Of a stretch of 64,000 bases of DNA, positions 1-64,000 are shown piece after piece. This DNA comes from Kosakonia sacchari. Lineage in GTDB: Bacteria > Pseudomonadota > Gammaproteobacteria > Enterobacterales > Enterobacteriaceae. Position numbers and translations under genes: made by a program. The notes beneath the pieces were generated by a model. The model saw only the letters and a list, made by a program, of their open reading frames with translations. It did not search any database and was not told the origin of the DNA. Positions within the stretch are counted from its first letter, which is position 1. Each line of letters begins with the position of its first letter. The DNA lies in NCBI GenBank assembly GCA_900109485.1, contig FOAY01000005.1, forward strand, positions 124,001-188,000. The letters run 5' to 3'.

Positions 1-1
1 G

Positions 2-1084
2 GCGGCGATTATGGCGACGCTGTTTGGCGACTCCGGGCGTATTGATACGCAGGCAGTTTTGCGCCAGCAGACCACGCTGCAACTGTTTATGCCGATCGGT
101 CACGCGATCCTTGCCGCCTGGGAAGAGAGCGATATCAACGATCCGCTGGCCGGATTGCATGCGACCTTCGGCGAATTGCTCAAGCAGCAGCCGACGCGCA
201 ACGTGATGAATTACCTGCGCCAGGCGATTGATCATGCGTTGCCGTCCGGCTCGGCGGAGTTCGACGTGCTTTCCGTGCCGTTGCAGGTCAATTTTCGCGA
301 ATTGCAGGATGCGATGCTGAACGGACAATTTACGCTTACCGCCCCGCTGCATGCGGTGTGCGAAGCCATTTCCCACTACAGTTGCGACGTGTTGCTGATC
401 ACCGGCCGTCCGGGCTGCCTGCCGGGCGTGCAGGCGCTGATCCGCCATTTGCAGCCCGTACCGGTTAACCGCATGATCTGGCTGGATAAATATCGCGTAC
501 ATGAGTGGTACCCGTTCAGCCAGCAAGGCAAAATCGGTAACCCGAAATCAACAGCGGCGGTCGGCGCGATGCTGTGCAGCCTGGCGCTGGATCTGCGTCT
601 GCCGCGCTTTAACTTTAAGGCGGCTGACATTGGCGCTTACTCCACCGTGCGCTACCTCGGCGTGCTGGATAACGTGGTGAATACGCTGCGCGACGAAAAC
701 ATCTGGTATCACGATATCGATCTCGATAAACCGGGTGCCAAGCTGGATGCGAAGCTGCACTTCCCGCTGCGCGGCAATGTGACGCTGGGTTTCCGTCAGT
801 TAGCTAACGCCCGCTGGCCCGCCACACCGCTCTATACGCTGAGCATTAACTCGCAGGATCTGGCGAAAACCATCGCTGGCGATGGCGTGTTAAATGTGCG
901 TCTGGCCTTTAGCGGCGGCAACAAACATCACGGCCCGGAATCCTTCACGCTGAGCGAAGCCTGGTTGCAGGACGGAACGCCGGTGCCTGCCGACGCGTTA
1001 ACTTTTAAACTGAATACGCTGGCCGACCGCCGCCATAGCGGTAGTCACTACTGGATCGACAGCGGGAGTGTGTATCTGAAATGA
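2..1084 (+). CDS. srfB: SrfB-family virulence-associated protein, C-terminal part (5' end outside window)
   Basis: The reading frame is open from base 2 and continues off the left edge, so only about the last 360 residues of a protein that is usually near 1000 residues are present. The Met at base 11 is unlikely to be the start, because no ribosome binding site precedes it. The fragment resembles the C-terminal half of SrfB, the large soluble protein of the srfABC operon named from Salmonella, whose biochemical role is not settled. The stop overlaps the srfC start by four bases (ATGA), which is typical of translational coupling within one operon. Identification rests on sequence feel plus the srfC neighbour. 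Confidence 0.75.
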   Translation, partial: AAIMATLFGDSGRIDTQAVLRQQTTLQLFMPIGHAILAAWEESDINDPLAGLHATFGELLKQQPTRNVMNYLRQAIDHALPSGSAEFDVLSVPLQVNFRELQDAMLNGQFTLTAPLHAVCEAISHYSCDVLLITGRPGCLPGVQALIRHLQPVPVNRMIWLDKYRVHEWYPFSQQGKIGNPKSTAAVGAMLCSLALDLRLPRFNFKAADIGAYSTVRYLGVLDNVVNTLRDENIWYHDIDLDKPGAKLDAKLHFPLRGNVTLGFRQLANARWPATPLYTLSINSQDLAKTIAGDGVLNVRLAFSGGNKHHGPESFTLSEAWLQDGTPVPADALTFKLNTLADRRHSGSHYWIDSGSVYLK

Positions 1085-3255
1085 GTGCGAGCGTAAACAC
1101 CACCCAGGCGTTGAGCGCATGGATTAACGAAAACCGGACACTTTCACCGCTGCTGGATGATGATGCCGACGCGCTGCTGGCCCGCCTGAATGCGGCCGCA
1201 GCCGGAGAAACCGCGCTGCGCGACACCGTTAACGCGCCCTGCACCATCGGTCTGTATGGCCATTCGCAGGCGGCGAAAGCCCATCTGCTCGGCGCGCTGT
1301 GCGGCAGCGGCAACGGGCGGCTGGATGTGCGTCCGGGCGATAAAACGCTGGATTACTTTACCCATATCAATCCGGGCCACGCGCTGACCAGCATGGCGCT
1401 GCGTTTCAGCCCGGATCACTCGCCGATGGATGACAGCTTTCCGCTCTGTTTGCGCATTATCAGCGAAGCCGAACTGGTGCAGTTGTTTATTGCCCATACC
1501 CAGCAGCAGCCGGAATTGCGCGCGGCCGATAAAGCGGTGATCGAAAGCCGGGTCGCGAAATGGCGCACCCTGCGCCAGCCGAATCCGGTACCGGGGATCA
1601 CCGCCGAAGAGATTGGCGGCATTGCCCGTTTCTGGCGCTCTGTCGTGCCTTCGTCGCAGCAGCAAATGGACGATGCTTTGTGGTATCAGTTCGCCAGCCT
1701 GCTGCCGCAACTGGATCTCAGCGCACGTGCCAGCGCCTGGTCGTTATTATGGGGCGAGCAACACGAATTGACGCAGCAGTGGCTGGCGCTGGCGCACACC
1801 CTGCACCAGACCGGCAATGCCAGCGAACTGGCCGCGCCGTTAAGCGTGCTGGTCGATAGCTTCGCCCTGCCGACAGACGGATTTTTAACCCCGGCAGAAC
1901 CCGGCAGCGAAGAGATTCATGATGAAGTGGTGGTGCATCCCTGGGCCAACGATCAACGGCTCAATGCCGTCAGTATTCCGCTGGCGACGCTGGCGCTGAT
2001 CACCCGCGAATTGGTGCTGCCGGTGGAAAACAGCGTGCTGCCGTCAGTGGATATTCTGGATATCCCGGTGCCCGGCCCGCAGGACGGTCAACCGCTGTGG
2101 CGCAGCAAATGCCACTGGCTGCTGGAGAGCTATCGCCAGCGTTTACAGCCGGACGTGCTGATGATCTGTAACGCCACGCTGGAGCGTTCGACTACCGCAG
2201 CCACTGCCCGCGCCCTGCTCAACTGGGTAAAAGAGACACAATCGGGCCAGGAAGCGGCGTTGCCGGGTCTGGTCTGGGCAATTACGCCACAAGATGCGCG
2301 TTTTACGCTGGCGCAGAACCTGGATGAAGCGGTCCAGCAGTTGATCGGCAAACCGGGACAACACTGGGGCACGTTGCAGGCGCTGGATGCCAGCAGTCTG
2401 CAACGCCTGCTGGCATGGTTAGCGCAGGCCACCGCGCCGGATCTGCGTCAACAGCGTTTAAAAGCGCTGGCAGAACGCCATCAGCATGCGCTGCGCGAGC
2501 TGCTGCAAACATGGCTCGTCAGCCCGGAGAAGGACGCGGCTACCCAGCGCACCCGCGCTGAAGCCGTGGTGCGCGAATTGCAGGGCCAGGCTTCCCGCCA
2601 CGGTGAATTACTGGAAGGTTTGCAGCCGGATATGCAGCAGTTCGATACGCTGTGGAAAGTACAGCAGCCGCGCGAAGAGAAAGTCAGCGGCCTGTTTAAT
2701 GATGCAATCGATCTGTTTGCCGAATCGCCGGACAACGCGGAACAGTTGTCGCAAAGCAAAGATGTCGGCCAGCAGGCGCATGCGCTGTGGGTTAACCATG
2801 TTCGCCAGTGGAGCCGCAACGACGATAACGCCGTGCGTCTTGGGCTCAGCCCGACAGCCCTGCGCCAGATGGCGGAAATCGTGATTGTCAGCAGCTACCG
2901 CCTCAATCTGCCGGAGCAACTGCAAGCCATCATGCAACGTGATACCGCCTGCGCCGCGCAGCTGCATGCCGCGATTGGCAACTTTGTCGCCTGGCTCGGT
3001 TATGCCTCGGTGGCGGAAGCCGATCGCCCGGCCAGCCGCGTGCAGAAAGATCGCGCCATTTTCGCCACCGGTTCGACGGAAGCGAGCAACACGCGCTTAA
3101 CCCGACTGAGCGAGCAACCGGTTCACGCCGCCACCCGCTATGTTTACGACTGGCTGGTTGCGCTCTATCACCGGGCAACGGAAAACATTGGCTACCGCCA
3201 CCCGCTGGATGTCACTCCGGCGGCGCGCAAGAAGCTGAAGTCTCTACTGCCATAA
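1081..3255 (+). CDS. srfC: SrfC-family putative virulence effector
   Basis: This 724-residue protein matches the SrfC family, the last gene of srfABC operons in enterics. Residues about 56-68 read IGLYGHSQAAKAH, which looks like a degenerate P-loop (the usual G-K-S/T is replaced by A-A-K-A), so nucleotide binding is possible but not assured. The rest is rich in Gln, Leu and Ala and looks largely helical, with no signal peptide or membrane span. It is coupled to srfB by an ATGA overlap and followed by a strong terminator. Its molecular role is unknown; a dynamin-like or chaperone-like role is only a suggestion from the P-loop position. Confidence 0.8.
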   Translation: MSASVNTTQALSAWINENRTLSPLLDDDADALLARLNAAAAGETALRDTVNAPCTIGLYGHSQAAKAHLLGALCGSGNGRLDVRPGDKTLDYFTHINPGHALTSMALRFSPDHSPMDDSFPLCLRIISEAELVQLFIAHTQQQPELRAADKAVIESRVAKWRTLRQPNPVPGITAEEIGGIARFWRSVVPSSQQQMDDALWYQFASLLPQLDLSARASAWSLLWGEQHELTQQWLALAHTLHQTGNASELAAPLSVLVDSFALPTDGFLTPAEPGSEEIHDEVVVHPWANDQRLNAVSIPLATLALITRELVLPVENSVLPSVDILDIPVPGPQDGQPLWRSKCHWLLESYRQRLQPDVLMICNATLERSTTAATARALLNWVKETQSGQEAALPGLVWAITPQDARFTLAQNLDEAVQQLIGKPGQHWGTLQALDASSLQRLLAWLAQATAPDLRQQRLKALAERHQHALRELLQTWLVSPEKDAATQRTRAEAVVRELQGQASRHGELLEGLQPDMQQFDTLWKVQQPREEKVSGLFNDAIDLFAESPDNAEQLSQSKDVGQQAHALWVNHVRQWSRNDDNAVRLGLSPTALRQMAEIVIVSSYRLNLPEQLQAIMQRDTACAAQLHAAIGNFVAWLGYASVAEADRPASRVQKDRAIFATGSTEASNTRLTRLSEQPVHAATRYVYDWLVALYHRATENIGYRHPLDVTPAARKKLKSLLP

Positions 3256-3280
3256 GCTAAAACGGATGCAGTACAAAAAG

Positions 3281-3312
3281 AAACCCGGCCGGTATTGCGC
3301 GCCGGGTTTTTT
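3281..3312 (+). terminator. Rho-independent terminator after srfC
   Basis: A nine-base stem (AAACCCGGC / GCCGGGTTT) closes an eleven-base loop and is followed by a T run, 26 bases after the srfC stop. Confidence 0.85.
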
Positions 3313-3604
3313 ATTTGTGCGGCACAACAGGGAATTTCGCGCACGTAATTTCCCTGGCCAACGGTGGGTTAAGCAATGATTGCGACAATCCTTAGTCGTT
3401 GGTAATGCCATCGTAATGTCAAAAATGACTAAATGACACGTCATGCATGACTTTTAATTTTAAAGAATAATAATTTCAATTGCTTAAAAATATGGCGTGA
3501 AATTTGCTTTAAGTGAATGGATACACAAAGCGGAAAAGCGGTATGTCACGCTAAATATATGTCAGTACAAATTGGGAATATCATCAAGAAAATCAAGGAC
3601 GTTT
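3313..3604. promoter_or_regulatory. AT-rich promoter region of the OFA-family transporter
   Basis: Together with the srfC terminator this is the roughly 350-base gap between srfC and the transporter. It is AT-rich and codes for nothing convincing. It carries nested short palindromes at 3433-3450: ATGAC-AC-GTCAT runs straight into the perfect ten-base palindrome TCATGCATGA, a possible regulator site. An in-frame upstream extension of the transporter from 3497 is open but AT-rich and is not preferred. Confidence 0.4.
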
Positions 3605-4876
3605 ATGAAAAATCGTTGGCTTGTTGCTGCTGCGGCAGTAGGAATTCATGCATCGTTAGGTTCAGTCTATGCCTGGAGCGTGTTTAAAAAACCCTTTATA
3701 GATGCTTTTGGTTGGAGTGATTTTAAGGCGGGCCTGCCGTTTGGTCTGGCTATTTTTCTACTGGGAACGTCTGCCGCAATAATGGGGCATGTGGTCGAGC
3801 GTCGGGGGCCACGTTTTTCAGGCATCCTGTCGGCTTTAATTTGGACAGTCGGCCTTCTCGGTGCAGGTTTTGCCACTTCTGATTTCATCACCGACAACTC
3901 CCTTCGCCTGTGGCTGTTATTGAGCTTTTCCGCTATTGGCGGCATCGGACTGGGCACCGGTTATGTCACGCCCGTTTCTACCCTGATGAAATGGTTTCCG
4001 GATCGTCGAGGCTTTGCCACTGGCCTTGCAATAATGGGATTTGGCTTCGGGGCATTTATGGGTGGGCCGGTGATGACCCGATTAATCGCTGCGGAGGGTA
4101 TTTCATTCACATTTTACCTGTTGGGGGGCGTGTATTGCCTGATTATGCTAGTTTCAGCCAGCTACCTCTCGCCGCCACCAAAAAACTGGACACCCGCGGG
4201 TGTGCAAAATAAGCCAGAAAAAACAACAACGCTCCCGGCTCAGGGAATTATGCCGATGCGAGCCAATAAGGCGGTTCGCACCCCTTACTTCTATGGCTTG
4301 TGGTTGATGATGTTCATTAATATCACCTGTGGTATTGCGGTGATTTCGGTGGCTTCCCCTCTGGCTCAGGAAGCCACGGGAATATCAGCGCTGGCGGCTG
4401 GAGCGCTGGTCGGAATGATCGGTTTATTCAATGGGTTTGGCCGAATTTTGTGGGCATCTTTCTCAGATATCATCGGGCGCCCCAGTACCTTTATCACCTT
4501 TTTTATTTTGCAAATTGTCGCATTCAGGTTACTGCCCTCACTGGATGAGATCGTGTTATTTGAAGCTACGCTACTGCTTATCATCACCTGCTATGGCGGT
4601 GGTTATTCGACGTTACCCGCTTATATTGGCGATATATTCGGCTTCCAGCAGGTCAACGCCATCCACGGCTATGTGTTGACTGCCTGGGCCATCGCGGGTT
4701 TGGTGGGTTCGTCCGTATCGTCTCTGATTCGACAAAATACAGGAAGCTATGATGCCATGATGCAGGTCTTTGCCGGAATATTAGCTGTGGCGCTTTTGAT
4801 TTCAGCACTCATGAAGTTCTTCATTATGCGCAAATTACGCGAAAACGCCACGATACCGACAACGGACAATGGATAG
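3605..4876 (+). CDS. MFS transporter of the oxalate/formate antiporter (OFA) type
   Basis: This is a 12-span inner-membrane carrier of 423 residues. The start at 3605 is chosen because AAGGA lies five bases upstream and the first residues (MKNRWLVAAAAVGIHASLGS) begin the first span; the longer open frame from 3497 has an atypical sequence. The first-span pattern with LGSVYAWSVF is characteristic of the OFA family, which includes E. coli YhjX (pyruvate-responsive) and OxlT. The loop after span 2 (HVVERRGPR) and the motif WFPDRRGFATG also fit. The likely substrate is a small mono- or dicarboxylate, but it cannot be read from the sequence. It appears to be a single-gene unit. Confidence 0.85.
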   Translation: MKNRWLVAAAAVGIHASLGSVYAWSVFKKPFIDAFGWSDFKAGLPFGLAIFLLGTSAAIMGHVVERRGPRFSGILSALIWTVGLLGAGFATSDFITDNSLRLWLLLSFSAIGGIGLGTGYVTPVSTLMKWFPDRRGFATGLAIMGFGFGAFMGGPVMTRLIAAEGISFTFYLLGGVYCLIMLVSASYLSPPPKNWTPAGVQNKPEKTTTLPAQGIMPMRANKAVRTPYFYGLWLMMFINITCGIAVISVASPLAQEATGISALAAGALVGMIGLFNGFGRILWASFSDIIGRPSTFITFFILQIVAFRLLPSLDEIVLFEATLLLIITCYGGGYSTLPAYIGDIFGFQQVNAIHGYVLTAWAIAGLVGSSVSSLIRQNTGSYDAMMQVFAGILAVALLISALMKFFIMRKLRENATIPTTDNG

Positions 4877-4882
4877 TGAGTT

Positions 4883-4910
4883 TTCAGGCTCTGCCGCAAG
4901 CAGAGCCTCA
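4883..4910 (+). terminator. Hairpin downstream of the OFA transporter
   Basis: AGGCTCTG and CAGAGCCT form a perfect eight-base stem about 10 bases after the transporter stop. There is no clear T run, so termination may be weak or factor-dependent. Confidence 0.5.
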
Positions 4911-4997
4911 CTGTTCTGGAAGCGGGAGCCAGTAAGTTGTTGCGGAGCCACTGGATAGCGCTTCAATCCAAAGAACTTCACTTTCCCCTAGCGGATG

Positions 4998-5761
4998 TTA
5001 TTCCACAAAACCGCCAATAAAGTGGCTGAGCGCCTGCGCCAGCGCGGCGGGCTGCTCCCACGACATCGAATGCCCGCATCGGCAATCACCTGTACCGGGA
5101 TCCCCTGTTTCCGCACCGCCTCTTCGTCATTATCCGGCAGTGAAAGTGCGCCAAAGATCAGCGTTTTTGGCCGCGGGAAATCGACAAACAGCGTCATCCA
5201 CGTTGGCTCAATACCGTCAACCAGGCTTTTTGCTCCTCGCCAGACCGCCCACGGCGCATTGCTTTGCAGGCATCCGGCCCACGCAGTTTTCTCCTGCGCC
5301 AGCATCGCCGCGTAACCGTTGGTGACAAACCCCGCTTCATCCTGGCTGGCAATCTGGCGGCTGAACATACCGCCGCCGGGATAGAAATTGGGTTCCGATA
5401 CTGCCAGCCCATTCACACGTTCGGCCATTTGCGCTGCCACCTCAATGGCGATGCTGCCGCCCATGCTGTGGCCGTAGAGCCAGAAGGCCTGCAGATCGAG
5501 CTTATCCAGCAACTCCACCACCACTTTCGCCTGATCGCCGGTGCCATAAGAGAAACTGGCTGGCCGTTCGCTGTAACCGCTGCCGGGTAAATCGATAAGG
5601 ATGGCGCGCCTGCCGCCAAATGCGGGATCGGCAACCACTCGCGGATATTCAAACGATGATGCGCAGCCCAGCCCGTGGATAAACACCAGCGGATCGCCGT
5701 GCCCCGGCAGATCGTGCCAACGCACCTGCCCCTGGGCATAACGTGAATAGAATGTGTTCAT
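4998..5761 (-). pseudogene. Alpha/beta hydrolase with a C-terminal frameshift that removes the catalytic His
   Basis: The gene encodes an alpha/beta-fold hydrolase with an oxyanion-hole motif HGLG (about 29-32), a nucleophile elbow GHSMGG (97-102, Ser99) and a candidate acid Asp near 210. In the frame as read, the protein runs to 4988 and ends in an Arg-rich tail starting after Gly230. One missing base near 5073 explains this. Adding one base restores GHSMSWEQP followed by ALAQALSHFIGGFVE and a stop at 4998, which is the standard end of this family, including the catalytic His. The allele as sequenced therefore lacks its triad His. It could be a genuine mutation or a base-calling error. The ribosome binding site AAAGGG lies inside a large upstream palindrome. 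Confidence 0.8.
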
Positions 5762-5765
5762 GAGG

Positions 5766-5819
5766 TTTCCCTTTTATCGCAATACTGTGATTATATACAG
5801 TATTGCGATAAAAGGGAAA
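5766..5819. repeat. Perfect 23-base inverted repeat with an 8-base spacer
   Basis: Positions 5766-5788 and 5797-5819 are exact reverse complements around the spacer GATTATAT. The structure lies between the hydrolase start and the end of the OrtT-like gene; its hydrolase-proximal arm supplies the hydrolase ribosome binding site. It contains the LexA-type box at its centre. In RNA it would fold into a long hairpin. Confidence 0.9.
5783..5802 (-). promoter_or_regulatory. LexA (SOS) box candidate upstream of the hydrolase
   Basis: The sequence TACTG-TGATTATATA-CAGTA matches the enterobacterial LexA consensus TACTG-(TA)5-CAGTA in both half-sites with the correct ten-base spacer. It ends 22 bases before the hydrolase ATG, where it could overlap a promoter. 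The enclosing palindrome extends well beyond the LexA box, so a chance occurrence inside a hairpin cannot be excluded. Confidence 0.6.
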
Positions 5820-5827
5820 GATCGCGA

Positions 5828-6001
5828 TCAAAAGAGTGAAAACAGTAATGCGACAGGAAAGCTGATGGGCCAGGTGGCACCAATGAGTAGTGCGCTGAGG
5901 AGTCGGACTTTGCGGTTGTCGCGGGCCAGAAAGTACGTTGCCACGCCGGACAGTACGGCCATTACAACGTAGAAGATGAGCAGTTTTGTGTAGAGTTCCA
6001 A
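5828..6001 (-). CDS. OrtT/GhoT-type small membrane toxin-like peptide (TTG start)
   Basis: This peptide of 57 residues has two membrane spans and the family signature RLLSALLIGATWPISFPVAL near the C-terminus. A TTG start at 6001 is preferred over an ATG at 6040, because AGGAGG lies seven bases before the TTG and the resulting length equals that of OrtT and GhoT. Known family members insert in the inner membrane and collapse membrane potential when overproduced. E. coli GhoT is restrained by the endoribonuclease GhoS, whereas OrtT has no known antitoxin. No ghoS-like gene is seen here. It is a paralogue of the next gene. Confidence 0.8.
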   Translation of the reverse strand: MELYTKLLIFYVVMAVLSGVATYFLARDNRKVRLLSALLIGATWPISFPVALLFSLF

Positions 6002-6089
6002 CGTATGCCTCCTGTCCTTAGGTAAACATTCAGCTAACATGTTGCCCTAATTTTCAATAAGGTATCGTTTTATTCGTCACGCTTTATGA

Positions 6090-6263
6090 TCAGAAAATCG
6101 AGAACAACAACGCCACGGGAAAACTCATTGGCCAGGTGGAACCGACCAGAAAGGCGCTCAGCAAGCGAATGCGTTTACGATCGTGGGAAAGGAACCAGGT
6201 AATCAGTGCGCAAATCAACGCCATCACTGCGTAGAAAACCAACATTTTTTGATATAACGACAT
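6090..6263 (-). CDS. ortT: OrtT, orphan membrane toxin-like peptide
   Basis: The 57-residue product (MSLYQKMLVFYAVMAL at the start, FLVGSTWPMSFPVALLF near the end) is very close to E. coli OrtT (YdcX), a two-span inner-membrane peptide linked to slowed growth under amino-acid or antifolate stress. In E. coli ortT lies just downstream of patD, and here it is on the same strand and side of patD, with small genes inserted in between, which supports orthology. The start at 6263 gives the E. coli length; an ATG three codons earlier (6272) is also open. Neither has a strong ribosome binding site, consistent with low expression. Confidence 0.88.
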   Translation of the reverse strand: MSLYQKMLVFYAVMALICALITWFLSHDRKRIRLLSAFLVGSTWPMSFPVALLFSIF

Positions 6264-6390
6264 AACAAACATTAACCCGGAAGTAACAAACCGTTCGCAA
6301 TATGCTCTAATTATTGATATTTATCAAGTTTAATTACTTTTGTAACAATCCAGGCCATCAGTAATTTTGATTTAACTTACTGAAGAACAT

Positions 6391-6414
6391 AAAAAAGCCG
6401 GGATTTTACCCGGC
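6391..6414 (-). terminator. Terminator of the small Cys-containing exported protein gene
   Basis: On the minus strand GCCGGG-loop-CCCGGC is followed directly by six T residues, nine bases past the stop of the 6424-6720 gene. Confidence 0.85.
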
Positions 6415-6423
6415 CTGTCAATT

Positions 6424-6720
6424 TTACGGCTGCTGGCGCTCGCGCCATGCTTTCACCTGCTCTTTACTGACATCGTCAGGATAACAAAGTGGCGAATAGC
6501 CCCCCTGTTTGCTCCAGGCGCTGCGTCTGCCGCACGCACTGCCGTTGCGCGCCTGATTATACGGGCAGGCGCAGGGACCGGGATATTGCGCAATGGATTC
6601 CGCAATAATCGCTTTTTTAACCTGCGCATCGGACAGCGCCTGCGTTCTGGCAACCCCTTCTGTTGCGCCCAGCAATGAGATCGCAACCACCATCCCCCAC
6701 ATCATCGAACGAATTCGCAT
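6424..6720 (-). CDS. Small exported Cys-containing protein of unknown function
   Basis: The product is 98 residues with an N-terminal signal peptide (about 1-25, basic MRIRSMM then a hydrophobic stretch ending GVARTQA). The mature part carries four cysteines, two in the motif CACPYN and two in CGRR and LCYPDD, which suggests two disulfides or a metal site in the periplasm. AGGAT precedes the ATG by six bases. Short proteins with the same Cys-Pro-Tyr motif occur widely in proteobacteria without assigned function; I do not recognise a named family. Confidence 0.75.
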   Translation of the reverse strand: MRIRSMMWGMVVAISLLGATEGVARTQALSDAQVKKAIIAESIAQYPGPCACPYNQARNGSACGRRSAWSKQGGYSPLCYPDDVSKEQVKAWRERQQP

Positions 6721-6951
6721 TTTTGTTATCCTGGTAAAGGTAGGAATATGCAGATTATTATTCTCACACCCTGTGAATATTGATTAAACACAAATTACGC
6801 TGACCCTTTTCTTTTTAATAGTGAGATTTAACTTAAGTCTGAATTTAAGATTCTGAAGCATTAACGTAAGCATCGGGAAATTTGGCGGCGCACAATCTTC
6901 TCTGATATTGTCTCTCTGTAAGGAATACTTCGGATCAAACAAGGTAAGGTT

Positions 6952-7389
6952 ATGCAGAATTATGACGACCTGTGGCAAGCCATAGAAATTCGGGTGCGTG
7001 AAAACAATGACATAACGCACATCGATATGACCACTGACACACCGCGCGGACAGGCAGCACGCCAGCGCATTGCGCAGATTTTTATCCTTGAATATCTGCT
7101 TGCGCGCCACCGCGAGAAGTACGCCAGCAGCTTTGTTCCGTTGGCAGGCGAAGAAGCGCTTTATCATTTGATTTTTAAACGCACCGGCTGGAAACCCTTT
7201 GAAGTAAAACAGCTATCCTTTATTGATACGCTGTTTGTCCTGGCAGAATTATTTCGTGATGAAAACTTGTCGGCGGAAGTTCGCGCCGTTATTCGTTCTC
7301 AGGGTGTAAAAGAAGAGTCCTACCCGACCTATGATTTTTCAGAGAAAGATTGGGCGCCGCGCGAGAATGAAGCATTTTTAAAACGATAA
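6952..7389 (+). CDS. Conserved hypothetical cytosolic protein
   Basis: This 145-residue soluble protein has no signal peptide or membrane span. It looks largely helical (FILEYLLARHREKYASSF, LFVLAELFRDENL). The start is supported by AAGGTAAGG immediately upstream of the ATG. It faces the 73-residue gene across a shared bidirectional terminator. I do not recognise the family and assign no function. Confidence 0.65.
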   Translation: MQNYDDLWQAIEIRVRENNDITHIDMTTDTPRGQAARQRIAQIFILEYLLARHREKYASSFVPLAGEEALYHLIFKRTGWKPFEVKQLSFIDTLFVLAELFRDENLSAEVRAVIRSQGVKEESYPTYDFSEKDWAPRENEAFLKR

Positions 7390-7416
7390 GCAGGCAAATT
7401 AATTAAATAATTAAAT

Positions 7417-7447
7417 AAAAAAGGGCTCACTCTGGAGCCCTTTTTTT
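7417..7447. terminator. Bidirectional Rho-independent terminator
   Basis: AAAAAAGGGCTC and GAGCCCTTTTTT form a twelve-base stem with A and T tracts on both sides, centred between two converging genes, so it can serve both. Confidence 0.9.
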
Positions 7448-7667
7448 AATTAAATGATGCTGAGGCGATTTCACTGCTGGAAAGATTTTCCACGCGCGCA
7501 AAATAAAACTCTTCGCCTTCGCAGTAGTAGGTTTCGATGGGTAACAAACCGGTTTGCGCTCCGCTGCTACCGTTACCAGTAGCCCATGAGACGGCGGTTT
7601 CGCTATCATCGACCGTCAAAAACTCAGACGCGCCCCCGGGTACGAGCACGACCACGATTTTACTCAT
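7446..7667 (-). CDS. Small hypothetical protein
   Basis: The product is 73 residues beginning MSKIVVVLVPGGASEF, acidic, with no clear signal peptide. AGGGG lies about nine bases upstream of the ATG. The gene runs into the shared terminator and its stop codon overlaps that structure. The sequence resembles small enterobacterial hypothetical proteins but no function can be assigned. Confidence 0.6.
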   Translation of the reverse strand: MSKIVVVLVPGGASEFLTVDDSETAVSWATGNGSSGAQTGLLPIETYYCEGEEFYFARVENLSSSEIASASFN

Positions 7668-7901
7668 TATGGGTTTTCCCCTGCCTGTTTTTTATAAAAA
7701 AGCCAGCCATTATCTTCTGTCGCAATGACTGTCTGTTGTAGAACCGATGACACTCATATGACGGGCAGAGGAAATGCTGGTGCGCGGTATTATTTGATTG
7801 AGATATTTCGCCACTCCGCTGATGGCTGAATATTATTAAATCAGTTTTTCATGAATAACAACACAGATAATTTACTATGAGATTTGCCTCATGTTTTATA
7901 A

Positions 7902-7917
7902 GGCTTTTTTAAAAGCC
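7902..7917 (-). terminator. Short hairpin after patD
   Basis: GGCTTTT-AA-AAAAGCC on the minus strand lies about 22 bases after the patD stop and is followed by an AT-rich stretch; a weak terminator candidate. Confidence 0.45.
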
Positions 7918-7938
7918 GTCCGTGGCTTTATTAAATGA

Positions 7939-9363
7939 TTAATGTTTGATCATCACGTGGCGTACCACGGTGTAATCTTCCAGCCCGTACAGCGACATAT
8001 CTTTGCCGTAACCAGAGAGTTTCTGCCCGCCGTGCGGCATTTCGCTGACCAGCATAAAATGGGTATTCACCCAGGTGCAGCCATATTGCAGGCGCGCGCT
8101 TAAGCGATGCGCCCGCCCGACATCACGCGTCCAGACTGATGATGCCAGCCCGTACTGTGAGTCATTCGCCCAGCCGAGCACCTGCTCTTCATCATCAAAC
8201 ACCGTGACGCTGACCACCGGGCCAAACACTTCGCGCTGCACGATGGCATCTTCCTGTTTCGCTCCGGCCAGCAAGGTTGGCTGATAGTAATAGCCTGCGC
8301 CCTCGCCCTTTTTCCCGCCGGTGACCACGCTGATGTGGCTCAGCGCTTTTGCCTCTTCAACGGCTTTACTGACACGCGCCAGATGGGCGGCAGAACTCAG
8401 CGGCCCCAGTTCGGTACTTTCTTCTTCTGGCGCCCCCATTTTCAGGCTGGCGACGGCGGCACCGAGTTTTTCGACCAGCGCATCGTAGATCCCTTTTTGC
8501 GCATAAATTCGGCATGCTGCGGTGCAATCTTGCCCGGCGTTATAAAAACCAAAGGTGCGCACGCCCTCGACTACAGCGTCGAGATCCGCATCATCAAACA
8601 CAATCACCGGCGCTTTGCCGCCCAGTTCCATATGGGTGCGCTTAATTGACGATGCGGTATGAGCAATAATGTGTTCGCCGGTGGCGATCGAACCGGTGAG
8701 CGACACCATACGTACTTTTTCGTGGCCGGTTAACGGATCGCCGACCGTCTGACCGCGGCCAAACAGCACATTCAGCACGCCAGCCGGGAAGATATCTTTC
8801 GCCAGTTCGGCCAGTTTCAGCGCCGTCAGCGGGGTAATTTCCGACGGTTTGATCACCACGCAGTTACCCGCCGCCAGCGCCGGGCCCAGTTTCCATGCTG
8901 CCATCATCAGCGGGTAGTTCCACGGCGCAATGGATGCCACCACGCCCAGCGGATCGCGGCGGATCATCGACGTATGCCCTTCCAGATACTCCCCGGCCGC
9001 CAGCCCGTTCAGGCAGCGCGCCGCGCCGGCGAAGAAACGGAACACATCCACCACCGCCGGAATTTCATCATTCAGCACGCAGTGGTAGGGTTTGCCGCAG
9101 TTGAGGGATTCCAGTTGCGCAAAGGTTTCGGCGTTGTCTTCAATCACCTGCGCCAGTTGCAGCAGGCATTCGGCCCGCGCTTTCGGCGTGGTTTGCCCCC
9201 AACGGACAAAAGCCCGATCGGCGGCCAGCACCGCCGCATCGACCTGCGCGGCGGAGGCTTCGGCGATCTCCAGCAACACCTCGCCGGTGGCCGGGTTGTA
9301 GACAGCCTGTTTCTCGCCTTCGCCGTTAACCAGTTCTCCATTGATAAACAAGTGATGTTGCAT
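7939..9363 (-). CDS. patD: Gamma-aminobutyraldehyde dehydrogenase
   Basis: PatD (YdcW) oxidises 4-aminobutanal to GABA with NAD+ in the cytosol, the second step of the transaminase route of putrescine breakdown. The 474-residue protein is collinear with the E. coli enzyme. Visible landmarks are the cofactor region APWNYP (about 146-151) and IKPSE (171-175), the general-base motif HMELGGK with Glu246, and the catalytic Cys280 in NAGQDC. It is the last gene of the ydcSTUV-patD unit, 24 bases after ydcV. Its pairing with a polyamine-type ABC transporter supports import and oxidation of putrescine or a related amine. Confidence 0.95.
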
Positions 9364-9387
9364 AGTTCTGTCCTTCAGCTTGGTGTG

Positions 9388-10194
9388 TTATTTGCCGGTT
9401 CCGGCAACGGTGTCGGTATCGCGTGTCAGCCACCAGGCACCGAGAATAGGTAGCATCGTCACCAGCATCACCAGCAGCGCCACCACATTGGTCACCGGCA
9501 CATCGCGCGGGCGGCCCAACTGGTTCAGCAGCCACAGCGGCAGAGTGCGCTCATGGCCTGCGGTAAAGGTGGTGACGATGATTTCGTCAAACGACAGCGC
9601 AAACGCCAGCATCCCTCCGGCCAGCAGCGCCGAACCGAGATTCGGCAGCACCACATAGCGAAAGGTCTGCCAGCCGTTGGCGCCCAGATCCATTGAAGCT
9701 TCCACCAGGCTCCACGAGGTGCGCCGGAAACGGGCGATAACGTTGTTAAACACCACCACCACGCAAAACGTCGCGTGCCCGACAACAATGGTGAAAAAAC
9801 CCGGCTCCAGATTGACCGCTTTGAAGGCAGTCAGCAGCGCCAGCCCGGTAATGATCCCTGGCAACGCTATCGGCAACAGCAGCAATAGCGAGATCGCATT
9901 CTTGCCAAAAAACTCGCTGCGCCATAAAGCCATTGCAGCAAGTGTGCCAAGAATCAAGGCGATAGCTGTCGCCAGCGCCGCGATCTGGAGTGACAGTGTC
10001 ACTGCATCAAGAATATCCCCGCGTGCCGCCGCGATGCTGAACCAGCGCAGCGTAAAGCCCTGCGGCGGGAAACTGAACGCCGCGTCCTCGGTATTGAAAG
10101 CATAGATGGCAATGATCAAGAGCGGGAAATGGAGAAAGATAACGCCGCCCCATGCGGCGACTTTGAGTAAAAAAGGTGCGCGGTCAGAGTGCAT
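9388..10194 (-). CDS. ydcV: ABC transporter permease, polyamine/spermidine type
   Basis: This 268-residue inner-membrane permease belongs to the PotC/YdcV type, with about six spans. The cytoplasmic EAA loop that contacts the ATPase is visible in [19 protein letters not shown] around residues 165-183. It overlaps the end of ydcU by 11 bases, so the two permeases are translationally coupled. It acts with YdcS, YdcT and YdcU. The substrate in E. coli is usually annotated as putrescine or spermidine but is not firmly shown. Confidence 0.93.
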
Positions 10195-11119
10195 CGAATG
10201 CTCCCAGACGTTTCACGAACGCCAGATAAAGGGCAATCAACACGATGGGCACCAGCGTAAAGGCGGCGGCCATCGGCATATTGCCAATCGCGCCCTGCTG
10301 CGCATACACCATGTTGCCAATGAAGTAACCCGGCGGCCCCACCAGTTGCGGCACGATAAAATCGCCCAGCGTCAGCGAGAAGGTGAAAATCGACCCGGCC
10401 GCCACGCCCGGAATGGCCAGCGGCAACACCACATAGCGGAAGGTCTGGCGCGGATGCGCGCCCAAATCGGCCGATGCCTGCAACAGCGAGGGCGGCAGCC
10501 GCTCCAGCGCCGCCTGAATCGGTAAAATCATAAACGGCAGCCAGATATAGACGAACACCAGAAAGCGCCCCAGCCCGGAGGTGGAGAGCGTATTCCCGCC
10601 GACGGCGGGCAGCATCAGAAAAGTGGTTAACAGCGGCTCCAGCCCCAGATGGCTTAAAAACCACTGCGCCACGCCATCTTTTGCCAGCAGCAGCGTCCAC
10701 GCATAGGCTTTGACGATATAACTGGCCCACATCGGCAACATGACGGCAATATAGAAAAACGCCTTCCATTTCCCCTGCGCATAACGCGCCATATACCACG
10801 CCATCGGGAACGCGAGGATCGCGCTTGCCAGGGTGACGGTCATTGCCATCATCAGGGTGCGCACGATGATGTCGTAATTCGCCGGGTTGAACAGCGCTTG
10901 CAGGTTGGCCAGCGTCAAATCCGGCGTCACCGACATGGTGAAGTCGTCGAAGGTATAAAAGCCCTGCCACAGCAGCGTTAACAGCGAGCCAAAATAGACA
11001 ATGCCGAACCACATCAGCGGCCCCAGCAACAAGAGCAGCAGCCCAAGCAGCGGTTTGCGCCAGAACACCCCGCTCAGGCTGGCACGTCGCCGGGCGGTTA
11101 ACGGAATACTCATCGCCAT
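10184..11119 (-). CDS. ydcU: ABC transporter permease, polyamine/spermidine type
   Basis: The 311-residue PotB-like permease is the heterodimer partner of YdcV. It has a basic N-terminus, about six hydrophobic spans and an EAA loop reading [19 protein letters not shown] in the C-terminal third. It starts two bases past the ydcT stop and overlaps ydcV, so the four transporter genes form one transcript. Confidence 0.93.
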
Positions 11120-11120
11120 G

Positions 11121-12134
11121 TCACCCCGCTCCCTGCAACGGCACCATCGCGTCCCGCGACCATGAAATCTGCACCTGTTGCCCCGGCGTCAGTGTTTCGG
11201 TCAGCAGCAGGCCGGAGAGATTCGCCTGGCTGACCAGCACTTTCTCCCCCTGCGCCAGCAGCAGTTCAAAACGCGTCGCCGCTCCCTGATACTGCACCGC
11301 CTGCACCACGGCGTTGACTTCAATTTCGCCTGGCGCATTCAGGCGAATATGTTCCGGGCGCAGTGAAAAGGTGCCCTGCATGCCGCACAGTTTGCTGGCA
11401 AGCTCCTGATTGAAGACGTTTGACGTACCGACAAACCCGGCGACAAACGGCGTGCGCGGGCGCAGGTAGAGTTCACGCGGGGTATCGATCTGCTCGATGC
11501 GGCCGTTATTAAACACCGCCACCCGATCCGACATCGACAGCGCTTCGCCCTGATCGTGAGTGACGAAAATAAAAGTGATGCCGAGATCCTGTTGCAGTTT
11601 TTTCAGCTCCAGTTGCATCTGTTCGCGCAGTTTCAGATCGAGCGCGCCGAGCGGCTCATCCAGCAGCAAGACGCGCGGCTCGTTAACCAGCGCACGGGCG
11701 ATCGCCACCCGTTGCCGCTGCCCGCCGGAGAGTTGTGAAGGTTTGCGTGTATGGACAAAACCGAGCGCCACCTTTTCCAGCGCTTCACGGGCGCGGGCGT
11801 GGCGCTGCTTTTTGTCCACGCCTTTCACCATCAGCCCGTAGGCTACATTGTCGAGAATCGACATATGCGGAAACAGCGCGTAGTCCTGGAACACGGTGTT
11901 GACGTCCCGCTCCCACGGCGGCAGTTCGCTGGCTTCACGGCCAAAGATGCGGATTGCGCCGCCGCTCAATTGCTCAAACCCGGCGATCAGCCGCAGACAG
12001 GTGGTTTTGCCGGAGCCGGACGGCCCCAGCATGGAGAAAAACTCCCCGTCGTTGACGGCGATAGTGACGCCGTCAACTGCCCGGATGTCGCCGTATAACC
12101 GCGAGACATCCAGAAATTCCACTGCATAGGTCAT
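11121..12134 (-). CDS. ydcT: ABC transporter ATP-binding protein, polyamine type
   Basis: The 337-residue ATPase powers the YdcSTUV importer at the inner face of the membrane. Walker A is GPSGSGKT (37-44), the ABC signature LSGGQRQR starts near 135, and Walker B VLLLDEP is at about 155-161. After the ATPase domain comes a PotA-like TOBE extension (SLRPEHIRL and beyond). It follows ydcS by 17 bases. All catalytic residues are intact. Confidence 0.94.
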   Translation of the reverse strand: MTYAVEFLDVSRLYGDIRAVDGVTIAVNDGEFFSMLGPSGSGKTTCLRLIAGFEQLSGGAIRIFGREASELPPWERDVNTVFQDYALFPHMSILDNVAYGLMVKGVDKKQRHARAREALEKVALGFVHTRKPSQLSGGQRQRVAIARALVNEPRVLLLDEPLGALDLKLREQMQLELKKLQQDLGITFIFVTHDQGEALSMSDRVAVFNNGRIEQIDTPRELYLRPRTPFVAGFVGTSNVFNQELASKLCGMQGTFSLRPEHIRLNAPGEIEVNAVVQAVQYQGAATRFELLLAQGEKVLVSQANLSGLLLTETLTPGQQVQISWSRDAMVPLQGAG

Positions 12135-12151
12135 GCTCAGCTCCTGGCAGG

Positions 12152-13294
12152 TTAACGGCCACCCATAATGGCGATGTAATCCTGTGTCCAGCGGCTGTAC
12201 GGCACATATTTGCCACCCTCAGCAACCGGGGTTTTCCAGAAAGCGATTTTGTCAAAGAAGTGGTAACCGTTGGTTTCGCAACCTTGCTCACCCAGCAGCG
12301 TGCTGGCTTTGCACCCTTCCGGCACCACCGGCAGCGAACCAAACCAGGCGGCCACGTCGCCCTGAACTTTTGGCGTCAGCGACCAGTTCATCCACTTGTA
12401 GGCGCAGTTCGGGTGTTTCGCATCGGCATGCAACATCGTGGTATCCGCCCAGCCCGTGACACCCTCTTTCGGGAATACGGTAGCGATCGGCTGGTTTTCC
12501 CCTTTCAGGGCATTCGCCTGATACGGCCAGGCGCTGGAGGCGACAACGCCTTCGTTTTTGAAGTCGCTCATCTGTACCGTGGTGTCATGCCAGTAACGAT
12601 GGATCAGCATGTGCTGATCGCGCAGGGTTTTCAGTACCGCCTGATATTGCGCTTCGGTGAGCTGGTACGGATCGTCAATGCCCAGTTGCGGCTGGGTGGC
12701 TTTCAGGAACAGCGCCGCATCGGCAATGTAGATCGGGCCGTCATAAGCCTGTACGCGCCCTTTATTGGTTTTGCCATCCGGCAGGTTTTGTTGCACAAAC
12801 ACCACCGACCAGCTATCCGGCGGCGTCGGGAAGGTTTTGGTGTTATACATCAGCAGGTTTGGCCCCCACTGATACGGCGTGCCATACACTTTGCCGCCGA
12901 CGTTAAACCACGCGCCGTTAACCAGTTTCGGGTCGAGGGTTTTCCAGTTCGGGATAAGCGCAGTATTAATCGGCTGCACGCGTTTTCCCATAATCAGGCG
13001 CAGCGAGGCGTCGCCGGAGGCGGTGACCAGATCGTAGCCGCCTTTCGCCATCAGGCTGACCATTTCATCGGAGGTGGCGGCGGTTTTGACGTTTACCGCA
13101 CAACCGGTATCTTTTTCAAAGGCGGTAACCCAGTCATATTGCTTGTCGGTCTGGCCGCGTTCGATATACCCCGGCCAGGCAATAATATCCAGACGACCTT
13201 CCCCTTTTCCCACGTCGGTGGGTTCGGCGGCATGCGCGACCATCATCGTCATGCTCAGCGCACACAGACTGCTGCGGGCAAATTTCTTGCTCAT
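12152..13294 (-). CDS. ydcS: Periplasmic substrate-binding protein of the YdcSTUV importer
   Basis: The 380-residue protein is nearly collinear with E. coli YdcS (381 residues). It has a signal peptide ending about residue 22 (AHAAEP) and a PotD-like fold of spermidine/putrescine-binding type (LDIIAWPGYIERGQTD near the mature start). In E. coli it delivers substrate to YdcTUV, and the protein has also been reported to have polyhydroxybutyrate synthase activity. It is the first gene of the operon and lies downstream of ydcR on the same strand. Confidence 0.94.
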   Translation of the reverse strand: MSKKFARSSLCALSMTMMVAHAAEPTDVGKGEGRLDIIAWPGYIERGQTDKQYDWVTAFEKDTGCAVNVKTAATSDEMVSLMAKGGYDLVTASGDASLRLIMGKRVQPINTALIPNWKTLDPKLVNGAWFNVGGKVYGTPYQWGPNLLMYNTKTFPTPPDSWSVVFVQQNLPDGKTNKGRVQAYDGPIYIADAALFLKATQPQLGIDDPYQLTEAQYQAVLKTLRDQHMLIHRYWHDTTVQMSDFKNEGVVASSAWPYQANALKGENQPIATVFPKEGVTGWADTTMLHADAKHPNCAYKWMNWSLTPKVQGDVAAWFGSLPVVPEGCKASTLLGEQGCETNGYHFFDKIAFWKTPVAEGGKYVPYSRWTQDYIAIMGGR

Positions 13295-13640
13295 TGTTTA
13301 CTCCTGTCGCAATGAAAAAAGTGCGGCAGCCTTGCCGTAAATATATCTCCCTTAATAAAAATAGACGGCACGCGGACGGCCAGAATGTCGCCCGACGTAA
13401 ATTTCGCCAGGATGTGACACATAACGCATTACGTTTCGAATGAAAATGATAATCGGCCGTCTTTTTGAGTATAGACAAGGAGTTAGCCGGTACGCGGTTA
13501 ATCTGTGTTGCTATTCACATTTCCTATGAATACACAAAACAAAAGCACAGAAAATAATGACGGTGCCCTGCAAGTTTTCACCGTCACTATTTTTAAAATG
13601 AGAACAAGATATTCAGAAAATAAGAATGGGATGAGCGCGT
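13295..13640. promoter_or_regulatory. Intergenic region between ydcR and ydcS with a ydcR terminator
   Basis: These 346 bases hold no gene. A stem GACGGTG / CACCGTC at 13559-13585, followed on the minus strand by an AT-rich run, probably ends ydcR transcription. The rest should contain the ydcS promoter on the minus strand. A stretch at 13442-13454 (GAAAATGATAATC) matches 12 of 13 bases of one side of a Fur box, but the other half is absent, so Fur control is not claimed. Confidence 0.5.
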
Positions 13641-15047
13641 TTATTTCATCATCTCGCGAATCAATTTCCCTAAGCGAATTGCCGCACGCTCCTCTTTATC
13701 GCCCCACGCCCAGGCGCAATTAAAGCGGAAAAAGGATTGCCAGCGGTCAGACGTCGAGAACATTTTCCCCGGCGCAATGCTGATATGGTGCGCCAGCGCC
13801 TGCTGGCTCAGTACTCCGGCATCCAGCCCGGCGGGCAGCTCCAGCCAGAGAAAGTAGCCGCTCTCATTACGGTAAATTTTTACCTCCGGCGGCAGATGGC
13901 GCAGCAGTGCCTGCCAGGCCAGATGTTTACGCTCCGCCAGCACGCGCCGCAGGCGGCGCAGGTGCGCGTCATAGTGATGAGTGGAGAGATAATCGACCAG
14001 CGCCAGTTGCAGCGGTGAACTGGTGGAGAGCGTACTCATTAACTGCAGTTGCTGAATCCGTCGCGCGTGGCGACCGGCCGCCACCCAGCCAACGCGGAAA
14101 CCGGCCACCAGACATTTGGAAAACGACGAGCAGTGCAGCGTCATATCCTGCTTATCCCACGCTTTTGCCGGTAACGGCTGCTCGCGGCCGTAATAGAGTT
14201 CGCTGTAGACATCATCTTCGATAAGCGTGACGTGATGTTCCGTCAGCAGCGCCACCAGACGCGCTTTTTTCTCCGCGCTCAGCGTAAAACCGAGCGGGTT
14301 CTGGCTGTTGGTCATCAGCCAGCAGGCTTTTACCGGATAATCGGCCAATGCCTGCGCCAGCGCATCAAGATCGATCCCCTCTTTCACATCCGTCGGCACC
14401 GACAGCGCTTTCAGCTTCAGCCGTTCCAGCGCCTGCAACGCGCCATAAAAGCACGGGCTTTCAATGATTACCCAGTCGCCCGGTTCAGTAACCGCCTGCA
14501 AACTGAGATTCAGCGCCTCCAGCGCCCCGGCGGTAATGACAATTTCGTCCGGCGAGATGTTCATCCCCTGACGGGCGTAGCGACGGGCAATCGCATGGCG
14601 CAACTGGCTGTTGCCCGGCGGCAGGTTTTCAATCACGCTCATGGCGGTGGCGCTTTTACTGACCTTCGCCAGCGAACGGTTAAGCTGCGGCATCGGAAAC
14701 AGCTTCGGATCGGGAAACGCCGAGCCAAACGGCAGCACCGAGGCATCGCAGCTGGCCTGCAACACATCGAAAATATAGGTATTGATATCCACCGCTTCAT
14801 CGCGGGTAACCTGCGCGGCCGCCACGCGCGGCACACCGGATGCCGGCGCGACAAAGTAACCGGATTGCGGCCGGGCAATCACCCGGCCCTGGCTTTCCAG
14901 CAACTGATAAGCGTGACCCACCGTCATAAAACTCAGCCCGCTGCTGGTGACCTGCTCGCGCAGCGACGGCAGTTTTTCCCCCGGACGCCAGACGCCAAGC
15001 TCAATTTGTTCGCTGATTTGTTGCGCCAGGCGCTGGTATTTTTTCAT
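13641..15047 (-). CDS. ydcR: MocR-type GntR/aminotransferase transcriptional regulator
   Basis: The 468-residue protein combines a GntR winged helix at the N-terminus (about 1-70, with RPGEKLPSLR in the recognition region) and a fold-type I aminotransferase domain. The PLP lysine is K311 in CSSFSKC, and the substrate/PLP motif SQNPLG is at about 248-253. It is orthologous in place and sequence to E. coli YdcR. MocR proteins sense PLP or amine adducts; its position directly before ydcSTUV-patD suggests it controls amine uptake and oxidation, which is inference. Confidence 0.93.
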   Translation of the reverse strand: MKKYQRLAQQISEQIELGVWRPGEKLPSLREQVTSSGLSFMTVGHAYQLLESQGRVIARPQSGYFVAPASGVPRVAAAQVTRDEAVDINTYIFDVLQASCDASVLPFGSAFPDPKLFPMPQLNRSLAKVSKSATAMSVIENLPPGNSQLRHAIARRYARQGMNISPDEIVITAGALEALNLSLQAVTEPGDWVIIESPCFYGALQALERLKLKALSVPTDVKEGIDLDALAQALADYPVKACWLMTNSQNPLGFTLSAEKKARLVALLTEHHVTLIEDDVYSELYYGREQPLPAKAWDKQDMTLHCSSFSKCLVAGFRVGWVAAGRHARRIQQLQLMSTLSTSSPLQLALVDYLSTHHYDAHLRRLRRVLAERKHLAWQALLRHLPPEVKIYRNESGYFLWLELPAGLDAGVLSQQALAHHISIAPGKMFSTSDRWQSFFRFNCAWAWGDKEERAAIRLGKLIREMMK

Positions 15048-15294
15048 GGATATTCACCGGGTTGAGGATGATGAATATCATGGCACGGGATACGCATCCT
15101 TGCTATATCAGTCATAAAAAAGATGGTGCTAAAAAAAACTGTTATACCTCTGGCTGTAGCGCTGTGTCTGGACAATCCCGGCGTCGCTTTCATGGAGTCA
15201 CGCATACCTACTGGACATAATAGTTTTCACTGCACCTGCCTGGAGATATGCTGCCTGGTTGAATTTTATGGTGATTACACATGGAGTTAGCAGG

Positions 15295-15945
15295 ATGTCT
15301 AAAAAGAGAGATGTGTGGGATATTATTATTGGCATCGTGCCAATCTTTATTAGTCTGGCAACGGCTTATCTGACGTATACGATCAGTGTTAAGCAGACGA
15401 TGATTTCAAAATTAGAATACGCTCCTATTTTTATCCTGAAAAATAGCTTTGATTATGATGAGCAAAATAAGATTTATCATACCGAAAGGCTTTCTATTTA
15501 TAATGAGGGGTATCCGATTCAAAACTTTAAAAAAGAAGCTAAATCTTATGTCACATTGACATATTCAACCAATAAAGATAAACGTCAAATTGTGGTGCCA
15601 CTATCTTATTATTGGGTCAACTACTCCACCACCGGAGGGAAAGGGAAACTCACTGAATTAGTGGGTTTAAATAATAATAGTCATGCATTTAACCTCTCAA
15701 ATGAAGCGCTTGATTATAACGCGCAGCACCCAGATGTTATCGTATTAATCGATATATCAACAACACTTGAGCTGAGCTATACGGAAGTGGATGGCGAGGT
15801 AAAAAAAGCGTTCTATGTGAATAGAGAGTTGACCAGCGAGAATGAATTCAGAAAATTGGGGAATGAAGCATTAAAGATACCTCCGTTCAATATCGAAACG
15901 GTGAAACTGAATGATCTGCTCAGTTTATTAAATCAGCCGCACTAA
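15295..15945 (+). CDS. Hypothetical single-span membrane protein from AT-rich DNA
   Basis: The 216-residue product has one hydrophobic segment near the N-terminus (about 8-30, DIIIGIVPIFISLATAYLTY) and a long hydrophilic, beta-looking remainder. Start 15295 is chosen because GGAGTTAGCAGG lies directly upstream and an N-terminal span follows; a longer open frame from 15259 lacks support. Base composition is clearly more AT-rich than ydcR and cioA on either side, a sign of recent transfer. The layout (short anchor plus sensor-like domain) is common in phage- or island-borne proteins. No function is recognised. Confidence 0.65.
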   Translation: MSKKRDVWDIIIGIVPIFISLATAYLTYTISVKQTMISKLEYAPIFILKNSFDYDEQNKIYHTERLSIYNEGYPIQNFKKEAKSYVTLTYSTNKDKRQIVVPLSYYWVNYSTTGGKGKLTELVGLNNNSHAFNLSNEALDYNAQHPDVIVLIDISTTLELSYTEVDGEVKKAFYVNRELTSENEFRKLGNEALKIPPFNIETVKLNDLLSLLNQPH

Positions 15946-15968
15946 TACGCAAGGACTTCAGGGCAACA

Positions 15969-15995
15969 CTGCCGAATTTATCAATGGTTCGGCAG
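15969..15995 (+). terminator. Hairpin after the AT-rich membrane protein gene
   Basis: CTGCCGAA and TTCGGCAG form an eight-base stem 24 bases past the stop, followed by an A/T-rich run; probable terminator. Confidence 0.6.
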
Positions 15996-16035
15996 TAAAT
16001 TTGATCTATAACAGCACCCATTTTTACCGGCTTTG

Positions 16036-16054
16036 TTTGTAACTGTTATACAAA
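16036..16054 (+). promoter_or_regulatory. Interrupted palindrome upstream of cioA
   Basis: TTTGTA-ACTGTTA-TACAAA is a symmetric element about 80 bases before the cioA start. Its core AACTGTTATAC (16041-16051) also occurs upstream of ydcR at 15137-15147. It could be an operator of the oxidase operon; no known regulator motif is recognised. Confidence 0.35.
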
Positions 16055-16133
16055 AATTTCGCCAATCTGTTTCTGCAAGTTCCGGCTCGCGCTCATTACC
16101 ATACCCCTCACTGCAGTTGATCTGAGGTTGTCT

Positions 16134-17471
16134 ATGTTTGGTTTAGACGCGTTTCACCTGGCGAGAATACAGTTCGCCTTCACCGTTTCGTTTCACATTA
16201 TTTTTCCGGCGATAACCATCGGGCTGGCCAGTTTTCTCGCAGTGCTGGAGGGATTATGGCTGAAAACCCGTAACCCGGACTGGCGCACGCTGTACCACTT
16301 CTGGTCGAAGATCTTCGCCGTTAACTTCGGCATGGGCGTGGTTTCCGGGTTGGTGATGGCCTACCAGTTTGGCACCAACTGGAGCGGCTTTTCCCAGTTC
16401 GCCGGCAGCATTACCGGGCCATTACTGACCTATGAAGTGCTGACCGCGTTCTTTCTGGAAGCCGGTTTTCTCGGCGTGATGCTGTTTGGCTGGAACCGCG
16501 TCGGGCCGGGGCTGCACTATTTTGCCACCTGCATGGTGGCGCTGGGCACGCTGATGTCTACCTTCTGGATCCTCGCCTCCAATAGTTGGATGCACACGCC
16601 GCAGGGTTACATTATTGAGCAGGGCCAGGTGGTGCCGGTGGACTGGCTGAAAGTGATCTTCAACCCATCCTTCCCGTATCGCCTGATGCATATGACCATC
16701 GCCGCGTTCCTCAGCAGCGCGCTGTTTGTCGGCGCGTCTGCTGCCTGGCATTTGCTGCGCGGTAACGATACGCCCGCGATGCGCAAAATGTTCTCAATGG
16801 CGATGTGGATGGCGCTGGTTGTCGCGCCGATCCAGGCAATGGTGGGCGATATGCACGGGCTGAACACGCTGGAGCATCAACCGGCAAAAATTGCCGCCAT
16901 TGAAGGCCACTGGGAGAATCTGCCCGGCGAAGCCACCCCGCTGCTGCTGTTCGGCCTGCCGGATATGCAACAGGAACGCACCCGTTACGCGGTTGAGATC
17001 CCGGCGCTTGGCAGCCTGATCCTTACTCACAGCCTGGATAAACAGGTTCCGGCGCTAAAAGAGTTTCCCAAAGACGAGCGCCCTTATGCGCCGCTGGTGT
17101 TCTGGTCATTTCGCGTGATGGTCGGCCTCGGCGTGCTGATGATCGCCCTGGGCGTCGGCGCGCTGTGGCTGCGCTACAAACAGCGGCTCTATCAGTCGCG
17201 ACCGTTCCTGCATTTTGCCCTGTGGATGGGGCCTGCCGGGCTGATCGCCATTCTCGCCGGTTGGGTTACCACCGAAGTCGGCAGACAACCGTGGGTCGTC
17301 ACCGGGTTGTTGCGCACGGCCGATGCGGTTTCGGCGCACGGCGTGATGCAGATGAGTCTCAGCCTGCTGACATTCTTCGTGGTCTACAGCGCCGTTTTCG
17401 GTGTCGGCTACAGCTATATGGTGCGGTTGATCTGCAAAGGCCCGCAAGCCTGGCATGAGGAGGCTAAATAA
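16134..17471 (+). CDS. cioA: Cytochrome bd-type ubiquinol oxidase subunit I, cyanide-insensitive (CioA) class
   Basis: Subunit I of a bd-family quinol oxidase reduces O2 to water in the inner membrane and carries the three hemes. At about 445 residues it has the short Q-loop of the CioA class rather than the long loop of CydA. The high-spin heme ligand corresponds to His21 in FTVSFHIIFP, the His of PYRLMHMT lies near 190, and the Met ligand region is SAHGVMQMSL near 390. ATG at 16134 is preferred over TTG at 16128, because GAGG lies six bases upstream of the ATG but directly abuts the TTG. cioB follows with a one-base overlap. Confidence 0.9.
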   Translation: MFGLDAFHLARIQFAFTVSFHIIFPAITIGLASFLAVLEGLWLKTRNPDWRTLYHFWSKIFAVNFGMGVVSGLVMAYQFGTNWSGFSQFAGSITGPLLTYEVLTAFFLEAGFLGVMLFGWNRVGPGLHYFATCMVALGTLMSTFWILASNSWMHTPQGYIIEQGQVVPVDWLKVIFNPSFPYRLMHMTIAAFLSSALFVGASAAWHLLRGNDTPAMRKMFSMAMWMALVVAPIQAMVGDMHGLNTLEHQPAKIAAIEGHWENLPGEATPLLLFGLPDMQQERTRYAVEIPALGSLILTHSLDKQVPALKEFPKDERPYAPLVFWSFRVMVGLGVLMIALGVGALWLRYKQRLYQSRPFLHFALWMGPAGLIAILAGWVTTEVGRQPWVVTGLLRTADAVSAHGVMQMSLSLLTFFVVYSAVFGVGYSYMVRLICKGPQAWHEEAK

Positions 17472-18481
17472 TGGGTATCGATCTTTCGCTGATCTGGTTT
17501 GTGATTATTGTTTTTGCCACCCTGATGTACATCGTGATGGACGGTTTTGATCTGGGGATCGGCATTCTCTTTCCGCTGACCCGCAACGCGCACGATCGCG
17601 ATGTGATGGTGAACAGCGTTGCACCGGTCTGGGACGGCAACGAGACCTGGCTGGTGCTCGGCGGCGCGGGGTTGTTCGGCGCTTTTCCGCTGGCTTATGC
17701 GGTGATTGTTGATGCGCTGACCATTCCGCTGACGCTCATGCTGCTGGGGCTGATTTTTCGCGGCGTGGCATTTGAGTTTCGTTTCAAAGCGACGCCTGCG
17801 CATCGCCCGTTCTGGGATAAAGCGTTTATGGCGGGCTCCGTGCTGGCGACCTTTACTCAGGGCGTGGTGGTTGGCGCAGTGCTGAATGGTTTTTCAGTCA
17901 GCGGACGGCGTTTTAACGGCGGCGCGCTGGACTGGCTAACCCCCTTCACCCTGTTCTGCGGCGTCGGGCTGGTGATGGCCTATGCGCTGCTGGGCGCAAG
18001 CTGGCTAGTGATGAAAAGCGGCGCGCCGTTACAGGATAAAATGCGCGCAGCGGCGAAGAAATTGCTGCTGGTTTTACTGGTGGTTATCGCGGTCATCAGC
18101 CTGTGGACACCGCTGACGCACCCGGCGATTGCTTCCCGCTGGTTCAGCCTGCCAAACTTGCTGTTCTTCGCGCCGGTACCGCTGCTGGTTATTGCGCTCA
18201 GCGCCTGGTTGTGGCGCAGCCTCGGCAATCCTCAGCATCATGCATTGCCGTTTGTGCAGACGCTGGGCCTGATTTTCCTCGGCTTTAGCGGGCTGGGCAT
18301 CAGCATCTGGCCGCACATCATTCCGCCGGATATCACCTTCTGGCAGGCCGCCGCACCACCGCAAAGCCAGGGCTTTATGCTGGTCGGCGCGCTGCTGATT
18401 ATCCCGATTATCCTGGCCTATACCGCGTGGAGCTATTACGTGTTTCGCGGCAAAGTACAACCTGGCGAGGGCTATCACTGA
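17471..18481 (+). CDS. cioB: Cytochrome bd-type ubiquinol oxidase subunit II (CioB)
   Basis: The 336-residue subunit II has the family signature VMDGFDLGIG near residues 19-28 and WDGNETWL near 52-59. It packs against CioA to form the oxidase. AGGAGG lies ten bases before the ATG, and the stop/start junction with cioA is TAATG. The next small gene overlaps its stop codon by one base, giving a tightly coupled three-gene operon. Such oxidases support respiration under low oxygen, cyanide or sulfide. Confidence 0.93.
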   Translation: MGIDLSLIWFVIIVFATLMYIVMDGFDLGIGILFPLTRNAHDRDVMVNSVAPVWDGNETWLVLGGAGLFGAFPLAYAVIVDALTIPLTLMLLGLIFRGVAFEFRFKATPAHRPFWDKAFMAGSVLATFTQGVVVGAVLNGFSVSGRRFNGGALDWLTPFTLFCGVGLVMAYALLGASWLVMKSGAPLQDKMRAAAKKLLLVLLVVIAVISLWTPLTHPAIASRWFSLPNLLFFAPVPLLVIALSAWLWRSLGNPQHHALPFVQTLGLIFLGFSGLGISIWPHIIPPDITFWQAAAPPQSQGFMLVGALLIIPIILAYTAWSYYVFRGKVQPGEGYH

Positions 18482-18609
18482 TGAAACAATCGTTTTTCAA
18501 CCGCCTGATGTGGCTGGTACTGATCTGGGGCGGCAGCGTACTGGCGCTGGCCGCCGTGAGTATGGTGTTCCGCCTGCTGATGTCGGCGGCCGGGTTTAAA
18601 TCCCACTGA
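18481..18609 (+). CDS. DUF2474-type small oxidase-associated membrane protein
   Basis: A 42-residue peptide starts on the last base of the cioB stop codon. It has a basic start (MKQSFFNRLMW), a single hydrophobic span (LVLIWGGSVLALAAVSMVFRLL) and a short tail. This is the layout of DUF2474 proteins, which are found after cioAB much as CydX is after cydAB, and which probably stabilise the oxidase. It is too short for many gene finders. Confidence 0.82.
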   Translation: MKQSFFNRLMWLVLIWGGSVLALAAVSMVFRLLMSAAGFKSH

Positions 18610-18616
18610 TGTGTGC

Positions 18617-18650
18617 AGAGTTTGCTGTGGAAACAGCAAACTCTTTTTTA
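18617..18650 (+). terminator. Terminator of the cioAB operon
   Basis: AGAGTTTGCT and AGCAAACTCT form a ten-base stem followed by seven T residues, eight bases after the small-subunit stop. A nearly identical hairpin lies at 40675. Confidence 0.92.
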
Positions 18651-18695
18651 TAGAAATAATCACCCGCGGTTTCTGGACATTGGTTATGCGACCGA

Positions 18696-19748
18696 TTACC
18701 TGGCGGCAGGCAACCAGATTTCTATGGTGCCGGGCTTAGCGGGCAATCCTAATAGTTCTAATTTCGCATCAGGGTATTTTTCCTGGATTTCATGTAGCAC
18801 TGTCTGCCCTGTCTGAGTATCACTGCTATGGAAGATGCGTACCCTGGTCACAACCGGCATTAATCTGGAATCCATTTTATCTACACCTTGTGTGCGAAAG
18901 CCTTTTGCTTTTAACCGGGCTAAGATTTCGCTACCTGAAGCAGATTTATCTTCTTTATCTTGCTGTATGTATATTTTCCCGATTCCGTTAAGTTCAGATG
19001 GTTTTTCAAACTGAGGTGTAGAATTGTCTGCGATTATACGTATCTGCGAAATAATCTGCAGGAAACGCTCTTTTTTATCATCAGTCAGGCTAAGTGTGCT
19101 GTCTCTGCCACCGCTAACTGAAAATTTCCCTATTTTTTCAACCGAAGCATTAAACTTACCAGTATTCGTATCGACCAACGCAAAATCACGCTTACCTTCA
19201 ATATATCCCCTGACAATCAATGCAGGTGATTCTTTAAGTATTTCCCGGCAGCCCGCTCTATTAATTGTTTTTTTCAGATCTGTATCAGCCAGTGTTGTAA
19301 CGCTTGTGTCTTTTACAGAAAATCTAATTTTATCCGAGGCTGAAACATTAACACCTAATTCCATCAGCTTACTGATAACCCCCTTGTCGAATCCTGCGTC
19401 CACCGCTACGCCCTTAGAAAGGGTATAGGATGGAAAGAGACTCGGCGCGCCAAGAGCAACTGGCGTTATAGCCGGTTGGCATGCCGAATAATCAACCGGA
19501 ATAGATCCACCAACGCGAATAAGGGTACCAATCGGAAAGTTAACATCTGAAACAACAACCTGAAAATCATCTGCGTAGCCAAATCTGGTTTGAGTTCGCT
19601 TTGCTAAATCATTTTGCAATTGGTCAAAATCAGAAAGAACAGGTGCAATGGCACCAGTACTAACAGTCGATGTATCGACTGATCGGCTATGACAACCTGA
19701 AACTATAGATACAAACAGTGAGGCGAAAATTACAGGCGATATTTTCAT
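18696..19748 (-). CDS. Hypothetical lipoprotein
   Basis: The 350-residue product has a lipoprotein signal peptide with the lipobox VSGC, placing the lipidated Cys near residue 19. The mature protein is mostly beta-looking with two further internal cysteines (SACQP and AGCRE) that could pair. The last 70 residues (VVTRVRIFHSSDTQTG through GTIEIWLPAAR) look like a small separate domain. Composition is more AT-rich than the oxidase genes beside it. It stands alone, head-away from the next gene, with a 485-base gap upstream. I recognise no family; an envelope role is all that can be inferred. Confidence 0.7.
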   Translation of the reverse strand: MKISPVIFASLFVSIVSGCHSRSVDTSTVSTGAIAPVLSDFDQLQNDLAKRTQTRFGYADDFQVVVSDVNFPIGTLIRVGGSIPVDYSACQPAITPVALGAPSLFPSYTLSKGVAVDAGFDKGVISKLMELGVNVSASDKIRFSVKDTSVTTLADTDLKKTINRAGCREILKESPALIVRGYIEGKRDFALVDTNTGKFNASVEKIGKFSVSGGRDSTLSLTDDKKERFLQIISQIRIIADNSTPQFEKPSELNGIGKIYIQQDKEDKSASGSEILARLKAKGFRTQGVDKMDSRLMPVVTRVRIFHSSDTQTGQTVLHEIQEKYPDAKLELLGLPAKPGTIEIWLPAAR

Positions 19749-20233
19749 TTTATTCCTCTTAACATTATTTGTAGGGTAAGTATCGTTTCAAATTACTTTT
19801 CATCAGGCGCGTGTAATCCATACTTTATAGTGGCGTCAATGCAATAAAAGGCGTCTTTTATCTGTTATTTAAAAAATGAAAAACATCATACCAGCCCGCT
19901 CAGAGGAACAGTTAAATATGAATCTGATATCTTGGTAAGAAAAAAATAGGTTTATATCCTGTTCTACAGGAATTAATTTCTATATTGGCAGGCTATTAAA
20001 AGTGTAGAACAGCTTTGACAAGGCCCATGTTATTTAGGAGAAAATCCAAAAAAAATACGTAAATTATATGAATCCGCAAGAATGTTCGGAGAAAGTGGAC
20101 CGATCACTGTGGCTCCGGGCTGTCCCTTAGAAATACCATTATCTACTCACTGTATGTAAGCGAAAACCCAGAATTGGACTGACGAAGATTCGATATCTTG
20201 ATCTAATGAAAATGTCACTACGCTATCTGCCTG
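19749..20233. other. AT-rich intergenic stretch without a recognisable gene
   Basis: These 485 bases separate the lipoprotein gene from the SDR gene. No open frame longer than about 20 codons with a ribosome binding site was found on inspection, and no tRNA-like or integrase-site sequence was recognised. The part next to 19748 must hold the lipoprotein promoter. The composition suggests acquired or decayed DNA. Confidence 0.5.
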
Positions 20234-21064
20234 TCAGCGGGTCTGACTGAGAATAATACGGTCGAATATACGGTCACCCAGCCAGACGCGCATACGGATG
20301 AGCATCTTTGCAAACTTACCGGCTGCATAACGTGTACGCGGGTTGCTGCTTTTAACTGCACGGGATACCACTTCCGCAATGACCTCTGGAGAGCTGCCTG
20401 TGCCCTGCCCGTACGTTTTTTTTATCGACATGGCCACCATTTTCACCAGGTGACCATACGGCCCACTTGCCGAACGTTTGACTACACTGTCACTGGCGAC
20501 ATCGCCGAAGCCCGTCTCTATCACTCCCGGTTCGACGATCACGACCTTGATCCCGAATTCAGCGACTTCAAGCCTGAGGCAATCCGACCATCCTTCCAGA
20601 GCATGTTTGGTTGCGTGGTACCAGGCACCCAGAATGCTGTACATCTTTCCTCCCATGGAGGTGATGTTGATAATGTGCCCGGAGCGCCTGGCCCGCATGG
20701 TGGGGAGCAGCAGTTGCGTGAGCCGTGCTGCACCGAACAGATTGACCTCAAATTGATAGCGTGCTTCGTCAATCCCGATCTCTTCTACCGGGCCGTAGAG
20801 GCCAAAACCGGCATTGTTGACCAGCACATCGACACCACCTGTCTGGGCCAGAATGGTTGTTACACCGGATACAATCTCATCATCCGTGGAAATATCCATC
20901 CGCAGCGGCTGCGCGCCAAGCCTGGCAAGGTCAGCCATTTTTTCGACATTGCGGGCGGCAACATAAACCTGATAGCCATCTTTAATAAGACGGCGAGCAA
21001 TGGCCTTGCCCATACCTGACGATGCGCCAGTGACCAGCGCGGTTTTCTTTTCCTGAGTAAACAT
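20234..21064 (-). CDS. Short-chain dehydrogenase/reductase
   Basis: This is a classical SDR of 276 residues that uses NAD(P)H in the cytosol. It has the TGASSGMG nucleotide-binding motif at about 12-19, NNAG for fold stability, the Ser of INITSMGG and the catalytic YHATK. Start 21064 (MFTQEKKTALVTG) is preferred because GAGGTG lies just upstream and the Rossmann strand then begins at the usual place; an open extension to 21157 is Arg/Ser-rich junk. An AraC-type regulator gene lies upstream on the same strand, probably its controller. The substrate is unknown. Confidence 0.85.
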   Translation of the reverse strand: MFTQEKKTALVTGASSGMGKAIARRLIKDGYQVYVAARNVEKMADLARLGAQPLRMDISTDDEIVSGVTTILAQTGGVDVLVNNAGFGLYGPVEEIGIDEARYQFEVNLFGAARLTQLLLPTMRARRSGHIINITSMGGKMYSILGAWYHATKHALEGWSDCLRLEVAEFGIKVVIVEPGVIETGFGDVASDSVVKRSASGPYGHLVKMVAMSIKKTYGQGTGSSPEVIAEVVSRAVKSSNPRTRYAAGKFAKMLIRMRVWLGDRIFDRIILSQTR

Positions 21065-21125
21065 AGGCACCTCGTTTAGTGAACTGCCTCCAGTGTGCCT
21101 GAACAGATAACTGATTGATCTTGCG

Positions 21126-21310
21126 CTACGCGCCAGAGTTCTTGCTGAGCGCGCCACCAGACGCGGGAGAAGAGCCTCTTTCTGGCAAACGAAAATGCTG
21201 TAACACCAAACGCATAGCTGGCAGTTTTTCGACGGCAGCCTGGACGGCAGCCAGATAGCCCAGACGACGTGCTGTTTCGCGCCCTTCGGCGGGGTGATGA
21301 GAACATCTGC
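21126..21310 (-). pseudogene. Possible short gene remnant between the AraC regulator and the SDR
   Basis: In one minus-strand frame about 54 codons read as plausible protein (for example GRETARRLGYLAAVQ, then EKLPAMRLVLQHFRLPERG) and end at a stop at 21126. Upstream the same frame is closed by stop codons and no start is seen. This looks like the tail of a gene whose front was lost. The parent family was not identified. Confidence 0.3.
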
Positions 21311-21346
21311 AGAGTCAGCTTCAGGGCTGGCGAGCAGACAGCTCCT

Positions 21347-22357
21347 TTAATTAAGACGCAGGGATCGCCTGACTGTGTCAGGCGTCTGGCCAGTCCAGGC
21401 CATAAAAGCGCGGTAGAATGAATTGGGGTCTTCAAAACCCAGCAGGAACGCAATTTCGTAGCCTGACAGACTGGTATTGCACAGATAATGGCGAGCCAGG
21501 TTTTCCCGGCAAGTGTTGATAAGGTCGCGAAAGTTTTCCCCTTCATTCCCGAGCCTGCGTTGTAGTGTTCGCTTGCTCATACCCAGCCGTTCCGCCGTTT
21601 TCTCTATGGTGGCTTCATTACCTGGGAGAAGCTCCAGAAGAACCGCATGCACGCGTTCAGCGGTTGAGGCCGTTTCATCTAACTTACTGAGACGGCGCCG
21701 CAGTTCAGGCTCAAATACCTGCCACATTCCTTCGTTCACCGTCAAAAACGGTCGGAGTGCATCCGCAGCCGAAAAGCTGATGGCGGGTTTTTCGCCATAC
21801 TGTACGGCTGTACCGAAGAAGCGTTCATAGTGACGAGCCGAAACACTGGCAGGAAGATGCGGGAGCATTACTCTTAGCGCCTTAACAGGTTCGCGGGTTG
21901 CCAGTCGTAGCAGTCGTAGTAAAAAGGCAAGCTCGGCTACCTGCAAAGATGTGGGTACGCCTGTCGCGACGGACAGCCATTGTGGCGACACGGTCAGGAT
22001 CCCGGTTCGATCCACCGTTATTTCCAGAGCCATCGGGGCAATGAGCTGCTTATATTTAGCCAGTCGTTGCACCGCTTGCATCATATTGGTGCTGCACAGT
22101 GCGGCGAAGAGAGGAGGATCGAATACTTCTGCAGTAACCCTTTCTACCAGACGCAAGGGAAAGGCCGCATCATTAGCCTCCATCTCCAGCGCGCGCCAGA
22201 AACGAAAATATTCGTCAGTGTTGAGACCACGCTCTGACCTTGAAAAAAGATCGTCGGGCAATCCTGCCTTGCGCAGTACATGTTCAGGCTGAAGCCCTGC
22301 ATCTTTCAGCAGCGCTCTCCAGCCGATATCGAGAGAGAAAGTGCGGTTACGTGCCAT
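21347..22357 (-). CDS. AraC-family transcriptional regulator (Arabinose_bd/OruR type)
   Basis: The 336-residue protein has a long N-terminal ligand domain (about 1-230) and a C-terminal AraC DNA-binding domain; the helix-turn-helix pair includes TAERLGMSKRTLQRRLGNEG and the second helix GYEIAFLLGFEDPNSFYRAF. Start 22357 is used because GGAAA precedes it at a usable distance; the frame is open to 22426. The domain order matches regulators of the OruR/ArgR type that often control a neighbouring dehydrogenase. The SDR downstream is a plausible target. Confidence 0.85.
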   Translation of the reverse strand: MARNRTFSLDIGWRALLKDAGLQPEHVLRKAGLPDDLFSRSERGLNTDEYFRFWRALEMEANDAAFPLRLVERVTAEVFDPPLFAALCSTNMMQAVQRLAKYKQLIAPMALEITVDRTGILTVSPQWLSVATGVPTSLQVAELAFLLRLLRLATREPVKALRVMLPHLPASVSARHYERFFGTAVQYGEKPAISFSAADALRPFLTVNEGMWQVFEPELRRRLSKLDETASTAERVHAVLLELLPGNEATIEKTAERLGMSKRTLQRRLGNEGENFRDLINTCRENLARHYLCNTSLSGYEIAFLLGFEDPNSFYRAFMAWTGQTPDTVRRSLRLN

Positions 22358-22532
22358 TGTCAGATTTCCGGGAATGAATGATCTTCGGATGGGAAGCGGG
22401 TTGCAGGCCACAGCATAACGTTTCAATCCGGGGGATGGTATTCATAAGGCGCCATATTTGTGGCAAAACACGACATAAACTGAAGTCTGTGAATAACCGT
22501 TTAATCAAGCCACTTTTCTGCGCTGCCATCAT

Positions 22533-23423
22533 CTACTGAGACGCCAGCCCGGCCAGATTGATATAGTTAAGGATCCTCATATTCCTCTCTTCGCTTCGTG
22601 TCACCAGCGCCATGCATAACTCCGCATCATCATCCGCCAACGGGATGAACACCACCCCGCCGGGCCTGAGGCTGTCAACCGGTTTGGGCAGGACAGAAAT
22701 TCCCACACCCGCCGCGACCAGCCCAATGTGCGTCAATACCTCCGCGGCTTCCTGGGCAATGGTTGGTGTGAATCCGGCTCGTTGGCAAAGCCGTCTGACC
22801 AGTTCAGGGACCGCCGCTCCTGATGTTTCCGGGTAAAAGATAAAAGACGCGTTACGCATGGCGGCAATGGGCAGAGAATCGGCCGTCGCTTGAGGGTGAT
22901 CTTCTGGCAGAACAACGCAGAGCCGGTCATGCCTGAGGATGCGGATGTCCAGCCCATCCTGCCGGGTGCCGGGGGTAAGACGCACGTAGCCGATATCAAT
23001 TTCCTGCTGAAGAAGCGCGTCAAACTGCTGGCGGGAGTACATCTCGCGAAGTGAGATCCTGACGTCAGGATAATGGCGTCGGTAGGTTTTAAGCGGCTGA
23101 CTGAGTTCATCCACAAATAAACCGGTGGTGGTAAACCCTATTCGCAACTCCCCCCTTTTCCCCTGCTCAATATCACGTAATTCAGCCTGCAGATTACCGC
23201 TGATGCGTAATATTTCCTTCGCCTGAATGACGAGGTGCTCCCCGGCTTCCGTCAGCGCCACACTGCGTCTCGTCCGGTTAAAGAGTTTTACACCCAGCTC
23301 GCCTTCAAGCGACTGGATCTGCTGTGACAGCGGAGGCTGGCCAATATTGAGTTTTTCGGCGGCGCGCGTGAAGTGCAGCTCTTGCGCGACGGTCAGAAAA
23401 TAACGGAGATGACGAAATTCCAC
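22533..23423 (-). CDS. LysR-family transcriptional regulator (GTG start)
   Basis: The 296-residue LysR protein begins VEFRHLRYFLTVAQELHFTRAAEKL with a GTG start at 23423; the winged helix covers about residues 1-60 and the effector domain the rest. It resembles the CatR/BenM/CbbR class by its helix sequence (LNIGQPPLSQQIQSLE). It is divergent from the TauE/SafE-like exporter, and the shared 142-base intergenic region is AT-rich with the usual room for LysR sites, so it probably regulates that transporter. Confidence 0.88.
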   Translation of the reverse strand: MEFRHLRYFLTVAQELHFTRAAEKLNIGQPPLSQQIQSLEGELGVKLFNRTRRSVALTEAGEHLVIQAKEILRISGNLQAELRDIEQGKRGELRIGFTTTGLFVDELSQPLKTYRRHYPDVRISLREMYSRQQFDALLQQEIDIGYVRLTPGTRQDGLDIRILRHDRLCVVLPEDHPQATADSLPIAAMRNASFIFYPETSGAAVPELVRRLCQRAGFTPTIAQEAAEVLTHIGLVAAGVGISVLPKPVDSLRPGGVVFIPLADDDAELCMALVTRSEERNMRILNYINLAGLASQ

Positions 23424-23565
23424 TTATATGCCCGAATATATAAATTGATGCTTATTTATATATTGGACAGCAAAACAACGCAATCCTACCATTAGCCGCC
23501 AGCAAATATGACGCCGATGCAAACACTTAGCGCCTCAGACCAAAGCATTTCAGTAAGGAACACCA

Positions 23566-24327
23566 ATGCATAACGAGCTTTACCTGCTGCTTCCCGTGGC
23601 ATTTATTGCCGGGATCATTAACGCGGCTGTCGGCGGTGGCGGACTGATCACTATTCCGACCTTTTACAGCACCCTGCCACATTTCACGCCTGCGCAAATC
23701 ATGGGGATCGACAAGCTCTCTTCCGTTATGGGGCACCTGATGTCTGTCCGGCAGTTTATGACAAGATTGCGCCTGCCCTGGCAACTCATCCTGCCCACCG
23801 CAGCCAGTGCGGTTGTCGGCGCTTACTCGGGGATCAGGCTACTGGACTTTATGCCTTCCGCGTGGATGCGCCCAGTTGTTATCGTAGTGCTGGCGGTGAT
23901 GGTGGCCTACACCTGGTTCAAACCCCAGTTCGGTCATCATGACACCAGCCAGGCACCGACCCGGGCCGATCTCATCAAAGGTGTTTGCCTGGGCTTTGCT
24001 ATCGGCTTTTATGACGGATTTATTGGTCCGGGAACGGGCAGTTTTCTGCTGTTTTTGTTTATCCGTTTCTTTCATTTTGATTTTTTGCGGGCAACCGCCT
24101 GCGCCAAAGTCGTCAATTTTGGCACCAACTTCGCGACGTTGTTTTTTCTTATTCCACACGGTCTTATTGATTATGGGCTGGCTATTCCGCTGGGGATCGC
24201 GGCAATCAGTGGCTCCTTTATCGGCGTACAGATCGCGCTCAAGGGGGGAAATCAATGGATACGCCGACTTTTCCTGTTACTGGCGTGCAGCCTGCTGATC
24301 AAGCTGTTATGGGAAACGATCCACTGA
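23566..24327 (+). CDS. TSUP (TauE/SafE) family membrane transporter
   Basis: The 253-residue protein has about eight spans and the two TSUP half-repeats; the family motif region GGGGLITIPTFYSTLP (near 22-38) and the second copy GPGTGSFLLFLF (near 154-165) are both visible. AAGGAA lies before the ATG. TSUP carriers export sulfite, sulfoacetate or related organosulfur anions. The pairing with a divergent LysR suggests substrate-induced export. The precise substrate is not readable. Confidence 0.88.
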   Translation: MHNELYLLLPVAFIAGIINAAVGGGGLITIPTFYSTLPHFTPAQIMGIDKLSSVMGHLMSVRQFMTRLRLPWQLILPTAASAVVGAYSGIRLLDFMPSAWMRPVVIVVLAVMVAYTWFKPQFGHHDTSQAPTRADLIKGVCLGFAIGFYDGFIGPGTGSFLLFLFIRFFHFDFLRATACAKVVNFGTNFATLFFLIPHGLIDYGLAIPLGIAAISGSFIGVQIALKGGNQWIRRLFLLLACSLLIKLLWETIH

Positions 24328-24368
24328 ATTACGCAGCAGGCTCCGTGCTTTTCACGCAGGCACTGTGA

Positions 24369-24953
24369 CTAATTACGTAAGCCGCTCGCCAGTAGCGTAA
24401 ACACCTTGATATAGTTGGGGAGCGCTTTTTGCGGATCATCGCTGGCCGCAATTGCCAGTGCGGCATTCATTGCCGCACCATTTAACATCTGCGCAGCGGC
24501 ATCGGCGTCCACCGGTTTGAGGATGCCGCGTTCGATCAGTTTCAGCACCGCCTGGCGCGTGGATTCCAGACAACTATTCTGGCTTGGCCACTGTGCCGGG
24601 TCGCCGAGAAAAGCCGGACCATCCAGCAAAACAATACGCTGCACTTCCGGGTCGAGAGCCATTTTGATGTAGGCAATCCCTTCGGCCAGTAACCTTTCCC
24701 ATTCATCGCTGGCAGCGGCCGCAACCGCTTTCGCGCGTTGTGCCATTTCCCCGTCCACCTGCGCAACAACCGCGGCAAGCAATCCCTTTTTATCACCAAA
24801 ATTGTGATAGAGCGCGCCGCGCGTCAGGCCAACGCTGGCCGTTAATTCATCCATTGATGCGGCGGCATAGCCTCTTTCTGCAAACGCCCTTCGCGCTGCA
24901 CCGATCAATTTAGCCCGGTTCTCTTCCATCGTTTCGCTGCGACGCTTAATCAT
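24369..24953 (-). CDS. TetR-family repressor
   Basis: The 194-residue regulator has a typical N-terminal TetR helix-turn-helix (AKLIGAARRAFAERGYAAAS then GLTRGALYHNFGDKKGL, about 15-60) and a helical ligand domain. Start 24953 has AAGGAG six bases upstream; the longer open frame to 25049 crosses the operator region and is rejected. It is divergent from the RidA-family gene, with two copies of a palindromic site in between, the classical arrangement for autorepression and control of the partner. Confidence 0.9.
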   Translation of the reverse strand: MIKRRSETMEENRAKLIGAARRAFAERGYAAASMDELTASVGLTRGALYHNFGDKKGLLAAVVAQVDGEMAQRAKAVAAAASDEWERLLAEGIAYIKMALDPEVQRIVLLDGPAFLGDPAQWPSQNSCLESTRQAVLKLIERGILKPVDADAAAQMLNGAAMNAALAIAASDDPQKALPNYIKVFTLLASGLRN

Positions 24954-24967
24954 GCGATCTCCTTTTG

Positions 24968-24984
24968 ACATACGCGGCGTATGT
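24968..24984. promoter_or_regulatory. TetR operator candidate 1
   Basis: ACATACGC-G-GCGTATGT is a perfect eight-base inverted repeat around one central base, sixteen bases in front of the TetR ribosome binding site start region. Confidence 0.75.
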
Positions 24985-24996
24985 GATATTAATTTA

Positions 24997-25013
24997 ACAT
25001 ACGCCGCGTATAT
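24997..25013. promoter_or_regulatory. TetR operator candidate 2
   Basis: ACATACGC-C-GCGTATAT repeats the first operator with one mismatch, 29 bases centre to centre (nearly three helical turns), so two repressor dimers could bind the same face. Confidence 0.72.
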
Positions 25014-25072
25014 TAAACGATTTGTCAGCACCCTGCTTCTTGTTTTCACCCTGCACTGAAAAAGGAAACCCT

Positions 25073-25468
25073 ATGATCCAGCGTGAACCCGTATTCCCCG
25101 CTAACCGCCATGCGCTTTATGAAGAACATGGTTATTCAGCCGCCATCCGTTCCGGAGATTTGCTGTTTGTTTCCGGCCAGGTCGGTAGCCGCGCCGACGG
25201 TACGCCGGAGCCGGATTTTGCCGCTCAGGTGCAACTGGCATTCGATAATTTGCGAGCGACGCTTGCTGCCGCAGGCTGTACGTTTGACGATCTGATTGAT
25301 GTCACGACCTTTCATACCGATCCGCAAAACCAGTTCCCGACAATTATGCAGATAAAACAGGCGCTTTTCCCGCAGCCACCTTATCCGAACTGGACGGCCG
25401 TTGGCGTTACCTGGCTTGCCGGATTTGATTTTGAAATTAAGGTCATTGCCCGCATTCCTGCCCGGTAG
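25073..25468 (+). CDS. RidA/YjgF-family protein
   Basis: The 131-residue protein has the RidA fold; LFVSGQVG near residue 30 and the C-terminal NWTAVGVTWLA region are family hallmarks. RidA proper hydrolyses reactive enamine/imine intermediates in the cytosol and has an active-site Arg near residue 105; here the corresponding stretch reads PYPNWTAVGV with no evident Arg, so this is more likely one of the Rid subfamilies without classical deaminase activity. AAAGGAA precedes the ATG. It is controlled by the divergent TetR. Confidence 0.82.
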   Translation: MIQREPVFPANRHALYEEHGYSAAIRSGDLLFVSGQVGSRADGTPEPDFAAQVQLAFDNLRATLAAAGCTFDDLIDVTTFHTDPQNQFPTIMQIKQALFPQPPYPNWTAVGVTWLAGFDFEIKVIARIPAR

Positions 25469-25535
25469 CAGCAGGCACGAACAGTGCCGCCGTTGAAACG
25501 CTGCCTGGCGCACCATTTCGACGGTATAACTCTGT

Positions 25536-25570
25536 ATCTTAATCGGCGCATAATTTACGCCGATTAAGAT
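25536..25570. terminator. Hairpin between converging RidA and acnB-like genes
   Basis: ATCTTAATCGGCG and CGCCGATTAAGAT form a perfect 13-base stem around a nine-base loop between two converging genes. T runs are weak on both sides, but the AT-rich stem base may serve as terminator. Confidence 0.6.
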
Positions 25571-25614
25571 CACTCACTCCTGGATACCGGGCCTGCAATA
25601 AATATGCTGGAAGA

Positions 25615-28209
25615 TTAAATCGTCACGACATCAATACGATCATTTCCCCCTGTTTGATACTCAGCCAACTGATGGAAATTTAAGTAGCGATAGGTATCTT
25701 CTCGCGTGTCATTGATCCTGTCCATGTGCCAGAGATACTGTTCAACGGTCGGCATTTTGCCCAGCATTGCTGCAATCGCACTGAGCTCAGCTGAGGCGAG
25801 GAAGACTTTTGCATCGGTACCAAGACGGTGCGGGAAGTTACGAGTTGATGTCGAGACCACGCAACTCCCTTCTTTGACCCGAGCCTGATTGCCCATGCAA
25901 AGCGAGCAGCCAGCCGGTTCAATTCGCGCGCCGGATCGGATGAGCTTATTAAAATACCCTTCGCTGGCAAGCTGCTGTGCATCCATTTTGGTTGGCGGAG
26001 CAATCCACAGCCGGGCTGGTATCTCTTTGGAGTCAGCCAGCAGTTTCCCGGCAGCCCGGAAGTGACCAATATTTGTCATACAGGAGCCAATGAAAACTTC
26101 CTCTACTGGCGTGCGGGCGACGTCGGACAGTAAACGGGCATCGTCAGGGTCATTTGGCGCACAAACAATCGGCTCGGTAATTTCCGTCAGATCAATTTCA
26201 ATGATTGCCGCGTACTCAGCATTTTCATCTGCACTCAATAAAGACGGGTTCGCCAGCCATGCTTCGATCCCGGCAATTCGTTTTTCAAGCGTTGGCGCGT
26301 ACTGATAACCCTGGTCAATCATCCAGCGCAGCAAGGTGGCATTGGAACGCAAATACTCCGCAACGTTCTCTTCTTCGAGACGTAGCACACAGGCAGCAGC
26401 AGAGCGCTCAGCGGAGGCATCAGCCAGCTCAAAGGCCTGCTCAGCTTTTAGCATTTGCAAACCTTCGATTTCCAGAATACGACCGGAGAAAATATTGCGT
26501 TTGTTTTTCTTCTCGGTCGTCAACAACCCTTGCTTAATGGCGTAGTAAGGAATCGCATGAACTAAATCGCGCAGAGTGATCCCTTTTTGCATTTCACCCG
26601 TAAAGCGGACCAGAACAGATTCAGGCATATCGAGAGGCATAATTCCAGTGGCTGCCGCAAAAGCGACCAGTCCTGAACCGCCTGGAAATGAGATGCCTAA
26701 TGGAAAGCGCGTATGCGAATCAGCACCTGTCCCCACAGTGTCCGGGATGAGCATGCGGTTAAGCCATGAATGGATAATTCCATCACCCGGCTTCAGTGCA
26801 ACGCCTTTTCTGCAGGTAATGAACTGAGGCAGCGTCTTATGCAAATTAACGTCAACAGGTTTGGGATACGCTGATGTGTGGCAAAACGACTGCATGACCA
26901 GATCGGCAGAAAACCCCAGGCATGCAAGATCCGTCAGTTCATCGCGCGTCATCCCGCCAGTAGTATCCTGCGACCCCACGGTGGTGATTTTAGGTTCACA
27001 ATATTGACCAGGGCGAATACCTTCAACCCCGCAAGCTCTACCGACCATTTTTTGCGCCAGTGTAAACCCTGCAGAAGAAGGTTCAGGTGCCTTTGGTTTC
27101 CTGAAAATGGATGTTGTTTGCAGCCCCAAAGACTCCCTGGCTCTTGCTGTTAAGCTACGGCCAATGATCAACGGAATGCGACCGCCTGCCTGTACTTCAT
27201 CCAGCAAAACTTCGGTTTTCAGGCGAAATGAGGCAATCAGCGTTTGATCGCGATGGTTGCGGATCTCGCCCTTGTACGGATAAAGATCGATCAGCATCCC
27301 CGTTGCTAAACCAGAGACATCCAGTTCAATGGGAAAGGCACCCGAATCTTCCAGAGTATTGAAAAAGATAGGCGCAATTTTCCCTCCGAAGACAAAACCC
27401 CCGCTGCGTTTGTTTGGCACGAAAGGGATATCTTTCCCGATATGCCACAGGATTGAGTTCGTCGCAGATTTGCGTGAAGAACCGGTCCCCACCACATCCC
27501 CGACGTAAGCGAGAGGATACTGCTGGTTTTTTAATTCTTGCATCTGAGATATCGGGCCACATTGTCCCGGTTGGTCAGGACTCACCCCTTCCCTTACAGC
27601 ACTCAGCATTGAGAGCGCATGCAGGGGAATATCCGGGCGTGACCACGCCTCAGGTGCCGGAGAAAGGTCATCCGTATTCGTTTCACCGGGGACTTTAAAT
27701 ACGGTCAGGGTTATTTTTTCATCAAGCCCGGCGCGTTCTGTAAACCACTCGGCATTTGCCCATGATTCAATAATCGCTTTGGCATGAGCATTTCCATTAC
27801 CGGCTTTCTGCTCGATATCGTTAAATTTTTCAAAAATAAGAATTGTGTGGCTTAGTTTAATGGCCGCTAAAGGCGCCAACTCGACGTCATCTAACGCATC
27901 AATAAGAGGTTGAATATTGTATCCACCCTGCATAGTGCCAAGAATATTTATAGCATCTTCGGGAGTAATGCCGTATTGATTTGTTTTTTCCTTAATGATT
28001 TTATCAAGGAATTCCGCTTTGACTTTCGCAGCCGCATCAACGCCGGGAGAAACCTGATTAATTAACAGATTAATTAAATACTCTCGTTCCTCACACTGTT
28101 CATTTTCGAGAAGAGTAATTAATTCACTGGTCTGCTGCGCGGTGAGCGGTTTTGCCGGTATGCCATTTCTTGCCCGTTCAGCGACGTGCATTTTATATGC
28201 TTCAAACAT
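25615..28209 (-). CDS. Aconitate hydratase B-type enzyme of the citrate-lyase operon
   Basis: This 864-residue protein is collinear with AcnB (865 residues in E. coli): the AcnB-specific N-terminal HEAT-like domain (about 1-160), then the swivel domain with GTGSSRKSATNS, then the catalytic domains. The [4Fe-4S] ligand cysteines are present in FIGSCMTN (near 710) and GCSLCMGN (near 770). AcnB interconverts citrate, cis-aconitate and isocitrate. The protein differs from housekeeping AcnB at many positions and is the last gene of the cit operon, so it is probably a dedicated paralogue that links cis-aconitate to citrate there. Confidence 0.9.
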   Translation of the reverse strand: MFEAYKMHVAERARNGIPAKPLTAQQTSELITLLENEQCEEREYLINLLINQVSPGVDAAAKVKAEFLDKIIKEKTNQYGITPEDAINILGTMQGGYNIQPLIDALDDVELAPLAAIKLSHTILIFEKFNDIEQKAGNGNAHAKAIIESWANAEWFTERAGLDEKITLTVFKVPGETNTDDLSPAPEAWSRPDIPLHALSMLSAVREGVSPDQPGQCGPISQMQELKNQQYPLAYVGDVVGTGSSRKSATNSILWHIGKDIPFVPNKRSGGFVFGGKIAPIFFNTLEDSGAFPIELDVSGLATGMLIDLYPYKGEIRNHRDQTLIASFRLKTEVLLDEVQAGGRIPLIIGRSLTARARESLGLQTTSIFRKPKAPEPSSAGFTLAQKMVGRACGVEGIRPGQYCEPKITTVGSQDTTGGMTRDELTDLACLGFSADLVMQSFCHTSAYPKPVDVNLHKTLPQFITCRKGVALKPGDGIIHSWLNRMLIPDTVGTGADSHTRFPLGISFPGGSGLVAFAAATGIMPLDMPESVLVRFTGEMQKGITLRDLVHAIPYYAIKQGLLTTEKKNKRNIFSGRILEIEGLQMLKAEQAFELADASAERSAAACVLRLEEENVAEYLRSNATLLRWMIDQGYQYAPTLEKRIAGIEAWLANPSLLSADENAEYAAIIEIDLTEITEPIVCAPNDPDDARLLSDVARTPVEEVFIGSCMTNIGHFRAAGKLLADSKEIPARLWIAPPTKMDAQQLASEGYFNKLIRSGARIEPAGCSLCMGNQARVKEGSCVVSTSTRNFPHRLGTDAKVFLASAELSAIAAMLGKMPTVEQYLWHMDRINDTREDTYRYLNFHQLAEYQTGGNDRIDVVTI

Positions 28210-28272
28210 AGGAGTTCGACCTTATAACAGGAAATTGAAAAATATGCCTGGGTGCCATCTATATTAAAAAGT

Positions 28273-28848
28273 TCATCTGTCTGTTTTTAATAGCATCTCT
28301 CCAAATTGTGATACTTTTTCAAGACCATATTCCCACTCACCAAATCCGGATTCAGAATTAATATGACCAGCATCGCCGACATCTATCAGTTCGCATCCCC
28401 AACTGTCAGACCAAAATACAGCGCGATTGAATGACATAAGCGGGTCATTGCGACTGGCGAAGACCATTCCGGGTATTGTTAGCTTAGATGCGGTGACAAC
28501 CTCTTCAAGTTCAAAATGCGAAGGTTCAGCAGGCGCCACCATAACAATCCCGGCAATATTTACAGTTCTGCTCTGGACCTGGTACCAGGATGCAAGCGCG
28601 CCAAAACTATGCCCAATCAAAATAACGGGCAAAGTACAGGTGGCTAATTCTCTGCGAATCGCTGCGCCCCAATTTTCAATATCCGGCTGCAACCAGTTTC
28701 GTTGGCTTATTCTTTTCCAGCGCGGTAAGCGACGCGCCCAACAGGTTTGCCAGTGGTAATCGTCGCTATCTCTTAATCCCGGAACAAGGATCGTGGTGAA
28801 AGAATCATCCAGCTTTAACAGACGCGGTATGGTCATGGTAAATTCCAT
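28273..28848 (-). CDS. Alpha/beta hydrolase, RBBP9/YdeN type
   Basis: The 191-residue protein is a small serine hydrolase of the RBBP9/YdeN family. The nucleophile elbow is LIGHSFGA (around 76-83), the acid is in SRNDPLM and the His in DAGHINSESG, so the triad is complete. The DUF-style stretch DDYHWQTCWARRLP near the start fits YdeN. It lies 22 bases after citG and 63 before acnB on the same strand, so it is part of the operon. Thioester or ester cleavage is possible; a role in removing acetyl groups from citrate lyase is speculation. Confidence 0.82.
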   Translation of the reverse strand: MEFTMTIPRLLKLDDSFTTILVPGLRDSDDYHWQTCWARRLPRWKRISQRNWLQPDIENWGAAIRRELATCTLPVILIGHSFGALASWYQVQSRTVNIAGIVMVAPAEPSHFELEEVVTASKLTIPGMVFASRNDPLMSFNRAVFWSDSWGCELIDVGDAGHINSESGFGEWEYGLEKVSQFGEMLLKTDR

Positions 28849-28870
28849 CAGTCCTTAGTTTTCCACCCTT

Positions 28871-29746
28871 TCAGGCTGGAAAATGCGCCAGCAGCCAGGT
28901 GACTGCCAGCAGATCCGCACTTCCTCCCGGACTTAAATTTCGGGCAATGAACGCAGTGTCCATATGTAAAAGTGCCTTCCTGAACCTGTTGCCGGTAAGG
29001 TGTTTAATACGCAGGATTCTGGCCGCATATCGCTGTGCATAGCGCAATCCTTTAAGCCCCCCACGCGTGAGGATATTGGTATCAGGATTGTGCGCAATTA
29101 ATGAAAGCAACACCCGCAGTAAAGACTCCTCTGGCGAATAACCAGAGTTGATTGCTTTTTCCCATACGGGTAATCCATAAATCCTTACCGTAGCAAACCC
29201 GCTTTCGACCTCCCCACGCGCTCCCGTAATGCCATAATCGCGAAACAGTTGTTCGCCTTTGGTTTTCGCATCGCCAGTGTGCTTCAACTCCCGACTCACC
29301 ATACCGGCGCAGATCTGGCTAACTTCCTGGCAAAGCGCTCTGCGATTGATAGCTTCGCCCTTACCTTCCAGGCGCCCGGCAGCAGCACAAAACAGGCCCA
29401 GCGAAAAGATTCCCCCTTTGTGGGTGTTGATCCCTCCCGTTGCGCTGAACATTGCCTGCTCACAGGCAAGCCCTGTCGGTCTGATGGAAAGAAGTGTCTT
29501 CCTGGGTTCTTGCTTAGCTGTTTGTACGCCTTTTGCCACAAACAACGCGAACCAGGGAGCTATTGCTGCAATACTGAGCATGAATAGCCTGAGATCCATG
29601 TCGGTATGCGACCCATTATTATGACGGTCAACCAGCCCTGGTTTGGGTGTCAGAATGACTTCGCGGTACATTCCCTCCGCAGCCAGCTCCGCAATGTTAA
29701 GTTCATGAATGAACGGTTCATTTCTGATGGCAGAAATAGTCATCAA
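28871..29746 (-). CDS. citG: Triphosphoribosyl-dephospho-CoA synthase
   Basis: CitG makes the precursor of the citrate lyase prosthetic group from ATP and dephospho-CoA. The 291-residue protein has the family motifs KPGLVDRHNNGSHTDMD (near 36-52) and NTHKGGIFSLG (near 106-116). It overlaps citX by 29 bases. Together CitG and CitX produce and attach the group to CitD. Confidence 0.93.
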   Translation of the reverse strand: MMTISAIRNEPFIHELNIAELAAEGMYREVILTPKPGLVDRHNNGSHTDMDLRLFMLSIAAIAPWFALFVAKGVQTAKQEPRKTLLSIRPTGLACEQAMFSATGGINTHKGGIFSLGLFCAAAGRLEGKGEAINRRALCQEVSQICAGMVSRELKHTGDAKTKGEQLFRDYGITGARGEVESGFATVRIYGLPVWEKAINSGYSPEESLLRVLLSLIAHNPDTNILTRGGLKGLRYAQRYAARILRIKHLTGNRFRKALLHMDTAFIARNLSPGGSADLLAVTWLLAHFPA

Positions 29747-30263
29747 TCATATCCCCCATAACAGCGTGTAAGGCGTGGAGCGAATGTCTCCGCATTCGTG
29801 AACAGACATGTGCCGGCTCATCACAGATGAAACAACGTCTTTTGTTTTCACCGACAGATTTACGGCTCAATAAGCCGGTATCCGGGCAAAACACATCGAT
29901 ATCCCACAACCTTCCCAGTGGATGGTTGTCCTCAAGGCGTATTGTTGCCTTTTTTATCTGTGATGCGGGTGCGTTGACAGACCAGAATGACTCTGGCCCG
30001 GTAACAAACTGGCGAGCGTCGTGCCTGATGATTTCCCAGCCATTGGCGGCGATCAGAACAGTGAGCGCTTCATTCGCAGCCGCCATGACAGCTCTTGATT
30101 CAGGCGTATCTTTTACCTCACCCGGCCAGACCAGGGTTGTCGAAATCAGGGGATGTTCCCAACGGATCAACCAGAGTTGCTGCTGGTATGAACGGGCTTC
30201 TCTGGCTGCCAGTAACTGATCCAAAGAAATGGGTGAGCACGATGCCTCTGCCATAGCGTCCAT
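29718..30263 (-). CDS. citX: Apo-citrate lyase phosphoribosyl-dephospho-CoA transferase
   Basis: CitX transfers the triphosphoribosyl-dephospho-CoA group to the Ser of CitD. The 181-residue protein carries the conserved GRLWDIDVF motif near residues 117-125 and CFICDEPAHVCSR near the C-terminus. The start codon overlaps the citF stop (TAATG), as expected for coupled translation. Confidence 0.92.
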   Translation of the reverse strand: MDAMAEASCSPISLDQLLAAREARSYQQQLWLIRWEHPLISTTLVWPGEVKDTPESRAVMAAANEALTVLIAANGWEIIRHDARQFVTGPESFWSVNAPASQIKKATIRLEDNHPLGRLWDIDVFCPDTGLLSRKSVGENKRRCFICDEPAHVCSRMRRHSLHALHAVMGDMIDDYFCHQK

Positions 30264-31783
30264 TACTCTTTAACCTGCCTGACGACGTCAATCACACTTC
30301 CATCACGGTAACGAACAACACCCACAATTTTGGACGTAAATTCAATGGCTTTTGGTTGACCGGAGATCTCCAGCGCACGCTGATACAAAGCCTCAATATT
30401 CACTACGGGTAACCCTTTATCCACCAGTCGCTGATGAATTTCAGGACGTGAAGGGTTTACGGCGATACCGTGATCGGTGACTAATACATCAATGCTTTCA
30501 CCAGGTGTAACGCATGTTGTAACGTGCTTCACAACGGTCGGAATTCGGCTGCGGATCAACGGTGCAACAACCACTGTCAGGTTCGCTGCAGCAGCAACAT
30601 CGCAGTGACCGCCGGAAGCGCCGCGCATCACACCATCCGATCCCGTCAGCACGTTAACGTTGAAATTTGTATCAATTTCAAGGGCGCTTAGAATCACAAT
30701 ATCGACCCTATCGCAGCATGCCGCTTTCGAGGCCGGGTTAGCGTAAACGTTGGTAGAGATTTCAACATGGTTTGGGTTTCTGGCTAAAGAGGCTGCGGCA
30801 GCACTGTCAAAACTCTGGGTATCCAGCAGTTTTGTGATCAGCCCTTTCTCATGAAGATCCACAATACTGCCGGTGATCCCCCCTAATGCGAAACCCGCAG
30901 TGATGTTTTTATTTTTCATGCGCGATTCTAAAAAGCGCGTACATGCCGTTGAAGCTGCGCCTGAACCTGTCTGGATTGAGAATCCCTGTTCGAAGTAACC
31001 CGAATGTTCAACCACATCAGCCGCTGAACGCGCGATCATCAGCTCACGAGGATTACTGGTTACACGGGCAGCGCCGACGCTGATTTTTGCAGGGTCGCCA
31101 ACACTGTCAATTTTGACAATGTAATCGACCTGATCCTGAACAATGCTCGCAGGCATATAGGGGAAAGGTTCAATGGATTCAGTCAGCAGTACAACGCATT
31201 TCGCGTACGCAGCATCCACCATCGCATAACCCAGAGAGCCACAGCGTGACTTACCACCGCTGCCACTTGCATTACCATATTCATCGGAACAGGAGACAGC
31301 CAGGAAGGCGACATCAATATTAATTTCACCTTTCTGGATGAGATTAACCCGGCCGCCATGCGAATGAATTTGTACCGGTTCCGCCATCAGACCATGCGAA
31401 ATAGCATCAGCTAACTCTCCACGCATACCGGAGGTATAGATTTTCGTAATCACACCATTACGAATATGATTAATTAAGGGCGCATTACAGGTCATTAATG
31501 AACTGGACGCCAGTGTAATCCCTTTCAAACCTAATGATGCGAGTTTATCTACGACAAGATTGATGACTTTATCACCTTCACGGAAGGCATGATGAAATGA
31601 AATAGTCATACCATCATGGAGTTCGCAACGGCCTAAAATTTCATCCAGATTTTCACAAAGCTTACGCTGATATTTTTGTTTAGCATCTGCAAGATATGGC
31701 GTTGCTGCATTGGCATGAGTAAACGCAACATATTCTTTTGAATTCCCGGCCTGTTCTTGTAAAGCTGCAATTAATTTGCTCAT
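30263..31783 (-). CDS. citF: Citrate lyase alpha subunit (citrate:acetyl-ACP transferase)
   Basis: CitF exchanges the acetyl group on CitD for citrate, giving citryl-ACP and acetate. The 506-residue protein matches the family throughout (for example GSGGKSRCGSLGYAMVDAAYA and GVMRGASGGHCDVA). AGGATAATAAAG lies before the ATG. It follows citE by 17 bases. Confidence 0.95.
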   Translation of the reverse strand: MSKLIAALQEQAGNSKEYVAFTHANAATPYLADAKQKYQRKLCENLDEILGRCELHDGMTISFHHAFREGDKVINLVVDKLASLGLKGITLASSSLMTCNAPLINHIRNGVITKIYTSGMRGELADAISHGLMAEPVQIHSHGGRVNLIQKGEINIDVAFLAVSCSDEYGNASGSGGKSRCGSLGYAMVDAAYAKCVVLLTESIEPFPYMPASIVQDQVDYIVKIDSVGDPAKISVGAARVTSNPRELMIARSAADVVEHSGYFEQGFSIQTGSGAASTACTRFLESRMKNKNITAGFALGGITGSIVDLHEKGLITKLLDTQSFDSAAAASLARNPNHVEISTNVYANPASKAACCDRVDIVILSALEIDTNFNVNVLTGSDGVMRGASGGHCDVAAAANLTVVVAPLIRSRIPTVVKHVTTCVTPGESIDVLVTDHGIAVNPSRPEIHQRLVDKGLPVVNIEALYQRALEISGQPKAIEFTSKIVGVVRYRDGSVIDVVRQVKE

Positions 31784-31800
31784 CTTTATTATCCTGTCAA

Positions 31801-32676
31801 TTAGTGGCGAATGCCTGATGCTTTTTTTCTCTCAAGCACAACCCTGGCGTGATTGATTATTGGCGCGTCAATCATTTTGCCATTCAGAGAAATCACACCC
31901 AGTCCACTACGTTCACCTTCTTCGGCCGCAGTAATTACCCGCTCCGCGTAATCAACCTCTTCCTGGGTTGGTGCATAGGCATTGTGAAGCAACTCAATTT
32001 GCCGGGGGTTAATTAAAGATTTACCGTTGAAGCCCATGCGGCGAATTAAATCGACTTCTTTTAAGAAGCCTTCTTCATCGTTAACATCGCCATACACAAC
32101 GTCAAAAGCATCGATACCCGCAGCGCGCGCCGCATGTAAAACCGCACAACGCGCATAGAACAGTTCAGTACCATCTCCGCGCTCTGTTTGCATATCCATT
32201 ACATAGTCAAATGCTGCTAATGCAATGCCCATCAGTCGATCTGAGGAGCGGGCAATTGCAACCGCATTGATGACGCCAACAGCAGACTCAATAGCCGCCA
32301 TCAGCTGTGTGGAACCCACTTTACGGCCACAGCTTTCCTCAATGCGGACAATTTCACGTTCAAGCTGGTGAATATCTTCTGGCGTATCTGTTTTAGGGAG
32401 TCGAATAACATCAACCCCGGCACGCACAGCCGCCTCAAGATCTTTCAATCCGAATGGGGTATTCAAAGGGTTAATACGTACAACCGTTTCAATACCTTTA
32501 TACATAGGGTGCTGGAGCGCATTGAAGACCAAAATACGTGCGCTGTCCTTCTCCCTCAAGGAGACCGCATCTTCAAGATCGAACATGATCGAATCAGGTT
32601 TATAAATAAAGGCAGTAGACAACATGGCAGCACTTGAGCCCGGTAAGAAAAGCATGCTACGACGTAATTTTTTCAT
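31801..32676 (-). CDS. citE: Citrate lyase beta subunit (citryl-ACP lyase)
   Basis: CitE splits citryl-ACP to oxaloacetate and acetyl-ACP, using Mg2+. The 291-residue protein shows [13 protein letters not shown] (near 32-44) and [10 protein letters not shown] (near 68-77), with the acidic metal ligands of the HpcH/HpaI-CitE fold. Its ATG overlaps the citD stop (ATGA). Confidence 0.95.
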
Positions 32677-32966
32677 TGTAGTTTCTCCCAGTTAATTTCA
32701 TCGCTGCATGTTCCTCGCATAATGGCAACTTGCATGCGGGAGCGAATAACACAATCAAGCGCACCTTTGTCATCCACAATAATTTGCCCATGCGTGACAT
32801 TGAATGCTGTTAACGTTTCGTTGACCACTTGAGTAATTTGCTCGCCAAATTGCTTCATGACTTCGCTGTTAATAACAATATCCAGTCCGACGTCCGAAGG
32901 GCTAACTTTAACCATTAGATCGCTCGATTCCAGCGTACCTGCCAGAGCTGCCTGTACAATTTTCAT
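32673..32966 (-). CDS. citD: Citrate lyase gamma subunit (acyl carrier protein)
   Basis: The 97-residue CitD is the carrier that holds the phosphoribosyl-dephospho-CoA group. The modified Ser is Ser14 in the motif AGTLESSD. It is one base away from citC and overlaps citE. Confidence 0.95.
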
Positions 32967-32967
32967 T

Positions 32968-34065
32968 TTAAAGTCCTACGCTAATACTCATGAGATTCCC
33001 TGTCAGAGGGGGTTCTGACAAGTCAAGGTGATTTGCCCTCAGCCAGTTATGTAAATAAGGCATAGTGCTTTCTGGCACTATATTCCTTGCAACTGACAGT
33101 TTGTTTTTATTCAAGAGAGAACGAACAGCTGACGCTGATATGGGATAATTATTTTCATCAGTTTTTCGATCTATTTCATGAACCGTAATAGCATTTGCGG
33201 GAATGACGAATTCCTCTTCGAGCCAGTGGTGCATTGCCCGGTTGTACTGAGCTGTCACTTTGCAATATGGTTCAGTGCCAACGAAGCGATGTGTAATCCC
33301 CAGCGATGGCGCAATGTAACGCCGAAAAATAATCAAATCGATTGCGGAATACACATCATTAACCACCTGTTTTTCTTTTAAGAAATAACCAGGAAACGTG
33401 CCGCGAGAAATAATGTATCTGGAACCAGGGTGTTCCGTTACATTGGAGAGATGTTTCACACCATCACGTACCATCGCAATACGGTCATTAAAGGAGAACT
33501 GAGACAAATTCTCTTCGACAACAAAAACATGCAGCCAATTACAAGCACGGGAAGCTTGCTCAATGAGAAATTGATGGCCTAACGTGAACGGATTCGCATT
33601 CATAACGATAGCGCCAATTTTGGCCGCCGGGATGAAATAATCGGCACGCAGTTTCTTGCAGTAACGATGGATTCCAACCGGGGTGTTTTCCATCAACGTC
33701 GCTTTGTTCTCAAGGGTGGCTAAAGGATAGAAGCCGCATCCACGGAAAGATTTGACATTATCAGGACAGGTTAAAAGGAACAGATGATGATCGCCATTTT
33801 GGTTTGCCAGATATTCAGCTTCACGAATCACCTGCAACCCCAGGGATGTTCCGCGCCATTCAATATGAACGGCAATACACTTCAAGGTATTCCCCGCGAG
33901 GCCAGCACAGGCAATTAATTGTTTGTCTGCACGAGCAATAACGAACTGCCCGACATCATCATCTATTCCTAATCCATTACTGTGCAGAAACTGGATAATC
34001 TCCTCTTTGATAACACCGTTGCTCGTTTCAACAGTATCGAATTCTGGCGTTTTTTCGGCATACAT
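32968..34065 (-). CDS. citC: [Citrate (pro-3S)-lyase] ligase
   Basis: CitC activates citrate lyase by acetylating the thiol of its prosthetic group with ATP and acetate. The 365-residue protein has an N-terminal GNAT-like domain and a C-terminal nucleotidyltransferase domain with the motif NANPFTLGHQFL (near 158). Start 34065 (MYAEKTPEF) is chosen because AGGAA lies eight bases upstream; the frame stays open to 34098. The residues ISASAVR near 320 fit the SxxxR element of this fold. Confidence 0.93.
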   Translation of the reverse strand: MYAEKTPEFDTVETSNGVIKEEIIQFLHSNGLGIDDDVGQFVIARADKQLIACAGLAGNTLKCIAVHIEWRGTSLGLQVIREAEYLANQNGDHHLFLLTCPDNVKSFRGCGFYPLATLENKATLMENTPVGIHRYCKKLRADYFIPAAKIGAIVMNANPFTLGHQFLIEQASRACNWLHVFVVEENLSQFSFNDRIAMVRDGVKHLSNVTEHPGSRYIISRGTFPGYFLKEKQVVNDVYSAIDLIIFRRYIAPSLGITHRFVGTEPYCKVTAQYNRAMHHWLEEEFVIPANAITVHEIDRKTDENNYPISASAVRSLLNKNKLSVARNIVPESTMPYLHNWLRANHLDLSEPPLTGNLMSISVGL

Positions 34066-34123
34066 CTTAATTGTTCCTGACCTGAGAGTAATCGACACTG
34101 AGTTGTGTATTTATTTGCGTAAA

Positions 34124-34987
34124 TTAAACGGCTAATAAATTTGATTGCGCCGTTGATTCAACAATCGTATTGGTCAGTCGTCCCAATTTTTCGATTGTCA
34201 CTTCAACACAATCACCTTCGTGCATGAACAACGGTGGATTACGTTTTTTCCCGACGCCGCCCGGCGAGCCAGTAATGATGACATCGCCAGGGCTAAGCGT
34301 AGTAAAGGTGCTGATATATGAAATCAGATCTGCAACTTTATGAATCATACTGGCAGTTGAATCATTCTGAACCAGCATGCCATTTAAATAGGTCTGAATG
34401 GATAAAGCGTGCGGGTCCGGGATTTCATCTACAGTCGTCATATAGGGGCCAAACGCGCCGGTTTGACGCCAGTTCTTACCCGCTGTAAACCATGCGTGCT
34501 GCCAGTCGCGAACAGAACCGTCCATGTAACAGCTATAGCCTGCAACATGGCTCAGCGCGTCACCGCGAATAATATTTTCGCCTGCTTTTCCGATGATGAC
34601 GGCAAGTTCGCCTTCGTAATCAAACTCCTCAGTAATATTGGGCTTGATTACCGGTCTTGCATGCCCGGTTTGAGAATCCGCGAAGCGAATAAATAACGTT
34701 GGCGCATTGTTAGTTTCCGCGAACTCTTTTCTTTTTTCTGCGTAATTCATTCCCACGCAAAAAATCTTTCCCGGCTCCTCAATAACCGGTAAAAAACTAA
34801 TATCGTTATCCGTAATATCCGGTGGATAATCCACATACTGCTTTGCAACAGCGAGAGCATCCCATTGCAGCAGATCTTTCAATGTGGGATATTGCTGACC
34901 AATTTTTTGACCAAGATCGATAATACCGGCGTCAGTATAAATACCGTAACTTTTACGACCGTGATGGATATAACTTGCAAGTTTCAT
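34124..34987 (-). CDS. Fumarylacetoacetate hydrolase (FAH) family enzyme
   Basis: The 287-residue protein has the FAH catalytic domain. Divalent metal ligands are visible: the two Glu of DYEGELAVIIG and the Asp of SCYMDGSVRDWQ, followed by the FDTCGP-equivalent TGAFGPYM and the glycine-rich GDVIITGSPGGVG. Members of this family act as acylpyruvases, oxaloacetate decarboxylases or oxaloacetate tautomerases. In an operon whose lyase produces oxaloacetate, one of the latter two is the natural guess. AGGTG precedes the ATG. The precise reaction cannot be fixed from sequence. Confidence 0.85.
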   Translation of the reverse strand: MKLASYIHHGRKSYGIYTDAGIIDLGQKIGQQYPTLKDLLQWDALAVAKQYVDYPPDITDNDISFLPVIEEPGKIFCVGMNYAEKRKEFAETNNAPTLFIRFADSQTGHARPVIKPNITEEFDYEGELAVIIGKAGENIIRGDALSHVAGYSCYMDGSVRDWQHAWFTAGKNWRQTGAFGPYMTTVDEIPDPHALSIQTYLNGMLVQNDSTASMIHKVADLISYISTFTTLSPGDVIITGSPGGVGKKRNPPLFMHEGDCVEVTIEKLGRLTNTIVESTAQSNLLAV

Positions 34988-35059
34988 AATAACACCTAAT
35001 GACTATTTAACTTTACCCCCTCACGCCAATTTTGGCCGTGAGGGATGTATTTATTACGG

Positions 35060-36304
35060 TTATTTCGCGGTTTCTGCTGGAACAAGATTCGCTTTAGTAC
35101 CCGAGGCAAGATGTGTTGCCACAATCATGCCCAGCACCAGCAACGCAATAATAAATGCGGTCATGCCAGCCCAGCCGGTCGAGTGAAAGACGAAGCCATT
35201 GAAGAAGCCAATCACTGAGCCGCCCATGTAGTAGAAGAATAAATAGAGTGCGACGGCCTGCCCGCGTGCATGTGTAGCGTTTTTACTTACCCAGTTCAGA
35301 CCGATGGAATGGCAACCGAAGAAGCACGCGGTGAAGATGACAGCGCCAATGATGAATATAATTACATTCGAGGTTAATGTCAGTAACATGCCCAACGACA
35401 TGATGGCGAATAACACGCGAAGAACATTCATGCTGCCATATTTAGCGGATAAACGACCGGCTTGTGGCGCGGTGAAAAAGCTCAATGCAAAGCTAAATGA
35501 GAGTAGCCCGGCGTTCGCAGGAGAGATATGGAACGGTTCACCCTTCAGGAAAAATGCCAGGTAGTTATAAAGAGAAGTGAAGGTACCAAAAATAATAAAG
35601 CTAATGACAAATGCGAGAGCGAGTTTTTTATTTTTAAAATGTGAGGCCGCGCCCTTCACTACCCGGAAAACATTCAGGTTTTCCGTAGGCGTAAATTTTT
35701 TAGAGGCTGGCAGAATGAAGAATACCAGCGCTGCAACAACAATCAGGCTGGCTGAAAAACCATAGAAAATCGTGTTGATTGAAATATGGTCGATTAACTG
35801 GCTGGCAACGATACGGCCAGACATTCCGCCCATCGAGTTCCCGAAGACAAAGTAGCCCGTTACCACACCCGCAACGACCGGCGCCACTTCTTCGCTAATA
35901 TAAGCCGTTGCCGCCGCGGCAATGCCGCTCAATGCCAGCCCAATCACTGCACGTAGCGCTACCAACATGGCCCAGGACTGTACCAACGGGCAAAGAGCCG
36001 TCAGAAGCCCGCCAAGCAGTAAAGAGACGATAATCAAACGCTTACGGCCATAGTGATCGGAAAGCGTACCGGTGAATAATAAACCAATCGCAAGCAAGGC
36101 AGTTTCAGCAGAAAGAATAATACTTACCTGGTGGACAGGAACGTTATATTCTACGGCAAGAACAGGTAACAGAGGCTGGATAAAAAATAAAGAAGCTAAC
36201 TCAGCCAATCCTGAAAGTGCTAAAGCAAAAATCACGCGGATGTATTGACTTGCTTTTACATCTCCGGTTCCACCTGAATTATTTTTAACATTAGTTATAG
36301 CCAT
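35060..36304 (-). CDS. MFS transporter, YnfM-like
   Basis: This is a 12-span carrier of 414 residues with the MFS loop motif GTLSDHYGRKRL after span 2 and FVFGNSMGGMSGR in the region of span 5, as in E. coli YnfM. GAGGATATT precedes the ATG. It is the only transporter of the cit operon and replaces the CitT antiporter usual for E. coli cit loci. It therefore most likely imports the operon's substrate or exports an end product. Confidence 0.87.
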   Translation of the reverse strand: MAITNVKNNSGGTGDVKASQYIRVIFALALSGLAELASLFFIQPLLPVLAVEYNVPVHQVSIILSAETALLAIGLLFTGTLSDHYGRKRLIIVSLLLGGLLTALCPLVQSWAMLVALRAVIGLALSGIAAAATAYISEEVAPVVAGVVTGYFVFGNSMGGMSGRIVASQLIDHISINTIFYGFSASLIVVAALVFFILPASKKFTPTENLNVFRVVKGAASHFKNKKLALAFVISFIIFGTFTSLYNYLAFFLKGEPFHISPANAGLLSFSFALSFFTAPQAGRLSAKYGSMNVLRVLFAIMSLGMLLTLTSNVIIFIIGAVIFTACFFGCHSIGLNWVSKNATHARGQAVALYLFFYYMGGSVIGFFNGFVFHSTGWAGMTAFIIALLVLGMIVATHLASGTKANLVPAETAK

Positions 36305-36398
36305 AATATCCTCAACTTTATATTTCTGGTACAGAGTTCTTTAGCCTTTGCGGGCTAAAGGTATTAATACGTTCAGATGTTCAAAGGCCAGCTAATGT

Positions 36399-37487
36399 TT
36401 AGATAACTTCCGCAAAGGCGATTTCCGGAACACAAACATTACCCTCGAATAATTTACGAGTAGTCCTGATTACAGCAGCACGGGTATTTTCTATTTTATT
36501 GCCGTACTTTAATAAAGAAACGGTAATCTTACCGCTTGGATGCTCAATGTTAACAATATTGGTAAATGCATCTTTGGGTTGGTCGCTAATGATTCTCTGC
36601 GCAACGGAACCTTCAATTATCGTTGCAGTAGAAATACCAATAGAGCCTGTAATAGCAAGTGATTTATGGCAATTATGCGGCATGAAATAGCGAACCTTAA
36701 TCGTACCGCCTGCCGTGGGTTTACTGAGAAGGACAGGTTTGGGAATAACTTTGTTGGTTACATCACCAAAGCCCATCGCCTCGCCGGCCTTGAGACGGAT
36801 TTTTTCAAGACGTTGCATAAACGCCAGATCCGAATCCAGCTCAGCCGGTGATTCACTGCCGGTTTTATCCATCTGATGTGCATCGATTAATATCATCGGC
36901 ATTGCCATATCAATGCATGTGACTTCAACACCATAAAACACATCCGTTGTGTTACCGGTCGGCAGCAACTTACCGGTTTTGCAGCCTGCGGAATTCATGA
37001 ACGTCAAACCGACAGGAGCAGCAGTACCCGGCACGCCATCAATCTGCGTATCTCCCTCGTAACTCACCCGGTAATCAGGTGTCTGCACTTCGGCATCAAC
37101 GAATGTTCCCGTGTTGAGATTGCGGATACGTACTGTTGTTACCGGATTTTTAGGCGCAACCAGGCCCTTTTCAATGGCAAAGGGGCCAACGGCACATAAC
37201 ATATTTCCACAGTTGGGCGTTGTATCCACTCGCCGCTCTTTCACCATGACCTGCGCAAAAAGATAGTCAATGTCCGCATCGGGACTATCCGAAGGGCTCA
37301 CAATCGCCACTTTACTGGTTTGTGGGCTTCCGCCACCGATACCATCAATTTCCAGTTCATGACCTGCCCCCATCAGAGACAACAGAACCGCGTCTCGTTC
37401 CTGAACGTCAACGGGTAAGTCGCTCGCCAGAATAACCGGTCCCTTAGACGTGCCACCACGCATCAATACGCAAGGTATGTTGAACAT
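36399..37487 (-). CDS. PrpF-family aconitate/oxalomesaconate isomerase-like protein
   Basis: The 362-residue protein belongs to the PrpF/GalD/YbhH family, a two-domain diaminopimelate-epimerase-like fold that shifts double bonds in aconitate-type acids. It begins MFNIPCVLMRGGTSKGP, with the family's conserved MRGGTSKG loop, and has TTPNCGNMLCAVG with a catalytic Cys candidate near residue 100 and the second-domain motif FMPHNCHKSLAITGSIG. Start 37487 is favoured by GGAAGAG upstream. It is the first gene of the operon. Candidate reactions are trans- to cis-aconitate isomerisation or oxalomesaconate tautomerisation; the neighbouring AcnB favours an aconitate. Confidence 0.85.
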   Translation of the reverse strand: MFNIPCVLMRGGTSKGPVILASDLPVDVQERDAVLLSLMGAGHELEIDGIGGGSPQTSKVAIVSPSDSPDADIDYLFAQVMVKERRVDTTPNCGNMLCAVGPFAIEKGLVAPKNPVTTVRIRNLNTGTFVDAEVQTPDYRVSYEGDTQIDGVPGTAAPVGLTFMNSAGCKTGKLLPTGNTTDVFYGVEVTCIDMAMPMILIDAHQMDKTGSESPAELDSDLAFMQRLEKIRLKAGEAMGFGDVTNKVIPKPVLLSKPTAGGTIKVRYFMPHNCHKSLAITGSIGISTATIIEGSVAQRIISDQPKDAFTNIVNIEHPSGKITVSLLKYGNKIENTRAAVIRTTRKLFEGNVCVPEIAFAEVI

Positions 37488-37561
37488 AGGTTTCTCTTCC
37501 CACATGTTGAATGATGCGGCAAGCGTCCCATAAGCGGATAAATAACTCTAATGTCAAAAAA

Positions 37562-37599
37562 CGAAGGATTGATGCGTTTTACACATTAATCAGCCTTCG
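37562..37599. promoter_or_regulatory. Interrupted palindrome between the cit operon and its LysR gene
   Basis: CGAAGG at 37562-37567 and CCTTCG at 37594-37599 bracket a partly symmetric AT-rich core (ATTGATG ... CATTAATC) in the divergent intergenic region. It is a good candidate LysR operator controlling both directions. Confidence 0.5.
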
Positions 37600-37641
37600 G
37601 CTAAGATGGCTAAATGACAGGGCAACCAGAAGGTTTGAAAA

Positions 37642-38568
37642 ATGCAGCATGAATTACAGGGCATTCAAGCTTTTGTTAAAATTGCAGAAATTGGATGCTT
37701 CACAAGGGCATCACAGTTTTTACACATCTCGCAGCCAGCATTAACAAGACGAATAAAAAAGCTTGAGGAAAGTTTGGGCACAACGTTATTTGAGCGTTCA
37801 ACCCGGCGAGTAAAACTTACCGCAGTAGGCAGAGACTTTCTGCCTAAAGCAAAGAATCTGTTAGATTTTTATGAAAGCTCGATCCTCAGTATCAAAGAAA
37901 TGGCGACGCATCAGACAGGCGTGATTACGTTATCCTGTTTACCCACCGCAGCCTTCTATTTCTTGCCCTCCGTTATTCGTGATTACAACGAACACTACCC
38001 GAATATTCGCATCCGCATACTTGAGCATAGTGCCAACGACTGCCTCGAAGCTGTGCTTAACGGCGATGCAGATTTTGGTATAAACATGATAAACATCACA
38101 CACCCGTATATTGAGTTTACCCCGCTGGTCAATGAGCCTTTCGTTCTCGCCTGTAAACGAGACCACGATCTTGCAAAAAAATCGCTTGTGATGTGGGAGG
38201 ATCTTGCCGGACTCAGGCTGATTGGCGTGCGTAAATCGAGTGGCAACCGACTGCTGATTGATCAGGCGCTGGAAGGATTTGACTGGCGACCAAACTGGTT
38301 TTACGAGGTAAGGCATCTGTCCACCTCGCTTGGGATGGTAGAGGCCGGTTTAGGTGTGGCCGTTGTTCCCAGCCTGGCAATGCCGACAGATGAGCATCAT
38401 GTTCTGGTGAGCCGACCGCTTATTGAGCCGGTTATCCGCAGAACCCTTGGATTAGTCGTCAGAAGGGGCAATTCTTTGAGCCCTGCGGCCGAAAAATTCC
38501 GTGAAATGTTGATGAAGCTGTGGTCTCAGGATAACACCAGCCCCTGGATTGGAAAATTTAACAATTAA
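37642..38568 (+). CDS. LysR-family regulator of the citrate-lyase operon
   Basis: The 308-residue LysR protein has the winged helix at about 1-62 (CFTRASQFLHISQPALTRRIKKLE) and an effector-binding domain after it. AAGG lies eight bases before the ATG. It is transcribed away from the 11-gene operon with a 150-base gap. Classical cit loci use the CitA/CitB two-component system; here no such genes are seen, so a LysR appears to have taken over control. The inducer is unknown but is probably the operon's substrate. Confidence 0.9.
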   Translation: MQHELQGIQAFVKIAEIGCFTRASQFLHISQPALTRRIKKLEESLGTTLFERSTRRVKLTAVGRDFLPKAKNLLDFYESSILSIKEMATHQTGVITLSCLPTAAFYFLPSVIRDYNEHYPNIRIRILEHSANDCLEAVLNGDADFGINMINITHPYIEFTPLVNEPFVLACKRDHDLAKKSLVMWEDLAGLRLIGVRKSSGNRLLIDQALEGFDWRPNWFYEVRHLSTSLGMVEAGLGVAVVPSLAMPTDEHHVLVSRPLIEPVIRRTLGLVVRRGNSLSPAAEKFREMLMKLWSQDNTSPWIGKFNN

Positions 38569-38712
38569 ATTCCCATGTTTGTCATGGCTCATTGTCAACA
38601 GGGGCAAAGCCGTTGTTTCGCGCGACATCTTATTTTCATCAAACGTAGATACACTTAATAATTTGGTGAGTTTTGTTGGGGCATATGCCATTGCTAACAG
38701 AGTGAGTTAACT

Positions 38713-39951
38713 ATGCTAAAGGCCGGAAATATGTCTCTTCGTTCCCTCAGGGCGCTATGCCTGACAAGTTTTTTTATTGCTGATGTCCGCGATGGTCTCG
38801 GCCCTTTTCTGGGGATATTTCTCACCCAGCGCCACTGGCAACCGGATGATATCGGCTTGTTAATGACGCTGGGAGGTGTGGCAGGGTTATTGGCAACGCT
38901 CCCGGCGGGATTTATCACCGACACATCCAAAAACAAGCGCACTCTGCTGGCGCTGCTCTGCATAATGATCACCGCAAGTACGTTTCTGCTCTGGTTCAGC
39001 CAGGAAAACGCCGTCGTCGCGCTTTCGCAAATAGTCAGCGGTATCTGCGCGGCTTTTGTCGGCCCTCTGATCACGGGGATTACGCTGGGTCTGACAGGGC
39101 AACGCGGTTTTAATGCGCAAATGGGTAAAAATGAGGCATTCAATCACGGCGGAAATTTCTTTACCGCGCTGATTGCCGGAGGTATTGCCTGGTACTGGGG
39201 CGTCGGCGGTATTTTCCTGTTGATGGCCTGTACGACCGTATTAACTCTGTGTGCGCTGCTGGCTATTCGTAGTCAAGATATCGATAACGATGCGGCGCGA
39301 GGTATCCCGTCCTCGGTTCCCCAACCGCTGCCGGGGCTCTCCGTACTCACCCAAAACAGGGCACTTTTGATTACCGGATTGACCCTGATGCTGTTTCATC
39401 TGGCCAATGCGGCGCTGTTACCCATGCTCAGCATGCGCATCGCCGCCGCACCCGGCGCCATGAATCCCGGTTTGTATGCTGCCGCCACGGTGATTATTTC
39501 TCAGGCGGTGATGATTCCGGTGGCCATCTGGGTTGCCCGGCGCATCGACAAATACGGCTACTGGCGATTAATTATGTTGGCGTTGCTGATAATGCCTCTG
39601 CGGGCTGCGCTGGCAGCGTCCACTGCGGCCCCGCTGATGATGGTGCCGGTGCAAATACTGGACGGAGCGGCTGCGGGTATCCTGGGCGTGGTGGTGCCAG
39701 GTTTTATTGTGGCGCTGCTGTGCGACAGCGGGCACGTCAACGCCGGGCAAAGCGTGGTGATGTTAATGCAGGGCGTGGGTGCATCAATGAGCCCTGCATT
39801 AACAGGGACGATTGCCGGTAATTACTCATTTGCCACCGCGTTCAGCGTGCTGAGCGCCATTGCGCTTGTGGCGCTGCTTATCTGGTGGCGATATGCGAGC
39901 GTACTTATTGAGTATGCATTCGCACGGGCAGTAAAGGTGGGTGCGGACTGA
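38713..39951 (+). CDS. MFS transporter, drug/metabolite efflux-like
   Basis: The 412-residue protein has about 12 spans, with the MFS loop GFITDTSKNKR after span 2. The Met at 38731 (MSLRSLRAL) is an alternative start with AAAGG upstream. It lies 144 bases after the LysR gene on the same strand with an intervening AT-rich region, so co-transcription is uncertain. No substrate can be inferred. Confidence 0.82.
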   Translation: MLKAGNMSLRSLRALCLTSFFIADVRDGLGPFLGIFLTQRHWQPDDIGLLMTLGGVAGLLATLPAGFITDTSKNKRTLLALLCIMITASTFLLWFSQENAVVALSQIVSGICAAFVGPLITGITLGLTGQRGFNAQMGKNEAFNHGGNFFTALIAGGIAWYWGVGGIFLLMACTTVLTLCALLAIRSQDIDNDAARGIPSSVPQPLPGLSVLTQNRALLITGLTLMLFHLANAALLPMLSMRIAAAPGAMNPGLYAAATVIISQAVMIPVAIWVARRIDKYGYWRLIMLALLIMPLRAALAASTAAPLMMVPVQILDGAAAGILGVVVPGFIVALLCDSGHVNAGQSVVMLMQGVGASMSPALTGTIAGNYSFATAFSVLSAIALVALLIWWRYASVLIEYAFARAVKVGAD

Positions 39952-39982
39952 GCCACATGGCTTTCAGATGAGCCGCCGCAAC

Positions 39983-40459
39983 CTACTCTTTTATACTCTT
40001 GCTCATGTTGATTCCCGTCACGCCAAAACCGATGGCCTCATATACGTGCCGGGCGCGATCGTTGTCACCGGCAACGCGAAGCCTGATCTGTTCAACGCCC
40101 TTACACCGCATCTCATGCTCAAACGTCCGCAGAGCAAGCTTACCCAAACCTTGCCCCTGCAAGTCGTTGAAAATATGAAAATCGTAGATGAAGACGGTAC
40201 GCATGGCAGTATCGGGTTTATACCAGAGATAGCCGACATGCTTATCCGTGTTGTCTGATTTGGCAATCAGACACAGCAAAACCTGGCCTGGTGTATTGAC
40301 TCCCTCCGGAAGATCTTCCGCAATCTCCTGCTTTGCTCTTGCCAGTGAATCTTCAGCAGAAAGCCGGTAGTTTGACGCAATTTCCCGCGCATAATCCGTA
40401 ATGAAATATTCCAGATAACCAGGATATTCATCCTCGCGCATTGGGCGAAATTCAATCAT
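39983..40459 (-). CDS. GNAT-family N-acetyltransferase
   Basis: This acetyl-CoA-dependent acetyltransferase of 158 residues has the motif A region IFNDLQGQGLGKLAL (Q/R-x-x-G-x-G/A type) and the C-terminal ARHVYEAIGF typical of GNATs. Start 40459 (MIEFRPMREDEYP) is preferred: AAAGGG lies seven bases upstream and GNATs usually start this way; the frame is open to 40588. The substrate is unknown. Confidence 0.87.
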   Translation of the reverse strand: MIEFRPMREDEYPGYLEYFITDYAREIASNYRLSAEDSLARAKQEIAEDLPEGVNTPGQVLLCLIAKSDNTDKHVGYLWYKPDTAMRTVFIYDFHIFNDLQGQGLGKLALRTFEHEMRCKGVEQIRLRVAGDNDRARHVYEAIGFGVTGINMSKSIKE

Positions 40460-40674
40460 TCGTGTTCCCTTTATTTTGGTGTGTATTCTGCAATAACTAA
40501 TAGTCTTATTGTTTTTATCTGACTGTATAGCAAAGATAAATTGTCTCTGTGGTTCTGTCAGCATAAAACACACACATGCCGCGTGCACGTATTGAATATC
40601 TTGCTCAGTAAAATGCGCGGCCCATTTTGGCGGTGTTACTGGGCTACGTGGTCTACATCCCCTGACATCTGCGC

Positions 40675-40708
40675 AGAGTTTGCTGCGATCTGCAGCAAAC
40701 TCTTTTTC
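40675..40708 (+). terminator. Plus-strand terminator without an obvious upstream gene
   Basis: AGAGTTTGCTGC and GCAGCAAACTCT form a 12-base stem followed by TTTTT. Stem, flanks and T run closely match the cioAB terminator at 18617. Upstream on the plus strand only a short open tail (about 15 codons ending at 40664, hydrophobic, reading PILAVLLGYVVYIP) is seen, so it may be the end of a deleted gene. Confidence 0.75.
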
Positions 40709-40722
40709 ATCCGCACCAGGAT

Positions 40723-41178
40723 TTAATTCAACGCGTCCAGCGCAACAATCCCCTGCCCGGTTTTTATCCAGCGCGGCGCTTTCAGGCGCTCAGCAAAAAA
40801 CGTCACCAGGTCCAGCAACAAATCCCCCATCACGCGGGACTGATCAGAGGACAGCGAACCATTAATCAACAACCGCGTTAGCTCCTCGCAATAGCGGCAC
40901 AGTGCATCGCTTTCCGGTGCGAACTCCGGGATATAGGGTAAAAACTCGACGGTCAGAGATTCAGTTAAATGCGCGGGGATCGGCTCGTGTAATGTCGTGC
41001 GTAATAAATTAAGGCAGGAAGAAAGTTTGCCGCAGAGCGCCAGTTTTTCTGCCGGTTCATGGGTTTCAACCAGCACTTCGGCAAAGCGTTCGCAGTTATC
41101 GGCCAGCTCGGTGAAATCCGTTGAACAGGAAAAAGGAAGTACTAACAGAGAATGAATGTGGTTGGGAGTTATAGCCAT
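40723..41178 (-). CDS. Hypothetical helical protein
   Basis: The 151-residue product is acidic, Leu/Glu-rich and probably all helical, with several cysteines (CSTD, NCERF, ALCGKL, LCRYCEE). It has no signal peptide or membrane span. The ATG is preceded by a poor ribosome binding site. Upstream lies a strong hairpin at 41244-41267. No family is recognised. Confidence 0.6.
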   Translation of the reverse strand: MAITPNHIHSLLVLPFSCSTDFTELADNCERFAEVLVETHEPAEKLALCGKLSSCLNLLRTTLHEPIPAHLTESLTVEFLPYIPEFAPESDALCRYCEELTRLLINGSLSSDQSRVMGDLLLDLVTFFAERLKAPRWIKTGQGIVALDALN

Positions 41179-41555
41179 AAGGCAGCCTCACTAAGTGTGT
41201 TTTTGACATCGACCATCACTAAGTTTGAACAGGAGGCTAACCCCGGCACCTGAATTTGCAGGTGCCGCAAAAAGATACGATGAGGTGAGATATCGGGCAA
41301 TGGGGATTATTGGGAAGCAGATCTCAGGAAATGAAGAAAATATATGAAACATCATATGGAGTTTTTGGAAAACAACTAATCAGAGGTGACAGATGTAAGT
41401 CCGTTGTGAGCGAAAAGTAGACGTTATAACCGGGCTGTGATTCAGTTCATTGTATCCTTGGTCGCGAAGTTAGATTATCAATAAGGTTCAAGCGGAAACT
41501 ATGATGAAACAAACTGCTTGTTAGACCCAAATGAAATTAGAACAAGGATAATATA
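41179..41555. other. Intergenic region before the OLD-family gene with a strong hairpin
   Basis: These 377 bases separate two divergent genes. CGGCACCTG (41244-41252) and CAGGTGCCG (41259-41267) form a nine-base stem with a six-base loop; no T run follows on either strand, so it may be an operator or leader structure rather than a terminator. The half next to 41556 is AT-rich, like the OLD gene. No gene was recognised. Confidence 0.5.
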
Positions 41556-43325
41556 ATGACAGTTCGATTGAATAAAGTATCAATAACTAACTTCAGGTCT
41601 TGCAAATCCACCGAAGCTTTTCTAAGGCCATACACAGCACTGGTTGGTTATAATAATGCAGGTAAATCAAACATTATATTGGCTATAAAATGGCTCTTAG
41701 ATGGATCCCTACTAAGCGATGCTGATATGTACGACCCACAAAAGCCAGTGCGAGTAGAGGGAATCATTGAAGGCATTACTGATGACACGCTGACATTACT
41801 TAGCGAGGAAAATCAGCAAAAAATTGCACCATTTATCATAGACAAAACTTTGAGGTTTGCAAGAAAACAGGACACAGAAGTTGTTGATGGTGATAAGTTA
41901 AAAATCAAAAAAATACTTGAGGTTTTTGATGGGACCATATGGAAAAAAAACCCTGGTGGAATTGATGGCGCTATCTCAAATCTTTTCCCTGAGCCAATTC
42001 ATATTCCTGCGATGTCTGATGCTGTAGAAGATGCAACCAAAAATAAAGCTGGTACAACAATCGCAAAAATCCTAACTGCAATTGTTAGCGAAATAAAAAA
42101 GGAATATGAAGTAAAATTCTCTGAAAATATTTCGGAAATCGGTAAGTATCTTTCTCATGATGGTTCCACCAGGTTAGATGGTTTGAATAAAATCGACAGT
42201 GGCGTTAGTCAGAAAGTTAATCAGTTTTTCCCCGATGTAAGTGTGAAACTACACTTTCCTACCCCCACTCTTGATGAAATATTCAAATCAGGCACCTTGA
42301 AAGTATTTGAACAACGAGCTGGGTCCTCAATAATGCAAGACATCAGCCGATTCGGTCATGGTACGCAGCGTTCAATACAGATGGCTTTGATTCAATATTT
42401 AGCTGATATTAAGAAAAGAAGCGATGATACAAAAAAATCAAACACTCTGATTTTCATTGATGAACCAGAGTTATACTTACATCCATCTGCCATAAACTCT
42501 GTGAGAGAATCCCTAGTAGCTTTAAGCGATCTTGGATTCCAGGTAATCATCTCAACTCACTCGGCCAGCATGCTCTCAGCAAAACATGCCTGCAACGCTA
42601 TACAGGTCTTTAAAAGCTCCGAGGGTACTATAGCTCGAAAAACCATTTCGGAAAAAATACAAGAACTATATGAGGCATCATCACCACAACTTCATTCTGC
42701 ATTTGCCTTATCTAATTCATCATTTTTCTTATTTTCAGAAGAAGTTTTATTAGTCGAGGGCAAAACAGAAACGAATGTTTTATGCGCACTTTATAAAAAA
42801 ATTAGAAACTATGAACTTAACCCTACCAAGACAAGTATTGTAGCTGTAGATGGCAAAGGCAGCCTTTTAAAAATGGCCAATGTTATCAATTCCATAGGGA
42901 TAAGAACGCGAATCCTTGCCGATTGCGATTTTCTATCAATACTACTGACAACCTCTCACCAAGAAGTATTAAGTAGTGAATGCGATGAATTACTTTCATC
43001 TTTAACCAACTTGTCGGATCCACAAAGTTTGCAACTTGCCAACCCCATTAGTTCTATAGACTCATTAAAAAGCAGCTCAAGCAAAGACTTTATAAAAATC
43101 TGCAATCATCATGAAGTAAAACCCTCCATCAAAAAAATTCATGATAAATTAAAGAGTGATGGAATCTATATTTGGAAGTCAGGAGATATTGAGCAAGTAT
43201 ACGGGTTTGGAAAAAAACAAAGCGAATGGGATAATTTATTAGATTGTTTAAGTGATGATACAAAAGAGGTCCGTGTCATTATTAAGAACTATGATGAAAT
43301 GGAAGATTTCATTTTATGGATTTGA
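41556..43325 (+). CDS. OLD-family ATP-dependent endonuclease (AAA ATPase plus TOPRIM)
   Basis: The 589-residue protein joins an ABC/SMC-type ATPase to a TOPRIM nuclease. Walker A is GYNNAGKS (31-38), the signature-like FGHGTQRS is at 267-274, Walker B TLIFIDEPELYLHP starts near 298, and the H-loop is STHSASML (334-341). The TOPRIM part has LLVEGKTE (Glu402), AVDGKG (431-436) and the acidic LADCDF (455-460). OLD proteins act in phage exclusion and in several defence systems. No UvrD-like helicase (Gabija) or reverse transcriptase (retron) lies next to it, so it looks like a solitary class 1-type OLD. The gene is much more AT-rich than the backbone, indicating transfer. AAGGA precedes the ATG. 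Confidence 0.9.
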   Translation: MTVRLNKVSITNFRSCKSTEAFLRPYTALVGYNNAGKSNIILAIKWLLDGSLLSDADMYDPQKPVRVEGIIEGITDDTLTLLSEENQQKIAPFIIDKTLRFARKQDTEVVDGDKLKIKKILEVFDGTIWKKNPGGIDGAISNLFPEPIHIPAMSDAVEDATKNKAGTTIAKILTAIVSEIKKEYEVKFSENISEIGKYLSHDGSTRLDGLNKIDSGVSQKVNQFFPDVSVKLHFPTPTLDEIFKSGTLKVFEQRAGSSIMQDISRFGHGTQRSIQMALIQYLADIKKRSDDTKKSNTLIFIDEPELYLHPSAINSVRESLVALSDLGFQVIISTHSASMLSAKHACNAIQVFKSSEGTIARKTISEKIQELYEASSPQLHSAFALSNSSFFLFSEEVLLVEGKTETNVLCALYKKIRNYELNPTKTSIVAVDGKGSLLKMANVINSIGIRTRILADCDFLSILLTTSHQEVLSSECDELLSSLTNLSDPQSLQLANPISSIDSLKSSSSKDFIKICNHHEVKPSIKKIHDKLKSDGIYIWKSGDIEQVYGFGKKQSEWDNLLDCLSDDTKEVRVIIKNYDEMEDFILWI

Positions 43326-43328
43326 CTT

Positions 43329-43359
43329 TCCCCTGACTAAATAATGCTTAGTCAGGGGA
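43329..43359 (+). terminator. Hairpin after the OLD-family gene
   Basis: TCCCCTGACTAA and TTAGTCAGGGGA form a 12-base stem four bases after the stop; the following sequence is AT-rich but lacks a clean T run. Confidence 0.75.
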
Positions 43360-43468
43360 TAAATTAAAAAACATCTTATCTCAACTGAACACAATGTAGA
43401 TTCTCGCTTGTGCACGTAAACTTTTATTCATTGCCGAACAGTAAAGGTGAAGCGGCGGTTGGCATGAT

Positions 43469-43635
43469 GCCGGGCGGTAATTCGCCCGGCGAGCGGCTGG
43501 ATTCGCCGTCGCACGTAACAGACTGTGCAGCGGCAGTTAACGCGTTGATTGCCGGATGGCGGCGTTGCCTTATCCGGCCTACGAATTTGATCGTCATTGT
43601 GACGAATGGCGGCGCTGGTTTATCCGGCCTACGAA
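43469..43635. repeat. BIME/REP-type palindromic cluster
   Basis: The gap between the OLD gene and the nitroreductase gene contains three palindromic units. The first is GCCGGGCG / CGCCCGGC at 43469-43490. Two REP-like units follow at 43551-43584 and 43603-43635, both ending in TTATCCGGCCTACGAAT, the standard enterobacterial REP tail. This accounts for most of the roughly 370-base gap, in which no gene is seen. REP clusters lie at 3' ends and can bind gyrase or IHF and stabilise mRNA. Confidence 0.88.
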
Positions 43636-43693
43636 TATATTCGGCAATGGCTAGCCTGGTGCAGAACAGGGTTCACCTGCCCTCGCCAACATC

Positions 43694-44377
43694 TTACCCG
43701 TGCATCACCACGCTGTTTTCCACCGGTATGCGCGGCATGCGGGTATTAGCCGCAGCGGCGCTTTTATCGGCATAGCCAAACGAAATACCAAACAGCAGAC
43801 GATACTCGTCGGAAACGCCCAGCTCGGCGCGGATCATATCGGCGTGGAAACCGAGCATCGTTTGCGGAATACCGGCAAAACCGCGCGCGGTTAGCGACAG
43901 CAGAAAACTTTGCGCATACATGCCGATGTCCGATGCGACACGGATGTTATCGCCAAAAGAGGGCATAAACAGAAACGCGGCGTGCGGCGCATTAAAGAAC
44001 TGGTAGTTGCGCAGGTAGGCTTCTTTGCGGCGAACCTTGTCGTCGCGGTCAATGCCGATCGCCTCGTAGTAAAGCCGCGCCTGTTCGTACGCGCGTTCGA
44101 TGTAGTCGCCGTGGAAATCCTCATAAGAAAAAGTGAAATCCGGCGTCTGCAGCCCTTCCTGGTCGTTAGCCGTCATCATTTTCGCCAGCCGATCTTTGGT
44201 CTCGCCGGAAACCACATGCACGTGCCACGGCTGCGTGTTGCAGTTCGACGGTGAGTATTGCGCATCCTGCAATACCGCGTGAATCTGCTCATCTGTGAGC
44301 GGTGTGGGTAAAAATGCGCGAACGGACGAACGCAAGCGGACGGTTTCATCGAATGCTAAAACAGGGTTATTCATCAT
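43694..44377 (-). CDS. Nitroreductase-family flavoprotein
   Basis: The 227-residue protein is an FMN-dependent NAD(P)H nitroreductase-like enzyme: RSSVRAFLPTPLTDEQI (FMN phosphate-binding RxSxR region) near residues 16-32, PSNCNTQPWHVHVV near 43-56, and the C-terminal GISFGYAD. GGAGAG precedes the Met pair at 44374-44377. It is divergent from a LysR gene that probably controls it. Physiological substrates of such enzymes are usually quinones or nitroaromatics. Confidence 0.9.
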   Translation of the reverse strand: MMNNPVLAFDETVRLRSSVRAFLPTPLTDEQIHAVLQDAQYSPSNCNTQPWHVHVVSGETKDRLAKMMTANDQEGLQTPDFTFSYEDFHGDYIERAYEQARLYYEAIGIDRDDKVRRKEAYLRNYQFFNAPHAAFLFMPSFGDNIRVASDIGMYAQSFLLSLTARGFAGIPQTMLGFHADMIRAELGVSDEYRLLFGISFGYADKSAAAANTRMPRIPVENSVVMHG

Positions 44378-44470
44378 ACTCTCCGGTGATTATCGTTCTC
44401 ATAGGTTAGCGATGAACTCTGTGCGTAAAAACACTACAATGCGCTATGGACCATTGCGGATTACGCAAAG

Positions 44471-45433
44471 ATGAAATCACTTAGCCAGATTAGCGCCCGT
44501 TCGATGCACCTGTTTCTTGCCATTGTGCGTGAAGGGAATTTGTCCGAAGTGGCGCGGAACGAAGGGCTTGCCGCCTCGTCGCTTTCCCGCGTTGTTCAGC
44601 AACTGGAACAGGCGCTGGAAACGCAACTGTTGTATCGCAACACCCGCGCGGTGACGGCCACCGATGCTGGTCATATCTATGCCGAGGCTTTTCGCGTCAT
44701 GCTCCAGCAGCTTGCCGATGCGCAAACGCAGGTGGGCGAACGGCGCAACGAACCCGGCGGCCGCATTCGCATTAACGCCCCAACCTCCTTCGGTTTACGG
44801 CATATCGGGCCGCGCATCAGCGAACTGAGCGCGCGTTATCCGGCGCTGTACATCGAGCTGAACCTGAATGATGACTATATCGATCCCTTTGCCGATGGCA
44901 CGGATCTGCTGCTGCGCATCGCCTCGCTGAAAGATTCAGAACTGCATGGCCGTTTGATCGCCAGCCAGCGCTGTCATCTGGTGGCAACGCCCGCCTATAT
45001 TCGCCGTCACGGGCGGCCGGAATCACCGGAAGCGCTACAACATCATCAGTTACTGGCGTATCGCGGAAAAACGGGATTGCAGCGCTGGCGCTTTCAGCAG
45101 GGCGATCGGCAGTATCAGTTTTTCCCGCAGGCAAAAATTGTTTCTGACAATGCCGAATTGTTACTTCAGGCGGCAAGAAATGACGCAGGAATACTGCTTT
45201 ACCCGGACTGGCAGATAGGCGAGATGTTGAATCGCGGTGAACTGGTCGATTTACTGCCCGAATTTTCGCCAACTTATTCCGCCGAAGCGCAATCGCTTTA
45301 TTTGCTCTATCCCGGCGGGAAATACCCGTCGCTCAATACCCGCGTGGTGATCGATTTCTTACTGGCGAGTTTCGGTTCACCGCCCTACTGGCGCTATCTG
45401 CCGTCATCTTCCAGGAATATTCCAGAAGGTTAA
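44471..45433 (+). CDS. LysR-family transcriptional regulator
   Basis: The 320-residue regulator has the winged helix at about 8-66 (LSEVARNEGLAASSLSRVVQ) and an effector domain of the CrgA/DsdC-like type ending in a Ser/Pro-rich tail. It is divergent from the nitroreductase gene with 93 bases between, the common layout for LysR control of an oxidoreductase. Confidence 0.9.
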   Translation: MKSLSQISARSMHLFLAIVREGNLSEVARNEGLAASSLSRVVQQLEQALETQLLYRNTRAVTATDAGHIYAEAFRVMLQQLADAQTQVGERRNEPGGRIRINAPTSFGLRHIGPRISELSARYPALYIELNLNDDYIDPFADGTDLLLRIASLKDSELHGRLIASQRCHLVATPAYIRRHGRPESPEALQHHQLLAYRGKTGLQRWRFQQGDRQYQFFPQAKIVSDNAELLLQAARNDAGILLYPDWQIGEMLNRGELVDLLPEFSPTYSAEAQSLYLLYPGGKYPSLNTRVVIDFLLASFGSPPYWRYLPSSSRNIPEG

Positions 45434-45503
45434 TGGCTCCATAAAATCTTCACTTTTTTGGCGTGAAATCAGCGCCACGCAATAGCGCGTGTAAGGAAGT
45501 AAT

Positions 45504-45758
45504 ATGAAAAAGATTGCACTGATGTCCGCCATTCTGGCCGTGAGCTTCTCTTCAATGGTATTTGCTGACGATCGTCCGCCGGTACCGCAGGATCAATACC
45601 CGACCGGCGAACACCATAAAGGTGATAAGAAGCCGTCGCGCGAAGCTCCGCTGACGAAACACAAGGGCGATAAAGCGCCGCGTCATGATGAAAAACATAA
45701 CGACAAGCACAAAGACGATCACGGTAAAAAACCGCCGCTGCCGGAAGATAACCGCTAA
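45504..45758 (+). CDS. Small periplasmic His/Lys/Asp-rich protein
   Basis: The 84-residue product has a clear signal peptide with cleavage after MVFA (residue 21). The mature part is almost entirely Lys, His, Asp, Glu and Pro, with the repeated unit HKGDK and a His-rich run HDEKHNDKHKDDHGKK. It is probably disordered and could bind metal ions. It sits where E. coli has the small exported protein YncJ next to rlhA, but the sequence is not alike, so no symbol is given. AAGGAAG lies upstream. Confidence 0.75.
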   Translation: MKKIALMSAILAVSFSSMVFADDRPPVPQDQYPTGEHHKGDKKPSREAPLTKHKGDKAPRHDEKHNDKHKDDHGKKPPLPEDNR

Positions 45759-45760
45759 AA

Positions 45761-45787
45761 AAAACGGGTGGCTAAGCCACCCGTTTT
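45761..45787. terminator. Bidirectional terminator between the His-rich gene and rlhA
   Basis: AAAACGGGTGGCT and AGCCACCCGTTTT form a 13-base perfect stem with A and T ends that works in both directions; the two genes converge on it. Confidence 0.92.
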
Positions 45788-45788
45788 G

Positions 45789-47747
45789 CTATCTGTTTTT
45801 CGGTAACGTCTTCAGCAAATCATCCGGGCTGATGGACGCCACCACGCTGCCGGAGAGCGGCATCTTCAGGATGTGGTTTTTAATCTTCCCGATCACGTGC
45901 ATTTCGCACGGACGGCAATCAAATTTCAGCGTCAACACTTCATCGCCATGCACCAGTTGCATCGGCGTGGCGCGCCAGCTTTTGATATTGCCTTTCGCCT
46001 GTTTCGGGCACAGGTTGAAGGCAAAACGCAGGCAGTGCTTGGTGATCATCACCGGTACGTCGCCCTTCTCTTCGTGCGCTTCAAAAGCGGCATCAATCAG
46101 CTGTACGCCGTAGCGATGATAAAATTCACGCGCTTTATGGTTATAAACGTTAGCAAGGAATGAAAGATGCGTTTCCGGGTAGACCGGCGGCGGCGTGGCG
46201 ACTGCTTTACGGCTGCCGCGCTGGTAGTTAGCCAGACGCGCCTCTTCCAGCATCTCCACCGCTTCACGGCGCAACTGGTTAAGCTGACTGTTGGGCACAA
46301 ACAGCGCACCCGGCAGATTCACCTGAACTTCTTTGGCGTAGTAGCGGGTTTGCCCCAGCTTCATCAGGCCATCTTTCAGGTTATCCAGCGCTTTTTGCGC
46401 GTTGTTGGCTTCGTCGAATTGTCCTTCCAGCGTATGCGTCACCGACACGCCATCTTCGCTGGTCAGCGTTAACACCAGTTGCTCCTGCCAGCCGCCCAGC
46501 TCAATATCCACCGCAATACGGCGTTCGCTGGAGGTTTTCAGCAATGCCTGCTGCCAGTTGTGATCGAGGTTGCGGTTCAGCGGATGATGCGGACGCAGGG
46601 TTTTCAGCACGTCCGGCATCTCGTTCGGGAACACGCGGTAGCGGTTTTCCGCAGTTTTCTCGGCCACGTTGACGCGAAAACCGACCACTTCGCGTTTCAC
46701 CAGCACGTTCAGGCCATCACCGTTCGCCAGCGGCTCGGTGACTTCAACATCGAGATGATCTTTGCCCACTTTCAGCACTTCACCGACCGGCAGGCCGATA
46801 AATTTCGGTGAATCGAAGGCGCCGATATCGTCTTTGCGCGCATTAACAAAGTAGTCGGTGCTGCCGCGATGGAACGTTTTGTCCGTCGAGGGAATAAAGA
46901 AGTGCTCGGTACGCCCGGCGGAGGCGCGCGCGAGGTCGCCGCGATCTTCAATGATCGCATCGAGCATCTGGCGATAATGCGCGGTGATATTTTTCACGTA
47001 ACTCATGTCTTTGTAGCGCCCTTCAATCTTGAAGGAGCGCACGCCCGCGTCGATCAGCGCTGCCAGGTTGGCGGTCTGGTCATTATCTTTCATCGACAGC
47101 AGGTGTTTTTCATAGGCCACCACGCGGCCCTGATCGTCTTTCAGGGTGTACGGCAGACGGCAGGCCTGCGAGCAATCGCCACGGTTGGCGCTGCGCCCGG
47201 TTTGCGCATGGGAAATGTTGCACTGCCCGGAATAGGCCACGCACAGCGCGCCGTGAATAAAGAACTCGATGGTGGCATCTGTCGCGTTGTGAATGGCGCG
47301 GATCTGCTCAAGGTTGAGTTCGCGCGCCAGAACGATCTGGCTGAAACCCACATCAGAAAGGAATTTGGCTTTTTCCACGCTGCGGATATCGCACTGGGTG
47401 CTGGCGTGTAGCTCAATCGGCGGAATATCCAGCTCAAGAATGCCCATATCCTGCACAATCAGCGCATCAACGCCCGCCTGGTAGAGTTCGCCTATCAGGC
47501 GCTGCGCCGGTTCCAGCTCATCATCGTGAAGAATGGTGTTCAGCGTGATAAACACTTTCGCGCCGTAGCGATGGGCGAACGGCACCAGTTCGGCGATATC
47601 CTGCAGGCTGTTACCGGCATTGTGGCGAGCGCCAAAACCAGGGCCGCCGATATAGACGGCGTCCGCACCGTGCAGGATAGCCTCACGGGCAATGGCGGCA
47701 TCGCGGGCCGGGCTTAACAGTTCAAGATGATGGGGTTGCAGGCGCAT
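45789..47747 (-). CDS. rlhA: 23S rRNA 5-hydroxycytidine C2501 synthase
   Basis: RlhA (YdcP) is a U32-peptidase-family enzyme that hydroxylates C2501 of 23S rRNA using prephenate-linked chemistry. The protein is very close to E. coli RlhA along its whole length, with the U32 core SARDAAIAREAILHGADAVY-type start and the family motif EFFIHGALCVAYSGQC; cysteines of the C-rich cluster (CSQACRLPYTL and CLRFAFNLC) are present. Start 47747 (MRLQPHHLELLSP) aligns exactly with the E. coli N-terminus and gives 652 residues; the open frame up to 47795 is not favoured. It marks the right edge of the accessory stretch that starts after ydcR. Confidence 0.94.
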   Translation of the reverse strand: MRLQPHHLELLSPARDAAIAREAILHGADAVYIGGPGFGARHNAGNSLQDIAELVPFAHRYGAKVFITLNTILHDDELEPAQRLIGELYQAGVDALIVQDMGILELDIPPIELHASTQCDIRSVEKAKFLSDVGFSQIVLARELNLEQIRAIHNATDATIEFFIHGALCVAYSGQCNISHAQTGRSANRGDCSQACRLPYTLKDDQGRVVAYEKHLLSMKDNDQTANLAALIDAGVRSFKIEGRYKDMSYVKNITAHYRQMLDAIIEDRGDLARASAGRTEHFFIPSTDKTFHRGSTDYFVNARKDDIGAFDSPKFIGLPVGEVLKVGKDHLDVEVTEPLANGDGLNVLVKREVVGFRVNVAEKTAENRYRVFPNEMPDVLKTLRPHHPLNRNLDHNWQQALLKTSSERRIAVDIELGGWQEQLVLTLTSEDGVSVTHTLEGQFDEANNAQKALDNLKDGLMKLGQTRYYAKEVQVNLPGALFVPNSQLNQLRREAVEMLEEARLANYQRGSRKAVATPPPVYPETHLSFLANVYNHKAREFYHRYGVQLIDAAFEAHEEKGDVPVMITKHCLRFAFNLCPKQAKGNIKSWRATPMQLVHGDEVLTLKFDCRPCEMHVIGKIKNHILKMPLSGSVVASISPDDLLKTLPKNR

Positions 47748-47964
47748 ACAATCGTCGTTATCCATTATGTACAAAATGGCGGCTATTGTAGTCACAACCG
47801 GGGCGTTTCACCACCTGCCACAGGAGGAATTTGCGCCAGGTGATAATGCAATGTCGAAATTGCTATTTCCGCTGCGTTCCGCTTAACAGTAAGGTAGTGG
47901 CTCGGACATTCCTCGTCACGTTGTTAACCCGACATACTTCAGGTTGCAGGAACTGCACCCCGAA

Positions 47965-48558
47965 TTATTCAAGGTTGTCTGATTCGTTAATCGTCGTCGT
48001 TTTTGCCGCAGGCTTGCCTGCGGCTTTTTCTTTTGGGTAATGGATAAGCGAGTGGAAGTGCGTGGTTTGCGCCGTGCTGTTGCGGTAGGCGTGCGCTTCA
48101 TCCCCGGCAAAACGCAGACCGCAGCCCGCCACAACGCTTCGCCACTGCCCGTCTATGCACATATCCAGCACGCCGCTAATCACAATCACATGCTCGATAA
48201 CCCCGGCTTCGTGCGGCGTGGATTCGCTGATAGCGCCAGGCGCGAGATTAATCGAGAAGAGATCAAAGTGCAGTTTCTCATCCCACGGGAAAATCGGCGT
48301 GATTACCATCGCCTGCTGCTGTGGATCGTACGCCCGCGGCGTTTCCTCTTCCGGCGGCGCAATAAAGGTGGAGAAAGGAACATTCAGGCCGGTGGCGATT
48401 TTCCATAACGTCGACACGGTCGGACTGGATTCGTTGCGTTCTATCTGCCCGAGCATCGCTTTGGAAACGCCCGTCTCCTCTGCCAGCCGGGAAAGGCTCC
48501 AGCCGCGGCCCTGACGCAGGCTTTTCAGCATAGTTGCCAGATAAACGGTGAGATCCAT
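47965..48558 (-). CDS. sutR: XRE-cupin transcriptional regulator SutR (YdcN)
   Basis: The protein has an N-terminal helix-turn-helix of XRE type (about 10-65, WSLSRLAEETGVSKAMLGQIE) and a C-terminal cupin sensor domain. It matches E. coli SutR, which regulates sulfur-utilisation genes. The E. coli protein ends just after HFHSLIHYP (178 residues), whereas here the frame continues for about 20 residues (starting KEKAAGKPAAK) through a sequence that forms a perfect terminator-like hairpin. GGAGG precedes the ATG. It is divergent from the BenE-family gene, with repeated sites between. Confidence 0.9.
   Translation of the reverse strand: MDLTVYLATMLKSLRQGRGWSLSRLAEETGVSKAMLGQIERNESSPTVSTLWKIATGLNVPFSTFIAPPEEETPRAYDPQQQAMVITPIFPWDEKLHFDLFSINLAPGAISESTPHEAGVIEHVIVISGVLDMCIDGQWRSVVAGCGLRFAGDEAHAYRNSTAQTTHFHSLIHYPKEKAAGKPAAKTTTINESDNLE
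47999..48033. terminator. Terminator-like hairpin inside the 3' end of sutR
   Basis: GCCGCAGGC and GCCTGCGGC form a nine-base stem around TT, flanked on both sides by T/A runs. It lies within the last codons of sutR rather than after its stop. Confidence 0.6.
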
Positions 48559-48578
48559 TATTCCTCCTGCTTGCTTGT

Positions 48579-48623
48579 ACGCTATAGCGCACGATGCTAA
48601 ATTATTCGAATGCTATAACGCAC
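48579..48623. promoter_or_regulatory. Repeated sites in the sutR-benE intergenic region
   Basis: GCTATAGCGCAC (48581-48592) and GCTATAACGCAC (48612-48623) are near-identical repeats 31 bases apart, about three helical turns, between the divergent starts. They are the natural operator candidates for SutR. Confidence 0.65.
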
Positions 48624-48634
48624 AAGGAACGCCA

Positions 48635-49819
48635 ATGCGTCTTGCCTCGTTTTCCACAACCTCTTCGCTGCCGTTTACCAGCATTCTGGCGGGCTTCGTC
48701 GCCGTGCTGGTCGGCTACGCCAGCTCTGCCGCGATTATCTGGCAGGCGGCCTCCGCTGCCGGCGCGAGCCCGGCGCAAATCGCCGGATGGATGACCGCGC
48801 TTGGCTTCGGCATGGGCATCAGCACGCTGGCGTTGACGCTCTGGTATCGCATGCCGGTGCTCACTGCCTGGTCCACTCCCGGCGCGGCGCTGCTGGCGAC
48901 CAGCCTGCAAGGCGCAACGCCTGGTGAAGCGGTGGGTATCTTTATTTTTGCCAATGCGCTCATCGTGTTGTGCGGCGTCACCGGGTTATTCGCCCGGCTG
49001 ATGAAAATCATTCCGCACACGCTGGCGGCCGCGATGCTGGCCGGTATTCTGCTGCGTTTTGGCTTGCAAGCCTTCACCAATATTGAGGGCCATTTTGCGT
49101 TGTGCGGCAGTATGCTACTGGCCTGGCTGGTCTGTAAAGCCCTCGCCCCGCGCTATGCTATTGTTGCAACATTAATTATTGGCGCGCTGGTCGCCATAAT
49201 ACATGGTGACGTTGTCACGGAACGACTGGCATTTTCCGTCGTCGCTCCGGTTTACACCGCGCCGGAGTTTCGCTGGACATCGCTTATCAGCATCGGCATT
49301 CCCTTTTTTCTGGTGACGATGGCCTCGCAAAACGCGCCCGGCTTCGCCACGATGCAGGCTTCCGGTTACACCATTCCGGTTTCACCGCTGATTATTTTCA
49401 CCGGCGCGCTGGCGCTGCTGTTTTCGCCGTTTGGCGTCTATTCGATCTGTATTGCGGCAATTACGGCAGCCATTTGCCAAAGCCCGGATGCGCACCCGGA
49501 CGCCAGCAAACGCTGGATGGCCGCAGCGGCGGCTGGCCTGTTTTATCTGTTGGCGGGAATATTTGGCGGATCGATCAGCGGGTTGCTGGCCGCTCTGCCG
49601 TTGAGCTGGATCCAGACGCTCGCCGGGCTGGCGCTACTGGGCACTATCAGCGGTAGTCTGCATCAGGCGCTGGTTAAGGAAACGGATCGCGATGCCGCCA
49701 TTGTCACCTTCCTGGTGACTGCCAGCGGCGTCACGCTGCTGGGTATTGGTTCGGCATTCTGGGGATTAGTGGCAGGTGGAATCTGCTACGGCGCATTAAC
49801 GCTGGCGCGCCGCGCGTAG
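48635..49819 (+). CDS. ydcO: BenE-family benzoate:H+ symporter-like protein
   Basis: The 394-residue inner-membrane protein has 11-12 spans and matches the BenE/YdcO family, with the conserved GMGISTLALTLWYRMPVLTAWSTPGAALLA region around 48-78. Start 48635 is chosen because AAGGAA lies in front and it follows the operators; the open frame back to 48548 would overlap sutR. Benzoate transport is the family label, but no benzoate-degrading genes are nearby and in E. coli the substrate is unproven. Confidence 0.88.
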   Translation: MRLASFSTTSSLPFTSILAGFVAVLVGYASSAAIIWQAASAAGASPAQIAGWMTALGFGMGISTLALTLWYRMPVLTAWSTPGAALLATSLQGATPGEAVGIFIFANALIVLCGVTGLFARLMKIIPHTLAAAMLAGILLRFGLQAFTNIEGHFALCGSMLLAWLVCKALAPRYAIVATLIIGALVAIIHGDVVTERLAFSVVAPVYTAPEFRWTSLISIGIPFFLVTMASQNAPGFATMQASGYTIPVSPLIIFTGALALLFSPFGVYSICIAAITAAICQSPDAHPDASKRWMAAAAAGLFYLLAGIFGGSISGLLAALPLSWIQTLAGLALLGTISGSLHQALVKETDRDAAIVTFLVTASGVTLLGIGSAFWGLVAGGICYGALTLARRA

Positions 49820-50671
49820 CTGTGACGGCGTCAGCCCTTTTGCGGCTTTAAAGCGGTTGCTGAAGTGGCTGGCGGAACTAAAACCGCAGGCCAGAGCGAT
49901 ATCGGTCAGAGGAAGTGTGCTGTTGAGCAACAGATCGTTCGCCCTTACCATCCGGCGCTGCATCACAAACTGGTGCGGCGCAACGCCCATCGACTGGCGA
50001 AACATGCGGGCAAAGTGATATTCACTGAGCGCAACCTGCGCGGCCAGATCTGAGAGCAACAACGCCTGCGCCAGATGCGCTTCGATATAATCCAGCACAT
50101 TACGCAGCGCCACCGGTGCCAGACCGCCGTTCACCACGGGCAATTGCCACTGCACATTGCTGTAGTGCTGCACCAGATGCGTCAGCAGCAGTGTTGAAGC
50201 GGTGCTCAGCGTAAGCTGGTTGGCATTTTGCTGCCAGTCGCAATCCAGCAGAAACTGGCGATAAAGCGCGGTGATGCGCGCATCCTGCGAGAAGGTTTTC
50301 TCATCAAGGGTGAACGCGGCCGGGCTGCGATCCCAGACCCGCTCCCCGACGTCCCGCAAATGCTCATCGGTGCAATAAAGGTGGACGAAGGTCAAATCAT
50401 CGCGAATGTCCCACACCGATTCGCTCTCTTTCGGCATCAGGCAAAAACGATCCGGCCCGCCGCCGTTTTTCCAGCCATACGCGGTTTTGTGGTAGCTCTC
50501 GTAGCCATCGGCCACGTACAGGCTCAGCGTATGATGGTTGCAGTACTGCGTAATGTTGTCGCGTTTGTTCGACCAGACGGCCAGTTGAATGCCAGAGTGA
50601 AGCGCCACCGAATTGTGCAATACGGTGTTGTGTTTGCTCAGATTTTCAAAGGCTTCGTAGTGGTCAGACAT
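49796..50671 (-). CDS. AraC-family transcriptional regulator
   Basis: The 291-residue protein has a cupin-like N-terminal domain and a C-terminal AraC DNA-binding domain (LSDLAAQVALSEYHFARMFRQ and the second helix DIALACGFSSASHFSNRFK). Its 3' end overlaps the end of the BenE-type gene by 24 bases in convergent orientation. It is divergent from the EamA transporter gene, a likely target. Confidence 0.88.
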   Translation of the reverse strand: MSDHYEAFENLSKHNTVLHNSVALHSGIQLAVWSNKRDNITQYCNHHTLSLYVADGYESYHKTAYGWKNGGGPDRFCLMPKESESVWDIRDDLTFVHLYCTDEHLRDVGERVWDRSPAAFTLDEKTFSQDARITALYRQFLLDCDWQQNANQLTLSTASTLLLTHLVQHYSNVQWQLPVVNGGLAPVALRNVLDYIEAHLAQALLLSDLAAQVALSEYHFARMFRQSMGVAPHQFVMQRRMVRANDLLLNSTLPLTDIALACGFSSASHFSNRFKAAKGLTPSQLRAARQR

Positions 50672-50844
50672 TCGCGGAAATTATCATTGATCAACCAGAA
50701 CCCCAGTCTATGAATAGCTGAAGCCGGATTCCAGCGTTGTGTGAAGAAAAGCGCAAGAATATGCAAGTCCGGCGCAACCCCGTGCAATCGCCCCTGCCCG
50801 CGTTTTGCCACACTCAGGGTTCGTTTTTCGCATCGGAAATGACT

Positions 50845-51759
50845 ATGAACGCATTGCTGTACGGTCTGGTGGTGGTTATTTGGGGAACTACGTGGATTGC
50901 GATTTTTCTGCAACAAGGCCCGGTGCCCGCGCCGGTGTCGATTTTCTGGCGTTTTGCGCTGGCAACGGCGGCAATCATGCTGGTGCTGCTGGTTCGGCGC
51001 AAACTGCGTGGTTTACCGCTGCGCGATCACCTGTTTTGTCTGCTGCAAGGCAGTTGTGTCTTCGGCTTTAACTTCTGGTGTTTTTATACTGCCGCCGCGT
51101 GGATTAACACCGGGCTGGAATCGGTTATTTTTTCGATGGCGGTGCTGTTTAACGCCGTCAACAGCTATCTGTTCTTCGGGCAAAAACCGCCAGCGCGCTT
51201 CTTTGTTGCTGTTGCGCTGGGGCTAACCGGTATTGTGACGCTGTTCTGGGAAGATCTGATCACCAGCGGCTGGAGCAGCACGCTGCTGCTGGGCATTGGT
51301 CTGTCGGCGCTGGGGACGCTGGGCTTTTCGTTTGGCAATATGATAAGCCTGCGCCATCAGCGTAAAGGGCTGGAAACCCTGACCACCAATAGCTGGGCGA
51401 TGCTCTACGGCACGCTGATTATGGGCGCAATTGGCCTGCTGCGTGGCGACGATTTTACGCCGCAGTGGACGACAAGCTACCTCGGTGCGCTGGTCTATCT
51501 GGCGCTGTTCGGTTCGGTGATCGGTTTTGGCGCGTACTTTACGCTGGTTGGCCGCATTGGTCCGAGCAAAGCGGCGTACAGCACTTTGCTGTTTCCGCTG
51601 GTTGCGCTGAGCATTTCGACCTTTTACGAGGGTTACGTCTGGCATCTGAATGCGATTGCCGGTTTACTGCTGATCCTCACCGGCAATCTGGTGATGTTTA
51701 CCCGCCCGGAAAACTGGCTGGGCGGACGCGGTTTGCGGCGTAAAGCTAACGTTTGCTGA
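50845..51759 (+). CDS. EamA/DMT-family transporter
   Basis: The 304-residue inner-membrane protein has about ten spans in two EamA repeats (WGTTWIAIFLQQGPVP near the start; SAKAAYSTLLFPLVAL-like second-repeat motif GPSKAAYSTLLFP near 240). Start 50845 is chosen for GGAAATGACT upstream and for a typical first span; the frame is open to 50737. Such carriers export amino acids or metabolites. Regulation by the divergent AraC is plausible. Confidence 0.88.
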   Translation: MNALLYGLVVVIWGTTWIAIFLQQGPVPAPVSIFWRFALATAAIMLVLLVRRKLRGLPLRDHLFCLLQGSCVFGFNFWCFYTAAAWINTGLESVIFSMAVLFNAVNSYLFFGQKPPARFFVAVALGLTGIVTLFWEDLITSGWSSTLLLGIGLSALGTLGFSFGNMISLRHQRKGLETLTTNSWAMLYGTLIMGAIGLLRGDDFTPQWTTSYLGALVYLALFGSVIGFGAYFTLVGRIGPSKAAYSTLLFPLVALSISTFYEGYVWHLNAIAGLLLILTGNLVMFTRPENWLGGRGLRRKANVC

Positions 51760-52414
51760 TATCAAACATCGTGGCGTCGGTCGCCATATCGTCAACCACC
51801 TGTTTCAGGGAGTCGACGGTGACCTGCGCCTTTTCATTGCTCACATCTTTGCCCTCGCCTTTGCGCACGACTTTCAACACCGGCGCATTGGTTTGGGCGT
51901 CAATCAGCTCGCCTTCAAAGTAGAGATGCGTATTCATGGTGCGGTGGCCGGTTGCCATCTGCGTGCCCGCAACCACCATAGCCACCGGGATCACTTCATA
52001 GAACTGCAACCCCTGTTTGCTGGCGTCAACGCCGGTAATCGCGCCGCGGAAGATCAGGCTGTGCGCTCCCGGCGAAGTGACCAGCGGTTTGCGCGCTGCG
52101 GCAGCGGCTTTCAGTTTGCTGTTGGTGTAATTGAGTACGCCATCCAGCACCTGCTGATTCACCTGGTTGGTGGGTTTGGCTACCGGATAATAGGTTACCG
52201 GGTGATAAACAATGCTGTCATATTTTGCCGGGTCAAATCCCGGCGCCACCCAGCGCAGCACCGGTTTGCCGGTTGCTGAAGTGGTTTCCTGCAAGCCAGA
52301 ATAATCTTTCAAAAAGCCGGAGTATTTTTCCGGCGCGGTCACTTTTGAGGCACAGCCAGATAACGCCAGCAGACCGGTCAATACGGCAACGCTAACCAAC
52401 GCATGATTACGCAT
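51746..52414 (-). CDS. DUF3313 lipoprotein
   Basis: The 222-residue product has a lipoprotein signal with lipobox LSGC (Cys near residue 21) and matches DUF3313 family proteins in length and in the stretch FDPAKYDSIVYHPVTYYP. It is expected at the outer or inner membrane facing the periplasm; function is unknown. Its stop overlaps the end of the EamA gene in convergent orientation by 14 bases. Confidence 0.85.
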   Translation of the reverse strand: MRNHALVSVAVLTGLLALSGCASKVTAPEKYSGFLKDYSGLQETTSATGKPVLRWVAPGFDPAKYDSIVYHPVTYYPVAKPTNQVNQQVLDGVLNYTNSKLKAAAAARKPLVTSPGAHSLIFRGAITGVDASKQGLQFYEVIPVAMVVAGTQMATGHRTMNTHLYFEGELIDAQTNAPVLKVVRKGEGKDVSNEKAQVTVDSLKQVVDDMATDATMFDISKR

Positions 52415-52606
52415 AAGAAATTCCCTGTGAGTGCACGATTGCCATTAAGTTATAGCAAATGCATTCACAGTGCGGCGGGACAAAAAACCGCGCGAGATCA
52501 AAAGATTGCCCGACGAAGATAGTCCATTGCTCGTGTCGAATTGACCCACTACGCTGCCTGTGATTTTCTGTCTGGCGAGGGAACAACGACAGATAAAGAG
52601 GAAAGA

Positions 52607-52999
52607 ATGGCATCAATACCCCTAACGGGTCCTGGGCGGCATATTGTTTGGAATAATATGGCTGAGGCCAGAACCCGCAGCTACGGGCGCAACATGGCGC
52701 CAGCACAGACCTATTACTGGTTCTATCAAAAAGTAAGAAACGGTGGACCGTGGGACTACAAACAGAAAAACCGGGCCTGGGCTGAATTTGGAAATTTTAA
52801 CTATGGCGCTACCGGTACCGCTGCGGGAATACCCGAAAACATTCTGTTAATTGCAGCTGGCGCGGCACAGCTTGCTGCGAATACATCAAATACTGAAAAA
52901 TGGGGCTATTTTTGGCAGGGACCGCCTTACGGTGACGATCCCGAAGATCAGAGAGCGATAAGGGAGGGAATCAGGTATGCGCGCCAGCACGGTTTTTAG
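52607..52999 (+). CDS. Stand-alone polymorphic toxin type 44 (Ntox44) domain protein
   Basis: The 130-residue protein is essentially one toxin-44 domain. The family hallmarks are all present: YQKVRNGGPWDYK near 40-52, FGNFNYGATGTAAG near 61-74, and PPYGDDPEDQRAIREGIRYA near 106-125. Ntox44 is usually the C-terminal toxic tip of secreted polymorphic toxins and is predicted to be a nuclease. Here there is no signal peptide, Rhs, VgrG, PAAR or two-partner domain attached, so it is either an orphan tip left by recombination or a small cargo toxin. GAGGAAAGA precedes the ATG. It overlaps the next gene by 23 bases. Confidence 0.87.
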   Translation: MASIPLTGPGRHIVWNNMAEARTRSYGRNMAPAQTYYWFYQKVRNGGPWDYKQKNRAWAEFGNFNYGATGTAAGIPENILLIAAGAAQLAANTSNTEKWGYFWQGPPYGDDPEDQRAIREGIRYARQHGF

Positions 53000-53405
53000 A
53001 GGTGCGCACGCACTCGTGACCATCATTCTGCTCGTCGTCGTGGTCGGGTTCGTATGGATGCGCGAAGGCGATCGCAAAACCGGTGACGAATTTCTGTCGG
53101 CGAAGCAAGTGCAGCCTGGTTTGTGGCTCTATGCAACGCAAAACAGAACGGGCAACGCCACGGTGCCAACCGTTGTCAGGTATTACTTGTCGGCTAACCA
53201 GCCTGATGACCCTAACGACGCGGTTAAGCTACTGCATGACCAGTGGCCATTCATGGAGGGAACCGGTGAAATCACGTCAATTACCTCAGAACACGATTAC
53301 TTGCGCATTTCCTACCGTGGTCGCGTCTACTCTCTTGACCCCACCGCAACCTGGCAGGACGACGGAAAGCCGGTAACGATGCGGCTGGCGTACGATATCC
53401 AGTAA
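52977..53405 (+). CDS. Probable immunity partner, membrane-anchored
   Basis: The 142-residue protein has an N-terminal membrane span (about 10-27, ALVTIILLVVVVGFVW) and a soluble domain outside or inside the membrane. It begins within the toxin gene, with AGGGAGGG ahead of its ATG, and ends at a terminator, so the two form one unit. The arrangement is that of toxin followed by immunity gene. No named immunity family is recognised. A membrane anchor suggests neutralisation at or across the inner membrane. Confidence 0.65.
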   Translation: MRASTVFRGAHALVTIILLVVVVGFVWMREGDRKTGDEFLSAKQVQPGLWLYATQNRTGNATVPTVVRYYLSANQPDDPNDAVKLLHDQWPFMEGTGEITSITSEHDYLRISYRGRVYSLDPTATWQDDGKPVTMRLAYDIQ

Positions 53406-53410
53406 CCACC

Positions 53411-53434
53411 GGGCGGGATTGTTCCGCCCCTTTT
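53411..53434 (+). terminator. Terminator after the toxin/immunity pair
   Basis: GGGCGG and CCGCCC enclose a seven-base loop and are followed by CTTTT, six bases past the immunity stop. Confidence 0.75.
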
Positions 53435-53599
53435 CCGCTTCAGGATCAAAAATGTGGATTACGCATGGAGCGTATAGCCTGTAAATTGACCGATCCTTTC
53501 GCTGGATTTGGCACCTTTAGAGATGCGAAACGGAACATATTGTGTGCCCAGGCTAAAAGCGCTAAAGGTTTTAAGACGATATCTGGGCAGTTCATTTAT

Positions 53600-53637
53600 T
53601 GCCGCCTGTCTTAACCAGGCGGCAAAAGTTATTTTTT
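53600..53637. terminator. Hairpin after the DppA-like gene
   Basis: GCCGCCTG and CAGGCGGC form an eight-base stem directly after the stop of the minus-strand binding-protein gene; the plus side continues into TTATTTTTT, so it may serve both strands. Confidence 0.6.
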
Positions 53638-55224
53638 CAGATCCACCTGCCAGAAAATATGTTTGCCAAACGGATCGATTTCATAGCCCTGCACCTCTTT
53701 ACGTACCGGTTCGAAAATCGTTGAGTGGGCAATCATCACCGCAGGCATCTGGTCATGCATCATCTGCTGTGCCTGTTTGTAAAGCGCCACGCGTTTCTCG
53801 TGATCGGTGGTGGCTTTCGCTTCGGCGATCAGGTTATCAAACGGTTTGTAGCACCATTTCGCCGAGTTGGAGCCGCCATTGGCCGAGGTACAGGTAAACA
53901 GCGGGCCGAAGAAGTTATCCGGGTCGCCGGTGGCCGTCGTCCAGCCCATCAGCGCCGCCTGATGTTCGCCGCCCTTCACGCGTTTCAGGTATTCGCCCCA
54001 CTCATAGGTGACGATTTTCGCCTGCACGCCCACTTTCGCCCAGTCCGCCTGAATCATCTCCGCCATACGTTTGGCGTTCGGGTTATAGGGACGCTGAACC
54101 GGCATCGCCCACAAATCAATGGTGGTGCCAGCCGGTAGCCCGGCCTCTTTCAGCAGCGCTTTCGCTTTTTCCGGGTCGTAATCGTAATCTTTCAGTTCGC
54201 TATCGGCGCTCCACACGCCCGGCGGCAGCAGGTTTTTCGCAGCGGTGCCGGTGCCCTGGAAGACCGCCTGAATGATGGCCGGTTTATTGATGGCCATCGC
54301 CAGCGCCTGGCGCACTTTGACATTATCCAGCGGCGCTTTTTGCGTGTTAAAGGCGAGGAAACCGGTGTTCAGCCCGGCTTTGCTTAACAGGGTGATATCT
54401 TTATTCTCTTTCAGACGCGGCAGATCCGCCGGATTGGGAAACGGCATCACCTGACACTCGTTTTTCTCCAGTTTTGCCAGGCGCACTGAGGCATCCGGGG
54501 TGATGCTGAACACCAGGCGGTCGATTTTCGCTTTGCCCTGCCAGTAGTTATCAAACGCGGTGAACAGAATGCGCGAATCTTTCTGGTACTGCGCCAGACG
54601 GTACGGCCCGGTGCCGATCGGGTCCGTATCCACCCGCTCCGGGGTGCCGGCTTTCAGCATCGCATCGGCATATTCGGCAGAAAGGATCGAAGCAAAATAC
54701 CAGCCCAGATCGGCGACGAACGGCGCTTCCGGGCGCGCCAGCGTAAAGCGCACGGTATGGTCGTCGAGTTTATCGATGGCGGTGATCAGCGAACCGAATT
54801 CCAGGCTTTCAAAGTTGGAATAGGTGCCGTTAGAGACGTTGTGGTACGGGTTATTGGCATCTTTTTGCCGCATAAACGAGAAGATCACATCGTCGGCATT
54901 AAAATCGCGCGTTGGCGTGAAGTATTTATTGCTCTGGAACTTCACCCCTTTACGCAGGTGGAAGGTATAAACCTTACCGTCTTCGCTCACGTCCCAGCTT
55001 TCCGCAAGGCTCGGCTGCAACTCGGTGGTGCCGACTTTAAAATCCACCAGCCGGTTGTAAACCGGTACGGCGCTGGCATCCACGCTGGTGCCGGAGGTGT
55101 AAAGTTGCGGGTTGAAGTTCTCTGGCGATCCCTCTGAACAATAGACCAGAGTCTTAGCGGCGACAGAAGAACTGACTACAAGCGAAGCCAATGCCAGAGC
55201 AAGTGTTGTCGGTTTGCTTATCAT
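53629..55224 (-). CDS. DppA-like periplasmic peptide-binding protein (orphan)
   Basis: The 531-residue protein is closely related to E. coli DppA (535 residues): a signal peptide ending in VAAKTLVYCSEG, the conserved CSEGSPENFNPQL start of the mature form, and the dipeptide-pocket region GDPDNFFGPLFTC. It delivers dipeptides or heme-like cargo to a DppBCDF importer. No permease or ATPase genes are next to it, so it probably docks on permeases encoded elsewhere. It is divergent from a PepT-like peptidase, which fits peptide scavenging. Confidence 0.88.
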   Translation of the reverse strand: MISKPTTLALALASLVVSSSVAAKTLVYCSEGSPENFNPQLYTSGTSVDASAVPVYNRLVDFKVGTTELQPSLAESWDVSEDGKVYTFHLRKGVKFQSNKYFTPTRDFNADDVIFSFMRQKDANNPYHNVSNGTYSNFESLEFGSLITAIDKLDDHTVRFTLARPEAPFVADLGWYFASILSAEYADAMLKAGTPERVDTDPIGTGPYRLAQYQKDSRILFTAFDNYWQGKAKIDRLVFSITPDASVRLAKLEKNECQVMPFPNPADLPRLKENKDITLLSKAGLNTGFLAFNTQKAPLDNVKVRQALAMAINKPAIIQAVFQGTGTAAKNLLPPGVWSADSELKDYDYDPEKAKALLKEAGLPAGTTIDLWAMPVQRPYNPNAKRMAEMIQADWAKVGVQAKIVTYEWGEYLKRVKGGEHQAALMGWTTATGDPDNFFGPLFTCTSANGGSNSAKWCYKPFDNLIAEAKATTDHEKRVALYKQAQQMMHDQMPAVMIAHSTIFEPVRKEVQGYEIDPFGKHIFWQVDLKK

Positions 55225-55330
55225 AGTTTTTCCTGTTGTTTTCTTTTAAATGCTTGTTGTTTGCCCTTTCATAAATAACATTAAAGTGAATTTGCAAACA
55301 CCTGATAATTCAAATAAAGAAGGAATCACT

Positions 55331-56560
55331 ATGCCGTCGTCTCTCACCAGTCAATTAACTCATCGCTTCTTTCGTTACCTCACTATCACCAGCCAGAGCG
55401 ATGCCACTGCGACAACACTGCCGACCACCGTCGGGCAGTTTGATATGGCACGCGAGCTGGCGAATGAGCTGAAAACACTGGGGCTGGATGAGATCGTGAT
55501 TGATGACCACGCGACCGTGACCGCCGTGAAAAAAGGCAATGTGCCGTGCGCACCGCGCATCGGTTTTATTACGCATATTGATACCGTTGATGTCGGTTTG
55601 TCGCCGCATATTCATCCGCAGATCCTGCGTTTTGAAGGTGAAGATCTCTGCCTGAATGCCCGCGAAGATATCTGGCTGCGCGTGGCGGAACACCCGGAAA
55701 TTCTGGCTTATCCCAATGAAGAGATTATTTTCAGCGACGGCACCAGCGTGCTCGGCGCGGATAACAAAGCGGCGGTAACCGTCGTCATGACGCTGCTGGA
55801 AAACCTCACCGCCGAACATCGCCACGGCGATATTGTGGTGGCTTTTGTGCCGGATGAAGAAGTCGGGCTGCGCGGGGCCAAAGCGCTGGATTTAACCCGT
55901 TTTGACGTTGATTTTGCCTGGACCATCGACTGCTGCGAGCTGGGCGAGATCGTCTATGAAAACTTTAACGCCGCCAGCGCGCAGATCCGTTTTACCGGGG
56001 TGACCGCGCACCCGATGTCGGCGAAAGGCGTACTGGTTAACCCCCTGCTGATGGCGATGGATTACATCAGCCATTTTGACCGCCAACAAACGCCGGAACA
56101 CACCGCTGGCCGCGAAGGTTATGTCTGGTTTAACGGTATCAATGCGGTACAGGGGCACGCCGAGCTGAGCGCCAGCATCCGTGATTTCGACAGTGAAAGT
56201 TTTGCCCGCCGTAAACAGCAGATCGCCGACGTTGCCGCCAAAATCGCCGCACAATACCCCACAGCCAAAGTGGAATACAGCATCAGCGATACCTACAGCA
56301 ATATCAGTAACGCTATCGGCGAAGATCGCCGGGCGATCGATTTGATGTTTGAAGCGATGGAATCGCTGGGCATTACGCCGAAACCGACACCGATGCGCGG
56401 CGGCACCGATGGCGCAGCGCTGTCCGCCAAAGGTTTGCTGACGCCGAACTTCTTTACCGGTGCGCACAACTTCCATTCGCGCTTCGAATTTCTGCCACTG
56501 AAAGCGTTTGAAGCCTCGTACAACGTGGCGTTACAGCTCTGCCTGCTGGCAGCGCGTTAA
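55331..56560 (+). CDS. Peptidase T-like tripeptide aminopeptidase (M20)
   Basis: This 409-residue M20B metallopeptidase has a complete di-zinc site: His82 and Asp84 in THIDTVD, the bridging Asp144 in LGADNKA, Glu176-Glu177 in PDEEVG, Asp200 in TIDCCELGE and the His of GAHNFHSRFEF near 380. PepT removes the N-terminal residue of tripeptides in the cytosol. Start 55331 has AAGGAA upstream; the frame is open to 55250. It is more divergent than orthologous PepT and is likely a paralogue working with the neighbouring DppA-like protein. Confidence 0.88.
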   Translation: MPSSLTSQLTHRFFRYLTITSQSDATATTLPTTVGQFDMARELANELKTLGLDEIVIDDHATVTAVKKGNVPCAPRIGFITHIDTVDVGLSPHIHPQILRFEGEDLCLNAREDIWLRVAEHPEILAYPNEEIIFSDGTSVLGADNKAAVTVVMTLLENLTAEHRHGDIVVAFVPDEEVGLRGAKALDLTRFDVDFAWTIDCCELGEIVYENFNAASAQIRFTGVTAHPMSAKGVLVNPLLMAMDYISHFDRQQTPEHTAGREGYVWFNGINAVQGHAELSASIRDFDSESFARRKQQIADVAAKIAAQYPTAKVEYSISDTYSNISNAIGEDRRAIDLMFEAMESLGITPKPTPMRGGTDGAALSAKGLLTPNFFTGAHNFHSRFEFLPLKAFEASYNVALQLCLLAAR

Positions 56561-56665
56561 CACATCTGGTTGCTTTCCCGCGCATTCAAGGCCGTTTCCA
56601 GCGCCCTCATATGGCGAACAGCGAGCAGAAAACGCGGGCAGAGATTGCCCGCGAGCAGGACGGGA

Positions 56666-57262
56666 TCAGGCAGGTTTGCGCGCCAGCATGGTGGCGAAAC
56701 GTAGTTTAATGCGGTTACCGTTGGCGTCGGTGCGGTGCAGTTCACCGACCTCTTCGTTGTATTTCAGCAGCTCCCAACCGGCGTAGTATTCGCGCAGTTC
56801 TCCCTCTTTAAAAGCAAACGGGAAACCGACCGTGCACGGGAAATCTGCCGTATCCATCGCCGCCACAATCAGGTTATAACCGCCCGCGTTGGTGCAGCGC
56901 TGCATATTGTTGATAAGCCCGGGAATGGTTTGCGCTTCGAGGAACATCAGCACCACGGTCGAGAGGATAAAATCGTATTCACCGTCGAATTGCAGAGTGT
57001 TTAAATCCGCCGCATCAATGTGCAGGTTTTCCAGCCCTTCGGCATCGCGAATCGCTTTCAGGTTGTTAAGGCTGTTCGGGTTTTTATCCCAGGCGGTCAC
57101 CTCAAAACCCTGGCTTGCCAGCCACAGGCTGTTGCGGCCATTGCCGCAGCCGAGATCCAGCGCCTTCCCCGGCTGGATGTATTTCAGGGCGTTCAGCACT
57201 TCGGAGTGCGTCGCGGTGAGTTCATATTTTTCCGTAAAGTAGTTTTCAGGGCGGGTCGTCAT
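56666..57262 (-). CDS. tehB: Tellurite methyltransferase
   Basis: TehB is a SAM-dependent methyltransferase that detoxifies tellurite (and can methylate selenite). The 198-residue protein has the SAM-binding motif [11 protein letters not shown] near 35-45 and [10 protein letters not shown] near 104-113, and is nearly identical in pattern to E. coli TehB. The usual upstream partner tehA is absent: the neighbouring gene is ydcK on the opposite strand. tehB here has its own short promoter region. Confidence 0.94.
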
Positions 57263-57376
57263 AGTCAGTCAGTACCTTTAATGTGCATTTGGCATGCATT
57301 TTATGAATTTCATCCGCCGATAGCCAGCGGCAGAAAATTTGCTACGTTTAACTCAGGCTGACGGGAGATACGTAGC

Positions 57377-58357
57377 ATGAATAAATATCGTCTCAGTGAT
57401 GAGTCGCGCACATTTAGTTATCAGATTGGCGGCGAGAAAAAAACGGTCACGCTGCGCCAGATTATTGCGCTGCGTGATTTTAATGACGTCACCGCGGGCA
57501 GTTATGGCGGCTGGATCGATGAGGAAAATGTCGTCGATCAGCAAGGAAACTGCTGGATTTATGACGAAAATAGCATGGTTTTTCTCGGTAGCCGCATCAG
57601 TGGCAACGCACGGATAACGCAGCCCTGCGTTATCTGCCATGAGGTGGTGATCAAAGATAACGCCTGGGTGGACGGCTGTGAAATCAGCCACGGCGCCGAA
57701 TTAAGTGACAACGTCACCGTACAGTTTTCGACAGTACGCGGCGAGTGCCGTTTGCGCGGTAATGCGCGCATTCTGCACGGTTGCAATATCTTTGCCGCCA
57801 AAGGGTTAACGCCGGAACGCGAGCAGATCCTGCAAATTTACGACCGGGCCACCGTTAGCCACTCGCGCGTGGTGCATCAGGCACAAATCTATGGCGACGC
57901 TATCGTGAATTACGCCTTTATTGAACATCGGGCGGAAATTTTCGATTTTGCCCTGCTTGAAGGGAATGAACAGAACGACGTCTGGGTGTGCGACTGCGCC
58001 AAAGTTTACGGTAATGCCAAAGTGATCGCTGGCGCCGGAGACGATGAGATCCCGACGTTACGTTACAGCTCGCAGGTAGCGGAAAACGCCGTGGTAGAAG
58101 GCAATTGCGTGCTCAAACACCATGTGCTGGTCGGCGGCAATGCGCGGTTGAGCGGCGGCCCGCTGCAACTCGATGAAAAAATTGTGGTTCAGGGCAACGT
58201 GCGTATTCACGGAAATGTGCTGATCGAGCATCAGGTGACGTTGAGCGACGATGCGGTTGTCGAAGCGCTGGAGGGCGAAAATATTCTGCTGCGCGGCCCG
58301 AAAGTCATCAATAGCGATCAGCGTATTACCCGCACGCCGCTGGCTGGCGCGATATAA
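57377..58357 (+). CDS. ydcK: YdcK, hexapeptide-repeat (left-handed beta-helix) protein
   Basis: The 326-residue protein equals E. coli YdcK in length and matches along its sequence. It consists largely of imperfect hexapeptide repeats ([46 protein letters not shown]), which fold as a left-handed beta-helix as in acyltransferases, but no catalytic His loop is evident. Function is unknown. In E. coli ydcK lies near rimL and tehAB; here it is directly divergent from tehB. Confidence 0.92.
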
Positions 58358-58587
58358 ATATTCCCCCGCCATTATTCCCGCTGGAAAGATAATTTCCCGG
58401 CGGGAATAGAATTATCCATGAAGTGTAATGAAAATTCCCCCACGAAATAAAAATTGATCTGCATCTAATGAACCCGCCGTTTATTTTGCTGAAATCCGTC
58501 GCGGAAAAACGATGACATTTCGCATTGCCTTTACTTATTTTTTATTTTTTAAAACCGTTGGCATTTCAAAAACATGGAGTGATTCTA

Positions 58588-60210
58588 ATGAATCTTTTTA
58601 AGGGAAAGTTTGCTTTATCGCTTATTGCTACTGGAATTATTGTTTCCTGTAATGCATTTGCTTATCCGCAATATGACATCAGTAAAGCCTATATGGGCGG
58701 TGAAAAAGTTACCGATAATAAAATAGATTATGAAGCACAGTGGTATGCCAACCCGGGCGAGAAACCGAGCCCGTCCGTGCAGAATACCTGGGAAAACGTC
58801 TGGAAAAAAATTGGCGAATCCACCGGTACCGATCCAGAGCCGGAACCACAGCCTGAACCTGAGCCGGATCCAGAACCGCAGCCGGACCCAACGCCGTCTG
58901 AGTACCCTCCTTTCCAGGCCGGTCACGCGTATAAGCAGGGCGATATCGTCAATAACGCAGGCAAAGATTATGTCTGTAATGTCGCTAACTGGTGCAGCAG
59001 CAGCTCTGAGGCTTACATGCCGGGTACAGGCTGGGCGTGGGAAAGCGCCTGGTCTCTGCTGAACGGTACGCCGGAAGCGGGTTTAGAAGTCTCGCAGGCC
59101 GATCTGGACGCGAAGGAAGCACAACTGACCGATTTCCCGCAGCTGGTCGCGGTAAAAGATGCGCTGAAGACGCTGGACAACGCGCTGGTTGAAAAAATTC
59201 AGCCGGGCGCTGCCACAAACCCGGCGAACGTAAAACGCGTAGAGCAGTTGATCACCGCTGAAAAATGGGAAGTGTTCTTCCCGCATCGCGATCCGGCTTA
59301 TACCTACGATAACTTCCTGAAAGCAGTGGGTAAATTCCCGATTCTTTGCGCCGATCATACCGATGGCAAAGATGCAGACGCCATCTGTAAAAAAACGCTG
59401 GCCACCATGTTCGCCCACTTCGTACAGGAAACCGGTGAACACGCGGCGCAAAGCGACGTGGCGCAGTGGCAGCAGGGTCTCCACTGGGTGCGTGAGATGG
59501 GCATGTCCGAAAGCGCTTACGATCAGTACACCGGCGCAACCTGCGATCCGACAACCTGGCAGGGCAAAGCCTGGCCTTGCGCGGAGGACGCCAACGGCAA
59601 CAAGCTGAGCTACTTTGGCCGCGGTGCCAAGCAGTTGAGCTACAACTTCAACTATGGTCAGTTCTCCCAGGCGATGTATGGCGACGTCAATGTTCTGCTG
59701 AAACAGCCGCAACTGGTAGCTGATACCTGGCTGAACCTGGCAAGCGCCATCTTCTTCTACGTTCAGCCGCAGCCGCCGAAACCGAGCATGCAGGCGGTTA
59801 TCGATGGTAGCTGGCAGCCGAACGATGCCGATAAAGCCAACGGTCTGGTTCCGGGTTTCGGCGTGACGACGCAGATCATCAACGGCGGCGTTGAGTGCGG
59901 CGGCAGCACCGAGATTGCACAGTCGTTAAACCGCATCAGCTACTACCAGGAATTTGCCAAACAACTGGGCGTACCGGTACCGGCAAATGAAGTGCTGGGC
60001 TGTAAAGGTATGAAGCAGTTCACTGAAACCGGTTCTGCGGCGCTGAATCTGTTCTGGGTGAAAGATGACAGCTATGTCGCCAGCAACCCGGGCGGTAAAT
60101 CCTACGCCTGTAAACTGGTCAACTGGCAGGAAAATGACTTCAGCGCGTTGGTCAAAGGCGACTACACCCGCTGTGTTAAAGCCAGCTTCCCGGATATCGT
60201 GATCAAGTAA
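58588..60210 (+). CDS. Secreted GH19 chitinase with two CBM5/12 modules
   Basis: The 540-residue protein has a signal peptide (about 1-25), two chitin-binding CBM5/12 modules (about 27-78 with WENVWKK and 108-160 with YKQGDIV, WESAWSL), separated by a Pro/Glu/Asp linker (80-104), and a GH19 catalytic domain (about 175-520). The GH19 signatures are HFVQETGEH with Glu281 and Glu284, [16 protein letters not shown] and [10 protein letters not shown]. It should cleave beta-1,4-linked N-acetylglucosamine polymers outside the cell. Start 58588 is preceded by GGAG; the frame is open to 58525. Transport across the outer membrane would need type II secretion or holin-like release. Confidence 0.92.
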
Positions 60211-60456
60211 TCCTCTCTGTGCCGGGCGGTGAATCTGCCTGGCACGCTCCTCTTGCCCGCTGTAAAAGTGCTGTTTATACTCAGCGGGCATTTCTTCCAG
60301 TGCCGTAGGCGTTACCGTCATCCAACGCGCCCGGGTTCCCAGGGTCTCAGCAGAGAAAACAGGGGCCACTATGGCGCGGCACTCGACAACTTTTCCCCCT
60401 TAGCCCGTTGTGGCTGTCGTCGCCTTTCCGTTATTAATGGCTGGAGAGGATATTCT

Positions 60457-61215
60457 GTGAAAATTAACGGCAATACTATTCTGATCACCGGCGGTACTCG
60501 CGGCATTGGCCGTACGCTGGCGCAAGCGTTCCATCAACGGGGCAATCAGGTGATTATCACCGGGCGTCGCCAGACGCTGATTGATGAGATGCTGCGCGAG
60601 AACCCCGGCATGGCCGGGTTTTGCCTGGATGTTGGCAATGACGCTCAGCTTGCCGCCTTGACGCAATACGCCAGGGCGTACTTCCCGGGGCTGAATGTGC
60701 TGATCGCCAATGCCGGGATCTCGCAGGCGGAGGATTTCACGCGCGATAGCTGGAGCGCGGATGTGGCGCAACAGATCGTCGATACCAATATTATGGGCGT
60801 GATCCGCACAACGGCGGCGCTGCTTCCCATAATCAAACAGCAGCCGCAGGCAACATTGATGGCAACCAGTTCCGCTCTGGCTTTCGTACCGCGCGCCGAT
60901 TTCCCGACCTACTGCGCCAGTAAGGCCTTTTTGCACACCTGGCTGCTCTGCCTGCGCCATCAGCTTAAGCCCATTCCGCTGGAGGTTCTTGAACTCTCGC
61001 CGCCCTATGTGCAGACGACATTAACCGGTCGCGAGCAGGCCACCGATCCGCGCGCCATGCCGCTGCCCGACTATATCAATGAAGTGATGCGACTTCTTGA
61101 GCAGCAGGCGCATCCGGACGGCGAGATCCTGCTTGAGCGCGATAAACCCCGGCGCCGGGCGGAAAGAGAGGGAACTTTTGCGCAAATTTTTCAGGCCATG
61201 AACCCCGACGCTTAA
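60457..61215 (+). CDS. DltE-like short-chain dehydrogenase (GTG start)
   Basis: The 252-residue SDR has TGGTRGIG (13-20), NAGI and the active-site Ser/Tyr/Lys set (TSSALAF, YCASKAF). The N-terminus (KINGNTILITGG) is very similar to DltE-type oxidoreductases. GTG at 60457 is chosen because GGAGAGGA lies just upstream; the open frame back to 60229 is not coding-like. No dlt genes are near, so the name reflects similarity only. NAD(P)H-dependent; substrate unknown. Confidence 0.85.
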   Translation: MKINGNTILITGGTRGIGRTLAQAFHQRGNQVIITGRRQTLIDEMLRENPGMAGFCLDVGNDAQLAALTQYARAYFPGLNVLIANAGISQAEDFTRDSWSADVAQQIVDTNIMGVIRTTAALLPIIKQQPQATLMATSSALAFVPRADFPTYCASKAFLHTWLLCLRHQLKPIPLEVLELSPPYVQTTLTGREQATDPRAMPLPDYINEVMRLLEQQAHPDGEILLERDKPRRRAEREGTFAQIFQAMNPDA

Positions 61216-61257
61216 CCCCTTTCCGGCAATTTTTCGCTGACTGAACTTTTTTTTCAC

Positions 61258-61292
61258 CAGGCGGGAATAAACCTCCCGCCTGTTCGTCTTAT
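61258..61292 (+). promoter_or_regulatory. ECF-type promoter candidate overlapping a hairpin
   Basis: GGAAT (61264-61268) and CGTC (61285-61288) are separated by 16 bases, the pattern of many ECF sigma promoters, 30 bases before the start of an operon that encodes an ECF sigma factor. The same stretch folds as CAGGCGGGA / TCCCGCCTG (61258-61282), which could instead terminate the SDR gene. Both readings are possible. Confidence 0.5.
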
Positions 61293-61321
61293 CTGCTCAT
61301 TGTTAGCAGGATGAGCGAAAA

Positions 61322-62374
61322 ATGACCCAAACTCCCTTTACTCCACGCCAGTTAATCACGCGCCTTGCCGTTATTGCACTGGTTCCACTGCTGTTGATCG
61401 TACTGTTTTTATGGGGCGGCGGCTGGTTGTCGCCGCAGCGGCTAACCTCCGACAAGCTGGTCGGCGTATTGCAACAAGCCGGTGGCGAACATCCGGGGTT
61501 TCGCCGCAATCATGCCAAAGGCATTTGTGTGATCGGGCGTTTTATCTCTAACGGCAATGCCAGCGCACTTTCACGGGCGTCGGTATTTGCGCCGGGAGAA
61601 ACACCGGTGACCGGGCGTTTTGCCATTGCTGGCGGGAATCCCTCCGCACCGGATTACGCTGTGCCGGTTCGTAGCCTGGCGCTGGCCTTTCAACTGGCAA
61701 ACGGTGAACAGTGGCGCAGCGGAATGAACGCCATGCCTTTTTTCCCGGTTTCGACGGTAGAACAGTTTTATGAGCTACAAGTCGCTTCACTGCCGGATCC
61801 GGCAACCGGTAAGCCGAACCCGGAGAAATTCAAAGCGTTTGTGCAGAAAAACCCCGAGATTATGCCGTTTCTGGCGTGGGCGAAACAGAACGTCCCCTCC
61901 TCAAGCTGGGCGAGCGATCGCTTTAACAGCCTGAATGCCTTCCGCTTTATCGACAAATCCGGCGCGTCGCATCTGGTGCGCTGGAGCGTGGTGCCGCACA
62001 CCGCTTATCAGCCGATCGGCGCCGCGCAGAAAAACGATAACGATTTTCTGCAAAAAGATATCCAGCAGCGCCTGGCACAAGGGCCATTACAGTGGGATCT
62101 GCTGATCACCGTGGCCGGAAAAGGCGATGACGGCAGCCGCGCATCGCAAGTCTGGCCCGCCGATCGCCAGACCATCAATGCCGGAACGCTGGAGCTGAGC
62201 CAGGCCATTGCCCAGCAACAAGGCCCGTGCAATGACATCAATTATGATCCGCTGATCCTGCCTGATGGCATCGCCGCCTCTGACGATCCGTTACTGAATG
62301 CGCGTTCGGCGGCCTACGCCAAATCGTACAACGCGCGCACCCGCGAACAAACCGCACAGACAGGAGCCCACTGA
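61322..62374 (+). CDS. Catalase-family peroxidase (SrpA-like), membrane-anchored
   Basis: The 350-residue protein has an N-terminal span or uncleaved signal (about 13-33) and a short catalase-like heme domain of the SrpA type. The distal His is expected in FRRNHAKGICVIGRF near residue 63, and the long NDFLQKDIQQRLAQGPLQWDL stretch is typical. These proteins are peroxidases on the periplasmic side. It is followed by a cytochrome b561 gene with a one-base overlap, so electrons may come from the quinol pool. Confidence 0.87.
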   Translation: MTQTPFTPRQLITRLAVIALVPLLLIVLFLWGGGWLSPQRLTSDKLVGVLQQAGGEHPGFRRNHAKGICVIGRFISNGNASALSRASVFAPGETPVTGRFAIAGGNPSAPDYAVPVRSLALAFQLANGEQWRSGMNAMPFFPVSTVEQFYELQVASLPDPATGKPNPEKFKAFVQKNPEIMPFLAWAKQNVPSSSWASDRFNSLNAFRFIDKSGASHLVRWSVVPHTAYQPIGAAQKNDNDFLQKDIQQRLAQGPLQWDLLITVAGKGDDGSRASQVWPADRQTINAGTLELSQAIAQQQGPCNDINYDPLILPDGIAASDDPLLNARSAAYAKSYNARTREQTAQTGAH

Positions 62375-62913
62375 TGAAACAGGTTGCTTATTTCCACCCG
62401 GCGCTGCGCGTCCTGCACTGGCTGATGGCGGCGGCGATCATCGCCATGCTGTTTATTGGCGTGCTGATGGTCTCAACCATCTCGTCGCTGCACAGTTTGC
62501 TGGTGTCGATTCATAAACCGCTGGGTATGATGATTCTCGTCCTGGTGATCGTGCGTTTGTGGCTGCGATTTTATACTGCCACGCCAGCGTTACCGGCTTC
62601 GCTGCCTGCTTGGCAGCGCGCGATGGCGCACCTCTCGCACTGGGCGCTCTATGCGATGATGCTGGCGCAACCGCTGATCGGCTGGGCAATGCTGTCGGCG
62701 GCAGGCTACCCTGTATCATTAGGTTCAGGCTTCGTTTTACCGCCGATTCTGCCGGTAAATAATGACTGGTACGCGATCCTGCGTCCGCTGCATTCTGTGG
62801 TGGCGCTGGCGCTATTTATCACGGTGATGCTGCATCTGGCCGCCGCCTTATTACACGCGTTGATACTGCGTGACGGGGTATTTGAAAGTATGTCCGGAAC
62901 CCGCAAGCGATAA
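62374..62913 (+). CDS. Cytochrome b561-family protein
   Basis: The 179-residue protein has four predicted spans with paired His ligands for two b hemes (HPALRVLHWLM, HKPLGM, HLSHWALY, HSVVALALF, HLAAALLH). The overall pattern matches the YodB/YceJ class. It is coupled to the catalase-like gene and probably supplies electrons to it from the membrane. Confidence 0.88.
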   Translation: MKQVAYFHPALRVLHWLMAAAIIAMLFIGVLMVSTISSLHSLLVSIHKPLGMMILVLVIVRLWLRFYTATPALPASLPAWQRAMAHLSHWALYAMMLAQPLIGWAMLSAAGYPVSLGSGFVLPPILPVNNDWYAILRPLHSVVALALFITVMLHLAAALLHALILRDGVFESMSGTRKR

Positions 62914-62922
62914 AGGCTATCT

Positions 62923-63429
62923 ATGCAACTGACCGATGATCAAATTCGTCAGGTGATGCCGCATTTGCAGCGTTTTGCCCTGTGGCTAACCCGTAATCCG
63001 CACAGCGCGGAGGATCTGGTGCAAAACTGCCTGACGAAAGCGTTGACGCGCAGGCCGGATAACGCCGGGGCGGAAAGCCTGCGCGCCTGGCTGTTCGCTA
63101 TTCTCTACCGGCAATTTATTGACGGCGAGCGGCGACGCAAACGCTATATGAAGCTGCTCAGCTTTTTTACCGGCGAGGAAGCGCTTAGCGACTCGTCGGA
63201 GTCGCTGGCAATTGCCGACGATACGCTGGCGCTGTTCGCCACCTTGCCCACCGAGTATCGCGTCATTCTGCTACTGGTGAGCGTTGAAGGGCTGAGTTAT
63301 AAAGAGGTGGCCGCTACGCTGGATATTCCGACCGGCACCGTAATGTCCCGCCTGTCGCGGGCGCGCAAAATGTTGCATGAGAAATTAGAAGGTAAGGTAA
63401 CACCGTTACCGCTGAGGAGACTGAAATGA
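62923..63429 (+). CDS. ECF-family RNA polymerase sigma factor
   Basis: The 168-residue protein has sigma region 2 (about 12-80, HSAEDLVQNCLTKAL and LRAWLFAILYRQFID) and region 4 (about 105-160, YRVILLLVSVEGLSYKEVAATLDIPTGTVMSRLSRAR). It overlaps the anti-sigma start by four bases. It probably autoregulates the operon in response to an oxidative or envelope signal. Confidence 0.92.
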   Translation: MQLTDDQIRQVMPHLQRFALWLTRNPHSAEDLVQNCLTKALTRRPDNAGAESLRAWLFAILYRQFIDGERRRKRYMKLLSFFTGEEALSDSSESLAIADDTLALFATLPTEYRVILLLVSVEGLSYKEVAATLDIPTGTVMSRLSRARKMLHEKLEGKVTPLPLRRLK

Positions 63430-64000
63430 CGCTGCCACCTGATGAACACGATCTGCATGCCTGGATGGATGGCGAAACCGATGAAGCGACCTCAAAGCGG
63501 ATTGAACACTATCTGGCGCAAAACCCGGCGGCTGCCGCACAAGTCGCAGGATGGCGGCGCGATGCGCAGCAGTTGCGCCAGGCAATGCAGCAGCAACACG
63601 TGCAACTGGAAAGCCCCGAACCGCACTATTTCCGTCGGCAGGTGCGGCAGCAACGCCAGTGGAAACTGGCAACAGCATTCGCGCTGGTGCTGGCGCTGAG
63701 CGTCGGCGGTTTCACCGGCTGGCAGATGAAAGAGTCGCAAATGTTGATGACCCATCAGCCGATGGAAGATGCGGTACAGGCTTACAAGCTATTTGATAAT
63801 AGCGCCGTCACGCCGATGGATGTGGTTGCCACGCAGCAAACAGAACTAACCCGCTGGGTGTCGCGCTATTTTATTAACGGCCATCAGCCGCCGAACCTGG
63901 AGCAGTACGGCTTTACGCTGGTTGGCGGACGGTTGATTGCCACCGCGCAAGGACCCGCCGCGCTGATTATGTATCAGGGGCCGAGCGGCACGCGGGTTGG
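63426..64000 (+). CDS. Anti-sigma factor, partial at the window end
   Basis: The ATG overlaps the sigma stop (ATGA), and the frame stays open to the last base, about 191 codons. The product begins MTLPPDEHDLHAWMDGETDE, as in anti-sigma factors that hold the sigma factor with an N-terminal helical domain. One membrane span follows near residues 80-97 (LATAFALVLALSVGGFTG), then a periplasmic domain. The HxxxCxxC zinc motif of ZAS-type factors is absent, so it is a non-zinc class. The C-terminus is outside the window. Confidence 0.87.
   Translation, partial: MTLPPDEHDLHAWMDGETDEATSKRIEHYLAQNPAAAAQVAGWRRDAQQLRQAMQQQHVQLESPEPHYFRRQVRQQRQWKLATAFALVLALSVGGFTGWQMKESQMLMTHQPMEDAVQAYKLFDNSAVTPMDVVATQQTELTRWVSRYFINGHQPPNLEQYGFTLVGGRLIATAQGPAALIMYQGPSGTRV

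Follow-up and report, generated by a model that had tools for sequence, protein, structure and literature searches.

We report that eleven genes of Kosakonia sacchari and a divergent lysR gene most plausibly form a LysR-controlled operon for the catabolism, probably the fermentation, of trans-aconitate, together with any cis-aconitate that enters the cell; we put the probability of this reading at about two in three. The operon lies in a 64,000-nucleotide stretch of DNA, which we call the window. In the proposed pathway, the MFS protein would be an aconitate importer, the PrpF-family enzyme would interconvert trans- and cis-aconitate, and a dedicated AcnB would form citrate by hydrating cis-aconitate. 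Citrate would then be cleaved to acetate and oxaloacetate by citrate lyase (CitDEF, which CitC, CitX, and CitG activate), and the FAH protein would act on oxaloacetate by enol-keto tautomerisation or decarboxylation. We infer the inward direction of transport, the flux along this route, and its anaerobic use from the gene context. Such a route was first suggested in an earlier note on this DNA; by context it is the best-supported reading, and the same route is described for Acidaminococcus fermentans in the relevant part of PMC3035267, while its substrate and direction in Kosakonia stay at the level of prediction.

Gene order, regulator and isomerase

The eleven genes run on one strand in the order prpF, MFS, FAH, citCDEFXG, serine hydrolase, acnB, with lysR divergent, as the earlier note had it. 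All 12 genes are intact open reading frames that match their families in profile searches, and the matches of citC, D, E, F, X, G and AcnB all score above the NCBIfam cut-off. Neighbours are spaced by -29 to +94 bases, which bears out the description of a run without large gaps, and the lysR-prpF intergenic gap is 136 bases. The features are as follows.

37642..38568, + strand: LysR-type regulator, divergent (LysR_substrate 173 bits, HTH_1)
37568..37590, - strand: conserved palindrome ATTAAT-N11-AT[TC]AAT, presumed LysR operator (alignment of 22 loci plus the window)
36399..37505, - strand: PrpF-family isomerase, predicted aconitate cis-trans isomerase (PF04303, PrpF, 405 bits)
35060..36304, - strand: MFS transporter, predicted aconitate carrier (MFS_1 164 bits)
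34124..34987, - strand: FAH-family protein, predicted oxaloacetate tautomerase or decarboxylase (PF01557, FAA_hydrolase, 195 bits)
32968..34098, - strand: citC, citrate lyase ligase (TIGR00124 395 bits)
32673..32966, - strand: citD, citrate lyase acyl carrier protein (TIGR01608 104 bits)
31801..32676, - strand: citE, citrate lyase beta subunit (TIGR01588 470 bits)
30263..31783, - strand: citF, citrate lyase alpha subunit (TIGR01584 735 bits)
29718..30263, - strand: citX, apo-citrate lyase transferase (TIGR03124 184 bits)
28871..29746, - strand: citG, triphosphoribosyl-dephospho-CoA synthase (TIGR03125 322 bits)
28273..28848, - strand: serine hydrolase (PF06821, Ser_hydrolase, 167 bits)
25615..28209, - strand: second AcnB aconitase (TIGR00117 1416 bits)

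We presume that the operon is read as a single transcript. Scans found 16 promoter-like sites (shuffle mean, 20.6) and 16 terminator-like sites (shuffle, 14.5), no clear excess in either case. The serine hydrolase, presumably of the RBBP9/YdeN type and with a role in the pathway that is conjectural, was not found in the loci of Prodigiosinella (L019), Celerinatantimonas (L070), and G075 (L152).

The likelier start of prpF is the ATG at 37487, which has GGAAGAG upstream and coincides with the start of the homologues. Among solved structures, the closest relative of the window PrpF is YbhH (6otv) and the second is LigU. Lys65 and Cys99 (residues 59 and 93 if counted from the ATG at 37487) fall in TSK and NCGN motifs that, with the solved relatives aligned, match those holding K73 and C107 of Shewanella oneidensis PrpF; by alignment, the catalytic Lys and Cys of a PrpF-type aconitate isomerase are thus present.

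The palindrome in the lysR-prpF gap is the predicted site of LysR action. Among the 80 best prpF loci, 76 have lysR as the divergent neighbour of the matched prpF; in the remaining four (L054, L055, L067, L077), lysR is turned towards a second prpF and itself comes before the matched one. The strict palindrome has a single match in the entire window (both strands searched) and stands upstream of prpF in 17/20 non-Pseudomonas loci and 1/60 Pseudomonas loci; a looser form is found in 18/20 and 15/60, respectively. It also occurs in E. coli ybhD-ybhH (L190) and in ybh-type loci L153, L154, and L189. The strict pattern was not found in L155, L152, L146, L147, L187, or L188, nor in the gallate-type loci L151 and L157, and its absence from several loci that join prpF to cit genes counts against the operon reading.

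Recurrence across genomes and second gene copies

Of the 80 best prpF loci, 12 have the full 12-gene order, spread over several genera; among the same 80 a further three are cut by contig ends and two lack one or two genes. Given that the order recurs across genera, the arrangement is not due to chance. For the 12 genes, pairwise dN/dS ranges from 0.02 to 0.33 when compared with Kosakonia arachidis (L004) and from 0.015 to 0.117 when compared with Phytobacter (L006); in a comparison with Mixta (L016), synonymous sites were saturated in 10/12 genes. Two acnB genes occur in 11 of 198 family genomes, and in 10 of these 11 the second lies 6.9-8.2 kb from an operon-type prpF; conversely, 10 of the 11 genomes with a prpF of at least 65% have a second acnB near it (Fisher p 6e-15, without correction for kinship, many of the surveyed genomes being related and some common to both surveys). 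Copies of the MFS protein with at least 69% identity are found in 9/198 family genomes and adjoin prpF in all nine, and citF is within 15 kb of prpF at 12/36 prpF places, as read from the tables. On the opposite side, the operon is patchy in its genus, where a window-type PrpF is present in 4/15 genomes. DNA searches gave no near-match to the whole operon in E. coli, and one Providencia plasmid was a near-match with prpF and lysR only. In the distant mode, the MFS gene had no E. coli match, and prpF matched ybhH in 5290/5426 genomes, none covering 80%.

The genome also has a housekeeping acnB, whose product is 69% identical to the operon AcnB, and a standard cit locus of the CitS type (2HCT carrier), whose CitF is 75% identical to that of the operon; therefore, the acnB and cit genes of the operon are second copies. 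The operon AcnB is full-length (aligned with E. coli AcnB 1l5j over residues 1-853) and retains the motifs around C710, C768, and C771, cysteines that we take to be the Fe-S cluster ligands. The standard locus (C24) encodes the 2HCT carrier and a sensor kinase and has an FAH gene between the 2HCT carrier and citC. Because of this gene, FAH is not special to the operon, and we dropped it as a hallmark. The role in oxaloacetate processing that the earlier note gave to FAH is not borne out as worded; the operon protein has Lys where the five best-scoring solved relatives have the His of an N-terminal NYxxH motif, presumably a catalytic residue. This Lys is common to the FAH proteins of the operon and the standard cit locus and to 22 of the 23 locus FAH matches (the window apart), the single exception with His being a Pseudomonas protein in L068. 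By family fit (PF01557) the protein is predicted to be an oxaloacetate tautomerase or decarboxylase, and tautomerase activity may be possible without the His. FAHD proteins tautomerise oxaloacetate and in this way repair its enol form, according to a section of PMC10825186.

Loci of different build likewise unite prpF with citrate lyase. One (G002) has a Na_sulph_symp-family carrier and acnB, and others (Providencia L147, G090, and G128) have cit genes, a Na_sulph_symp-type carrier, and prpF. CitF proteins of such loci fall on both sides of the deepest split in the CitF tree, and AcnB copies from cit loci are not one clade, in a tree with only nine cit-linked rows since acnB is incomplete in most loci. 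A single origin for all these loci found no support: the CitF tree, which has long branches, needs four operon-label changes, at least three of them forced by well-supported branches, and these changes may include losses. Our PrpF tree was used only for placing close rows, its distant types sitting on very long branches, its root being weakly supported, and warnings applying where long branches meet. Tentatively, and at somewhat less than even odds, we propose that an aconitase and an aconitate isomerase have been recruited separately, and more than once, to add upstream steps to citrate lyase loci, and that the resulting operons ferment non-citrate tricarboxylates of plants. This gene set would then be the first described to serve the fermentation of trans-aconitate, with the implication that YbhH of E. 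coli isomerises aconitate.

Alternative substrates and roles

A different tricarboxylate entering at the level of aconitase (isocitrate or cis-aconitate) could be what is fermented, with PrpF only clearing trans-aconitate that forms spontaneously and inhibits aconitase, as FAH may clear enol-oxaloacetate. Trans-aconitate is an aconitase inhibitor, the enol-oxaloacetate repair by FAHD proteins is a partial precedent (in the section of PMC10825186 cited above), and a prpF-free set in one genome (G061) joins cit genes and a second acnB to OadA, OadB, FAH, an amidohydrolase, and a MatC-type carrier, so that acnB and citrate lyase may there serve a non-trans substrate. We nevertheless consider this reading unlikely, as prpF is the first gene of the operon, beside the regulator, and Pseudomonas prpF genes stand with LysR and carriers (CitMHS in 59 of 60 loci of the operon-type subfamily) where no acnB2-like or cit gene was found in the 60 loci. 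Both features fit a catabolic entry step. Members of the prpF subfamily in ybh-type loci are accompanied by Na_sulph_symp carriers; carriers of tricarboxylate type are thereby neighbours of the subfamily in both Pseudomonas and E. coli (ybhDHIJ).

Less probable still is an ordinary citrate fermentation locus, with citrate as the substrate of the MFS importer and with AcnB and PrpF along as passengers. The citCDEFXG set is complete, and in G090 and G128 an apparent two-component pair (judged by eye) precedes the cit genes, carrier, and prpF. However, the genome already has a cit locus with a 2HCT carrier, dN/dS is below 1 in 12/12 genes in both comparisons, and no aconitase is needed ahead of citrate lyase, yet AcnB of more than one lineage occurs in cit loci.

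The record annotation names the window-type PrpF 4-oxalomesaconate tautomerase, which counts against the aconitate reading, and LigU belongs to the second nearest solved family. Activity on 4-oxalomesaconate or a related product of aromatic ring cleavage is nonetheless very improbable for the isomerase: no gallate genes (dioxygenase, PIG-L hydratase, RraA aldolase) were recognised at the window locus, loci with a LigAB-type dioxygenase, PIG-L, and RraA (L151 by families, L157 by eye) carry a different PrpF that is 50-52% identical, and the window type adjoins tricarboxylate-type carriers. With neighbours and similarity pointing elsewhere, we set the gallate role aside. We also set aside a role in the 2-methylcitrate cycle; no prpB or prpC was recognised beside the window prpF, and the score to 2pvz is 153 bits for the window PrpF but 705 for a PrpF of Pseudomonas whose gene has an aconitase-like neighbour. 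Production and export of trans-aconitate for defence is as improbable a role for the operon as action on 4-oxalomesaconate: carriers beside this PrpF subfamily elsewhere belong to families known for uptake, and citrate lyase would presumably drain the precursor. In favour of that role, some trans-aconitate is secreted into citrate medium by isolates of Pantoea anthophila, Enterobacter, Citrobacter, and Providencia that also assimilate it (PMC13188880, in part).

Trans-aconitate catabolism remains our preferred reading, and several reports bear on it. On the contrary side, the Providencia rettgeri PrpF-type isomerase AI-79 was very weak in vitro (0.7%/0.4% activity) while the strain grew on trans-aconitate (PMC11495376). 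AI-79 is possibly a close relative of the window PrpF; two PrpF proteins were found in a P. rettgeri genome, and it could correspond to either. Likewise against our reading, E. coli ybhD, a related regulator, has an L-malate phenotype in the portion of PMC9068703 on this gene. One Pantoea and one Serratia strain use trans-aconitate without a TarA homologue (PMC11495376), and most K. pneumoniae clones use this substrate, so the trait need not depend on the operon. Maize and grasses are described as sources or accumulators of trans-aconitate (PMC11495376, and PMC13188880 in part), and hence plant-borne growth may depend in part on the operon; the plant-associated host invoked by the earlier note is not needed, however, as close prpF-lysR pairs are found in Providencia.

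If correct, our reading assigns genes to a fermentation reported so far from one anaerobe in the literature surveyed, shows citrate fermentation loci widening by added upstream steps, and gives a reason why a second AcnB is kept in some Enterobacterales. It would also call the database name 4-oxalomesaconate tautomerase into question and suggest, for the ybh genes of E. coli, a function open to testing.

Comparison with known systems

Loci for citrate fermentation consist in outline of CitS or CitT, CitAB, and citCDEFXG. The operon has all of citC, D, E, F, X, and G in the same order, with FAH ahead of citC as in the genome's own standard locus. It differs in having prpF and acnB in addition and in lacking the CitS/CitT carrier and CitAB, whose replacement, here by the MFS protein and LysR, had been correctly noted. 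E. coli ybhDHIJ likewise comprises a LysR regulator, a PrpF relative, an anion permease, an aconitase-family protein, and a matching palindrome. However, the ybh run has no citrate lyase, proteins of the YbhJ type carry the domains Aconitase and Aconitase_C rather than those of AcnB, and ybh function is putative.

No description of the operon was found in the open PMC literature, a search that leaves most subscription journals outside. A. fermentans is reported to ferment trans-aconitate by way of citrate, oxaloacetate, and pyruvate (PMC3035267, citing Haertel and Buckel 1996); in that part of the paper the locus numbers are scattered and no isomerase is named, whereas here the genes form one run, in Enterobacterales. 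The tarRAB locus of B. velezensis encodes a PrpF-superfamily aconitate isomerase, a LysR regulator, and an MFS transporter for trans-aconitate (PMC11495376). The operon resembles it in uniting these three in one locus, as compared by families and description rather than by sequence. In that system cis-aconitate passes to the TCA cycle, and the term "citrate lyase" is absent from the main text of PMC11495376, whereas the operon here adds acnB, the citrate lyase set, and FAH. The chemistry is therefore known from other systems, and the combination of genes would be a new form of trans-aconitate use.

Integrity and recurrence of the operon

The earlier note had placed eleven same-strand genes (prpF, an MFS carrier, FAH, citCDEFXG, a serine hydrolase and acnB) and a divergent lysR at 25615..38568; ORF and profile searches found all of them intact there, with their families matched. 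Neighbouring operon genes are separated by -29 to +94 bases, and the lysR-prpF gap is 136 bases. Because promoter and terminator scans gave no clear excess over shuffles, we infer co-transcription from spacing and conserved order only. The prpF ORF was first given a start at 37505; the ATG at 37487 is the likelier start, since xxIPCVLMRGG marks roughly where the aligned homologues start and GGAAGAG lies upstream of that ATG. Next to the operon, at 24369-25468, are ORFs that by eye resemble a TetR-type regulator and a member of the RidA family; the RidA-like one is convergent with the operon end. Separately, 41556-43325 carries a full-length Old family match (690 bits, PADLOC), a candidate ATPase-Toprim defence gene; no Old-like ORF was seen at the corresponding place in relatives G201 (L161) and G205 (L159).

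Using the prpF protein as query, we scanned genome contigs once and kept the best 80 of 190 relatives. Among these 80 loci, the complete twelve-gene set is present in 12 (L004-L007, L010-L012, L014-L016, L018 and L020), although acnB in some of them extends past the end of the stretch examined. Their hosts are Kosakonia, Phytobacter, Enterobacter, Enterobacillus, Raoultella, Citrobacter, Mixta, Pantoea and Enterobacteriaceae bacterium LSJC7. Contig ends interrupt the set in L013, L017 and L021; the serine hydrolase is missing from L019 (Prodigiosinella), and both it and citX from L070 (Celerinatantimonas). Three of the 80 (L008 and L009 from Providencia, and L022) have prpF and lysR but no cit genes, and none were found in any of the 60 Pseudomonas loci among the 80. 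Within the genus, 5/15 genomes have PF04303: four (G000, G198, G201, G205) encode a window-type PrpF, 96-100% identical, and the fifth, G199, one that is 41% identical. The operon is patchy in its distribution, as its PrpF occurs in only those 4/15 genomes. It is real, recurrent and under purifying selection.

Association with a second aconitase and with citrate lyase

The window's genome (5.54 Mb) contains another acnB, 69% identical to the operon copy, whose neighbours look by eye like the pyruvate dehydrogenase/lpd region. Its contig 24 also carries a second set of cit genes (sensor kinase, 2HCT carrier, FAH, citCDEFXG). In 198 genomes drawn from the Enterobacteriaceae, PrpF matches at a threshold of 1e-60 occur at 36 places in 35 genomes, with at least 65% identity in 11. 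Two AcnB places were also found in 11/198 (up to 4 candidates scored per genome); for 27 of these genomes every candidate was scored, with results in agreement. In 10 of the 11 two-AcnB genomes the second AcnB shares a contig with a prpF of at least 65% identity and lies 6.9-8.2 kb from it, the only exception being G061. Conversely, G024 (the genome of L022) is the only one with prpF of at least 65% identity but no second acnB; there the gene after prpF encodes a Na_sulph_symp (DASS-type) carrier. The Fisher p of 6e-15 for this association is descriptive, because the genomes are related and some records are shared with the prpF-locus scan. Copies of the MFS carrier with at least 69% identity occur in 9/198 genomes, all nine beside prpF (next best copy, 52%). 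CitF, read from match tables, is within 15 kb of prpF at 12/36 PrpF places.

Other arrangements of prpF, acnB and citrate lyase genes
G002 (L146): acnB, citF, citE, citC, Na_sulph_symp carrier, citX, prpF, divergent lysR; citG not seen, and citD would fall under the ORF size cut-off
L147 (Providencia rettgeri, genome G213): citC, citE, citF, citX, citG, carrier, prpF
G090 (L187): citC to citG, carrier of the same look (DASS-like), prpF; two-component pair beside citC by eye
G128 (L188): citC to citG (citX not seen), DASS-like carrier, prpF; two-component pair beside citC by eye
G061 (L145), 2053-17634: FAH, OadB, OadA, acnB, citX, citF, citE, citC, MatC-type carrier, amidohydrolase; without prpF

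Read by eye, L187 and L188 are citrate-type loci with a relative of aconitate isomerase at the end. G090, G128 and G213 yielded no second acnB place. As a guess, the G061 locus may serve isocitrate or an isocitrate lactone. In the CitF tree, prpF-linked loci fall on both sides of a 100/100 split, and the AcnB tree does not unite the cit-linked copies in a single clade, the G061 copy lying within the housekeeping group. From these arrangements and trees, our reading is that aconitase and isomerase were probably joined repeatedly to citrate lyase.

The PrpF and FAH proteins and the presumed regulator site

The nearest solved relatives of the window PrpF are YbhH (6otv, 469 bits), LigU (303-307), 3-methylitaconate isomerase (231 bits) and Shewanella oneidensis PrpF (153 bits). 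Changing a Lys and a Cys harmed the last of these, according to PMC5690661, and both residues are conserved in the window protein. The gallate-type loci L151 and L157 encode PrpF 50-52% identical to it; L151 holds LigAB, PIG-L and RraA families, and L157 is alike by eye. When a protein at any place in a locus is counted if at least 35% identical to one from L023 or L054, the 60 Pseudomonas loci have a CitMHS carrier in 59, a porin in 57 (OprD by eye), an SDF carrier in 45 and TctC in 5. In one E. coli genome ybhD, ybhH, ybhI and ybhJ are grouped, and the ybh-type locus L153 has a Na_sulph_symp carrier and ends with a protein that contains Aconitase domains. The prpF-lysR pair stands alone in Providencia L084 (919-3089) and L008 (8931-11101), the settings being a Col3M-replicon plasmid and a chromosome near transposase-like ORFs. 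In the PrpF tree the protein of this pair branches from within the Kosakonia type, and the pair was apparently transferred without the rest of the operon.

The five best-scoring solved relatives of the window FAH have His in the NYxxH motif, where the window protein has Lys. Lys is found in 22/23 locus hits (some are repeats of one genome), including the standard cit locus copy, the G061 copy and an L156 copy not beside cit genes; the sole His-bearing protein is from Pseudomonas. The standard cit locus copy (L088, 5926-6795), which shows this Lys-for-His change, has the 2HCT carrier on one side and citC on the other. We report the Lys-bearing proteins as a putative cit-linked subfamily. FAHD proteins tested were oxaloacetate tautomerases (PMC10825186), and the presence of OadA and OadB beside FAH in G061 would suit a tautomerase better than a second decarboxylase.

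The lysR-prpF gap contains a conserved palindrome, ATTAAT-N11-AT[TC]AAT, whose strict form occurs in 17/20 non-Pseudomonas versus 1/60 Pseudomonas loci (looser form, 18/20 versus 15/60) and only once on both strands of the 64-kb window. The strict form is also present in E. coli L190 and the ybh-type loci L153, L154 and L189, and absent from L155, L146, L147, L152, L187, L188, L151 and L157. PMC9068703 describes a rise in ybhH upon ybhD deletion in E. coli, and an L-malate phenotype.

Comparison with known trans-aconitate systems

We put the probability that the operon converts trans-aconitate to acetate and oxaloacetate at roughly 65%. According to PMC13188880, a Pantoea anthophila isolate assimilates trans-aconitate; the operon is present in another strain of that species (L020). 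Most Klebsiella pneumoniae clones use the compound and clone Ozaenae does not (PMC2656620). Since this species is missing from the best 80 of 190 prpF loci, it would use other genes or a prpF relative beyond those 80. The P. rettgeri isomerase AI-79 had 0.7% and 0.4% activity, though the strain grew (PMC11495376); AI-79 may correspond to either of two PrpF matches found in one P. rettgeri genome. The same paper describes the Bacillus velezensis trans-aconitate system, composed of a LysR regulator (TarR), a PrpF-superfamily isomerase (TarA) and an MFS carrier (TarB). Acidaminococcus fermentans is reported to ferment trans-aconitate by way of citrate and oxaloacetate to pyruvate (PMC3035267). 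The chemistry of the proposed pathway is thus already known; its genetic form is a new variation.
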